Source of the DNA: Isoetes taiwanensis
Lineage: Eukaryota > Streptophyta > Lycopodiopsida > Isoetales > Isoetaceae
DNA length: 64,000 nt
Assembly (NCBI GenBank): GCA_021234155.1
Contig: JAJEKV010000484.1
Span: forward strand, 62,001 to 126,000
Direction: 5' to 3'
Shown: one piece after another, positions 1 to 64,000 of the stretch
Layout of the letters: every line of letters begins with the position of its first letter
Position numbering within the stretch: the stretch's first letter is position 1
Notes under the pieces: model-generated
What the model saw: the letters and a program-made list of their open reading frames with translations, nothing else
The model's database searches: none
What the model was told of the DNA's origin: nothing
Made by a program: the position numbers and the translations under genes

Positions 1-1110
1 GTAAGGGGTAGAGGTATGGGATCCGGTGATATCTCTCACCCTCGAATGATCTCGGCAGTGCGTGACTTTCTTGGCACGAGCCCTTGGGGTAAAGTCCACA
101 ATTCCATGCCAGATCCTACGGGAAAGCAGGTTTCTACCCCTTCAGCGGCCTGTATTGGAGCGCCATATTATTTACTTCAAAGAAGGTGGTTGTTATGGGG
201 ATACACATTTGCCCAAGGTGTTTTGGTCACTTCAATAGGTCTCCAACGCCTCAAAGCTGCTTTGGAAGGACAAGCAATGACGCATGTATTATTTACTTCA
301 GGCATTAGAGCTGCTATAGGTGATACATGTTTGCCCAACCTTGTTTTGGTCGTGAAATGGGTCCCCAATGCCTCAAAACCTCACGGGCCGGACAAGCAAG
401 CTCGGTGGTTCTCACGTTTTGAGATGTAGGCAAGCAGAGATGCGTGCAGTGCGGATAAAGAAGGATCACAAGGCACTAAAGTTGTACCTAGATGCTAGTT
501 TCCTTCTTAAGCTCGGGGATCACGGATACTGGACACACATTAAGATGGCACACTATCAGCTGACAAGTCAATTATATGCTCACGAGAGGGCCGACACAAG
601 TACTTGTGCACCCATTTGCCCATGAAGAAACGCCAAACTTATAGCTTCTATTCAAGACGGGTGCACATCGTCTCTGCATCGACGGAGCCGGGGCATTGGA
701 CCCGAGAGGCCGCAGGAGGATAGGCTTTGTCAACGTTGCCACCAGGCGCCATTGAAGATGAGTGTCATGCCCTTCCAGTCAGCCGCTTGTCTATATCGAA
801 AGCGGATGTTGATTAGTTGTGTTCTTTGCATGAGTTATTGAACATGTCAAAATTGGGCTTTTACAATTATACCTTCGAGGTTATGGATACGGGGCTCGGG
901 ATTGTGTCCTCAGACAACAATCAATTGTCCTATAATTGTACAAAGTTGTACCAACATACTTATTACTGCTAAGGTTTTTCCTTCGAAAACCCTTTAGGGC
1001 ATGGGTTTTTTAATCATGACAGTAATACGCTTGCTGTTCTCTTTTTATTTGGATCCCATAGGCCAATTGGTCTACGTGGACGATAAAAAAATCTATTCTA
1101 TTCTATTCTA
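1..1110 (+). mobile_element. LINE-A copy 1, 3' part of a non-LTR retrotransposon (decayed)
   Basis: The segment aligns by eye with the LINE copies at 11460-12372 and 49300-50035. Shared blocks are the region after the reverse transcriptase, a zinc-knuckle-like stretch around 740-780 reading A-I-E-D-E-C-H-A, and a conserved 3' UTR. The UTR has a charged hairpin-like block (about 970-1015) and then a GGTCCCAT..GGCCAATTGGTC block ending in GATAAAAAA plus a TCTAT microsatellite tail (1085-1110). No long frame survives; the 137-codon frame at 16-429 is a chance reading through the decayed element. The 5' side runs off the window. Confidence 0.8.
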
Positions 1111-1330
1111 ATCCATTCGCAAATTTCCTTTTAAACTTGTCCCCCTTTCTTGAAAAAACCTCAATCCATTCGCAAATTCCCTTTTCCAATCAATCTTGTT
1201 TTCTCAAAAATACCCCAATATTCCCTTTTGACCCGATCATTTTTTCTTGACAATACCCCATGTGATTTGCAATCCCTTACTTTTACTAATTTTCCAAATT
1301 AAAAATTACCTTTCTTTCAAGAATTCTATG
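1111..1330. mobile_element. Subterminal-repeat relic related to the CACTA-like element at 55339-58284
   Basis: This AT-rich stretch begins right after the LINE-A tail. It repeats CATTCGCAAATT-CCCTTTT, CCCCCTTTCTT and AAATACCCCAA in loose tandem. The reverse complement of about 55500-55720, the left subterminal region of the laccase-bearing element, carries the same words in the same order. I read it as the end of a second, truncated member of that family. The terminus itself is not visible here. Confidence 0.5.
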
Positions 1331-1466
1331 TCTCTACTAAGGTGAGATTCCACTGTTCAGTTCTTAATGTGGCAGTTCACGTCCACAAATCGAGAAGAGC
1401 CATCTTGCAAAATGATGAAGGAGCTTAGATTCCATTAGTGGCAATTAAGATGGCAATTTAGGTTTG

Positions 1467-1610
1467 GCATTAGGCTCGGTTTAGTGTATAATTGCCAAAA
1501 ATCTTTGCTCTAACTACCGAGGAGATGAGGGTTGGAGGTTGGCATTAGGCTGGTTTAGTGTATAATTGCCAAAAATCTTGCTCTAACTACCGGAGATGAG
1601 GTTGGAAGTT
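1467..1610. repeat. Tandem duplication of a ~72-bp unit
   Basis: Two adjacent copies begin GGCATTAGGCT and run through GTGTATAATTGCCAAAAATC. They differ mainly by single-base losses in the second copy (ATCTTTGCTC versus ATCTTGCTC, for example). The function is unknown. Confidence 0.7.
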
Positions 1611-1619
1611 GGAAGTTAC

Positions 1620-3050
1620 AACATTAATGGCAAAGTTTAAGTTAATTCTCACCCTAATTTTCCCCATCCAAGCCTTAAAATTGAATGGTGGTATCTCCAT
1701 TTTTTCGAAGGGCAATTTTTTAGAGTTGCCATTCATGTTGAATGGCAATTTTGTCAACATGCCATTCTTTTTAAGGTTAAATTTTTTCTTAGCCATTCAT
1801 TAAAGATGCAAGAAACAAGCACATCTTCAATGTAAAAGCAAAAACACTTCATCATATATGATTCACACATAAAGCTTAAAAGCCTTCCTATTATGATTCA
1901 ATAACCCAAAGTTTACAATTGCACCATGCGACGTTGCTTATGATCCATCCAATTAGCATAGCATCTGCCACGTCAGGCGATGATAATGGATACGAACATC
2001 AACATTTCAAGAGTTTTCAGATTCAATGATTCTCGATCATCATCCTTTATCAAGTTTTGCCTTTGGAATTCATGTTCACATTCTACAGAAGATGATGGAC
2101 AAACTAGAACTGCTTGCCATAACTTCATCACGTCATCATAGATATCAAAATAGAAATCACACACTCTACAAGCATCCCATAAAGTCTTCATGTTCTTACG
2201 ACTTTGTTGCACTTGAAATCTTACTACAAATGAATATGCTTGCCTTTTGCACTTTTCAATATCAAGAAATGCATATTTTCCTTCCCCAAAATTGTTGCAT
2301 AAAGTGCTAGTCCACTTATCTGTTTGGTCTTCCATTTCATTCGAATCCATAGGATATTCATTTGTGGATAATAACTTTGTGCATGTACCTAGTAAGCAAT
2401 AAAATATATTACAAAGTAAGCACCCGACAGTTTCTACTGCAAATTGTGGAATAGTTTGCAAAATAGGAAGAATAGAAGAAGAATCGATGGTAAATGGCAG
2501 TAATACATTTACATGAAGATGGCAACAACACAGTCTGATCATTACCTTTTCCTTAAACTTTGATCCATATTCCAAAACCGATTTCAGACTCACAAAACCG
2601 AGTTCACAGGCCGATCCAAATCCGAGTTTGGGCGATCTTCTGAGTTTACAACAGTCCGATTTTTTGGCCGATTCTTTAGAATTACATCATTAATCTGGAC
2701 TTGACTGGTTTAGATTTCAGAGGCATGAAGAAGATTTCGGAATAATAGAAAATATATATACTAAGAAATAAATCCTTTTTTTTTTTAACCTTGCCATTCA
2801 ATTGAAGGGTGATATTTGGCAAAGCCGTTCAAGTTGAATGGCATTTTTTTCCTCTTGCCGTTCATTTGCATGGCCGAAAAAAAGACCGCCATTCTTTGAA
2901 GGGCCAAAGGCCTCTTGAATGGCATTGCAATGTTCAAATTTAAGGCCTGTACCCTTCTTTTCAAAAAATCTCACCCTACTTTTTCCCATATGATATACCC
3001 TTCTTTTCAAAAATTCTCGAGGGGATTTGAGCACTTTTTTCTTCGTAGTG
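1620..3050 (-). mobile_element. Decayed DNA transposon block with hAT dimerisation relic and a CACTA-type end
   Basis: Two clusters of the octamer GCCATTCA and its complement (1680-1800 and 2790-2930) flank a minus-strand frame at 1973-2593. The last part of that frame reads LWQAVLVCPSSSVECEHEF and, about 20 residues on, LKTLEMLMFVSI. This fits the C-terminal hAT-type dimerisation pattern (L-x-x-x-L-x-x-P-x-S-S-x-x-x-E-x-x-F). The right edge at 3050 reads, on the minus strand, CACTACGAAG followed by an A-run and GTGCTC, which resembles the inverted repeats at 55340 and 58282. The hAT protein and the CACTA-type end do not belong to one superfamily, so this is probably a composite of two elements. 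Confidence 0.5.
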
Positions 3051-3130
3051 CAAGATTTATTACAGAGGGATCATTCTTACCTATGTGTGGGAGCTGCCGT
3101 GTTTTCAACTCATTCTCAGAAACAACTTAG

Positions 3131-3696
3131 TACCAGAGATTCTAAACTTACTTTTTGTCGTTTTAATATTTATCTTTCAAATTACACAGGCCAGTTTGAG
3201 AACTGACTGTTATCAGAAACTCTACTCTATTCATCTTGAGCTAAGATAGCGACTACTAATATTTTCTTTTTAAAGAAACAAAAAAAGAAAAGTAAATGCA
3301 TGGAGAAACTGAGAAAATGAGTCAGACGATATTGATGTCATGTCAGATAGAAGATATTTTATGTTCAGGTCTAACACTGCCACATGCATTATCAAAGCCT
3401 GATGAATTTTTTTTTACAGAATGTAAGAAAAAGAGTAAAAGACAGAGCACAACATTTCTGGGCCTCCAGGCCTACATGCGAAGTGTATATGCTCAAGATT
3501 ACAACACGCAGACAGACTGCTCTTCTATTTACATTTCTTTCTATACAGGAAATAGAATCCTCTAGCGGGGCTGGTGAATGTGGTGCATTGACACTTTCTT
3601 CAGAGCCTTGGCAGGTACCTGTGGTATTTTTCAAGTCGACTAGGAGATCTGAGTGGAGCAATCACACAGCTTGCTTCGGAGACAACACATCTAAGC
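3131..3696. other. 3' flank of the ERD15-like gene, no other gene seen
   Basis: This stretch would contain the 3' UTR of the minus-strand ERD15-like gene that stops at 3697. Frames of 89-192 codons lie here on both strands, but they overlap one another, lack family motifs and run into the antisense of the ERD15 exons. I find no RNA gene or repeat. Confidence 0.4.
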
Positions 3697-4089
3697 TTAA
3701 TAGCTTGATTTCCTTGGCCGCTTCTTTTCGCCGGCACCGCTGGCCACATCGCCTCCTATTTTCCAAAAATGCATCAGAACAACAGAATATGCGAAAAAAA
3801 AAACCAGATCATAGCAAGAAATCTGCAACATACCATTATTCGTCTCTAAACAAGCTTCCTCATCATTCAGAAGCTCCAAATCTTGATCAACAAAGTCGTC
3901 GGCGACATCAAAATCGTCTACATCTTGGCTCTGTTCATCCAAAAGATGGGATCGCTCGCTAATCCAGTAATCGCGAAAGGCAGGGCATGTGTGTACAAGC
4001 TTCCACCATTCCGGCGAGAAATCTTCAGTGGCCAGATATGTAGAGGGCACAAAAGGGGCGCATTCGGGTTGAGGGGTTGAAGTCGCCAT
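3697..4089 (-). CDS. ERD15: ERD15-like PAM2-motif protein, two exons
   Basis: This is a small acidic protein of about 104 residues. Exon 1 (4089-3834) encodes a PAM2-type motif near the N-terminus (PECAPFVPSTYL), followed by EDFSPEWWKLV, the most conserved block of the plant ERD15/CID family. An acidic tail follows (DVDDFDVADDFVDQDLELL). A 78-bp intron (3833-3756) has GTATGT and TAG borders. Exon 2 (3755-3697) adds a basic end, KKRPRKSSY. The splice keeps the frame exactly; unspliced readthrough also stays open, which is why a 136-codon frame is visible. The PAM2 motif of this family binds the MLLE domain of poly(A)-binding protein, and family members respond to dehydration and ABA. I chose the Met before ATSTPQ; an upstream Met (4107) adds six residues. 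It appears intact and is probably expressed, though no transcript data support that. Confidence 0.87.
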   Translation of the reverse strand: MATSTPQPECAPFVPSTYLATEDFSPEWWKLVHTCPAFRDYWISERSHLLDEQSQDVDDFDVADDFVDQDLELLNDEEACLETNNGMLQISCYDLVFFFAYSVVLMHFWKIGGDVASGAGEKKRPRKSSY

Positions 4090-4880
4090 AGCTACAGCTG
4101 AGAGCATCCAACAAAGTAATAAGTTGAGAAATGAAGCAAGTAGGCTATGTGCAAAAGAGAATCAAACGCACCTCAAATCGCCTTCTTCACGCGGAAACGG
4201 TAGATACAGAAAAGTAGAGCAGAGCCGCCCCATTTTGTAGGCCGCTCGGGAAGTCCTTTCCCTTTCCGGACCTAAAACGCCCGCCCATTCCGAGCCTAAA
4301 ACACCCAACCCAACCCCAGTCAGCTTCGGAAAATGACGGCATTTCTTCGACCCCCGTTATCAGCCACTTTTCCCACGTGCCCAAAATGATTTTTCACATT
4401 ACAAAACTTCGAATTTAGATTTTCAGTTTTTTATCTACACATAATATCTAACTCATGTAATTCTTATTGGCGAGATGCTTTTCAGATCTAAGGACGACGC
4501 GTTTAAGTTTGGCATATTCTGTGTTTCTCGGGGGGCAAAAAATAACGTTGTTTAAACAAAAACAAAAAAACACTGAGCGGCACGTTCTTTCTCTCGTTTC
4601 CGAGACACGTAGCCACATCCGGGCAGTCTCCCGTGATAATTCTGGCATGGCAGATCTTCCGCTGCTAGATTGTGACAGTCTGTAGACGAATTGCAGCTAG
4701 ACAAAGATATGTTGTTCTACACATTACACAATTACTAGTTACTGTTTGAAATAGACTGGCATGTTCTACACAATTTCATTGCTCCGAAGATTCCTTTGTC
4801 CTCTGATATGCCTGATATCGCCTCTTGATGCTTGAATATCATCATGAATTGACCTTAAGAATGGTATTTGTTCGCTAAGG
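4090..4880. other. Upstream region of the ERD15-like gene
   Basis: This should hold the 5' UTR and promoter. A short tandem block near 4260-4310 repeats TTCCGG/GAGCCTAAAAC-GCCC. I could not place a TATA box with confidence. The open frames on both strands here lack family motifs. Confidence 0.35.
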
Positions 4881-4927
4881 ATGACAGATGAAGCGCATCG
4901 ATTGGGCATTCCTGCATTGCTGGAGCT

Positions 4928-5101
4928 CAGATTTCCCATTCTGTTCCTTCATTACAAGGAACAAATCTTGAATTGCTTTCTTCTTCATTACAAGATTTCC
5001 CATTCTATTAAATTCAAGATTTCCCATTCGGAAATCTTCTTCATTACAAGGAAGAAATCTTGAAATGCCTCTTCCCGATGGGAAATCTTGAGAAATCAAT
5101 T
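4928..5101. repeat. Cluster of short direct and inverted repeats
   Basis: The words CAAGATTTCCCATTC and TTCATTACAAGGAA-AAATCTTGAA recur several times, and GATGGGAAATCTTG appears inverted near 5078. The frames across this stretch simply read the repeats. A GC-rich stretch, 5200-5360, follows with no recognised content. Confidence 0.6.
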
Positions 5102-6138
5102 TCTGCTTCCTTGAATTGCTTGAAGCCTGCCTTCTTTCTTTCTCTTTCGACTTCTGCCTTTCTGCCTGTACATGTCGCGCAGCCACCGCCTCCTTTTAGA
5201 AAAGCTCTGCCAGCGTGGAAAGACCACGTGGCGGCAACCTATTAGGCAGGTGCTTCTGCCGGGAATCCATCCGGCCTACTGCCCGCCGAAAATCGGCAGC
5301 TCCCGTGCCTCAGAGCCGTGGCTCAACCACGTTCAGGTGACCCCCCGATTTTAGGGGTGCTCACCCTTCTTAAAGCTATTGGTGTTTAATTCATAGCTTA
5401 GAATTTTAATATTATTATTACTAGTAATGGGTGCCCGGCGTTACAAATATGCTTTGATGCGTTGCCGGGCGTAAATAATACGAATATGATTTGATGCGAG
5501 GCATTTGTTTGAATTGAATAGGTGAAGGTTGACAGAATGGATAAATTGAAAGGTATAATGTCGTTCAAGTTGGCATTTATCATAAGAAGGTTCATCTATG
5601 TGCAGTGAACTTTTAATTTAATATCTTCGTGAACAATAATATTGTCAAACATTCAAGTGGGAAGAGCAATAATTGGTCTTATATAGACCAATTTTCCTCA
5701 ATAGGGAAGGGTGACGGAAAAAAGGAGAAAGAGAGGTGTGTGAGCTAATATTGTTTTGTTAGAGATAATGTGAGCTAATATTGTTTTGGGATTCGTACCC
5801 ACAAAGTTATCAGCCAGCACCGGAGGAAAAGCCATGATTATAAGTTTTAAGAACGCTTGTAATATGGGGAAATATCCTCCCCCCTAACTTTACGGATTCA
5901 AAGTAAAAAGCCATGTTGGTAGAGCTAGATGTGTCTCAAATAACATCGTGCAATTGACTATTTTGGATTCAAAGTATAAAGCCATGGGCCAAAGGAGCCT
6001 TTCTACTTGTTTTCTATGGGTCTAGCATTAATTGGCATGCTTGTGTTGTTGGTTCTCTAATTGGTAGCATGTTTATAGCCGAGGTGCCATTTCGAGATAT
6101 CTTTTTGTTACCACATCACCTTTACTGTCTGTCTTGTA

Positions 6139-6308
6139 TTGCAATATGCTTGAGGCTGGAAGCACTGTTTAAACATTGGGCTATATTAAATGTTGGTAAT
6201 CAATTATTCAAATTTAAAACGCTTGTATTGCAGTTTGCTTGAGGCAGGAAGCACTGTTTAAACATTGGGCTATACAGTTGGCGTCCAATTATTCAAATTT
6301 AAAACGCT
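6139..6308. repeat. Tandem ~88-bp repeat in Helitron 1
   Basis: Two copies share GCTTGAGGC-GGAAGCACTGTTTAAACATTGGGCTATA and a downstream AATTATTCAAATTTAAAACGC. They differ in the short stretch between these blocks. Confidence 0.75.
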
Positions 6309-6676
6309 ACACAGCTCTATGTAGAGGTGCAAAACGATCGGATGAAGCATTTAGAGCTGTCTACAAGCTATCTACAAACTGAGAATTATTGCATAGGTTA
6401 AGCTCATTCAAGTTCCCTCTCATAAACAGACAGCTTGGAACCATAAGCAGAAGCAAGGGAGCTCAAATCTTGCTGCCACTTGCAACAGATACATATTATA
6501 TAAAATGTCACTATTATGTGCGCACTGCATCCTCGTGCAACACATTCTAAGAAATGTATGGATATGGAAGACAGTTTCCTTGTTGTATAAACACCAAAAA
6601 TTTGCATTGCACAAAAAAAATTGCAAAAATGTTACATGATGCTCGCCATGGCCAAGCATATGTTATAGATTGAATG

Positions 6677-7110
6677 CCTCCAAGCTATAAAACAGCATTG
6701 AATATGTCCTACTACAATCATCAGGCTAAAAGGGGTCAGTATTAAATACAGAAATATTGAATACATAAATGATGCAACGGATATTTCGCAAAACCAGAGT
6801 ACCATGTGTAAGGATAAAACTACATTCACAATGTTGGCTCACTAAATTTGCAATCCTATATGCACTTCAAGCTGAGGGGCAAGAGCTTATTTATTTACCT
6901 AAACAATAATCTCTGCAGATGGAGAGAAACTTCTGCAGCCATGCACAACTTCCAAGCTATAAGACAGCATTGAAGATGTCTGCACAAAGAACACAATTCC
7001 AAAGTCAAAATAATCAGCATTAAATAGACAAAGAGCTTGAAACAATGAGTAGGATAAAACTAATAACTATGTTGGCTTACTAAATTTGCAATTCCAACTT
7101 GAGGAGGCCC
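6677..7110. repeat. Diverged direct duplication of ~165-185 bp in Helitron 1
   Basis: Copies at about 6677-6860 and 6948-7110 share CCAAGCTATAA-ACAGCATTGAA-ATGTC, later GTATTAAATA/GCATTAAATAG, and finally ATGTTGGCT-ACTAAATTTGCAAT. No protein is conserved across them. Confidence 0.6.
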
Positions 7111-7710
7111 TCAGCTACAACCACACATGGACAAAGTTGCGTTGATACCCTTAAAAATAGTAGCTGTATTAAATAAGAGAAAGATACTTGTGAAAGCACC
7201 AACACGACAGCCTCTTCCCGTTTATATCCATTCCATTATACTAACTAATGTACTGGACCAACCGTGCAAGCTTTGAAATTGCAAAAACTTAACTGTAAGA
7301 CAATAATAAGCCAAAGAGCAAAAGCAGTATAAAGACAAACTTCCAATCCCCAACACAATTTATCAAAGAACTTAAAAACCTCTGAGATGCTACTTGCTAG
7401 CTTAACATAAAGATGGGCAAATTCAAGTGCATTCATAGGACATAAAGCGCACAAAATTACAGGAAATGAAAATAGCACAAATTCACAGTAAGTGCAAGGC
7501 ATTTTACCTCTTGATATAGCTTGAAATGTTGCAATATAGAATAGTAAGACAAAAATGGTGCGCTGCAAAAGCTAATTTGAAGCAAGTAAAGCAAGAGGGT
7601 ACTTGGAGAAGGTATAATCCAAATAAAGCAAGAGACTACCTGCAAAACATATAATCCTTAACAACAAGTATCATATTTCGGAATTCGGAGGAAAAAAACA
7701 GTTCTACCAA

Positions 7711-8400
7711 AGAATAGAATAGAATAGAATAGTTTTTTTAACGTCCACGGAGACCAATAGGTCATAGGACCCATACAATAGGCTAGTACAATCATTACTA
7801 CTAGGATTAAAAAACCCCTGCCTCGAAAGGTTTTCAAGGGAAAAACCTTTGCAGTAATGATGATACTAGACAAGCAGAGATAATGACTACCGAGGGCTCA
7901 GTAATTGCAGATGTTTATCTAGAACCTCAAGTATGTATAATGCCAAGTCATGCACAGATGGTGCTCTGAGAAGTTGTGGAAGCGTGGAATGGAATGCTAA
8001 GGTCAAAAAATGATTTCGGACTATCTCAAAAGCGGGGCAACCTAAGAGTATGGCTTTCATCTTCAATAACTCATGGCGGCAAGCAGGCACATAGCCTCGC
8101 TTCGTGCAATTGTGGCAGCTCCCATCTACTTGTCTCAATCGAAGTCAGCTTTGTCCCAGGATCCGTCGCGAATTGATGCAATAGCTACAAGCTTGTTCTG
8201 GACAATGAAGCAAGCAAATAAGCTTGGGGCCCTGGTGCTAAGGTGGGATTTATGTGTGCATGATAATGACCAGTTTTCACTTGGGCCAAAGTAACTGCGT
8301 CCCATATCTTTTGAGTCGCTCTCCATTGGATTACCAAATTGTTCTTTCTCGATTTTTGGAAAATCCGTTTTTTTTTTCCAGCGACCAAAGCTACAAAACC
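7711..8400 (-). mobile_element. LINE-A copy 2, nested in Helitron 1
   Basis: The tail is (AGAAT)n at 7711-7732 on the plus strand, next to the conserved 3' UTR (7741-7860). Minus-strand fragments at 8185-8388 read VKTGHYHAHINP and AYLLASLSRTSL, which parallel VKAAHYRQQVNP in the copy at 49425. A cysteine-rich stretch near 8090-8120 and HELLKMKAILLGCPAFEIV match the C-terminal zinc-knuckle region of plant LINE reverse transcriptases. All frames are broken. About 180 bp (7780-7962) is almost identical to 58287-58470. Confidence 0.75.
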
Positions 8401-9156
8401 TTAGGGAAATCATGTAAGAGTTTTCAGCTTCTTGCTGCCTTTCAAGCTGCAGGTATATCTTTGCATGTTAGCAAAGACTAACCTTCATGTTAGGAAATAA
8501 CCTTTCTATCTAGATTGCTAAATATCATGCATCAGGGTCCTTTCTTCCTTCTCTTCTTCAATATGTTTTCTAGGTCTATGATCGATTTTTTGATGCCCAT
8601 TCCTTACGCCCGCCATGCGTGCTACATATTTCACTCTTTGGCTGTGACCTTTATTCAGTAGAGTCACCAATCCAATTACTCCTTTATGTATTCATTAACC
8701 GTCTTGTGGCTTTTAACCCGCCATTATATGCTCCCTATATTGTTAACCCACCTATCATTGTCCTACATCCTCGAAATGTTAGTCATTACATTCCTCTGTC
8801 ATGATGTTATGCTGTTGTTTTGGCATTCCAAATGACTTGGCATCTTTATTTAAGCCATAGTCATGGCCTAAGAGCGGGTGAGCCTTCGTAAATTACCTGG
8901 AGTCATCAAGGTGCTTGCCTTGTATTTTGTGAGCCTTTCTACATTTACCTACGTTTAATATAACCCGGGCTTGTATCAATGTTCGAGTCCTGTATATGTT
9001 ACCTTGCACCCCCATGTAACCCATGGCGTCACCTCTGCCTGATCCAGGTATGGATCATGTGGAAAAGCTAGTCTTAGATATCTATGCAAGACACATTCGA
9101 ACAATTCCAAATTTTTTTCCTCCAGACCAGAAAACCCAAATTTAAACAATAGAAGA

Positions 9157-11050
9157 TAAGTTATAAACAACCACCGCTTTTGGATACTCAGGAGCGTAAC
9201 ATTGAATTTGAACCTTACAATCTGCACCATGCACACAAATGAAAGTGAAAACAAACAGTAAATAGTACAAAAGCCTTGACCAATTAAATCCTCCACAATA
9301 TGTTGTCCACTACAGACAACAATAGACAACTCAAAAACTGCAGAGCAAATATCACTTAAAGGAATAAACAAACATATAAGAGGTAACAGTGATAGAATCT
9401 ATCTTTTAGAAGTAGCCACCGTACGTGTTCGAAGCCACATGCGTACCTGTATCTTCTCAATATATTTTAGTTCGTTGCCCAATCATGTTAGCTCATTGCT
9501 TAAGGCATTTGCAAACATAACATATTAGTGATAGAGCATCAACAAACAATACAAAGGAAGAACATATACCATATTGACCTATTTCTTGCCTGAATTAGTT
9601 CGGTGCCGTGGATAATGAAATGCCAAATAACAGGTTGCAACTGGATGATAGCAATTCTGAAGACAACTGATTGGTAAGCTTATGGATGCTCATGGGCGGC
9701 AGCTCAGCTCATCGGGCTTGCATGTATGTATTTGTTGGAGATATATACCTCCGAAGTTCTGGTTTATGTCAAGATAAATTCATCGCCTATGACAAAGCAA
9801 AAACATTAGTAATGTGCAAGAGCAAATAAAAAGTAAAAAGTAGGGTCTACATACTGCATTGCATCATCATACAACTATTGGGTTTGAGAAATATATTTTT
9901 CTCTTTCTTTCAAAATAACATCCTTTTGTTCCCGAACATATATTTGGTTGGATGATATAGGACTTGAAGATGGACTTGAGATCCCAAAGCAACCACGCAA
10001 TTGCGGTTGCTGGGGACTTTCGAGCAACCATGAAGCACCATTTTAAAAACAAATATTACAAATGAAGGAAAGGCATACTGGCTAGAGAGCTGGCAATTTT
10101 GCAAATGACGAGCCATTCTAAATTATAAAACCAAATTAAGATCGGCATGTTTGACAAAAGCAAAAAACAATCCCAATGATTGTCCTTCACAATCAAGTTT
10201 CAGAAGTAAAGTAGTTGGAAGTTCCAAAAGAACTTCTTCTTGATTTTAGTGGAGAAACAATGCCATCGACACATAGAAAGACCTAGAGCCACATTTGGAG
10301 CAAGTCTGGATTTTATAGTTATGGTCAGGCGGTCTTGGAAGCGAATGTACATGCTAAAAGCAACTTTCAATACAACCCGATTCATGACTCCAAACAAATC
10401 TTGAAGGCTTTATTGGACCCCCTAAATGGGTTGCTAAGAAGAATAAGAACGGATTCTAATATCCTAGCGCAGATCTTAACTTGCAAAAAAGATGTCATCG
10501 GGCAACAAAAAAGGACGAGAACCTATAAAGAATTTAGCCAGCGAGTTGATTTCATTAGAAATAGAGAAATCACAAACCCTAACGCAAATTGAAGTTGCAT
10601 GCCCAATCACCATTGTAACTCCGCATGATGTTAACAAAAGTAATCTAGAATGGGACTAAGCCATGGCCACGGAGAAAACATCTAAAAAGACATCCTGATT
10701 TTTGAGCACCGTAAACTTTTACCAGCGGTGAAATCATGTTTGCAAGATCTGCTTGCAAGATGCATCACACGGTGCAAGGAGCATTGATAAAACGTGGCTT
10801 CCATGCCATGCTCCATGTTGTCGGAACTTGGAAACAGATAACCCATCGACCCCTAAAATTAAAATTTCCAAATCAATGCCAAACAACATTCCCATTTTTG
10901 ACCTCCAAAATTTTCCAGTCAACAAAAGTCCCCACAACCTTAGGAACTTAGCCCTAAAAAATAAATCTAAAAGTTTTCTACTTATTTTAAAAACTAAATT
11001 TAAACAATAGATTTCCAATGGTTCTATAACCATTAAATGTATTCATTCCA
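9157..11050. other. No recognised gene
   Basis: This is AT-rich sequence with scattered frames of 60-100 codons and no motif I recognise. The stretch 9860-10140 (minus) and 10335-10600 (plus) have slightly better coding texture but no family match that I can name. Confidence 0.4.
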
Positions 11051-11059
11051 TACATTGCC

Positions 11060-12372
11060 TTTCTCATGCATCACACAATCCTGCTAACTCCATATGCCGA
11101 CGATGTCAACCTCATGGCCTATACTCCGGAGGACATGCAACGCCACCGGATGCTCTCTTGACACTTTTTACAATTCATCGCATGCGAGGTTAACTTGGCT
11201 AAAACTAGGGTGCCGCTAGTTGCATCATCCCCCGCCCAAGGCTTCCCACATCACTTACCGTAGGGTGGAGGTAGAGGTGGCTCCAACCTACAAGTACTTG
11301 GGGGATTGAGTTCTCAACTACCACTCATTGGGATGCAGCTATCGGGTTGCCGGGTCACGGCGGGGTTGGAAAGACTATATGCCATGCAAACAAATGACCA
11401 CAAGGCGCGAGTTGCATGCATGGGGCCACCAATCACATTTGTTTCGGGTCGACGGAGCGGTCCCTTTTGTATGGGGCAGTATGTGGGGTCCGTGATATCC
11501 CTCAACACCGAATGACCTCGAGCAAAGTGCGCGCCTTCGCACGGGCCTGGGGTGAAGTCCACAGCCCGCACTAATGATCCTACTCCAAAAGCCGGCTTTC
11601 TACCCTTCAACGGGCCGCATTGAACGCCATATATCGCTTTACTTCCAAAAAGGTGGTCGCTATGGTCGATACACGCTTTGCCCCACCTTGCTTTGGCCAC
11701 GCGGATGGGTCCCTACCGCCTGAAATCCTCACGGAAAGACAAGCAAGCCCGCTGGGTTCTCACCGCGTGCAAAACAGATGGCCTGTGTCGACAAAAAGAC
11801 CTTGAGGCACTTAAACCGCACTTAGATGCTACTTTCCTTCGCAAGCCTCGGGATGCAGAGGCTCGGGACAAGACGCTAAGTCGGCACACCATCGCCAAAA
11901 GAAGTCAATCCCTAGGCTCACAAGAGGCCCCACACCAAGATTTGTACATCCAACGGCCCATGAAGAAGCTGCGTAGACTTATAGCTTCCATTCAGACGGG
12001 GTGCACATCGCCTCCAAGATTGAAACAGGCGTTGGGCTGGGAAGCACGAGAGCAAAGGCTTTGCCGCTGTTGCCACCGTGGCGCGATTGAGGATGAATGT
12101 CATGCTGCCTCCAGATTCCGACAAAGATTTGCCCATATCAGGTATTTATATGTTCGACATTAGTGCCCGCCACCGTTGCATCAGTTATTGACCACGGTCC
12201 CCAATGGGTTTGTTGGGGCATACCTCCAGGAGGTTATGGATGCACGGACTCATTTGTGTCCTACGGACGGCATTGAACTGTCCTATGCAATTGTACAATT
12301 GTGCCCAAAGATGCTTATTACACGCTAAAGGTTTTCCCTCAAAAACTCTTGTATGGGTTTTTTAATCCCTGT
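11060..12372 (+). mobile_element. LINE-A copy 3, reverse transcriptase to 3' UTR (decayed)
   Basis: The reverse transcriptase catalytic box Y-A-D-D is at 11093-11104 and continues VNLMAYTPEDMQRH. A thumb-like segment follows, then a cysteine-rich end reading CRCCHRGAIEDECHA (about 12060-12100). Family knowledge places this domain order (RT, linker, zf-RVT) at the 3' end of ORF2 of plant LINEs. The 3' UTR hairpin block is present (12326-12370), but the GGTCCCAT block and microsatellite tail are missing. Multiple frameshifts and stops make it inactive. Confidence 0.82.
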
Positions 12373-12374
12373 CA

Positions 12375-13195
12375 AGAGAGGAATTTTGTATTAATGATAT
12401 GCACATAGTTTTCTGCATCGTCAATAATTTGAGAGCGTGTTTTAAAACTATACCTAGATAGCTTAATCCTAATGTAAACCGACACTACTACTACTATCAG
12501 ATAAAGCTACTTCATAAGAGGACATAGTTATGAATGAAACTCATGAAGTAGCATAAGAAATCGATAGGGAAATCCATAAGATTTTATACAACCTTATCTA
12601 GAATATAATGTTGTGTATTTCCACGTTTGTGTCATTCTAGATGTTGACATAATACAACTTTATCTAAATTTCATTGTCAATAAAACAACAAAAAAGATAA
12701 ATGTGTGGGTGGTGTATTTCCGAATTTCCCTATATACTTGGTTGTCATTGTCGAGTCAATCCTAATTAGAAAACTAATGCTGGACTCTTAGCAAATCTTC
12801 GAGGATTCATGGATTGGATTCTCAGCAAATCTTCGAGGATTTGTCCAGTAGATCAATCATCGGTCATTCAAACAAAACCCTACATAATACAACTTTCTAA
12901 GTCGGAATATGGTATTGTTTTACGAAATGTAAATGGTATTAGATTTCATTCTCTTGAATTGCTTTATTCAATCCTATGACTGACATATGATCATTGTATA
13001 AATATCTACGTACTATGCAAATGGCTTTAGTCTATGAATTATAACATGTTATATTGTCATCTATGTAGGTTTTACAGTTATGCCGATTATATAGTCTGTT
13101 CAAATGAAAAGTTAACAGAGGAACATAGCAAGTAAGCCATCTTATATTTTACGTCCTTAGACGATTGTATTGAGATATTATATGTGAATTAATAG
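12375..13195. other. Spacer between LINE-A and the Helitron helicase relic
   Basis: No gene was seen. A short direct repeat (TCTTAGCAAATCTTCGAGGATT / TCTCAGCAAATCTTCGAGGATT, 12786-12842) is present. A Helitron 5' end may lie here, but no candidate resembles the two mapped ones. Confidence 0.35.
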
Positions 13196-13198
13196 CGT

Positions 13199-16100
13199 AC
13201 AATGCCTCGTAAGGAGTGGTTTGCGAGCATATGTAAAGATGATAGGAAGAAGAAGAAGAAGAAGAACTCCATCTAAACTTAAGCGAAGAACTAAAAAAAA
13301 AAGTGCATGCAAAGAAAAGAGAGTCATTTGCGAATTTGCCTGAGGAAGATAGAGAAAGAATACGTGAAAGATCTAGAGAAAGAAATAGATTGTTACGTGC
13401 AAATCTAACCAAAGAAGACAGAGAAATAATTAACGAAAGATGTAGACAAACAGAGCTAATTAGTCTAAACCTTTTTGCAATACACAACATACCTGTGGAT
13501 ACCGGGATGAGACCATAGACGCCAATGATTTATTTAATACGCGATGTCCCTTCTACTTGAAAGTGAATATCAATTCCTTTGACATTGAGTGAGCATCAAA
13601 GAAGAAAAGCATGATAGGCTCGTGGATATTGCAAGAAAGCATCGGAACATGGATGAGAGAGAAATTACAACCAGTATATACCATGATCAAGTAATGCCAA
13701 CCTCGCTAGTATTGAAAAAACACGCCACAACAAATGATTGAATTCCATCTGGCAAGCCGCATCAAATAGTGGATTTGTATATGCGATGAGTGAACAAAAC
13801 TATACATTGCGGGAACCAAGAGACCAATCCACGCTACATTGGCAAGCTCTTCGGAGCACAACATATGAGTTCAAACGATAAAACGCACTTATGCTATGGG
13901 TACATGGAATAAGAGGTGTACATATTATGATATTTCGTTGCTCAATAGTGAACGTAATGGATATTGCCGCAACAATGGGAGATGATTATTACCACCACTA
14001 CCTCCTTTGCCGCCAGCATCAACATTTATACATCACCGAGGTTTCAATGTCAGAAACTAGGAGAGTAAACAATCTATTTTGTTTTAGTGTGCTCTGAGTT
14101 GAAGGTGGGTTTGTGCCTTTGGATTTCCCATCATATGTGACAATTACAGGATGTACATACCACCATTTTTCTTCCAATGTCGACTCGAAATCCTATACAC
14201 CGGTACATCTATGATGAATCACAACGCTATACACTGGCCGGACAATTGGAGGTACCTTTTCAATGGATTGAAACCGTGGTTCAGTTCTCAATCAAATAAA
14301 TCCATTTATTCAACCCTTCAGACTATGGGAAGTTTGCACGCACCTTCTCGTGATACATAACAATTCATGGAGCGATTTCAAGCGATGAAATTGCTACCAT
14401 CGCAGAGGTTAACAAAGACAACCGAAATCGACCTCGAAGGTCGGGTTTTGGGTCCAAAATGAAGGACAACCAACCTTCATGAACATCCTCGATCCAATTT
14501 ACGAAGCTGCTACAATATCCGGGCTTTTTCCCGCATCTGCGATTTAGGTTGAGGACCAAACCGAAAGCATGGCCCCACATAATTAAGCGGTGCAGGCAAA
14601 GTCGTTACATGAAGATCGATTCTTATGTCTAGGTCGTTTATGCAGAGAGTATTTAGTCGATATATATTCAAAGAGTAGAAGAAGCACGTTTGAATTATTT
14701 CGTAACATCGCCTTTAGAAATAGGAGGATACTGTATGATGAGGATTACTCGTAATCGAGAAAAACGATGACCAAAATGATATCATATTGCCCGTGATCAT
14801 TCTTAGGGTGTAAGAGATGGTGCTTTGTGCAAGTTGCGTGATGCATTTGCTCTTTCTAGAGCCTAAAAGGTCACCCACATTATTCATCACAATGACAACA
14901 AATAATGAATTGGCAAGAAATAAGACTTGCACTCAACCATGGGCAAACAACTCCAGATGCTCCTATAATCATTGTTCGATGCTTTCATGGAAGGTTACAA
15001 CGACTAAAAGAGCTACTTCAAGAACTCTTTTCAACATGTATCGTGATATGATACACGTCATAGAATTTCAAAATGAGGATTGCTGCATGCACATCTTGTG
15101 TTGGGCGCATGAGCCCCGATATACCAATTGATAGTATCGATCAAATTATCTCTGCCAAATTTCCAACAGACCTAGTTCTACGAGGTCAAGTTGAAAAGTT
15201 TATGGTACATAGATATACAGAAAGATGCTCTGCAAATAATACATCTTGCATTTACGACTACCCAAAACCTATAAATCCAACAATCCACCTTTGACTTAAG
15301 AGGTTATGTACAATATAGAGGGAGGTTCAGATGACGATGGGTTGTTCCATACAATGCTTTTTCTTCTTCATGAACTAGATTGTCATATCATGGCGGATAT
15401 CGTGATCTATCGCTCAATGGTTTTCCTATCTCTATGGGTACATATATAAAGGATTCGACAAGACTAATTTTCAAGTAACTTAAGAGAGGCATATGGTTGA
15501 TGCACAACCTCATTAGGAGTTAGGAAGTGGAACACACATCATGAGATAGACACCTAAAAATGAACAAAGCAACGCATGAAGGACGAAAGCACCTAGAAAC
15601 GAAATACGAGACTACATAAAGGCACGATATTTGTCAGCCGCAGAGGCATCATGGAGAACAATGTCCTATCACATAATGGATAAGTCACCCTCTGTCAAAT
15701 GTCTTCCATTCCACTTTCCGGGCCGCCAAATACCAGTCACTCCGGGCCGCTATTTCTACGACCCCTAGATTCAACGCTTGACAACTTTTTACATATATTC
15801 AATATCATAGACAATATATGTTGAGTACATATAATGCAAAGCAAAGCAGGATCAGAATCCATCCACCACTTAGAACAAGAGCGAATAAAGTTCACGGGAT
15901 AAGAAAAGATCAAGAGAAACCATAATATATAGAATACGTTTGTTATTGCCTCGAGTTGGAGAAGCATTCTATTTGAGACAAATTTTGCTACAGCAACCTG
16001 CAAGAACATGGGAAGAGCTCAAAGTGGTGAATGGCTTAACAACATCAAACGATCAACGAAGTTGCCGAGGCATGAGGACTACTTGCTGCACACAATGAGG

Positions 16101-17105
16101 CAATACTAGCTATGGAAGAAGCTGCATCATTGTCCTTAAGCCCCATACAATTGTGCTTTTTATTTGCGATGCTTTTGCTTGATCACGCACCAGCAATAGA
16201 GATATGGAACAAATTCCAAGTGCATATGAGCCTCGACTTGCTGGACCAATACTCAAACGATGAGACAAGCACATTCAATAAGTGTCTCCATCTAATCAAT
16301 AACATACTAACACAACATGCTACCAATATCATTGCCTTTGGCTTGCAATTGCAGCTTCGTCTTTCAAGGGACGTCATGAATGAACTAGCTAGATTTTCGA
16401 TCACGCGCATATATAAATACTACCATGCAAATGGCGAAAGCATAATGAATGCTAACCAATCGGATATATATCTCTATATACGGGAGCAACTAGAATTTCC
16501 ACAGAATGAAGGACCAATTGTTGTGGATGGAAAAGCGGGCACAGGTAAAACATTTGTGCTCAATTGCATATGCCTATTACTAAACATAGTACTCCCATGT
16601 GGCACAACAGGACTTTGTGCTCTATTATATCTAGGAGGTCGAACGGCGCACTCACTCTTCCAGATCCCCGTCACAGAAAACAACGCGGGCTTATACTCAT
16701 TATTGGAACGAGATTCTGGAGCTCGTAGAAGCAAACGCCATAATTTGGGATGAATCTCAATGGCCAATAAAGCTGTGATAGAGAGTGTGAACTATTCATA
16801 TTATGAAATGGCTTGATATGGAAAAAGGTCCCGTCAAGAATGTCAGAGTGATAGTTGAGTCAATGCATATGAAAGTTGTAATGGTGAGGGTATTGGATGC
16901 ATTGGATACATGCATATATCCAATTTCTAGAGCAGATTTCTTCTATCAACCAGAGAATCGACCATGGACTATCCACAGGCGCCAGCTGCCTCTTCGGCTG
17001 GCATACTCAACCACTTTCAACAGTTGTCAAGGAATGACGTTGGATCGCATCGTTCTTGACTTATGCACAAACACCTTCAAGACTATAATAACTCTTACGC
17101 CTTAA
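13199..17105 (+). pseudogene. Decayed Helitron Rep/helicase (RepHel)
   Basis: Pieces in Helitron order can be read across shifting frames. They are: a basic repeat-like N-terminus (PEEDRERIRERSRERNR, 13336-13386); a Rep stretch where the HUH motif reads LLHAHLVLG (15080-15106); VVPYNAFFLLHELDCHI (about 15333-15383); ARYLSAAEASWRTM (15627-15668); a helicase Walker A GKAGTGKT (16529-16552); and a C-terminal helicase motif NSCQGMTLDRIVLDL (17018-17063). In this family the HUH-endonuclease nicks and the Pif1-like helicase unwinds during rolling-circle transposition. There are dozens of stops and frameshifts. The most intact part is 213 codons (16112-16753). The ends of the parent element were not found. 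Confidence 0.85.
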
Positions 17106-17109
17106 TACG

Positions 17110-17560
17110 AAAAAGAAGATGCACTTATCCTCCTCAAATTTAAAAACACAATGAGACAAAACAAAAATGTGGTTTATAAAGAACTCCTTTCCTAATCATG
17201 TACGCCCATTTCACTCGAACTATCATCCTGGTTTAGTGCACATGTATAGAAACACAAGTCGAAAGTAACCTCTCAATTAATAAGGCACGCCTTTGCAATT
17301 CAAAAACACAAGCTCCAGTAGCCCTCGCTAATAAGGTACGCCTTTGCAATTCCAAAAGGGGGGAGATCGAATAAATGTTTTATTCTTTTTATTAACATGG
17401 CTCGTCTTTTCCATAGTATACTTATTTTCATAGGTGTAGTGCACTTGTGTAACAAAGGCACTACTCGGAGGTTCTCTCGCTAATAAGGTACGAAGTTATG
17501 AATGATTCTTCCCCTACACCCATGGATAAACGATTTGTTGCTTTGATACTATGATAATAG
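17110..17560. repeat. Short repeats downstream of the RepHel relic
   Basis: CTAATAAGGTACGCCTTTGCAATTC-type units recur at about 17278, 17329 and 17480, with CTC/CCTCGC before the later two. They may be the 3' non-coding part of the Helitron, but no hairpin plus CTAG end is visible. Confidence 0.45.
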
Positions 17561-17639
17561 AAAAAAAGTTGGGTGGGAGGGATTGAAGAGAACAAATATA
17601 TATTAAGAAATAACAAGATGTTGTATCATCACGGTGTTG

Positions 17640-17815
17640 GTCAGACTTTCGAATCAGGGTGTCCCCTTTCGAAGTTCACAATCCACTGACTACCACTGGA
17701 TGTTTAAAAATAAATAAATAAATTCATCGCGGTGATTGTTTAGTGGTCTGGCTATCGATTTGGGGTGTCCCCCATCGAGGCTCAAAATCCATTGACTACC
17801 GCCAGGTGCAATGAA
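17640..17815 (+). repeat. Pair of tRNA-like repeat units, possible SINE
   Basis: Two related ~60-bp units (17640-17700 and 17749-17808) are separated by an AAATAAATAAATAAATT stretch. The second, with its flank, begins GCGGTGATTGTTTAGTGGTC and ends ACCGCC. This gives a short acceptor-like pairing, an A-box-like TTTAGTGGTCTGG and a weak B-box-like GGCTCAAAATCC. The first unit has GTTCACAATCC at the B-box position. This is suggestive of a tRNA-derived sequence but not a functional tRNA. Confidence 0.35.
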
Positions 17816-17839
17816 TAGAGAGAGAGAGAGAGAGGGAGA

Positions 17840-21566
<3,727 letters not shown>

Positions 21567-21639
21567 AGTCTGGTGACTTGTTATCCATTTGTTGACCATT
21601 TTCTAAGAAAATATGATATGTGACATTCTTATATGCAAA

Positions 21640-21929
21640 CATTCATAAAATTTATGAATATTGAAGGTCAAAGCCATCCTTGTTTAAAGAGGATCATATG
21701 ATGCGAAATCTTCATGCGCAAAAATAATTGCATATAAGAAATTCGCATGGTGTGATCCTTGCATAAAAAAGTAAATAGAAACCCAAATATTGAACTTACA
21801 ACTTAGGATAAACAAATACTTTTTAAAACATATTTTAATGTTATTTTTGTATAATATAACGTTAAGATGAGATGGAACATAGCAAATCTGTATGGCGTGA
21901 CCTACTTTCTTGTTTGTTGTTAATTTAAA
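21640..21929. repeat. Left remnant of the ~190-bp tandem array, target of Helitron 2
   Basis: The segment contains the foldback GGATCATATGATGCGAA..TTCGCATGGTGTGATCC (21688-21756). It then has a second part ending GACCTACTTTCTTGTTTGTTGTTAATTTAAA just before 21930. The second part matches the middle of each unit at 36651-37440. Confidence 0.65.
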
Positions 21930-21957
21930 CTAGTTATGGTGCCCGGCGTTGCCGGGC

Positions 21958-24325
21958 TTTAGTAACAATTTGAAGAGGAGAAGAGGCAGTTGTTTCACCA
22001 TTGGCTAGAAAAGACATGTGACTTGGAGATGGTAAAGGTAATATATGTTAAGTCTTTATTTAATAAGGTTTGGTTGTTATTAAACGATCATTGATCATTG
22101 GATCTTGTAAAGCATTATATGATGACTCTATTATAAATTTGAATGTTTCCGTTTTGTATGATATCGACCTATTAATGGAAGTTGACTTAGAAGAGTAGAA
22201 TTAGAAGAGTAGAAACTAATACAGTGCAACAGTTTGCATCCTCGCAACATAGATTTTAAGACATGATGCAAAAACAGCTGTTACAATAGCAATTTGCAAA
22301 AGGGTGTCTTTACTACCTAAACACATGCAGTTGTCCCATTATGTCTTCTAGTCTTTGTGTGTCTTACAATTATGTTGTGAGACAAATAAAACCATAATGC
22401 GCAGCCATGTATCTATGGCAAGCGAAACCATAGGAGTAAATAATTATATATGAACGTTGATATGCTCAAAATGGTCTGTATTAACTAAGATATGTTATTA
22501 TCTCCCAAAATCTATCCTCATTCCGTGGTCATTTACACAGTATCATGGAAATAACAACCTGAACATTTACACAGTATCATAGAAATAACAACCTAAACAT
22601 GGTGAATTTAATAAACCATTCCATAGCTAGGTATTTCACTTTGGGTCTTTCATGAAAACATATACTTCTAGAAATGAATCGATGGTTGGCTCAAAAGTTC
22701 GGATTAGCACATCCCGAAGTTCGCCAAGATGCAACACATTTAGTTGAGCAAACAACACTCTTGACAGATGTCTATCATTCAAAAGGCTGCAAGCAACTCA
22801 TCAAACAAAAAGCCATTGAATATTCGGGCCAAAATTTTCATCCTGTCACCTTCCGGTGAATTGAGTAGGATTTGGCTTGCCCTCATTGTCCCTTGATTGC
22901 ATGGAATTACTTCCTGTTTCTCAATAATGCAGGAATATGTACAAATATTTCTGGGAACTCGATTCTTTAATAATTTCACTTAACACGCACCTCAACTTCC
23001 TTTTTAGTTGAGTCAGTATGAAGAGCATTTTCATTCTTCACTATGCTCAAGATGGGAAGGCAAGTTCATACCTTATTTGAACTTCTTCTACGTAAAAGAC
23101 TAATAGCTACGTAATAACGCAACAAGCACCTGTTGAACTGCTGGAACATAATGATCTCTCTATATTGAGATAACGATTCCACATTTTGTACAGATTTTGA
23201 TGGGAGTCAGACTGCAAACCGCAAGGTGCAAAGCCGGACACAAGGGGGCAGAGCTGCAGTCGTGACATTTAAACTTTCAAATCATCGAATATAAGCGGCA
23301 AGCACCAATTTCTAATATCAAAGTGTAATATTAATACCATTAACACTCAAATAGAGAGGAAATAATTCTGCACAAATATACACAATGATGAAATGCTATT
23401 TTTGGGTTGCCCCTAGAGGGGCAAACCCTTGTTTATGTGGGCTTTTGGCATATCCTAGGTATATGCTAGAATATCCCTAGAATATGCTAGTGACTGCTCC
23501 AAACTTATGATTGACTGTAAACTCTCGGTCACTTACACAGGTGGGCCCGCTCTAAAAAACGGGCTAACCGGAGAGGTCTCTTGGGCAGATGGCAAGTATT
23601 TTGAGTGTCTTGCGGGTTAACGTGCTTGTGTGATCGCCATATATACATTTTAATACACATTTTGAAGCATAAAAAAGAGATCGAATGGAGGCTCGAAGTT
23701 GTTAGGGAGATTCTCTTTGTGTAGACCGGAGAAACGCCGAGGTGGCCGTTGGGTTTAGCGAGAAGTATCCATCCCCGTAATGTGCTTTTTCTTTTTTTAT
23801 GGTATGTGAAGTATGATCCTTTCATTATTATGTTTCTGCTGAAAGCATAGATGGAAATATGCAATATGATCAAGTTCTCAAGCATGAGCTAGTAAAATGT
23901 CCGAGGAATCCAACTAAGATTGCCGATCCGGCGAAAACCCAAACACGTTAAGATCAAAATGGTCGTTTTCCCCTTATATGCCAAAGGTTTTAACCGGCCT
24001 TTTGTTAGCTTAATTCGCTAACGTTGTTTCCACCATTTTTTTTCGCTCAAGGAAATTCTTATAATCGCCATATATTTCTTTGTATTGATCTCTTTTGCTA
24101 TTACTTCGTGTTCCGTGTACTTTTGATGTTATATTCAATATCCTCCCTGTGTTCTGGTTTAGAATCGGGGATAGGTTCACATCATGTATGTTTTATACTC
24201 AATACATATTATTTGAATAATACAAAGACTAATTTGAAGTATAATATGTCAAAAATAAGGCAAAAAAATTCAAGGCCGGAAATTTTTTCGGTAAGCTGAA
24301 CCTTCAGTTTAAACATTTAAACCTA
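21958..24325. other. Helitron 2 interior with no recognised gene
   Basis: This holds only short repeats: a 37-bp tandem (CATTTACACAGTATCAT-GAAATAACAACCT, 22530-22600) and a short palindromic block at 23405-23440 (GCCCCTAGAGGGGC). The 118-codon minus frame at 23529-23885 has no motifs that I recognise. Confidence 0.4.
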
Positions 24326-24329
24326 AAAA

Positions 24330-26715
24330 AAAAAAAAAACCAGCCAAACCTAGAATCCCTAGGGTCCGACATCAACCCCTGGTCAATCCCACGGGTTGTA
24401 TTATCAATCCAGACTCCATTTTCATGTAAGTCATTGGTACTTAACATCCCTTAGCCTTTGATCTTTGTATCATTATACAATTTTAAATAATCCATAAGCC
24501 TTTAATTTTCTTTACCAAGTTGTTGGCGCTAGTTGTCCCCGCTAGTTGTCCCCATGACCAGGTCAGGCAAGAAGTCGTCTCCAGAGAAGGCCGAATATGA
24601 AGGGGATTCGGCATCGATGCTAGCCATGCTATCAGAGATGAAATCAGGAATTAATGAGTTGCGTGAGATGCTCGGAGAAGTAGTTTGTCAAAACAAATTC
24701 TTGACACAACAGAATTTGGAATTGAAGGAGGCATTATCCATGAAATCTGAAACTAGGGTTCCTGATATGGCTCAGATCACAAATGCAGTTGCAATACAGC
24801 TAGTGAAGCATAAATGGTGACACAAGAAATCAGAGCACAAAATCTCAAAATCCCAGGATTGGCAGAGGAGGAGAATGAAGATGTAAATCTAACAGTTGAC
24901 CACTTCTTCAAGGAAACTATGAGGCTTCATGAACCTCAAGTAATTCACTTCAGAAGACTCGGTAAACCAGGAAACTATACTCGGCCAATTTTGATAAAAT
25001 TTAAGAGTGTTGATGCACGCAATAGGGTACTTATAAGCCAGTTCTTAAAGGGCAGAAGATTTGGCTGGATGCTGATCTCACTCCAGCCCAATTAGAAGCC
25101 CGTAAAAAAGAATGGGCAAAAGTGAAAGTAGGAAGGGAGGAAGGTTTCGTAGCATATCTAGACAGAACTGGCAAAGCTGTGGTCACTTCTCGAAAGAGAA
25201 ATGACTAGGAAATCCGGACTCTAAGGGTATTGGCTTGGAATATACATTGTTTGTCTCAGGCCAAGGTGCATGCGTGTGAGCATATCTGGAAGATGGCAGA
25301 TGTTTTATTGCTCTCAGAGACATGGGAACATCAAATGCGGGGCTTATCACAAATTGAGAAGTTCATTGTATTAGGATCAGTCTGGAATACCAAGGAATTT
25401 GGTGTGGGGCGTGGACATGGGGGGCTGGCAGTCTATATCCGAAGTGACCTGGTATGCATTGCCAAGATCATCAAAACGCATATGCATAATCAGTATATAT
25501 GGATCGAGCTGATTCTTGGTAGAAAAAAAATCTATTTAGCCAGCAGTTACTTTGCTCCATTGAATATGAAGTTGTATCAGAGCAGGGACATGGATAAGGA
25601 TAACCCTTTTCATAGTTTGATCATGGATGCCATGGAATTCAGCAGATTAGGAGAAGTCTTGTTGGTTGGAGATTTCAATGCCAGAACAAACGGCCTCCAG
25701 GCAATTTCGTATGAGAACCCAGGAGATAGCTTATTGAAGGAATGCACTGAGCATGATTATGTTAGATTCCCCCCTTGATAAGGTGAAGAACAGCATGGGA
25801 GACTACTTGGTGGAGTCTATTACCGTGAGCAGTTTAAGAATTTTGAATGGAATCCCTCAATTTGCAAAGACAGACGGATTTACCTGTTTCACTCCCCACC
25901 CCGTACCAAAGATTTATAGATTACTTATTGGCCGACAAGCAACACTCGTGGAAAGAATTTATGATCTTAGAGAAGGAGGTGGAATCGGACCATGCAGGTT
26001 TATGGTTTAAGCTAAGTGGACAAGTGCGTAGGCAGCCCATTGTGGGAGCTTTTAAACCTAGAATCAAGCTGGATTTTAGGCATAAAGATCAATATCAGAA
26101 GCATTTGAGTAGCATGCTGGAGCGCTTGCAATGGGTGGGCGATGTTGATACAGAATCTCAGAACTTAACCAACATAATGTTGGAAGCAGCTAAATTGGGA
26201 TTTGGCGTCACTAGAAAAAGATCAGGCACATGACGATGCACAACAAATTTGGGTGGGATGATGATTGCAAGAAGGCAAGGGCAGAGCTGCCAAAAAAATG
26301 CAGGTTAAAGCCAAAATGGTACAAGAGACTTATTAAGGAGAAGAAGAGACGCTTTCATGCAAAAAGACAGTCTGATCTTAGCAACATGCTCTACGCAAAT
26401 CCTAAAATGTTCTGGAAGAACCTGCAAGGCAAATCGGCTGCACCAGATTTAGGGGTAGAAGATCTTCTCTCTCTGGTAAAGGAGATATATTTCATTGCAG
26501 ATGCTGGTGAGATGCCCGTTCTAAGCATTACTGAAGATATTTTTGATGTAGATGAAGTGGAGTCCCAGCTGCAACGCATGAAAAATGGGAAAGCCTCTGA
26601 CTTAATGGGTCTATCGACCGAACTAATGAAATGGGCAGATGGGAAACTAACCCATAAGCTAACAGAGCTTATAAACATGGCTGTCCGGCATGGATTACCT
26701 ACAATTACTTCCCCT
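24330..26715 (+). mobile_element. LINE-C, 3'-truncated non-LTR retrotransposon inside Helitron 2
   Basis: ORF1 (24533-25208, with frameshifts) begins with a heptad-like coiled-coil segment (MLAMLSEMKSGINELREML). An RNA-binding-like part follows with HFRRLGKPG, RPILIKFKS and LDADLTPAQLEARKKEW, typical of L1-type ORF1p. ORF2 begins at 25230 with an endonuclease carrying WNIH, SETWE, HGGLAVY and GDFNAR, and its SDH motif at about 25986. The linker (26230-26500) and the very start of the reverse transcriptase (RMKNGKASDLMGLSTELMKW) follow. The copy then stops near 26715, so the catalytic RT core is absent. It is dead. It is the same general type as LINE-B but diverged. Confidence 0.85.
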
Positions 26716-26814
26716 ACCCCTAGTAAGTGTTTAGAGTGAAGTTGTTTCATGCTTATATATCAGTTTATTAAACGATTCTAAGAGTGGTCAATTATGCAGC
26801 TTTGTTTCAGTTAT

Positions 26815-27066
26815 CCATTTAGTTGTTGGGGTAGCTTATTGCCTTGCCAGCTGGTCAATTGGAGTGCCTAAACGCGCGGTACATTGTTTTTGTTGAATGC
26901 TATTATTGTTGAACAGTTTGTTGAATGTGGCCTTCATGTGTACAGCCAATAGATGGAGAGCTTTTGTGGCTGCTGACACCAGTCTCTGTCTGTCATGCCT
27001 TGGGCCATGTTATGACAAATGTATCATTTGCTGCAGTTGCAGTGTCTTTTACACATGCAATAAAAG
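26815..27066 (+). pseudogene. Triose-phosphate/phosphate translocator fragment
   Basis: Two conserved blocks of the plant triose-phosphate translocator/drug-metabolite transporter family are readable. [14 protein letters not shown] is at about 26836-26879. [17 protein letters not shown], then [17 protein letters not shown], is at 26960-27066. About 60 bp between them is shifted and broken. The second block ends at AAAAG|GTATTC, a plausible exon end. Intact members exchange triose phosphate or PEP for phosphate across membranes; here the substrate-site transmembrane helices on both sides are missing. It sits just after LINE-C and just before the receptor kinase, in the same direction. Confidence 0.8.
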
Positions 27067-27160
27067 GTATTCAAATGATACAAGTAATATTTTATATCTA
27101 ATGCACGTCTTCTTGGTGTCTAACTTTGAGTCCTTTTCTCGTCCTTTGTAATTTGATGAT

Positions 27161-29051
27161 ATGGGTTGTAAGTCTAATTCGATGGGGCATATGCTGCAGC
27201 TCCTCATGTTGCCTGTCATTTCTCAACAGCAAAACTTTTCTCTTCTTCTTGATTCTGGTCATTCCAATCCCGTTCTCAAATTTCGTGGAGATGCAAGTCA
27301 AGATCTTGATCATGTGGAACTCACATCAATAAATGAGACATTCAGTGCTGGCTGCTTGTATTACACAAAGGCAGTCCACCTTCGTGAGCCCTGCAATCCC
27401 AATAAGCTTCTTTCATTTAGCACTTCCTTTACCTTCCAAATTGCCATACTTGTTGGCGCTTACCAACCAGGAGATGGAATGGCATTCTGCATAACATATG
27501 GAATGCCAGAAACCCCCATTTATGGCGCTGGTGGTGGCTTATGAATGGTTAATCAGTTTGCAGATAAAGACACCATGTGGTTATTTGCAGTAGAATTTGA
27601 TACTACACCAAATCCCGAATTCAATGATCCTAACAAACCCCATGTTGGTATAGACATTAATAGTTTACAATCAGAAGCTTTCGTTGTTGCCCCAAATAAT
27701 CTAGCATTGGATATGAATTATACCCTTCATCGCATGGGTAGATTACATATCTGCAACTCAAGAAATTCAAGTCGATTATCGAGGACCACAACAAAACCAA
27801 AACCGCTTTTACTTACCTCATGTTGTCGGCGAACTTAAATGATGTGATTCAAGATACCATGTATTTGGGGTTTTTGCTGCAACAGGAGCTTATACAAATT
27901 GCACAAGATATATTCATGGAATTTCAAAGGTGTCGCATTCGCCCTCGCCTAATTGTTCTGAGATCAGACTGTAACTAATAGTTCTCATAGATTCAGCCTA
28001 TTATAGACAAGCGAGTACATTAAGTGTGCCTATGCTGGTAGTATTGATTACACTATCTCTGTATACATGCATTTCTTTGTTTGCAGCAAGTTGGCTATGG
28101 TGCAAACAAAAGAAAAGAGACGCCAAGCATGTTCTGCAATCTCCTATCACTACCTTCACATACAGCCAACTGAGAGCAGCTACAAAAAACTTTAGTCCTC
28201 ATAACCTACTCGGAAAGGGTGGATTTGGATCTGTCTATAAAGGGGATTTGGCAAATGGTACTGTGGTAGCTGTTAAAGTCTTATCTCAAAATACTGGTGA
28301 AAATGAGTTGCAGTTTGTTGTAGAGCTTTCTGTAATAAGTCATTTTAGGGACAAGAACCTTCTGAGCCTTAGAGGATGGTGCCATGAGAAGGGAAAATTG
28401 CTGCTGATTTATGATTATATGCAAAATGGCAGCTTGGAGAAGCACCTCTTCAATTCTTCCTATGTTCTTTCGTGGCGACAGAGATATAACATAATACTAG
28501 GGGTAGCAGAAGGCCTTTCTTTTCTTCACCATGGATGGGAACAAAAGGTTGTGCATAGAGACATCAAGGCTTCCAATGTTCTTCTAGATAGTAATTTTGT
28601 GCCTCATGTAGGTGATTTTGGGTTTGCCAAGTTGTTGGATTCTGACAAAACAGAGGTGGAAATGACCAGGATAGGCACCTTAGGTTACATTGCTCCTGAA
28701 CTGATTAAGCTGGGCAAGGCGAGTGAAAAATATGATGTCTATAGCTTTGGAGTATTGCTATTTGAAGTAGCAACTGGGAAAAAAGTGGCTGATGTGAACC
28801 TAGGGGTACACTTAGTTCAGTGGGTATGGTCAAAAAATGAAGAGCACCAGATATTGGACGTTGCAGATCCCAATTTAGAAACTATGTTTGACAAAGTTCA
28901 ATTGACAACTGTTTTAGTGTTAGGATTGTTGTGCTGCCAAGAAGATCCCCATCAGAGACCAAGCAGGAGAAAATGTTGCAATATCCTTAAAGGAGATGAA
29001 GCTCTACCTTCTCTTGTCAATATGGCTGAAAGTGAGATTTCGTTGGCCTAG
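27161..29051 (+). pseudogene. L-type lectin receptor kinase with broken lectin domain and intact kinase frame
   Basis: The lectin part starts around FSLLLDSG (27236) and has GCLYYTKAV, LLSFSTSFTFQI, PGDGMAFCITYG and, after a stop, FAVEFDT and KPHVGIDINSL, the legume-lectin signatures. One in-frame TGA lies at 27542-27544. A frameshift near 27740 then throws out the strand reading EIQVDYRGPQQNQNRFYL. From 28026 a 341-codon frame encodes a membrane segment (MLVVLITLSLYTCISLFAASW) and a kinase domain. It has GKGGFGSVYKG, VAVKVL, HRDIKASNVLL, DFG and IAPEL in order, so all catalytic elements are present. Family members sense extracellular ligands at the plasma membrane. The signal peptide is not convincing. 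As a full receptor it is broken. Confidence 0.88.
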
Positions 29052-29700
29052 CACTAGCACAACCTTTAACTCCTCCCAGGCCGCTCTTGCATCTTCATCT
29101 TTATGCATCTCATCAGCAAGGTAAGGATCTCCATGTAAATCCTTGTCGATCACGACAGCCTTATTATATGCAATCTTTAATTGAATATGCCAAGTCATTT
29201 TCTTGGTCTTAGAATTTTGACACCACTTAAAAACTTCTTTTAACCATGCTTGAGTTTAAAATATTATTCTTGTTGCCTCGGTTTCGTAATTGTTTTAAAT
29301 TGCAATTCTCATAAGAATTCAGCTTGCACATTGATACAACTTGTTCTTGATATAAAGCTTTAGTTTGTGCAAACAAAGTTTTTTCTTATGTTGTAGAAGA
29401 CATGCCTCATGATTATACATATTCTCCCCTTTAGTCATAGCAAGTCCAGAATCCATTGCGAACATTGGGTCTTTGGGCGAAGATTCCATTTGGTATTTTG
29501 TGGCTTAGGTCTTTCCAAAGTTCTCCACAAATTGATTATCTCGGATTCACGATTGGTAAAATTGTACATTATAACAGGCACGTCAGCTCATTTGTGCTCC
29601 TTATTTTTTGGCTGCTGGCTGGCCTTCAAACAACAATTTCGACTGCAAATGTGGTTAATAAAGTCTACAACTTTCTCATTCAAATTGTTGCTTTTGTTCC
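29052..29700. other. No recognised gene in this part of Helitron 2
   Basis: A minus frame at 29004-29198 (64 codons) has charged, coding-like texture, DEMHKDEDARAAWEELK, but I cannot name a family. The other frames look random. Confidence 0.35.
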
Positions 29701-29714
29701 ATTTGCATATGTGT

Positions 29715-30135
29715 AAAGTATCTCAAAGCTTCCATACCAGATACCATTGTCAGGATACCCTGAGACAAGTGCATTTCATGACTCAACAATCCTAAATTCC
29801 TGCTTATTAAAAACTTCATGTGCCTCTGACAGCAAGCCAAATTTGGCATAAAGGTCAATCAATGTGGTGCCCACAAACCAGTCTTTATCCAAACCCTTCT
29901 GCACCTTTCTATGTATCTCTTGGCCCTTGTCAATAGCCCCTATGTTGCCATAGCACTTTTAAGCCACAAAAAAATGTGATAACATCTGGTCAGAACTTTC
30001 TTTCCACATCCATGTTCAACACAGCCTGCAATCATTTCATTCCATGAGACTACATTTCTGATTACGAGATGGTCAGAGACATTCTGTGCCTCTGTAACTG
30101 AATGAGACTTCGCATACATGCTGTCAAAATGTTAC
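29715..30135 (-). pseudogene. PPR protein fragment
   Basis: Across three shifting frames the minus strand reads SMYAKSHSVTEAQNV, NVVSWNEMIAGCVEHG, then IGAIDKGQEIHRKVQ and FVGTTLIDLYAKFGLLSEA. These are repeats of the plant PLS-type pentatricopeptide family, which acts in organellar RNA editing and processing. Only about three repeats remain, with stops and frameshifts, and no E or DYW domain is seen. Confidence 0.8.
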
Positions 30136-31230
30136 AACTCTAGAGAACCAATACAATCACACGAGCTTAGTCAATTTGTGTTAATAAAACCTACATAACA
30201 ATCACTACATGATAGAACAACACATACAACCATCTCAATGAATAGCACAAAAGAACGAAACAGAACCCATGAAACCACAACCTCGAGCCATCAAAGGGCA
30301 ACCCCTCGTGCGCAGCACCTTGTTCTTTTTGCATGGAAACAATGCCTCTCTCTTCTTTTTTCTCTCTTGTATGTGCCCTATCAACACCCTCCATCATAGC
30401 CGCACTTGCATTCCAAATATCCTGAATTTACTATTCCTTCACAGAGGTAATGTCACAAACCTGAGTTCGTAAGCAGGGTTGGGATGATGAGTTAAAATCT
30501 TCCACTGGTCTTTTCTTATTGTTTAAACATTTAAGTGTATTTGCCAAGGACTGGATGACCTCAACTATCCATCTGCTTTTGGTCCAAAACCTTTCCTGCT
30601 GGTCTGCTTAGACTTTAACTTTGCCTCTGCCCTGTCAATAGCCCTGGGAACCTAGTCAACCAAGATGGAACTCCAAATCAAGAAACGTTCAAAAAGTAAG
30701 TAGATGTTCTTTTGCATCAATATCCCTACACTTTGCTCAAGCCCTTGCAATTCTATGTAGATAGATCGTAAGCTTATTAGAGAAGATACATGCAAATCGT
30801 TTTATATGAAGGATAATATATGTGCTTCCAGAATTTTTACCACGATAACACTGGAACACTTACCGAGCATGATCTATTGATGTACGACGTGAATCGGGAA
30901 AAGTAACTGTTTCAGAGTTTATAGTTAACCTGAGAGTTATCTCAAAGTCTTCTAAGAAGCACCTATCTATAGATGAGCAAGCCAAAAATTGGATGCATTA
31001 TTTTGATAGTGATATTCAGGATGGACACATTACATACAACAAAGGAGTTTGTTAAAGGCATGTGAAGGTTCATGAAAATATTTACTGCCAAGGCAAAAAA
31101 ACATTCGTTTGATGGGCATATTAACAGTTTCCTTAGATGAGTTATCACAAGTTTATGCATTTTCTTTTCTTTCCCAAAGATGAAAATAAGAACTTAAAAT
31201 GGAGAATAAGGTACTTGCTTAAATCATTTT
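30136..31230. other. No recognised gene
   Basis: Nothing nameable was seen between the PPR fragment and the exchanger exons. It could contain introns or upstream exons of the exchanger that have decayed past recognition. Confidence 0.35.
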
Positions 31231-31234
31231 GCAG

Positions 31235-31880
31235 AAAGCAGAACAAGGTCTAAGAGAAGGCTAAATGGAGGAGGGCACGAAGAGGAGGAAGATGAAGAGG
31301 AAGAGGAAGAGGAAGAGGAAGACGGATCAGAAAAGGCACCTTATAGACAAATGGTTATACTAAAGGCATTTATGCTCATCTTATGTGGAGCTATAATCGT
31401 TGGACTGTTCTCAGATCCTTTAGTGGAAACTACCAACTTTTCAACTGCAAGCAAGATTCCAACCTTCTTTGTAGCCTTTGTCGCAACTCCACTAACTACC
31501 AATTCTAGTAAACCAATATCCTCAATAATATTTGCAGCAAAGAAAAGGAAAAGGAACATATCAATGACATACTCTCAGGTTCTTAAACCTGAACTGAACA
31601 CTGCACATTGTTAGTGTTACTGATGTTCTAATGAGTGGTGTTTTACAGATATGTGGCAGAGTCGCAATGAACAACACTCTATGTTTTGGAATATTTCTAG
31701 AAGTGGTAGTGGCTAGGGGCTTGGTATATGGGACTCCTCATCTAAGGCCATAAGGTGACAAATATTTTCCTCTTTGAATAGGCCTTGTTGCCCTGGTCCT
31801 TTACCCTGTAGCCACCATCTTATTTTTCTTCTCTGATGGTCTGAAAAGAAAAATAACCTTATGGACAACCCAAATCATTT
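31235..31880 (+). pseudogene. NCL-type Na+/Ca2+ (cation/Ca2+) exchanger 3' exons
   Basis: A glutamate-rich stretch (EEEEDEEEEEEEEDG, 31278-31326) leads into the second exchanger half, with DPLVETTNFSTASKIP, FFVAFVATPLTTNSSKP and SSIIFAAKKRKRN (31410-31560). The exon ends at TYSQ|GTTCTT. A 71-bp intron closes at TTTTACAG (31649), and the next exon reads MNNTLCFGIFLEVVVARGLVYG. A further exon after TTTGAATAG (31783) gives LVALVLYPVATILFFF. The P-L-x-T-N-S-S motif is the ion-binding alpha repeat of this family, where the usual last residue is Glu; here it is Lys, a probable loss-of-function change. The N-terminal half and EF-hands are absent. Confidence 0.78.
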
Positions 31881-32159
31881 GAAAACATATGAGCTTTTAA
31901 GCCCACGGCTAATAATTGTGACTAATCAATACTTGAAATTGCAAACACAAACTTAAAAGATGTACAGACCTTTCAGAAATTGCATAGGGTGTATGGTCCC
32001 TGCTGAATGTTGAATGAAGGGTGAGGAAAGCTGGCAAATTACAGCTGACACTATGTATACTTAGATCCATGAGTTCATGAGCATCATCCATGTTATTAAT
32101 CACAGGCTGCACCAAATTTTCCAGGCATCAGAAACTCTAAAGTAAAATTTCGAGGCTAG

Positions 32160-32290
32160 AATATCTAGTATTATAACAGGGGTTTTTTTTGTGTTTTTGT
32201 ACTGTTCTCTCTAAGGTTTTCATATGATTTGGTGGTTGTATTCATCCAGGTGTACTAAATAGTATTTCTAGAGTGCACTCTTTTGTTAGC
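32160..32290. repeat. Dispersed repeat, copy 1
   Basis: The reverse complement of this segment matches 62345-62515. Shared blocks are AACAGGGGTTT, a TACTGTT block, ATGATTTGGTG, a GTGTACTAA block and TATTTCTAGAGTGC. It probably represents a small non-autonomous element that is present in both orientations. Confidence 0.6.
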
Positions 32291-32539
32291 CGTTGATTTT
32301 AGGAAAGGGGGGAAATCCTGTGGTGGAGGCCACTCTGTCCAGCTAGCCTTAGCTATGATAGAATAAAGGGCAAAGGGCAATTAGGTTGCCTGAGAAAGGG
32401 AAAGCCATAGCCAAAATCTTAGCGTAAGACCTTGTCTACAGCTTTTCCTTGGTGTTTTTCTTTTCGACTATCTACTCCGGTGTTCTTGTTGTCTTTTGTG
32501 CTGGATTTGTCCTCGTCTTCCTATTCCATCACGACCCAC

Positions 32540-33285
32540 ATCAAGCTTTTGCCCCATTATTCTGCGCCCATACCCCATTTTGCACTGTAGCTTCCCCTTG
32601 GCCAACAAGAGGTATCAGCTTTTGGGCTCTCCATTCCGTCATAAATGTTGGCTTTGATGCTCTCATGTCCGACGGTCTGGGAAAGCTCTGCATATCCTTC
32701 AAATTTTGCCACCAGATTTGCGATGGCACCAGCATTTGGCGGTTTCTTCATTCTTGGTTCACCACAGCCAGAGGTGAAGGGATCTGTGTTGTTCTTGACA
32801 TAAATTACAGCCCTAAGATTTGGTCTTTTTCGGACACTGAAGGATCTCAGATTTCAGAGCTTTATTGCTTAGAAATAACAAAGAGGTCTAAAATCCCAAG
32901 ACCAGGAGAGGTTCGGATAGATTCTAATTAGGTTGTTACACATTGTTTTAGCTTTCGGCGGATCGATTATGGATCTGAAACGACATGCTGTGGCTTAAAT
33001 TAGGGCAAGAAAGACCGAAAGCACATTCCAAGTTGTTTCTGCACATATATGGCACCATATTACCAAGGCAAGAGGATTGGCAGATGATGACATAACAAAA
33101 TTGATCTTTTCTTTAAGCTGTAGGAACAAGCTAGATGGATTGTCTGATTCGTATTTTGGAAAGGGGGCTCCGTCATAAATCGTTGCATAAGGGCCATTAC
33201 TTGCCCATGGGCTTCTGCAAGGGATTTTTAACAATTTAGAGCATGCTTTGAATAAGATTGATGCGTAAACTTCTTCAAAGGTTCT
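32540..33285 (+). pseudogene. BAHD acyltransferase fragment
   Basis: The catalytic HxxxD box reads HQICD (32710-32724), within FKFCHQICDGTSIWRFLHSW. Upstream is VNVGFDALMSDG. In a different frame (33010-33280) the later domain continues TFQVVSAHIWHHITKARGL, RNKLDGLSDSYFGKGAPS and then HGLLQGIFNNLEHAL. In active enzymes the His of HxxxD deprotonates the acceptor for acyl transfer from a CoA thioester in the cytosol. The C-terminal DFGWG structural motif is missing, and frameshifts separate the two halves. Confidence 0.8.
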
Positions 33286-33451
33286 TGTATTGTATCAAAA
33301 TGTGCAAAAGATAATGCGCAGTCGCCCCGCAGTTGTTCCATTATAAGTCCTCTCTGCTTTGCTCTAGCGTATGCTTTTGCCCTAATTACAAAACATTGGG
33401 CTTGTTTCGCATTGTGTGTTGCTGATGTACACTTGGACACTTGTTTGAGCA

Positions 33452-33560
33452 GGAATCATCCTCTGCCCAATACATAGTGCAGCAGTATATTGCAGCAACA
33501 GGAGGTCTTTGCAGTCAGGGATGCTGCACTCATTGCAGCTCAGGAACTCAAGGGTAATCT
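33452..33560 (+). pseudogene. Possible DUF620-family exon
   Basis: After an acceptor-like TTTGAGCAG (33453) the frame reads ESSSAQYIVQQYIAATGGL. The phrase resembles a conserved block that I recall from plant DUF620 proteins of unknown function. Only this block is recognisable, and the frame is lost soon after. Identification rests on memory of one short motif. Confidence 0.4.
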
Positions 33561-34340
33561 GATTCGTTTTCATTTTGGCGAAGGTATGGGCACTATCAGT
33601 TGGCTGAGTTTTATTGTGTTCTTGCATTGGTATCTAGTTGGGGCAAGCATGAGCGAGTTTTGTACAGTCCTATTACCCATGTTCACTGCCGCACTAAGTT
33701 TAGCTTGGGGAAGCATTTGATAATAAAAAAAAGTAACATGGGTTACAATACAAGTTCCAAAATGGATAAGAGAGCAAACGAGTATGACTGATTATGTCTA
33801 AATGGCAAATTTGTACAGAATGTTAGAACTGTGTTTAAAATGGTGGCTTCTACCTGCTCTCTCTCAGTTAGAGAATAACTATATTTATGTCAGGAAGAGA
33901 CTGAAGCATTTCTTGTGGGAAGTACAAGCTTATGTGCAAAGCCATTAAAGCCATGAAGATGCTTTGTTTTCCAAGCAGTATCCTTAGTACATATTGTCTT
34001 GGGTAACCAATTGTATCCAGTATATGGAATATGTAGCTTGAAGAAGGTAGGTATCAGTTATTGTGATTTGACTTCCCGGGTGGTTCATTTTATAGGCAAA
34101 AAATTTATAGAAACAGAAATTTCCATGATGGTCGTCTTGTCATTGTTAGCATGTTTCTAAATTCTTAGTTTTGTTGCTGCACTTGTTCTCTTCAAATCTT
34201 GATCTTGAACTAATGTTTTCTGTTCTTTTAATGTGTTACCATTTGTCTATTATCTATCATGGTATTATGTCACACTTAATATTAGGACTCCGAATATAAT
34301 GGCTTGTTTTTAGCTCTACTACCATTTTCTATTATGATTC

Positions 34341-34440
34341 ATATGCACTAAGGAATCTCCATGCGCAGATATTATGTGCACAATATTACATGCACTAAGG
34401 AATCTCCATGCACAGATATTACATGCACAATATTACATGC
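34341..34440. repeat. Tandem ~50-bp repeat
   Basis: CATGCACTAAGGAATCTCCATGC-CAGATATTA is followed by -TGCACAATATTA and occurs twice in a row. Confidence 0.8.
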
Positions 34441-34742
34441 AGAAGTGTTTCTAAAATTGTTACATGCATTTATCCATCATCCATCATTAGAGTATTAGGT
34501 AATCTCTATATCTACACCCCTATACCATCCTTAAGGCCCCGAAGGGGCCAAAAAAATTTTTAGTTTACACAAACCATTAACACACAACTACCATCAACAT
34601 TATTAACATAAACCATTGCATTTGACACATTACATGTATCAAGCCTGTGGTTCCATTATCTCCAGTGCAATTGCAAAACAATTGCAACAAATGTAAAAAG
34701 AAGATATACATGAAACAAACGTATGAAGAAGATATACCTTAC

Positions 34743-34891
34743 CAGTAGGACGAAGCAAATCTCTAAATAGGAGCGAACCGTCCATGAGAAAATCCAAACT
34801 GCATAGCACTGCGTCATAATGGACTGCCATCCATCTGTATACAGGATTTTTAAGGATTGACAAATGGTATGTAGCCATACTTGCTGCACTC
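34743..34891 (-). pseudogene. Unidentified exon-like segment
   Basis: This 149-nt segment is bounded on the minus strand by ACGGACAG| and |GTAAGG, which are good splice sites. Two of its frames are open; one reads LCSLDFLMDGSLLFRDLLRP. I do not recognise the protein. Given the neighbours, it may be another captured exon. Confidence 0.35.
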
Positions 34892-34899
34892 CTGTCCGT

Positions 34900-35840
34900 T
34901 GCTATACCACAATCAATAATTCAGTTCATATTCTTTCTCTGCACATCTAAGTGGCAAGTATTTACCTCAAAAAGGGCTGCTGCTTTGCTGCAAATATTTT
35001 AGAGCATCAAAACCATAGATATAAAAGCGCCCATTGTGTTAAGCATCACGATTTGCACATGGCATTGTAACATACCTTCAAACATCTGCGCTCTCCAGGA
35101 CTATTGCAGAGAGGCTTCCATAGGCATCCTTGTAAAATATTCTTCTATGCAAATATATTTGCATGGCCTAAAATATCAAATCTGAATATAAGAACTTCAA
35201 GGATCATGATTTGCTTCAAATCTAGTGCCATCGTATATGTAGAGGTGATGCAAACAATTAAATTCCATAATCTATGCAGCATAAGATAAAGCCTCTATTC
35301 ATCTATGGGCCAAATAAAAAACAATTACCTCAAGAAGAATAATGTCCATATTCCTTGTTTCTGAACTCATGATCATCATTGCAAATCCCAACGACAGAAA
35401 ATTACCATGAAACTTTGAGCATGACCTGTAGGTTTATTATGGCAAATTGATTCCTTAAAGATGCATAACAACCAAGAGACAAAGGAAAACATGCAAGGTA
35501 TGTGCGATTAGAAGTAAATATAACGTACGTAATAGAGAATAGCTGCTTCGGTTGAACGGGCTCAAAAAAGAAGCTGATACATATCATTAAAGAGCTCCTC
35601 AGATTCAGATAACTCTTAAAATAATAATTACTCTATTAGACTACATGCTTAAATGAGTAGTCAAGAAGACATAAAGAAAGCAAAAGCCCTCATGACTGAT
35701 ATCTTGCCTATGGAAGCTATAACGGCAACGCCCTTGGATTCCACCATCTGCCGCCATGAAGAACCCATGTTTCCAATCAATCTGCAACTAAAGTCAGATA
35801 AAAACAGACAAATGCTTCGACAAAGGATGAATTCTTTAAC
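34900..35840. other. No recognised gene
   Basis: This lies 3' of the NADPH oxidase exons on the minus strand and could hold decayed later exons. A segment at 35690-35780 after a TTGCAG acceptor is a candidate but matches only weakly. Confidence 0.3.
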
Positions 35841-35844
35841 TTAC

Positions 35845-36200
35845 ATCTGGAAGAAAATCTCCATTTGCGAATCGAAATCTTGGTTGATTATCTGCAGCCA
35901 TAGTTCGCGGAGTTCTTCTTTTGAAATGGTTTCCGTCTTTGGGCCCGATCTTTTCGAAATGAGAGCTTCAAAGAGGGCATCTGCAAATTCCGAAGTCTTG
36001 TCCATTCCTACATAATTTTCAAGCAGTATTGAACACAATTATACAGTTTAGCAGAGTCACCTATAAATCTAAGATCAAGACATACCAATACAATGGCCGA
36101 AATCCTTCCTAGAAATCTTGCCATTGACAGATAACTTATCAAAGCGTTGTTACGCAAATTCCAATGAAGCTTTTGGATCCTTTTTCCGGATTCAAACTAT
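35845..36200 (-). pseudogene. Respiratory burst oxidase (RBOH) fragment, EF-hand region
   Basis: Two exons are readable. Exon a (about 36200-36086) gives QRFDKLSVNGKISRKDFGHCIG but has a TAA just before QRF. A 78-bp intron (36085-36008, GTATGT..TAG) follows. Exon b (36007-35845) reads MDKTSEFADALFEALISKR, then ISKEELRELWLQIINQDFDS and IFFQM, and ends at a GTAAGT donor. The codons join exactly across the intron. These blocks precede and enter the EF-hand region of plant NADPH oxidases, which make superoxide at the plasma membrane under Ca2+ control. The catalytic ferric-reductase and NADPH domains are absent. Confidence 0.85.
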
Positions 36201-36483
36201 AAATCTCAAACCCTGAAGAGCTCCCGCCTTGGCTTGCCAATTTCTCTTAACATATCCTTGTAGATGCCATGGCAATACATGTCGGTCCCTCTGTATCTAT
36301 AGCATGCGCTCTCTGTCGGATAAGGATGGAAATAAGAAAAAAAAACCATAACGACGATTTTTGGAAAATCGGCAAGTTTTTCCGGCAGGTAGAAACCCAA
36401 AAATCATAGGAAATTGACTTCAAAAAAATTCCAAATTTTTTTTTGGCCAAACCGGAAAATCCCAAATTAACAAGATTGATTGA

Positions 36484-37440
36484 TATAAACACAAGTACCC
36501 ATTCAATAGCCCTCCCATTTGCATGTGAAGTTCTAAGCCTATTTCAAAAAGCAAACACCTTTTTAATAAACCAACACTTTACATACCAACACTTTACACT
36601 TTAAATAAGATATTTCTTTCTTTCCTTTTACTTGAAAGCTATTTTTTTTCAAGATGGATCACATCAAGCGAATAATACATATGCAAAAAAGGGGACACAC
36701 TAAATTCGCATAGTGTGATCCACTTTCTTATTTGTTGTCAAATTAAAATTAAACACAAGCACCCATTCTTATTTGCATCTAAAATGCTTTACCACTCTTA
36801 AGTACATAAGTATTAGCCCTTTTCAAAGAGCATATCCTTTTTTAAGAAGGATCACACCAAGTGAATAGTATATATGCAAAAAAAAAAATGGAACACACTA
36901 AATTCATATGATGTGATCCACTTTCTTATTTGTTGTTAAATTAAAATTAAATACAAGTACCCCTTCTTATTTAATGTTTTACCACCCCAAATACATAAAG
37001 TTATTAGCCATTTTCAAAGAGCATATCCTTTTTTAAGAAGGATCACATCAAGCAAGTAATACATATGTAAAAAAAATGGAACACAACCATTTTGCATGGT
37101 GTGATACGCTTTCTTGCTTGTTGTCAAATTAAACTTAAACACAAGTACCCCTTCCTTTTTGCATCTAAAATACTTTACCACCCCAAGTACATAAAGTTAT
37201 TAGCCCTTTTTAAAAAGCAAACACTTTATCAATAAACGAGCATGTCACATATCTACACTCTACTTCAAATAAGACACATATATATTTCTTTTATTAGAAG
37301 ATAATCAAAGTAATTTTACTATTGGAAGTCATCTTTTTCCAAAAAGATCACACCAAGCGAATTATGTACACGCTAAAAAGTTAGAATACACTAAATTCGC
37401 ATGGTGTGATCCACTTTCTTGTTTGTTGTCAATAGATAAT
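36484..37440. repeat. ~190-bp tandem array with an inverted repeat in every unit
   Basis: A half unit (36484-36650) and full units starting at about 36651, 36844, 37035 and 37341 (the unit before the last has an extra ~110 bp) share a constant order. The order is GGATCACA-CAAGCGAAT, a short spacer, ATTCGCATGGTGTGATCC, CTTTCTT-TTTGTTGT, then AAACACAAGTACCCCTTC. The first and third blocks form a ~17-bp foldback. A more diverged copy of the foldback occurs at 38100-38175. It encodes nothing. Confidence 0.8.
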
Positions 37441-37444
37441 AACA

Positions 37445-39180
37445 CCAAGTCCCTCATCAATAATCTCCCATTTGCATATAATATATGTAGCATTCCAAGT
37501 TATATTATGTTTTATGAACTAAACTTTTTCAAAGAGGGTCCCAAAATACAAATACTTAATCAATAAACCAACATTATACCAACAACCAAAGCTTTCTTAA
37601 ATAATATTTTTATGTTATTTTATCAAACCTAACAATGTTTCCATATGTGACACTTTGTTAACTGACCCAAAGGCTCATGAATGCAACATTTTACACATTA
37701 TGTCTTTGGAAATTTTATGTTGTGGCATTAGTAAACACCTCTAATGGAGCAAATATTTTGTACTCGTTTTTTCAACATCCCTGGCTGCACGTCTTATCAA
37801 ACATTTCTTCATTGCAAGGGCATCATTCTCATAACTTTGAGGCTTGCACAATTCGCTTAAAAGAGGTCATAGGATGACTTTCAAGCTCGGCTCCCACAAC
37901 TTTACAACGTAAAACTAGATGCCCATTGCCCTGAAGGTATATCTTGGAAAAGCATGTCCATATGTTAGACAACAACGATGATAGTAACGCTTTCCCATAG
38001 TCTCAAATCCTCGACATCTGATAAACATAGCCCAAAGAAAAATAATTGATTCATTAAATGAATATAAATCAAAAAGAGAGAGAGAAAAAAAAAACAAGCA
38101 TCACATGACGTGAAATCTCACTACACATTTACAAAGTGCATATGCATTTTCGCATGGTGCGATCCATATATTATTGAAGTTGCAAATTTGCAAATATCCT
38201 TCTCTTCAAATCACCCCCCTCCGCTTCCCTTTTTTTTTTTTGCAATATACTATCCATAGCATTTATTTTGAAGCCTATACTTCTACCTATTCATTGCATA
38301 TAAATGTCTTTTTGGCGATGTAACTCCATGGTCACCCTTAAGGATAGCATTCTCACCCACGAGCCTATGGATAGATATCCTTCCACTGTCATGCCGTCAT
38401 TGTTTTGTAAGTGATAAACTGCAAAAGCAATGTAGGATACTAGAAGCAATGATGGATGCAACCAGAGATACAGATTAGGCATTCGATCGTAAGAATGAAT
38501 GGCAGGGAGTAATACGATGAATGGGCAAAGCTGAAAAGTAGAAAAACTTCAGAATGAAACGTACGTTTGCTTGTCCACACATCGCCTCGCCATTGTCGCT
38601 TAACTCTATGCTCGCCCCTCATTGATGCTATAACATACTCACCCATGAACCTATGGAGACATAATCTCCCACTTCTTGACCTTGAGTGTTCTGTAAATCG
38701 GTTAAAAACACAGACACTATTGGATTCCAAATGAAGAGTGAAGGCGGAGAGGATGCACGTAGCGGCGCTAGAATGAACAAAAGAAATCTTGGCGCCAAAA
38801 TTTGGTAAGATGGTTGGTGCATGTGGGCATGTGCACAGTAGGCGGAAAAAGTAGCCATCATTTTAGTCCGCGATATGATTTTCGAAAAATGCGGGCCATC
38901 AATGAATGCACAAACATGTCCTATGAAATTCCGCCATGTGGATGCCAAGTAAGCCTGCTCCTTCCTCTACTTGCCAACTAATACTGACTTTGGTAAAAAA
39001 TGTGCAAACCTCATTGGTCGCGAGAAACATGACGTGGAATTCTAGCATCCAAGTTATGGGCCATTTTGAGATCCCAAATCCGCCCTAATGTATGTTGCCC
39101 TTTTGGACTCTTGTACACGTTCTTTTTGTAACTTTTACTAAATTCCTGGAGCCAAACTACCATTAACATATTGTTCAGAT
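37445..39180. other. No recognised gene; contains a diverged direct duplication
   Basis: Minus-strand copies at 38330-38420 and 38625-38700 encode LQNNDGMTVEGYLSIGSWV and LQNTQGQEVGDYVSIGSWV. The peptide similarity is better than the DNA similarity would suggest, but I cannot name a family. Confidence 0.35.
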
Positions 39181-39229
39181 TATGAAATCACCATTAACAT
39201 ATTGAATTTTTGTTTTGCAATGTGAAATG

Positions 39230-39440
39230 CTTATTAACAGATTTTGTTATGTTAAAAACTAACATAACAAACTTTGGTGCGAAAATGTTTTTAAAAAATT
39301 CTGTTATGTTAGTGGATAACATAACAAATCCCATGTTTGAAACTTCTTTTAACAGAATTTGTAATTTTAGTAATTGACATAACAAGTGGCGTGAAAGCTC
39401 GACAAAAATAACCTTAATTTATCATAACAAACAATTGGTT
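39230..39440. repeat. Cluster of GTTATGTTA/TAACATAAC inverted motifs
   Basis: The nonamer and its complement occur at least five times, twice as closely spaced inverted pairs (39247-39270, 39303-39328). The cluster sits within AT-rich sequence. Confidence 0.65.
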
Positions 39441-39744
39441 CTTTAAAATTTAGTTTAATTTAACCCCATGGTCTGAAGGTACCCTATATCCTTGTCGTTG
39501 TTTAGAAGCTAAGCTTTTCTATGATGCAAAGCTAAACCTACCATGGTTCAGGAGTGTTGATTCCTAGCAAATCGCATTTGGTAAACTATCTGCAACCTAT
39601 GAACGCCTCCGGTCTTTCCATTCCATAGGTGCAATGGATTCAAAGAATGACTAGAAGTTTATAATTTCAATACATCAGAAGACACAGGCTGACCTTATCG
39701 CAATAAAGCCTATGCGACCAGTGATCTCCGTGAACAGCAACCTC

Positions 39745-40125
39745 TGCAACCATTGCCGCCGTGCTCGAACTATAACCATCATTAAAAGTGACCTACAACC
39801 AGTGCCGCCGTGCTCGAACTATAACCAGCATTAAAAGTGACCTACAGAGGTCACTTTAATTTTCAGTTCATTTTTTTTATTTTAATTTCGTAACCTAACC
39901 TAAAGTGGTCTGAAGACTATTTGGGTTAGGGATTTTAGGTTAGTAAAATTAACGGAATACTAATTATGGTAACTTAACGGAACACTTAGCCTAACTTGTG
40001 GCATGAACCTAGAAACTGCTAAAATCTTAACCCAATCCTAACTTAACGGCTGGTGCAAAGGTACCCTAATCCTAATATCTCCCCGGTCCGAAGGTACCCT
40101 AATCCTAATATCTCCCCCGTCCTGG
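39745..40125. repeat. Two short tandem repeats
   Basis: A ~51-bp unit (GCCGCCGTGCTCGAACTATA..ATTAAAAGTGACCTAC) is doubled at 39745-39845 and followed by its inverted AGGTCACTTTAAT. A ~37-bp unit (GGTACCCTAATCCTAATATC) is doubled at 40058-40122. Confidence 0.75.
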
Positions 40126-40699
40126 AAAATCAGGTGTTTGCTGCCCTTTCTAGCTCGGATCCTCCTTTCCAAGCTTTCAAGCATGGCAATTATATAAATG
40201 TACGGTAAAGGAAGGAAGGTGTATTTTTACGTTGTAGCACTAGCCAGCATCCCTTAGGACATACGACGGCACATGGCATGTTCTTGCAGTCCCCCTTCAA
40301 GGAGCACCGCCCCCTACAAGGATACCAGGGGCCACCAGGGGTAAAAGGAGAAGGGGACGCTGATATTCACAAATTAATTGCTTGTTTACAACATTTGGCT
40401 TAGCAACCTAGTGGTTTGAAGACATTGTCAATCGAAAACGTCGTATCCCTAAAGATTTCATTCATATAATTCTCCAGAAATGCTTGGGCAGCCCTGTTTA
40501 CAAGGCACAATGCTCCTGTCATGTAATTGCCTGTAATGTTCTGTAAAGTCCTACTCCCTTTCCAAAATCCTAGTCAAAATGGTCTTCATGGTCTGCTTCT
40601 GGTTCCATTTCAGCTTCCGAAACTCTACCAGTGCTCAAAACAGCACTTACAAAATCAGACCCAGAGTTTACTTCCCCTTTCTTTCTCTGCAACACGTGC

Positions 40700-41742
40700 T
40701 CAGATGTCCTTTGTATGCTGCAAAAGAGAAAAGAAGGATAAATCAGAGAAGGCATAAAATATGTCTTTCAAAAACGGGATGCATTGACCACCTGGCTTTG
40801 TTTTAGGTTTGCTCTTGAAAATTCTGCAATCTTTGTGCATGCAGCTCGACACCGCTCCAAGCAAGAGAAGTATTCCTCAACTATATACAGAAATAGCAGG
40901 CTAATGATTCAACAGAAGAGCAGTTGGATCATTCTAGATCCTAAAGGTTAATGAACAGTAGTCTTACTAGACATGGCACCGTGGGTGATAGAAGCCACTA
41001 ATCCCTGTTCAACAATTTCATTCCTCAACTGAGGTATGCAAGAAGAGTCATTTGGATATACAGCACAAACATGTGCCTGCATTGCCTGCAAGTATTGTAC
41101 CACACAGTCAGAATTGATAGCTCAGGCAAACAATGGAGAATAAGACAATTGGTGGTCATGGCAGGAGCTGCTCTGACATTTGTCGACTAATGAAACTCCA
41201 TACAAAATATTCCAAAAAGTTGTCTTGCAAATAAGACGACCGAGATGCAGCTCATTGCATACGGTCAAACCGTACTGCAGCCACATTATATAAAGCAATA
41301 AATTTTGACGGGCTCTGAGGGGGTGCCCATTATAACTGCCGACTATTCAGTAATCGTGGACTTTATCAAAAATTTTCTCTTTGGTGTGGTTTTATAGACA
41401 TACGTGGTAAATTCCATCTTGGCATCATAAATAGTAGAATCAGCTAATAATTGTTCGGACACATCACAATCGCCAATGATGATATATTCTGATTTCACAA
41501 TTGAATGCAATGTAGATCAACCTTTCTTTTCATATCTTGCCATTTTGTTATCACATGCAAGCATAACCCCATAGAAAAGTTTAGATGTGAGCAGGGCCAT
41601 GCATATGAACACTGCTTCAGACAGGCAAAACAGAGATACATACTTGCTCTTCCATCTTTGTAGGGTCAAGATAGATCTCCCCAGTTCTGCTCACAGCACA
41701 GGCAACAGCCGCTGATTGAAAAACAAATTACGTTACAAGGGG

Positions 41743-41773
<31 letters not shown>

Positions 41774-44166
41774 CAGAAAGAAATGAATCAAAAGAATTGT
41801 ATGTACAAACTAACTCATGAGGGGGCACTCCTGCATCGACTAACGCTGCACATGCTGCATTAATTGCACATGGCAATATCTGGCAATTCACGATCATGGA
41901 AATCAGTTTCAATATAATGTTAGCAAGAAAATCAATTTATACTGTAAACACATTGGCGGATACAGCCCCATCATCATTGATAACCTGCAATCCACGCCTT
42001 ATGTTCAGCAACGCAGTTGTAAAAAAACAAACAAAATCAGATATTCCAGTTAATAACTTCTTTAGATGCACAGGTCTTTGAAAAGCACAGGCACCATAAC
42101 AAGGAGAATCTTACGTATACTTGGAAAAATTAAAAAGTATAGATAGATAATGCAGGTGTTTCCTAAATTTCAAAAATACACAAAAACTTAGAAATTACAA
42201 GTTCTTTAATTATTGGACACTAAAACCAAGTGGTAGATGACAAATAACCAGAGACCTAATGCTGTCAGATAGTAAACTGGAAGGGAAACAGGATTATGGA
42301 ACAACAACAGTATAGTCCTAAAACCTTAAGTGACATAACACTAATGTTGGGGTTGGCACTTCCAGCATGGCATCTCATATTGCCTATTAAATTTTGGCCT
42401 TCATTATTAGGATAAAATCAACCTGCCCACTAGCAAGAATAATCTTTAGAAAGCTCCACTCATTCTAGTAAGCACAATCTGATGTAGAATGGGTGGAGAT
42501 ATAATGATACAATTAGAAGGAAAGATAAAGGGAATAATGAAACGACTAAGTGCACCTCTCAGTGTAATCTCAAAAAGAAAACACATCTTTCAATAGAGTC
42601 ATAATTTTGCTATGTTACTCCTTCGTTAATAGTAGGGGCAGCTTAAGATGAACCAGGACTCTGAGAAGAAGTCTGGAGCAGTTTTCCGAAAAGTAACAAA
42701 ATAAAGCTACATCTGGGAGCAGTTTCTCTATCATATCATATCATCAGTTATGTCATCTCATCAGAATAGCTACACAACTTAATTAGATTGCTTAGCTTAG
42801 TTTAATTCCACTCCTTCTGAGATCTACAGTCTCTTTGCTACTTCGTAATATGTAACAGATACGAATATATTCTCATTTATGTTCCATCCTCATGATAATG
42901 ACATGTTCATAATATATCACACCTGAACTATGACTGAGATGCCAGTATTTGGATGCAAAGCCAAGAGTATGACACATTCGAGTGTTTGTCGCAACAATCG
43001 CTCAGCCTCTCTCTCTGCGTTCCCTATTTGCATTCCATCACAAAAATAAGAAATCAACCATACAAATCCATGTCAATGAGAAAGACTGCAGAATGCATAA
43101 AGAAACTGCAGAACAGCTTCTAGAGCATGCCTCAAAGCAGTTCTTCCAAAAAATCATCTTTTGATTTTAGCTTGAGGCTGAATGAAAATAACCAATGCCA
43201 CTATACAAATGTCATATCTTGAACCCACATTCTGCAACAGAAAGAAGACTCAACACAGTGGTAACTTCAGAATTCATGGAAGTAGTGCGATTATGTGTGA
43301 GACAATACATGAGAATAAAACCTTGTGATTAGACGCACTAGGGGCCGCAGATCATCATGTATGATGTGACATTCTATTGCCTTTATTTGTAGCTCCAAGC
43401 ACTCCAAAGCTCATTTACTAGGAGTACGCTCGTTCCATTAAGAGTATACCTCAACAAACACTCCAAAGAGCCTATATGGCCATTTTAACCAATAAAGTAT
43501 AATAAGCCTTCTTCTTTCATGACATACGTACAATATTATGGATGGTGGCCATAAAGAACATCATTTTGAATATAATGTGAGTGACGCCCATTCAGAACAT
43601 GTAAGCTTTCTTACTTAAGGTCTTCAGGCAAAAGCTCCTTGAAATGGTCAAGTTAAATAGAGAAACAGCAATAGATAAGCAGCTGGTAATCATGTAATTT
43701 GGCTTAGATTTAGTCTAAAATATCACAGCATCTGCTGTTAATAATCTATAGCAGGACACCAAGACCTGTGCACGGCCACTTTCCTAGTTGCAGTCAGAGA
43801 GACTAAAAAGAACCCCTCAATGAAAGGTCCAGTGATAACATCTCGAAAAGAAGAAAAAAAGCTGCTCGAATATAATACCTGCAACGCCAGTTTTTGACTT
43901 CCATATGACCTCCAAAGTGGCTCTTTCTGGGTTCTCTCTCTTTCCGGACACGGAACTCGGCCCATAGACCGCCACCAGCACAATGGTGTTGTCTGCCGCA
44001 TGATTGCATATTAGCTTGTGAGAAAAGCAAACGCAGCTAGATAAGAAAGTAAAGAGGTACCTTGAGACCAGCGAGCGGAGCCATGCGCACGATTGAGAAG
44101 TTTGCGAGAGCAAGCAAATGGTCGGAGCTGGTTAGAGGTGCGAGAATCGGACCTTGACTCCATCAT
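40700..44166 (-). CDS. RRP46: Exosome complex subunit RRP46 (RNase PH-like), nine exons
   Basis: Exons on the minus strand are 44166-44061, 43992-43879, 43023-42923, 41984-41964, 41879-41810, 41711-41644, 41085-40968, 40880-40792 and 40717-40700. The joined protein is about 234 residues, close to plant RRP46. Signatures are TSNQLRPFACS, NRAHGSARWSQ, VLVAVYGP, NPERATLEVIW, LPCAINAACAALVDAG, IYLDPTKMEEQ and SITHGAMS. RRP46 is one of six RNase PH-fold subunits of the exosome ring that threads RNA for 3'-5' decay in nucleus and cytoplasm. All introns have GT-AG ends except intron 5, whose exon appears to lose one G at the donor (41810). Exon 4 is a 21-nt microexon. Two ATGs lie in tandem at the start. 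After the predicted stop, another frame stays open to 40570 with an acidic end, an alternative C-terminus. Confidence 0.9.
41741..41770. repeat. Poly(A) run in RRP46 intron 5
   Basis: This is a run of about 30 A (T on the gene strand), close to the exon 5 donor. It is a likely polymorphic or error-prone site. Confidence 0.9.
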
Positions 44167-44370
44167 TGCAGTTGAAACTCTTGTGCAAGCTTAGGATTTG
44201 AGCTCTAACAATACAAATAGGTAAGACATCCAAACTAGCAGGGTTGGAGGGATTTTACTTGCTAACGGTTGTACGTGCTTAAAGCAAGATTTAGCACCAT
44301 TTCTATATGAAGTACCAAACAAGAATTAGAATCGCACATACTAGGCACGGCCATATGACCTTTTTTAGGT

Positions 44371-44606
44371 ACCCTGGGTCCTGTGGTAAGACGTTAAACT
44401 GCCATACCCAAGGTCACGGGTTCAACGCCTCGTTGAAAAGTGGCCATGCAATGTAAAGGGTGGTGGGGAAGGACTTTACTTCAAAGAATGTAAAGTGGTG
44501 GGGGAGGACCCATCCGGGTGTGTTGTAAAGTGTCACGTGTCCGATGGGGACGGCCTTAATGGCGTGACGTTAAAATCTCTTCTTCTTCTTCTTCTTCCCC
44601 CTTTTT
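44371..44606 (+). mobile_element. tRNA-derived SINE with (CTT)n tail
   Basis: The head has an A-box-like CCTGTGGTAAGACGTTAAACTG and a B-box GGTCACGGGTTCAACGCCTC spaced as in a tRNA-derived pol III promoter. The body repeats AATGTAAAG-GGTGG. The 3' end GGGGACGGCCTTAATGGCGTGACGTTAAAATCT runs into TTCTTCTTC repeats (44578-44600). Length and layout fit a plant SINE, which uses LINE reverse transcriptase for mobility. Confidence 0.75.
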
Positions 44607-45909
44607 CAAATTTAGGGGTGGAGGCCCCACTTTAACGTGGAGGTCACATTTTGGTACACCCTTTCTTTTAGCCCCCTCCCGCCCACCTACAAGTACCTGG
44701 GGTGGAGTTCCCCTCCTCGCCTGTTGGGGCGCCCATCCGCTTACTTGGTGTGGAGTCGGAAAGGGCTTTATGCCATGCGTAACAACAAATACCGTGCGAG
44801 CTCTATGATTGGGGCCACCGGGTCACATCTATCCTTCTCAGATGGGTCGAGGTTTGGGGCCCTGGCTGCCTCTTTGGCAACCTGGAATGACTTGAGCGGT
44901 CACGAGAAGGCATTTTTTGGCAGGCGCTGGGGTAAAACCTTCATCCCCCATCGATTTTTCCGCAGTGAAAACCGGATTCTTGTCGCTTCCGGGTAAATTA
45001 TGATAGACACATCGTCTATTTTCTAAAGTGGTTAATATGGGTGATGCCTCGGCTCCGCACGGCTTCTGCGGGCAATGGGGTCCGAAATGGCTCGAGGGTG
45101 GTTGGGGGTAAGAGAGATCGATGGGTTCGCCCAGATGGAGCGTCGCGGGGAGCACGCAGTCGCGTGCGGTGGACCCTGAGGGGCCGTCATGTTGGACAAA
45201 CCGAAGTACACGGGCGCTTGCTTCCTTGGCAAGCTCACGGGACCCCGGCTCTAGGCAGGTCAAAAGCGGCCCATTACAAGGAGCACATCAACCCGTGTTA
45301 GCCGGGGCCCTTGGCTCTACTGGCGTCCCGGTACCCACTGAAAAAGTCTGCGGAGACTCATTGCCTCCCATTCATACGGTGCCCACCATCGCCGCGATCG
45401 AGGACGGTAGGATGGATTGGGGAGCCCGCCCGGGCCGGAGCTCTGTCGGTCTTTGTCAAACGGGTGCCATTGAGGATGAGTCTCACACTTTCCCGAAGTT
45501 GCCCGACGACATTCGGTCGATCCGGGCCGATACGCCCCTTTAGTACGGCCGGACTTGGCCCCTACATTTGCCGATGAACACGCCGTGATCGTGTCTGCGG
45601 GGTCGCATATCGTGAGGTCTTGGATCAAGCGAGCTCACCTTTGCCCCCTCACTTTGGTACCCTGTCGGGCACTACTAAAAGCCCGGTGCATGAGTGTATA
45701 TATTTGTGTGTTTTTGCATTTCATATATTGAAACGGTTTGTCCTAGGCCGATGATTCTTTGCCGGTTTTTCCCTCGAAAACCCTTCGGGGGGGTTTTTAA
45801 TCAAGGGTAGTAATCAAACTTCTTTGGCGCTTTTGTATTGGGTCCCATAGACCGATTGGTCTCGTGGGACGATAAAAAATACCTTCCTTCCTTCCTTCCT
45901 TCCTTCCTT
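44607..45909 (+). mobile_element. LINE-A copy 4, with CTTC-type tail
   Basis: It starts directly after the SINE tail. The thumb/linker frame includes PTYKYLG, RKGLYAMRNNKYRA and HYKEHINPC, and the zinc-knuckle end reads GAIEDESHTFPKLP. The 3' UTR has the hairpin block (45765-45805) and GGGTCCCATAGACCGATTGGTCTCGTGGGACGATAAAAAATA. The tail is (CTTC)n rather than (TTCTA)n, so it belongs to a tail variant of the family. Its GC content is clearly higher than the flanks. It has many frameshifts. Confidence 0.82.
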
Positions 45910-46600
45910 ACCATTTCGTCACATTTTGGAGGCCCTCTCTTATTTTTGAGGCCCCTCCTCTCCCCTACGGGAAACGTATATGGAGAGGGGTAAAAATGTT
46001 ACATGTGGCCGATGCCTACTAGTACCCGAAGCAATATCTCACCCAAACATAAATATGTACCATACAAGCATATTAGTACTTGTTTGATTATGAGGTTCTT
46101 GGCTAGCAATGTCAAAGAACTATGCTTAACTAAAGGCTAGATAGATGGGTTTGTGTTGATATTTTAATTCGTAGTAATTTAAATTTCGGCAGCATTCTAA
46201 GAGAATATGTATTAATATACGAATGTTGTATCCAGGTCAAAAGATAAGATGCTCCAAAGTAAAGCGAATCTGAAATATATGAGCAACAAAAAAATCCAAC
46301 ACCCAAATCCCAAGGAGAAACTGGAACAAGAAGATTTCTGCCATGTGCCTCCCCATCGCGGGGATCTCCGAAAGACCATGCGAAGTGAAATTTTCTTTAC
46401 CTATCAACTTGGACTAAGCGCATTGAAACATTGATTCTGTTCTCTATTGAGATATATCAAGGAATATCGTATCAAAACAGGACCATTAAATAAAAGAATC
46501 GAACGAATTAAAGAGTAAGCAAGCTTGCGCACTAATGAGGTTTGCATTGTAGAAAATAGAATGCTCACAAAAGGACAACAGGTGCTTTATATAGTGAGAG
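45910..46600. other. No recognised gene
   Basis: A ~30-bp block, AGTACTTGTTTGATTATGAGG-TTCTTGGC (46075-46103), recurs at 54243-54271, so part of this is a dispersed repeat. Confidence 0.4.
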
Positions 46601-46694
46601 TACACAAGTGTTTTTTAACATATTGTTAAGCTGCACATACAACAAATGTATTGTAGAGCTCCATAAAGGAAATCCATAAAGGAAGTTGGGTATC

Positions 46695-46830
46695 CTTTAT
46701 TGTATGTATGAAAGGCACTGCAATCGCAGAATCTTATAATATCCCCCAAGATATTGCAGGAACAGAATGCTATTGGCTCATCTATCGGCTGTAAACTCAA
46801 ATATCTCATCCTTGACACTTCTATCACCAG
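46695..46830 (-). pseudogene. Second, more decayed phosphate translocator fragment
   Basis: The minus strand shares with 26941-27070 the phrases TACAGCC-ATAGATG, CTTGGG, GATTGCAGTGCCTTT and CATACAATAAAGG at the same spacing. No open frame encodes the family motif any longer. The relationship to the copy in Helitron 2 is by DNA similarity only. Confidence 0.4.
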
Positions 46831-47529
46831 TACAAAGATGACAAAAACAAATTTATTTAGTGGACTCTCACCTAAAGTAGGAAATGTATTTGTAAGATTT
46901 CTTGTTGAGAACGTTTAACATTCAAAAATTCCTTATAAAAACCATCAAAAACATCGGAAAGATAGAATTTATTTTGCTATATAAATTAAAACAATGTTCA
47001 GCCATCTGAGAATAATCAGCATGATGCTTGGAAGGAAATGCAAAGTGTAAAAAAGAAAAGGCAAGGGCAAACTTAATAAAGTTCATCTTTTTTTGGTAGT
47101 CCTATGGCTGGAGCTGGCACATCCTGTATAGAGTTAGCTAAAACCACGCCATTCACCATAGAAAATCCTGTCAAGAATATATTATGTACTCTTATCATCA
47201 AAATGAAATAGATTTTGGTGGAGCCGATCTTTGGAGGAAAAAACTTCTTATCTAATCAAGAGGCTTACAATCCAACATTATTATCTGCAGCAAATAAGCT
47301 AATGCCCAACGGTTGAAGTTGAAAAAGCACCAAAGAATTCTAAAATGCCGTTTATCTTATATCACAACTTGGGGACAGAATCCTGCACATAACCTATTAT
47401 GGCCCTCTCAAAAACCTCCGATGGCACAAAGATAGTATCTCCATATTAGAGTTCGATCTATGCACATCATCTTCTAAAACCCGATACTAATCTTCTCTGC
47501 ATCAATCCAATTTGATTGGATGTCCTAAA

Positions 47530-48575
47530 GAACCCATCTCAAGGTGAAAGGCAATTCTCATTTTTCACTCTACATATATAGATCAAATTTCTTTCGACCA
47601 AATTTTTGTTAAAAAGGTTGAGATCTTGGCAATCATTTGAATGAAGAAATGTCGAACTTTGTTGCCCACAGCATCTTTAGTTAGCATTAAGCGGTACATT
47701 TTACATTTGACTATCAGAGGTGGCAACTGTTTAAAAGATGCCAACTCATGAATTATTCTTCTAAGCAATCAAATAATTATAAGCACTCACGTGAGAGCCC
47801 AACTTCAAGGAACTTTGCCCCATTTCCAAGTTGAATATGTTTTGGATAGCTTATGTCGTCAATACACCTTGATGTAATCTAGGGATTTGAAAGGAGACAA
47901 TAGTTCTTGGATGTATGACCGGTTACCAAAGCAACTTACTGCGAAAAACACCGCCTTTCTTGTTGAAAGGAGTGCAAGATCAAACACGTCCAAAAATTGT
48001 TGCACTGCTGCCAATGAAAGTCAGAGATTTGTTCCTTAATAAGGATTAGATCCTAGAGATGATCTGAATAAATCTAGGTTCAAAGAAAAGAGAGATGAGA
48101 TTTTAAATTGAGTTGAACTAAAGTTAGAGACTAATGTGTGAAAGATATCTACCTTATCAATAGCTGCTACAACACCAGACATGTGTCCACCAAATTGTCT
48201 GCCAAAGCCCTTATAGAATATAGATGACCAGTCTGAAACTATGTGTTAGAAGAGGAAAAGTAAGAAGTACATTAATAGATATACTAATCTAAACAAGAAA
48301 AGAGAGTAACTATATTCAGAAGAAGAATAAGAGACTGAGCACGAGGAGCCATGCCACTCGCATTTCCATAAAAGAAGCCATCCAGCATAACAAGAACACC
48401 ATGATTGTCTACTGCTATTGAGGCAGCATGTCTGAAGGTAAAACATGAGAATTGTTATGGTATCAAAAGCTTCAGTTTTGAATATTTGAAAAACAAAGGG
48501 GCTTACGTTCCATGTCCATCTCCATCAAAGGGACAATCATAGTCCGAATAGGCATTCGTTACCGCATGGCTATGG
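47530..48575 (-). pseudogene. SBT2-type subtilase pseudogene, several exons
   Basis: Exon pieces on the minus strand in protein order are as follows. SDYDCPFDGDGHGT ends at 48507 with a GTAAGC donor. It joins through a 75-bp intron to HAASIAVDNHGVLV and YGNASGMAPRAQSL (48431 down). Then come GFGRQFGGHMSGVVAAIDK (48240-48153), FDLALLSTRKA, IDDISYPKHIQLGNGAKFLEVGLS (about 47800) and YRLMLTKDAVGNK with DCQDLNLFNKNLVE (47720-47600). The HGTH box holds the catalytic histidine of subtilisin-like proteases, which are secreted in plants. The aspartate and serine boxes were not seen, and frameshifts are present. Confidence 0.8.
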
Positions 48576-49299
48576 CGCCACTACAAAATGATGGGCACCC
48601 ACAATTTTTCTATTGAAAGATTTGGGACTTTGTTATAAGCTTTGCAAGGAATGCTCAACTTTTTATATGCATTACAAATCCATTGGGGACATGGTTGTAG
48701 CTATAGAGTTATGAAACCAAGAGTAAATAGAGGTAGAATTTGTTGAGCATAACAAAGCATACAACATATCATGAGGCAGCATGGTAAGGAACATATTGAA
48801 AACTAGAGACCTGCAAAAGATGTGGCTTCCATCAGTTCACTAGATTCTTGAAAGAAGACCAAAGATCATTGCATAAGTTGAGGTACACCAAAAGTTAATG
48901 TCCCACTTGTAAAAACTTGTTCTAATCCAATTAATTAGCAGTAAAAGGAACTCTTTTAATATAACATTGTTAGCAAGAAAATCACAACATGCATGCTCCT
49001 TTTTCTTATCTAGCAATAGGAGGATGCTTCTCAACAATGTGGTCTGCATTCTGTGCCTCTTCGCTCTTTATGTTCTTTCGAACTTGTTAATGTTCCATTA
49101 TAGGATCAATCTAAACTGTGCCATTATAATGCAAATTGGCGAGTTGAAGACAATATGACAAACATGAATTACTTATATAAAATCTCTATTGAAATTCAAA
49201 AATCTGAGATATTTCGGGATGTTGAAGTTCCCTTTAAGCAAAATACTGCACCCTGAAAAAAATTGTGTATTAGGATATGCATGATCCCTAACAGCTTAG

Positions 49300-50035
49300 A
49301 GGTTTTCTCCCAATGCCTGAAAGCCTGCTGAAAGGACAAGCAAGCTCAGTGGTTATCACGTTGGGGTGTACATGCAAATAGATGCGTACATATAAGGACA
49401 AAGAAAGATCACAAGGCACTTAAGTTGTACCTAGATGCTACTTTCCTTAAGCTCACGGGATGCGGTCTCGGACGCGTTAAGGCGGCACACTATCGCCAGC
49501 AAGTCAATCCTAGACTCACGAGAGGCCCACACCGATGCGTGTCCACCACATTTGCCCATGAAGAAGCGCAGACTTATAGCTTCCATTCGCGCGGGTGCAC
49601 ATCGCCTCCGCATTGAGGCGGGGCGTTGGGCTGGGCACGAGCAAAGGCTTTGCGGTGTTGCCACCGAGCCATTGAGGATGAATGTCATGCCCTCCCGATC
49701 CGGCGGCGTTTGCCCATATCGAGGCGGTATATTCGATTACTAGTGTCGGCCAATCGTTGCATGAGTTATTGAATCTGCGATGGTGGGTTTGTTGGGGTCA
49801 TACCTCGAGGAGGTTATGGATGCACGAACTTAGTTGTGTCCCTCGGGGCCGGTATTGAAGCGTCCCTATACAATTGTCTGGCGTGCCAGCATAGTTATTA
49901 CTGTTAAGGTTTTTCCCTCGAAAACCCTTGGTGGGGTTTTTAATCCCTATCATTAATGTCGCTTTGTTGCTCTCTTTGTTTGGGTCCCATAGGCCAATCG
50001 GTCTCCGTGGACGCTAAAAAATCTATTCTATTCTT
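49300..50035 (+). mobile_element. LINE-A copy 5, 5'-truncated
   Basis: The DNA aligns with 360-1105 and 11730-12370. The frame at 49425-49616 includes HYRQQVNPRL and AHEEAQTYSFHSRG. The zinc-knuckle end reads EDECHALP in a broken frame (49670-49695). The 3' UTR and a TCTATTCTATTCTTA tail end at 50035. Confidence 0.82.
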
Positions 50036-53000
50036 ATAAACATAGAAACAATTGACATTTTGTTTCTAGTGTTCCTCTTCTTTTTCTATTTTTTGTGACT
50101 TAGATATTACATATTATGATTTGATTAAAAAAAAAAACAATCATAAAAATCTTATTTTCAATTAAAACCTTTTTTTTTTTAAACCAAAATTCTCTAAAAA
50201 AACATTTGCAAACGTAATAGAGCTTTATTTTTTGTTTTCGTGTCCATGTCGTAAGTCTTTAAACTAGTTTCTTAACTTCATGCAAAGAAAGCATTTTAAA
50301 CAGACAGATTTGCTAGTGGACTAGACTTTTGGCTTGACAAGGTTATTAACTGGGTTCATATTTGGGTGAAGAATGGTCTTGTGTAGGGTTTTAAAAAAAA
50401 GTAAAAAAAGAGTTAATTATTTAAACATATATAGTATCATTCTTTTTGTGCCATATAGTATCATTCTATCTGACAATGCCTTTCCATGGTGTGAGGCACA
50501 AATCTCCTAAAAGAAACCAATGAACTAAAAAAGATTGTATTAATATCAAGTCATCTTTAGTCCATCTGACTATGCTCATGTTCCCTTGCAGCTTGTTCTT
50601 AGGCAAGATTGGACCAAGCCAAGATTCTTCAGCAGGATTAACATGTTGTAAGTGTCCTAACATGATGCATGTGTTGTAAATAGTGTTGTGTACCCCAAAG
50701 GTGCATCATCATAAGTGCTTATCTTCAACCTATGGTTTTAAAGCATACCTTGGATGCCAATTAGCTAATCTGAGCCAGATCATTTCTAGTATCATCTACT
50801 TTCATTTACAAAGACGCGCACGCAAAAGCTACATTGCAATTCTGTACTTGTAAAATCAAGAGCTAGGAATGCTAGAGCTGGTATGATGTTAAGAAAACTA
50901 TGCTTGGATTAATGCATTTAGTTGAATGAAGGTTATGATACAATTGTGCGCATTTGCTTTTGACTGATTCCAATCCAATAGCAAATGCAATCTATCTATT
51001 AATGAATCTTTAAGCCTTCAACATATATTTTCATAAATTCACTGTAGATTGAATGTATTTGAATGTTATTAAGTGAATTCTAGTTATAGATTTAATTGAA
51101 GAACTACAATTGTATTATTGAATCTTAAGTTCCAGTAGTTGTTTGTGCCTTCATTGCTTTGAAAAATTTTGTTCTCTGCTATAAGAAAATTTATGCGACC
51201 TTAAATGTTCAATTGGCGGCCCTATGGAGTCGCCACTTGCCGACCTTGATGGTACCAGCATTACCACCTCTACTTTGGTGCATGATAACTTGACCTGTGA
51301 TTTCAAATTTTAGCATGTAACAACGATTGGTTGTATATATTAACATGTATTTGTTTGGGTGACTACTTCAAAAAGCGCAACAATGTGCGGTACTTGTCTT
51401 TTTTTCACATTCAAGGTCGGATTGGACGTTAAAAATATCACGAGTCACAACCCTCTCAACCAAAGCATGCGATTATAGGAGTTTGAAAATGGTCTACGTA
51501 CAATTAGAATTCTCTCCTTTCCCATAGCCTTCAAAACTTTCATATCCAGAACCATAGCTCCATCACATTGCGATCCGGTATGCAAACTTTTGAATCAAAG
51601 CGAAACTCGGTTAAACCACTATCTTCTAGCATTCACATGCTACATTTAAGTAAACTAATGGGTTTTCCTTAGTTTATGGGGGCTAGATGGCCATTAAAAT
51701 TTTTAAAGAGATATAAACCCCGTATCAAATTATTGCTGTCCTCTGGAGATGTAGCGCAGTAGACAAACTTGTTCATTGGATGAAAAGCCACTAAACACAT
51801 TCATTTTCAGAGGTGTACATTACATGGCGAGGTGTACAAAATCATTACTCTAGGTAGTTCCATGGCATGCATAGAACCAGCGTGTTATAGCGGTTTACCT
51901 AAAAAAAAGCATTAACAGGGCCACTTAATTCATATCTTCATATGTACATCGGTAGAGCTTTCTGATAAAGGGATCTCATTTTGGAAATGTAAGGTCCCCA
52001 TGTTTGTCATAATAATACATTATGTTGCAAATCCATTATTAGAAGGAGCATACTCCATATTACACATCATGTTGTAGAATAAAAAGGCTCCTTTAGTACC
52101 ATACACGCACAAAATTCTTGTTTACTATTAATCAATATATGAAAGAATAACATGATTTAAGCAGTTAGAACAGAACTTACATTGCCTCGATTCCTACATA
52201 AAGTGTAGTGTTTGAGACCTAATCTGTAATATAGAGGACAATGCCACCCAAGAAAATTCAACCTTGAGATTGGAGTTCTTAAAAGGTAGTATATCTGAGC
52301 TCTTAGAATGCCGGGGTTTGCGGTTTTTCGGGGTCTATTCTAGATGCCAAAGAAATGACCCGAGATATTTTTCTTGTAATTATAACTAGCGGCAGAGAGA
52401 CCATGTGGCATACCTCTCTGAGGGCCTTAAATGCCAGGAGGAGGTGTTCCAAGCCATTTGTTTCCCCTCTGATGAAGACATGACTCTCTGCTAAAGTCCT
52501 GAATATGTGATCATGCAGCATCGGCGAGGCCAAGGCAGAGGTCCAAGCAAAATTGGGGCATCGATTCCATTACCCCCCCTTTGCTTGGTCATGATTCAAA
52601 GGTTCGAGCACAAGCATAAAACTCTAGATTAGAAGAAATTAGAATCTCCTGATTTAGAAAGAACTAAAAAACTCAAGAATTTGGGAATGGCCAAAACCAT
52701 TCTGAAACTAGTCTGATTGTCCTTGACATTTGGGTAAAACTCAACAATGAAGTTCTCATATGAACGATCTATTTTAACCCTGACTTTTCCACAAATGTAG
52801 GTAAACACGGAGATCGGCCTAATGGACGGGAGCAGAGGTCGTGACGCCTTTGCTCTTCAATGATTTTCTTGGGCTTTTTCTAATTTTCCTGGCCATTGGA
52901 TGCAAAATTTAGAAGATCCAGGGTTGAGATGAAAATTAATCTAACGTGGCAGGACACGTGACATAGCTAGAATTGCAGCAAAGTGTGCACCTCGGGTTAG

Positions 53001-55027
53001 ACAACCACCTTTAAAAAAAATGTATATTTTTGAGCATAATCATACAATTATCTTGTGCAATTGAAGAAAGGGTTAGATATTACATAAGATTTAGTATTGT
53101 TTTGGGAAGTATTTGTGTGCTAAATCCGTATAATGCTGATGTCAGTAATTGGGTTCTCCTGTTTGCATGGTGGAGGGCTTTTGGGAAGTTTATTTCTAGA
53201 ATATTTTGTTTGTGCAGTGAAGGAGGCGGCGGAAGGCGATGGCACCCGGAGGAGATGGCGTAAGCAGACCTGCGCCTCCGTCCCGATCATACTGTGCTGC
53301 AGTTCGATCCTCTTTCCCCTATTCTGTCTACAAATCGTGGAGTCTATCTAGCTATTCAGCTCCTGTCCTTTACCCTATCCAGCTCCATCTATCCTTTACT
53401 ATGGGCGAAAGGATTCAACTGCTGAGGAATCATTTACCATATGTTTGTGTTTTGCAATGGATGGTTTTAGTAGATTTGCAGATTTCCAAATGAGCTGAGA
53501 CACAAGCTTGTACATAAGCTTACCATTCGTGCAGTTTGCTCTTATGATGCACCTTTCAGTGGCCTCCTAGATATTTATGTTATGTCTTCTATTGTTTTGT
53601 TCTTCTAAAACCTTAAATGACCTGAATCCCCCATGTCACATTTCTTTTGAAGGGCTCACATGCCGTAGGGTTAGGAAGAGATTTTGTTTTTGTTACGCAA
53701 AGTTCCTGTAGCAGGGTTCCCAATTTCTTTATTAATACCCCTTTCTGTCCTTGTTCTTGTTGCATAGAGCTTTGTCCATGATTGTTCTGTCACATTTTGC
53801 AGAATGCAATTGGGCAGTGTCTTATATATCTGCTATTCTTGAACTTGAATTACAAATATTTTGTGTGAGATTTCGTTTCATGTTGCCGTCAAATATTTTG
53901 TGTGTAGATTTGCTTTCATCGTTGTACTACCTTGCTGTAGGATCCGGCAGGGCAATTTATGATGTTTGTATGTGAATGATGCTGTTTGTTGTAATCCAAT
54001 TATGAGTACATGATTTGAGGGGTACTGTTATTCATGTTTGTATCTATAAAATTTGTATGCACTCACGGTATCACGTACATTGTGGTTTTGACAACATGTG
54101 CTGAGGTGTAAAATGGGGTTTGACCCCATCTTGTTTTTGCACGGACGGCTAGGGTTGTGAAATTTGGCATATTCTGTGGTATATTCCATGGATCAAGGGT
54201 TGAGATGAGACGAGTATTAGGATGAGACGAGTATGGAGTATCAGTACTTGTTTGATTATTAGGTTCTTGGCATGGGAGTATCAAAGAACCGAGTGCTTAG
54301 AAAATCCATCAATCTACACCATAACCTTTTGCTTTGCACTTTCAATTCAAGTTTCCAAAATCCATATAATCCACTATCCCAGAAGTATCTTTCTGATCAT
54401 CAAAAACACATTATTTTAGACCTTTCTGCTAGAAAGAAAGGGTGGAAGAAAGGAAGAAACCCAACAAGTAAAGAAGACCTAGATAAAATAGATGCATGGC
54501 CAAAACCTGAAACTGCATCATAAACTAGACTTTCACAAATCTATTCCACCTTGTAGGCATATGCGCCTTTTTATAATGTCTTTAATCAAAGACGAAAGAG
54601 AATAAACATTAAGAATGCCTAGCAGTCTCACCTCTTAAAGCAAAGACATATTGCTTTTTAAAGAGCGAAGGACAATATTACCACATTAATGGCCTATTGG
54701 GATATCCAGAAAATTGTCCTGATGTTGCTTCAAGATTTGGCTTCCTATATTCCATGTTCCTTCAAAAAGCTTGACCCAAACTCATTGGGTAAATGCTTTG
54801 GAATTTAATGTAATCATGTAAAGTTAACATCCAAAGAGTTCACTATCCTCACCAGATATAACATTTAACCGTGAACAATTCAACCCAGAAGTTTCGCTCA
54901 ACCACGATCCCTAGCAACATTGTCTCCATTGCCCGACTCTTGGCTTGCTTATTCTTGCACATGTACTTAATGGGGTTAGTGGGGGTTTACGGATGCCTCT
55001 GCATGCATGGAAACATCTTGGAAATCT
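50036..55027. other. Five kilobases with no recognised gene
   Basis: I scanned both strands. The longest frames (52303-52533 minus; 53030-53493 plus) have no motif I recognise. Poly-A/T runs occur at 50130-50180. A short direct repeat, CAAATATTTTGTGTG-AGATT, lies at 53851-53901. A fragment at 54243-54271 repeats 46075-46103. Confidence 0.4.
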
Positions 55028-55077
55028 TGGATAACAAGGAAGGAAGGAAGGAAGGGAAGGTATTTTTTTATCGTCAC
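55028..55077 (-). mobile_element. LINE-A tail fragment 6, GGAA-type tail
   Basis: AAGGAAGGAAGGAAGG is followed by GGTATTTTTTTATCGTC, the reverse complement of the last 40 bases of the 44607-45909 copy. Nothing further of the LINE is present, so it is either a very short insertion or a remnant. Confidence 0.6.
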
Positions 55078-56062
55078 AAGCACAAACATAGACAAAAGAT
55101 CCTATGTGATTATAGTGCAAGACATTGACAACATGATCAAATGAAATACAACACATGAGCATCGAGAAAAAGCGAACATAGCCAAAATACCAAAACATTA
55201 TAACCATAGCTAGAAACAATGGAAGCTCAACCGACCTACATGTGCCCCATTAGCGAGATAAATGCCAACTAGCTTACATTCTAGAATAGATTTTTTAACG
55301 TCTCTGAGGAGACCAATAGGTCATGGGACCCATACAATCCAACGAAAAAGGTGCTCACATCCCTGGAAAATTCCCCATTGAGGAAGGGGGACTTGAGAGA
55401 AAATGGGTTATTTTCTTTGCAATAGGGAATTCTTGAACAAAAGGGTATATCGTATGGGGGATATTAGTAGAAATGGGGGATTATTGTCTGTAAAGGGCAT
55501 TTTCAAAATGGGGAATTAATAGAAATAGGGGATTACAAATGCACATTGGGGTATTTTGAAGAAAGGGGGGATTGAGTCAAAGGGAATTTGCTAACGGTTT
55601 GGGGTAATTTCAAGAAAATTTTGGTTCAAAAAGGGAATTTGCAAATGGTGGGGTATTTTTTAAGAAAGGGGGATTGGTTCGAATTTGCAAATGAATTGGA
55701 GTATCTCCAAATAAAGAGGATTGAATGAAAGGGGAATTACCAAACAAGCAGAGAATTGCAATAAATACCGGGGGTATTTTCAAGGAAAAGGGTATTTTCA
55801 ATTAAAAATAATTTCAAAATACCATCTACTTTCAAAATATTGAATGGTCATATGTAAGTGGTGGGATCAGCTCATAAGCGAACCTTACCTTCATGATGTG
55901 GAATAGGAAAAATTTATGCGCTAATGGATTTCAGTCCGATTTAGCCTGGACCTAATTTGTACTAATTTCGCATTCATCCGATTCTTAGCAAATCCTAATT
56001 TGTGCTAGTGGACATTTGTCAACTGTTATTATTTTATGGGATCTTGAGAAAAATGCAAGGAT

Positions 56063-57191
56063 TTATCTTTGGCATCGTAGTCTTTTCATCTCGTGGGCCT
56101 TGGCGGTATTTCGTTGTGGAGGATCTACCAAGTTAAAGGACAAAGGATCTGTCCTCTCATTATAATTCCCTTGACTGTCCCAACAATATAGAAAATTGAC
56201 CCCATGAAGGTGAAATGGATGGGCTTCATTATTTAAGTTATTGGTGCCTTGAAGGACAAGTTGCACATTAGAGGCGAAGGCAATCTCAATACGGATAGAA
56301 GATTGAGAAGCAAGGATAGTGGGGCTGAGCGAGGGCGGTGTAGTTATAAGAGTTGAGGCCGACGTGGGAAATCCGGCGTGTAGGCGCTGAAATGTTATAG
56401 TAGTAAGCGTTCGGAGGGATAGGAGCGGATGGCAATGCAAAGGCTTGGTTATTAATAGAGCTAGCAAAGCTAGTGGTGTTAGTAGGGGCCATGGCAAAGG
56501 CTAGAGTTGAAAGAGTGCAAGGCTTAGCATTGAGGGTGACAACGTAGTAGATCGGCGTCCGATTGGGGGACAAGTGTAGGGTGAGATTTGGAGTTAAGGC
56601 TCTGTGGATGGGCGATTGCGATTGAGTGTAGAAATGACTACTCGGTTTTGGAGGGAATGTGTTTTGGGTAACTAGGGTTTGGCGAAAGGATGCTCCTCTC
56701 GTAGCTGGAAATTATGGCTGCACCGGAGTTTTCACAATACACGGTGATCTTTGGATCATTGAAAGCGGAGAAAACTATGTAATACCTCGCCGGCCTTTTG
56801 ATCCGTGTAAGTAAAAGCGTAATAATGCATACGGTGATACTTCGAAATGTAGTATTGGTCGCATGCTTTTGTGTCGATGCATCCACTCCCACAAGCTTTA
56901 GATTTGTGATTTGCAAGCTGTTATGAATAAATCGTCTCTAGGGCATTGTTTATGACTCTCGAGGAGGTATTTCTTTCCTTTCTTCACATTCACAATCTCT
57001 GTCTACGTTACACAAGGCCAAATTTAAGTAACATAAGCTCTAGGTTATAAAATGGCAAACTATATGCATCAATTAGGTTGCTTGCTTTCTTACCAGGAGA
57101 GGAACAATTTGTGTAAAGTGGTCTGGGCTGGCCATTCACCACATATGCATTGGACAAAGCTTGGTGGACCTCCACTTCTAATGGCATCTTG
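56063..57191 (-). pseudogene. Captured laccase (multicopper oxidase) fragment
   Basis: On the minus strand the order follows plant laccases. VHQALSNAYVVNGQP (57170-57120) is followed by a 91-bp intron (57093-57003, GTAAGA..GTAG), then TEIVNVKKGKKYLLR. Next are NLKLVGVDAST, RPARYYIVFSAF, FASSINNQAFALP and VQLVLQGTNNLNNEAHPF. HPFHLHG at about 56202-56222 is the copper-binding box, and NLVDPPQRNT comes near the 3' edge. The final HCHxxxH copper box and the first copper domain are missing, and frameshifts abound. Retention of the intron shows capture of genomic DNA and not of a transcript. Confidence 0.85.
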
Positions 57192-57194
57192 ATT

Positions 57195-57925
57195 GATTTT
57201 CATTTTTTTACCTAGACGACCATATGGCCGGACCACAAGTCTTTTAAAGGTGCTTTTTATTTGTGTTGGAGCATTAAGTATGAAAGTAAAATAAGTGTGG
57301 CTCTTTTGGATGTGCAGGTTTGTATTGAAAAGAGCATACCATCTACTTAAAGACGACCTTATAGATCAAGGCCATTCAATTGAAAGGTCTTGATCAGGTA
57401 TGAGACACCACTTTCTTGATTTTCATATATTCTATTATCTGTGGAAAAACTGTTGGACACAGTTGTGTTCTTTTTTCCTTTGTTCTTTGGAGCTCTGTTT
57501 GTCATAATTGCATTGGTTGTATTTAATTCAATAAGTTGGATGCTCTTGCAAAATTGGAGAAGATAGGGAGTCATGAGTAATGACCATTGGATATTCCTTT
57601 TGTTCCACCATTCTCCTGCATCAAACCAAGGACAAAGCAAGGCAGCGAACGTTCATAGGTACTAGACGAACTACACAAGCACAGAAGTTGGACTTAGTGG
57701 TAGAGTACTTGAGCAAAACTCTCATTTAGCGCTAGAAAGCTTGACTGGACAAAAGAGAATTTTGTGTATCTCGATTTGTTTCTTGAAATCGATCGGTTAT
57801 TCTTCTTTGTTTTTGAAAATAATGAAAAATCTTATCAATTTCTTACTGGTTCAATTTGTTACTTATCAATTTATTTTTGAAATAGGTATTATCTTACAAA
57901 TGTATAACATGGCATTTTCTTATGA
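57195..57925. other. Transposon interior without a recognised gene
   Basis: This lies between the laccase fragment and the right subterminal repeats. A 93-codon minus frame (57359-57640) has no motif I recognise and may be more captured DNA. Confidence 0.35.
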
Positions 57926-58479
57926 ATGACAATAGGGTATTATCTCACGAATGATAACAGGGTATGTTATTTGGAGAACAGGGTATGTTATTTGGAATGG
58001 GGTATTATTTGTAACAGGGTATTATTTGGGTATGATCTGAAATAGGGTATCCCTTGAACATGGTATTATCTCTTACGAATGATAACAGGGTATGAATTCA
58101 CATTCTTTGAATGGGGGATTGCGACACCAGTTTAATAGGGTATTAACATGCAAATGAGGAAAAGGGGGATTGTGGCCAAATGCGATTCAAAAATACATTT
58201 TATCCCTGTTGTTTGTGAAAAGGGGATTTCATAGGTATTTTTTGGGGGTATTTCTTAGGGTATTGGAGCACCTTTTTCGTTGTGAATGGGCTAGTACAAT
58301 CATTACTACTAGGATTAAAAAACCCCTGCCTCGAAAGGTTTTCAAGGGAAAAACCTTTGCAGTAATGATGATACTAGACAAGAGGAGATAATGACTACTT
58401 TGAGGGCTCAGTAATTGCAGATGTTTATCTAGAACCTCAAGTATGTATAAGGCCAAGTCATGCACGGATGGAAGAAAAT

Positions 58480-60385
58480 ACATAATGCGGTCAATTCTTG
58501 ATCCAAACACCACAATTTTTGTCATAACTTTTCTCATGCGTCGAGTTTCGACTGATCAAACCCAATACGAGAAAGCTTACTAAAAAATCTTTACGATGAT
58601 CTCGGTCGTAGAGATATGGCGGGCTCTATCGCCTGAAATTGTGCCATACCTTTCATGTTACGCAAAAGCTCTTGCAAAATTCTTTTACATATAGGTAAAA
58701 CCCTTTCTTATGTATTCTTTATGCATGCCATGCATATGTACATGCGTACATAAATAATTATCTTTGGCCCATCAAGTGGCAGTGTCATATTACCTTGTGA
58801 ACAAATTAAACATAGTTCTTGGAAATGTCGTTGTGAACATGTATGGAAAGTGTAAAAGGATGTACGGAATAGAATGTTTCACATGCTACCCAAGACAATT
58901 GTCTAAAGTTGAAGACACCCGAAAAAATGATGGGAATATACAAGCTTCTTGCCATTATACAGTAAGACTAAGATTGGGATATTCCAACTGGTGAATATGT
59001 TTTTGAAGTCATTACGTTGGTTCCTATAAGTAAAACATACAGTTATGGGGTATAGTAGACAAAGTATATATGCATTATATGGTTTCGTTTGTCTCTCATG
59101 CTTTCCATTACCTTTTCATCCTATGCTTCGTTAGCCCCTTTACTATAGATTCATTATTAGAATTATGTATCACTTGGGAGCTTGTCATTGCCACATTTCT
59201 GCTCGAAATATGCTATATCCTTTTCTACCATTATCTTAGTACTTTCTTTTCCTTGATTTCGACCAACTCCAAGCAAACAGGATGAAATGTAACCAAAAGA
59301 ATTCAAGGAGAAGTTGTACCTGGTTCCAGGCCCGATGAAGCCGCCTCCTGCCCCACCCAAAAAACCAAGAATAGCAACCTATAAGACACTTAGTGTCCCC
59401 AAAAATTGCTTCAGGACTCCTCCTAGGTTCATCTTTACCAAGATCGGCCATGTTGCCATCTCGCAATAGAACTATACAAAAAGACATCCTCGAAAATCAT
59501 CCCACATGCATATACCATATGTTTTTGGGCAAAATATTGCCCATAATAGCAACTTTAACCAATTATACTGCCAAGACCATTGAAAATTTGGGGTCACTCT
59601 ACAATTTTTCAGTGACGTAGGTTGTGGATATAATTCGCCTATATGTAGATGGTGTTACAGAATATAATCTACATGGGAAACACTTAACTACAAGTACTAT
59701 GCACTGATAATAAATGTATGTCTTTAACACACTGGCAGAAAGAATTATACTATGGAGAGATCAATAATTGCGTTGGAAAACATATTGCATATCAGCTGGA
59801 TATATGATAGATATTAGGATCAAAATGCAGGACACAGTGTAATGTGTAATCTTGAGGAGAAGATTGCATAGGAACAATTAGTGGAAGATATGAGAGTGGT
59901 GCTTATACCATTGTCAAATGTCATTTATCCCTTTGGTCAAATAAAGAGGATGTGGGAAATCTTTATTTTCTTCTTCTCCGCGATGTGCTTTTTATCATCA
60001 ACTAAACTTAGGTGTTTGATTTATGTCACATTCAAGAAAAACTAGTTTTTGAATTGGCAAAGAAGGGATGCATACCTAATAAATCTATAACCAACTACTA
60101 CTTGGGTAAGCAAAGTTTTATAATCCTTTCGAGAATTGCTATCTTTCTTATCAGAGGAGAATACAGTATTAAGCATGAACAGATGGGTAGGTTCAAGCCA
60201 TGAAAGACTGGAGAAAGGATTGGGAGAACATGCACCTAAATTTAGGAAACTAAAGAATGGTTCTAGGCAAATTATGTGTATGGATAGATATATGCATCAG
60301 TGCTTGGCAAAATAACAACATATAAATTTCAAGTAAACTTAACCTGTTTGAGCACTCTTCTGATTCCATTTATTACTTTTATTGT
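58480..60385. other. No recognised gene
   Basis: A minus-strand phrase near 59330-59390, ILGFLGGAGGGFIGPG, recalls a glycine-rich turn of TauE/SafE-type transporters, but the surrounding residues do not support it. Nothing else was identified. Confidence 0.3.
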
Positions 60386-60388
60386 TTG

Positions 60389-60969
60389 TCATGCAATATG
60401 TGTTTATTTGCTAATTTAAGTTCGTGTTCTATTGTTAGGGCCCGAAGGGCCCAAAATGTTTTTTCCAACAAATAACTTAATTAACATAAACCATTACATT
60501 CAATGGTTTTAAATTTAAATCCCCCTAAAACCCCCTTTGGTTTGGGTGCATATTCACACGGGGGGTTACTCCGGGCATCGAGAGCTGTCGGATGGGCATA
60601 TTTGCCCTTTATTCCTTGATCTGGACCGTACGCAGTGATCCTCGTTTGTGGGGTATGCATGTACAAGTTTTTGTATACTGTATATGAAAGTTTGTTAAAT
60701 ACTATAAGGTTTCAACAAATGTACTTAATGGTGTTAATTTTGTACATGTGTTTATGCTTTTAAGGGCTCCATTTTGCCCTCGTAACCCTCGTGTGAATAT
60801 GCACCCAAACCAAAGGGGTTTTAGGGATTTAAATTTAAAACCATTGAATGTAATGGTTTATGTTAATTAATATTCATGGTAGTTATTTGTTGGAAAAACA
60901 TTTTGGGCCCTTCGGCCCGGAAACAATAGAACACTAACTTAAATTAGCAAATAAACACATATTGCATGA
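60389..60969. repeat. Long inverted repeat with ~185-bp arms
   Basis: Arms 60389-60570 and 60781-60969 are reverse complements with few changes and one 12-bp indel. They surround a ~210-bp spacer. Within each arm is the palindrome GGGCCCGAAGGGCCC (left; GGGCCCTTCGGCCC right). The arms meet no coding frame. This could be a foldback/MITE element or a hairpin small-RNA source. Confidence 0.85.
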
Positions 60970-60974
60970 AATTT

Positions 60975-62340
60975 ATTTGAATATGTTGTTGAACCAATAG
61001 TTGTTTTTCATTCAATAAATATTAGCAAGGTTTGTTATTAGCAGGAAAAACATATGAGATTCCAGATAATGACATGTTCCATTGGAAGCATTGATTTCGC
61101 TGCCTCTGTTAAATAATGTAGATTGTATTAAATTACACATGAATAAGCAAGCTTTTTATGCCTTCAATAACATGCATTTGGTGTTGTAGAAACTTTGAAG
61201 GCCTTTCCTGCTCTAGAACGAAGCACTGCACATTTAATATTTAGCAAATACACGTGCAAACTTTTTCCTGGCTTTGTTTCCAATACTCCTTCACATACGC
61301 CTTGGTTTGTGCATGGATGAGATAGAGATGTGGTGGACTTGATTCACCAAGCGCCTTGCTAATGTTGAAACTTCAGTCAGTGTCATAAAATAATTTGAAC
61401 ATGTGGCAAAATAGGGTAGAACTAAGGACACATACCATGATCCAACTTTGGACCTGCTTTGCTAGATCGCCATACATTATTTCTTCAAGAACTATGAAAA
61501 AATCAGCTAGAGTCCCTGGATTTGGACTGAATATATTCAATGCACACATACATAGCAAATAGCTATCACATCTTCAACATATCTCCTCATGTGCTAAACC
61601 CTGTTAAACCATTGTATGCTCAAATTCAAGCAAGAGGCTGCGTAGGAGATAAGAGGTTATACAATTCGAATGATAGGGAATGATGATGGCCATGCATACG
61701 CAACAATAGATTCTCCAAGCGTTGCGGACCCAACAACTCAAACAATGATCACTAATGCTTCTTTGCAAACTGCTATTTACGATGAGATACGGTCTATAAA
61801 AGCTGGACATGTTAAATTAAGCGCTTCACTATGTTCTGTTCGAATTGATCCAATCAAAACTCGAAAGAGAAGTAGGCTTCATGTTGGGCATGGAAACCAA
61901 AAAAGAATGAAGCAAAGGTTTAGGTTTAAAGCCTCTTACCGATTGAAACCATCGCTATATGTTTAAGCTACGCCATTTAGAAAGCTGCCCAAGACTTCAA
62001 AACGGTGTACGGAGGAGGGATCTGGGACGGGTTTCTCCCTTTAGCTATGCCCATTCAGTAAAAGAAGATTTGGAACCTCCTTGAGCGTAAGAAAAACCAC
62101 AGGGAAAAAAAAAACCGCAACTAAAATTGAGACTGCAGCCTATGATAAAATCGATGATGTCATCCTCCATCAGAACAAGACCAACACTGGCCAGGCCTGC
62201 CACTCTTCGCGACTCTTCACGTCATGGGCCCTCTTCCGTAAAAAGCCCACGAAGGGGTCCGGCCTTTGCCTCGAACCTAAAATATGCTCTTTTCGACTCC
62301 ACGCATGCAAAGGGGGGGTTGTACATATATTTTTCTTGTA
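60975..62340. other. No recognised gene
   Basis: Frames at 61670-61966 (98 codons) and 62081-62347 (88 codons) on the plus strand are basic and coding-like but have no family motif I recognise. A small exon of an unknown gene cannot be excluded. Confidence 0.3.
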
Positions 62341-62344
62341 CATC

Positions 62345-62515
62345 TAAACAAATACATAGGTGCTAACCATTAAAAAAGAGCAAAAAATCAATCACGGGTG
62401 TATGCGCACTCTAGAAATACTTATTAGTACACTCCATCAGATACATTCACCAAATCATAGCAAAACCATAGGAAAAACAGTATAAAAATACAAAAGAAAC
62501 CCCCTGTTATTGTGC
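62345..62515. repeat. Dispersed repeat, copy 2
   Basis: It matches the reverse complement of 32160-32290 (see that entry), with GCACTCTAGAAATACT, TAGTACACTCC, ACCAAATCATA and AACAGTA-AAAA in order. Confidence 0.6.
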
Positions 62516-63500
62516 TACATATGAGGTTGATCATAAAAAGACCTACATAGAAAACCACTCAGAGCTTGTTTGATATCTTGCCACAAAAGCATATGGGTTG
62601 CTTTATCTTGTAAATCCCGCGAAATTCTTGTTGTGGATGTTCTTATGTACGATTTATGGCACATTATGAAGATGATTTGTGGCAAGATTTTAATCCTTGT
62701 AGTGAGTGAGTTATGCATGCTTGAAACTATACGAACATGCTGAGCAAAACAGAGGGAAGCTGAATTAGAGATCATATCCTACATCTCTTTCAATATCCAA
62801 GATCGCATGCATGTATATCCTCCATGCTCATTATTTTTATTTGTGATCTAATCTCTATTGCTATTGTTGCTACTTTTATAGTTGTTTCTAGAAGCTATTT
62901 CAACTTGTGCCTATAATGGATTGGAAGCTTTCTGCAGTTGCCCACCATATATAAGCCAAGATGGCCACTAGGATATAATAGTTTTCTAAATCCCATAATA
63001 TTTACTCTTGTTGTTGCCTTATATTACATTTTCAATCTTTGTTTATCAGCGCTCTTGTATATTTACAACTTCCACGTTACATGTGTGTATTTATTGCTAT
63101 TAGAATCTACATATTGCATAGTTGTTAGGTGCTCTCCTTGTTCCCACATGTGTAATTCTTTTTCTAAGGTTGTGATGGGCCAAAAAAAAGTTTTACAACA
63201 CAAACTATTGCCATTTACATTTATAATTAATCCCTTCACCCCCCAAAAAAAAAAAAAAAAAACCATTTTAGGGATTATATATTCATATTGGAGGTGGTGT
63301 AGGCGTTGAAAGCCCTTTTCTCCCTCCCTTGTTATGTAATTACACGTATCAAATTGATACCATTAAGTACCCAATTTGTAAAAGCATACCCACAAACAAG
63401 GATCGCTATTTCGGCTTAAAGTGAACGCATTTCATGAATATGCCCATCCAATAACTCTTGATGCAGAAGCCAATGAATATGAACCCAAACAAGAAAGGGT
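62516..63500. other. No recognised gene
   Basis: AT-rich sequence with a run of about 20 A at 63244-63263. Frames are low-complexity or hydrophobic without motifs. Confidence 0.35.
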
Positions 63501-63504
63501 TTTA

Positions 63505-64000
63505 GGAATAGAATAGAATAGAATAGAATAGGAATTTATTGTCCATGGAGACCAATTGGCTGTGGGACCCAAGCGGAGGAGGTGCAACAAGCGTATTCTT
63601 GTCCGGGATAAAAAAAACCCCCTCCGCCCTAAAGGGTTGTTTGGGAAAAACCGTGGAGGGAATAGGTTTGTTGTCAAACCTGCACAAATACAAATATAGA
63701 CGTAAATATGTACATGTATCAAGTAAGTGCGGGGACCAAACTGATCTCGGCAACCCATGATATCTTGAATGTATGAGCCCAACCTCGTCACAAGGGATCA
63801 TGCCCATCATCACACGGGGGACTGGTCGGGAGGGACCCCAAACATAGCATATCCGAATATCATCATATGCCGGACAACTCTGAACGGTGTGGCATTCATC
63901 TTCCACGGCTCCAACTTTGGCGGCGTTGACAAAGCCTCTCTCCGACGTGACCCCCAACCCATCTCCGTCTCAATCCGGAGATGGTGTGCACCCTATCTGA
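63505..64000 (-). mobile_element. LINE-A copy 8, runs off the window edge
   Basis: The (AGAAT)n tail at 63508-63531 is followed by the conserved 3' UTR block (ATGGAGACCAATTGGC..GGGACCCA) and hairpin block (63600-63650). A fairly long frame (63502-63957) ends the ORF2 C-terminus with GAVEDECHTVQSCPAYDDIRI, the clearest zinc-knuckle end in the window. This is probably the youngest or best preserved copy here. Confidence 0.85.

Follow-up and report, generated by a model that had tools for sequence, protein, structure and literature searches.

The seven gene fragments lying between positions 21930 and 36483 of a 64,000-nucleotide stretch of Isoetes taiwanensis DNA (the window, that is, the whole stretch analysed) very probably belong to a composite of three mobile elements, brought together through nesting no less than through capture. 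This reading is carried by two pairs of ends, one nested in the other, a pseudo-empty site for the outer element H1, an empty site for the nested element H2, and sibling families. In addition, the NADPH oxidase (RBOH) fragment has a source gene elsewhere in the genome and a capture site that is empty in H1 siblings.

The outer element

H1 is a canonical Helitron inserted in tandemly repeated host DNA.

21930..36483, minus strand: outer element H1, canonical Helitron (Helitron1 type), recognised by its ends, hairpin, pseudo-empty site and paired-end copies
21930..21957, minus strand: 3' end of H1, hairpin GCCCGGC-AAC-GCCGGGC, then ACCATAACTAG
36461..36483, minus strand: 5' end of H1, TCAATCAATCTTGTTAATTTGGG
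21870..21929, plus strand: left host flank, related to the right-hand tandem units (repeat family D2, by alignment)
36484..37720, plus strand: right host flank, tandem units about 190-300 bp apart, source of the pseudo-empty site

The element has a total length of 14,554 bp, or 7,633 bp without H2. The matched ends of the original prediction are exact: read on the minus strand, the borders A|TC, hairpin and CTAG|T (termini TCAATC...CTAG) fall at positions 36483 and 21930, and the hairpin, the pseudo-empty site and the family copies agree with them. H1 thus has the 5' TC and 3' CTRR of Helitron1 elements. Their hairpin 10-12 nt before the 3' end is represented by a 7-bp stem that stops 11 nt before the end (-9.6 kcal/mol, z -3.6 on folding). 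Insertion is between A and T without target duplication. An A adjoins the CTAG 3' end in all 11 H1 copies with flanks (9 sites), and a T follows the 5' end in 7/7 parsed loci, the script having parsed seven of eight; in one further copy, C1096, the 5' end is altered and the border is not clear. When the two flanks are joined, they align with four tandem units to the right at 78-85% identity over 54-79 aligned bases spanning the junction, so the insertion was clean and left no target duplication.

A Pfam search in six frames found no Rep/helicase inside H1, a hallmark that applies to autonomous copies only, and H1 is therefore taken as non-autonomous. Rep domains are present elsewhere in the genome (the best 150 of 1,813 candidates were scored, all above the cut-off). 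Neither an Rfam nor a tRNA scan of the window gave a hit, and 14.7 kb of the left flank (7000-21699), read in one of three frames per strand, gave no Pfam match at 0.001.

At least 13 further copies of H1, with both ends paired by coordinates, are found in the genome, and they differ in content, as expected of sibling elements. Copy counts are lower bounds because the genome searches score the best candidates alone (40 with a DNA query, 150 in the family search). The siblings compared were picked non-randomly, seven other copies by 3'-end score and then C216, C1042 and C1060.

The fragments lie in both orientations, the PPR and NADPH oxidase pieces on the minus strand and the remainder on the plus strand, and some, such as the RBOH piece, retain introns, both as originally described. 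The same features would suit decayed neighbour genes caught between chance Helitron-like ends. The probability of this is negligible: family copies occur at many places, the insertion has a pseudo-empty site and the RBOH source gene is on another contig. The pieces were brought together, as the original prediction held.

The nested element

Almost half of H1 is occupied by a second element with ends of another kind.

23404..30324, plus strand: nested element H2, 6,921 bp, Helitron2 type by its ends
23404..23428, plus strand: 5' hairpin of H2, GGGTTGCCCC-TAGA-GGGGCAAACCC, including the 5' ATIR GGGTTGCCC
30296..30324, plus strand: 3' ATIR GGGCAACCC (30296-30304), small hairpin GTGC-GCA-GCAC and end CTTGTT of H2
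24146..26699, plus strand: LINE fragment in H2 (Exo_endo_phos, E 1.5e-6)
26925..27098, plus strand: triose-phosphate translocator (TPT) exon fragment in H2 (Pfam TPT, 1.1e-10)
27152..29048, plus strand: lectin receptor kinase fragment in H2, frames broken (Lectin_legB 2.2e-27, kinase 3.7e-45)
29683..30131, minus strand: PPR protein fragment in H2 (PPR 3.1e-5)

H2 may be filed as Helitron2 type, an assignment made by its ends and leaving aside the clade of its transposase. First, H2 has the 5' ATIR of Helitron2 elements, which is 8-15 bp long, sits 0-2 bp from the terminus and forms part of a 5' hairpin; in H2 the hairpin has 10 paired positions with one bulge (-9.6 kcal/mol, z -3.0 on folding). 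Second, the 3' ATIR, 9 bp long and an exact inverted repeat, lies 20 bp before the end; the hairpin that follows has a 4-bp stem no stronger than shuffles (z -0.15). Third, H2 sits between TTATTTTT and C, which is the TTTT|C type of site, and agrees with Helitron2 insertion between TTTT and T or C without target duplication. The empty site is preserved in C1082, a sister locus that shares the flanks, where H2 is absent and the junction 23402|30325 is unbroken. The junction is likewise unbroken, and H2 absent, in C991, C1096, C1042 and C1060.

The ends of H2 recur in a dispersed family, of which 20 of 40 scored left ends and 20 of 45 right-end rows were sampled. GGGTTGCCCC is exact in all 20 left ends, each preceded by at least five T. 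The 3' ATIR is exact in 16 of the 20 right ends and the stem of the small hairpin is kept in 19. All 20 right ends are conserved up to CACCTTGTT, where the next base is T in 17, C in one and A, rather than T or C, in two; they are not all independent, as two pairs have alike right flanks (L073/L074, L077/L079). A MULE, hAT or LINE insertion for 23404-30324, prompted by a seeming duplication of TTATTTTT, was rejected because TTGTT belongs to the element in these 20 right ends. Copies of H2 exist outside H1, seven other left and right ends lie on one contig within 15 kb, and a second H2 was found lying in another H1 copy.

Within H2, the lectin receptor kinase fragment has other close copies in the genome, of which C1007:12299319-12300730 (77%) is a candidate source. 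The PPR match, at 24.3 bits, is slightly below the Pfam cut-off of 25; the fragment lies within a 3' part of H2 that is common, wholly or partly, to all four H2 siblings read. Two siblings, C1057 and C903, carry other cargo, in which a six-frame search of each turned up no Pfam match at 0.001. The LINE fragment, which like the nested-element ends had not been mentioned in the original prediction, consists of the endonuclease and (by eye) the start of the reverse transcriptase and lacks its 3' end. It is missing in the C68 copy, where 12 other bases take its place. A simple LINE insertion at 24146-26699 was rejected, since the fragment stops inside the reverse transcriptase (by eye) and C68 shows no visible target duplication.

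The third block

To the right of H2 lies a dispersed repeat, separate from H1 and H2 and unclassified, that carries two more of the gene pieces.

32162..34631 (about), plus strand: third block, a dispersed repeat whose left end reads TATCTAG(C/T)ATTATAACAGGGG, copies elsewhere
32686..33162, plus strand: BAHD acyltransferase fragment (Pfam Transferase 1.8e-7 and 2.7e-5)
33426..33560, plus strand: DUF620-like piece, by eye only

H1 siblings have about 160 other bases at this position. The left end, defined against C908, recurs there with a different flank; the right side is shortened in the present copy. The limits of the BAHD fragment were set from gene-like genome matches, and a candidate source for it lies at C917:2892608-2893088 (92%). 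Six of the seven predicted gene pieces are supported, the exception being the DUF620-like piece, for which no Pfam match with an E of 1 or less appeared in any of three reading frames.

It had been proposed that, as in maize, a single Helitron took up all seven fragments stepwise in the course of its transpositions. Everything lies within one outer pair of ends, siblings with different content exist and the RBOH piece is such a capture, yet the proposal is very improbable. The 6.9-kb stretch has its own end family with copies outside H1, C1082 lacks it at this very site, and the BAHD block is found elsewhere with the same left end. A maize-type multi-capture Helitron, in which all pieces are self-captured, is thus contradicted for five of the seven pieces, which lie in nested elements with families of their own.

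Cargo of H1 and capture of the RBOH piece

Only the cation-exchanger and NADPH oxidase pieces look like H1's own cargo.

30645..31836, plus strand: EF-hand cation exchanger (NCL-like) fragment, H1-family cargo, also in other H1 copies
35820..36224, minus strand: NADPH oxidase (RBOH) fragment captured by H1 (NADPH_Ox 8e-13)

Parent genes, which the original prediction supposed to exist, were compared for these two pieces. The cation-exchanger piece reaches just 0.018 in Pfam by itself. At the DNA level it shares 80-90% identity with a gene at C1035 in the same genome, and this stretch matches EF-hand (2.5e-8) and Na_Ca_ex (3e-6).

The RBOH piece is a true capture, and the only one of the pieces for which direct capture is demonstrated. 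Its source gene, at C1032 on another contig, is 93.7% identical, the intron is kept and the breakpoints are placed within one base; the capture site is empty in H1 siblings. The piece is interior to H1, it has a 2-bp CG on both sides, and the neighbouring H1 sequences are joined in siblings. Together, these make break repair using filler DNA a more probable way of capture than read-through beyond an end.

Probable assembly of the locus

A non-autonomous H1 that already bore two pieces, an old one from a cation exchanger and a more recent one from RBOH, would have inserted at an A|T site of a minisatellite through rolling-circle transposition. This kind of movement is suggested by the ends and the families, no transposase being found inside. 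The third repeat, with its BAHD and DUF620-like pieces, would have lodged in H1 before or after that insertion. Then, in the lineage of the present locus, H2 with its TPT, lectin kinase, PPR and LINE pieces would have inserted at TTATTTTT|C inside H1.

Since C1082 has the same flanks without H2, H2 probably entered H1 after H1 had landed at its present site. Alternatively, H2 was in the Helitron before insertion here and was later lost from C1082, for instance by gene conversion from an H1 sibling. Raw identity places C202 nearer C1082 than C216 in 5/5 compared stretches, and small conversion tracts are possible. The changed sites in common, however, join C202 with C216 (19, vs 2 for C202 with C1082 and 1 for C216 with C1082). 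Loss would also require exact restoration of the pre-insertion sequence, and among eight H1 copies read at other sites the four that retain the position are all without H2, the other four having lost the position. Such a loss is accordingly quite unlikely, and late entry of H2 is preferred. The order of steps rests on contigs that differ in quality: both C202 and C216 are short, with many private differences (39 and 83; C1082 has 10), and the C216 flanks were read over about 230 and 170 bases.

Relation to known Helitrons

The kinds of element involved are known; the layering, and a gene-bearing element with Helitron2-type ends in a land plant, are new. Multi-fragment elements are easily counted as repeated captures by one Helitron. 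Here it was other mobile elements that brought in most of the fragments as cargo, so multi-capture counts can be inflated where nesting is unchecked. For the mechanism of capture the locus provides a clean case, with a source gene, sharp breakpoints, a kept intron and siblings showing the pre-capture site. A tentative and rather doubtful extension is that the Helitron2 elements of this lycophyte, in which copy-specific cargo lies between a constant 5' end (about 175-205 bp) and a constant 3' core, actively collect gene pieces and repeatedly land in T-runs of Helitron1 elements, pooling the pieces. Collecting would then be a property of an element network and not of one Helitron.

One named element in the comparison is Helitron-5_SMo, in which SMo presumably stands for Selaginella moellendorffii. 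According to the available text of Bao and Jurka (2013, PMC3627910), the Helitron2 group includes it along with Chlamydomonas elements. H2 resembles the group as described there in its terminal 5' ATIR within a hairpin, in a 3' ATIR 20 bp from the end and before the 3' hairpin, and in insertion between TTTT and T/C without duplication. The likeness is one of ends; H2 differs from the group in bearing pieces of host genes, in a vascular plant genome, and in lying inside a Helitron1. In the available portion of a 2014 paper (PMC4067079), the related Helentrons were not identified in most plant genomes and contamination was left as a possible origin of the few plant matches.

The maize Helitrons of Dong et al. 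(2011, PMC3288121), as far as the accessible text describes them, captured gene fragments stepwise, and nested Helitrons were proposed. H1 shares with them the CTAG end and internal gene pieces that vary among siblings. In contrast to them, most pieces here came with nested elements of other kinds, and the nested H2 has Helitron2 ends and not those of another Helitron1. The asymmetric terminal inverted repeats and hairpins of H2 are also like those of FoHeli of Fusarium oxysporum in the excerpted account (PMC5148889), but FoHeli is fungal, and FoHeli1 and 2 favour a different target site.

Structure of the locus

The original prediction described one 14.5-kb Helitron that had captured seven host gene pieces. 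The capture of one piece, RBOH, is shown by a source on contig C1032 and by empty sites, but the nested insert H2 and a third block are separate dispersed repeats with copies of their own. The features are listed below in window positions; C-numbers are contigs of the same genome, C202 being the window's own copy.

21930-36483, minus strand: H1, the outer element, a canonical Helitron (Helitron1 type)
23404-30324: H2, a nested 6.9-kb insert, Helitron2 type by its ends
24146-26699: LINE fragment, absent from the original prediction
32162-34631: third block (BAHD/DUF620)
35820-36224: RBOH piece, 405 bases

The outer ends of H1 are borne out by terminal sequences, a 3' hairpin, a pseudo-empty site and family copies. 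Read on the minus strand, H1 starts with TCAATCAATCTTG, preceded across the border by A, and terminates in a 7-bp hairpin, ACCATAA and CTAG, with T across the border. Tandem units adjoin H1 on the right and the left flank belongs to the same repeat. Since the flanks, joined in silico, match four tandem units across the junction at 78-85%, the window carries its own pseudo-empty site, without target duplication.

The genome search covered 1,658,258,908 bases (1.658 Gb) in 1110 contigs. The prediction depended on further copies of the H1 ends, and these were found, with at least 40 scored matches to the 3' end and at least 40 to the 5' end. Both ends, paired by coordinates, lie on one contig in 13 further copies spanning 3.5-19.4 kb, two at the window's site (C1082, C216) and the others on C951, C1042, C991, C918, C679, C1096 (two), C1056, C1089, C1081 and C1060. 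A adjoins CTAG in all 11 copies with the 3' flank read, and T adjoins the 5' end in 7/7 parsed ends (8 examined); a C1096 copy with an altered 5' end and unclear border counts against uniform ends. The copies vary in H2, the third block and the RBOH piece.

Minor features were also seen. There are 85 perfect AG units at 21393-21562, near the left end of H1. The C216 copy (sequences L032, L033) has a 4.8-kb insert between window-equivalents 35258 and 35262 with an apparent 5-bp target duplication, perhaps an LTR retrotransposon. Copies of a dispersed repeat, some 130-150 bp long, occur at other Helitron loci and in the window at about 960-1118, 7711-7858, 49897-50034 and 58296-58471.

The nested element H2

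Helitron2 elements are described as bearing a hairpin at either end and asymmetric inverted repeats 8-15 bp long, and as inserting between TTTT and T or C with no target duplication (PMC3627910; PMC5148889). H2 shares these terminal repeats, end hairpins and target. At least 40 scored genome matches were found for its right part and at least 40 for its left end, 40/40 of the latter starting at the first base. Twenty left and 20 right ends were read. All 20 left ends start with GGGTTGCCCC and then a near-palindrome, preceded by at least five T, whereas the 20 right ends all terminate in CACCTTGTT. The next base is T in 17/20, C in one and A in two. The inverted repeat GGGCAACCC(C) before the right terminus is exact in 16/20; it lies 20 bp from the end, inside the range that PMC3627910 reports for Helitron2. 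The stem of the small 3' hairpin is kept in 19/20 right ends, its fold being not stronger than that of shuffled sequences. The pre-insertion sequence is TTATTTTT, continued beyond the insertion point by CTTTTTG. By these features of its ends, H2 appears to match the Helitron2 group.

Siblings of H2 differ in cargo:

C68: lacks the LINE but carries TPT, lectin kinase and PPR
C1025: 2.3 kb, with the ends, the PPR part and about 1 kb missing from the window's H2
C1057, C903: other stretches of about 3 kb, with no Pfam match

Both H2 copies at the window's H1 site contain the LINE piece, which C68 lacks. One of the 20 left flanks falls within another Helitron1 copy (C1018, 84.7% over 59 bases), a further instance of H2 nested in a Helitron1. 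In L060 (G000:C1057:5432918-5433017) the first 30 bases of the H2 5' end are tandemly duplicated; the first copy finishes CCCTTGTT, resembling the H2 3' end.

Position 23402 joins 30325 directly, without H2, in the other-site copies C991, C1096, C1042 and C1060; in C985, C951, C1039 and C679, also at other sites, the position is lost. The direct join is found in C1082 as well; this contig shares the window's flanks on both sides, so C1082 is the same H1 insertion at a sister locus. C216, the third contig with the window's flanks (about 230 and 170 bases read), carries H2. Sites departing from the siblings' state are shared by C202 and C216 in 19 cases, by C202 and C1082 in two and by C216 and C1082 in one. 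The plainest reading is that H2 entered H1 in place, after C1082 had diverged. Against it, raw identity is higher between C202 and C1082 than between C202 and C216 in 5/5 stretches compared, because C216 has many private differences (83, with 39 in C202 and 10 in C1082).

The published Isoetes taiwanensis assembly, with 204 scaffolds plus 909 unplaced contigs totalling 1658.30 Mb, was made from nanopore reads and had its haplotigs purged (PMC8566536). This would be compatible with short contigs, C202 and C216 among them, being leftover alternative copies.

Gene pieces and their origin

Most of the seven predicted pieces stood. Pfam supports lectin and kinase domains, TPT, BAHD and NADPH_Ox, and weakly PPR. 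Pfam gives the cation-exchanger piece a weak match (0.018), but at the DNA level it is 80-90% identical to a C1035 stretch that matches EF hands and Na_Ca_ex. The DUF620 piece, assigned by eye, found no match in the Pfam search. A second LINE-like fragment, similar in kind to that in H2, was recognized by eye on the minus strand at 19502-20475, with no Pfam match in the portion tested.

The RBOH piece has seven genome matches, every candidate being scored. Their positions place five in Helitron copies (C202, C1082, C216, C985, C1103); of the others, a weak one is on C1054 and one on C1032. The C1032 stretch has NADPH_Ox in two frames (4e-11, 3e-12) and by eye continues past both borders as NADPH oxidase. 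It is 93.7% identical to the Helitron piece, and the likeness breaks off at 35820 and 36224, to within a single base. An internal frame change in the piece shows an intron. H1 is uninterrupted, without the piece, in C951, C1096, C991 and C679 by sequence and in C1042 and C1060 by coordinates. CG flanks the piece on both sides and a single CG is present at the empty site. RBOH is genomic DNA captured into the element interior. Replication that reads past an end would put cargo at the end and RBOH is internal, so we infer that the better explanation is filler DNA introduced where a break was repaired.

The third block is replaced by about 160 other bases in C951, C1096, C1060 and C985, the last with a further insert therein. 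It is present in 3/3 same-site copies and 0/8 other-site copies read, the position being lost in three of the eight. Elsewhere all 1,011 searched bases match C908 at 95%, and pieces lie on C1061, C1090 and others (at least 54 match entries; 40 scored of 57 candidates). The C908 copy shares the start point of the window's block, has a different flank, and extends rightward past the point where the window's block is cut. The block is thus a third dispersed repeat, shortened on its right side in the window's H1. L018, from C1096, has a 2.2-kb insert at window-equivalent 30423-30427; its left end resembles 32159-32302, and it is perhaps a relative of the block.

The cation-exchanger piece occurs in many H1 copies and is thus older cargo of the family. 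In a partly inferred order, it would have been acquired first, followed by RBOH, known in H1 copies at three sites. Arrival of the third block and H1 insertion at the window's site would come next, their relative order being either way, and H2 insertion last.

Relation to known Helitrons

For maize, both the stepwise capture of gene fragments and the nesting of Helitrons have been described (PMC3288121), and Helitron2 elements are known from algae (PMC3627910). PMC3627910 also names an element Helitron-5_SMo. The SMo would refer to Selaginella, so Helitron2 is probably present in that genus too. The word Helitron is absent from the main text of the Isoetes taiwanensis genome paper (PMC8566536). 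In the search listings, which cover mainly non-subscription papers, none announces a land-plant Helitron2 that carries gene pieces or a Helitron2 nested in a Helitron1, and the component kinds are known; the locus is thus a new combination of known kinds, plus a clean case of capture.

Replication machinery

The Pfam search of H1 itself gave no Rep/helicase match. Outside it, a PIF1-like helicase fragment lies at 16076-16750 (Pfam 5e-13), Helitron-like by eye. The genome has at least 150 Helitron_like_N domains, all above the cut-off among the best 150 of 1,813 candidates. Helitron Rep domains at G000:C224:469615 and G000:C1018:33465824 belong to open reading frames 2,964 and 1,979 aa long, which are candidates for autonomous elements.
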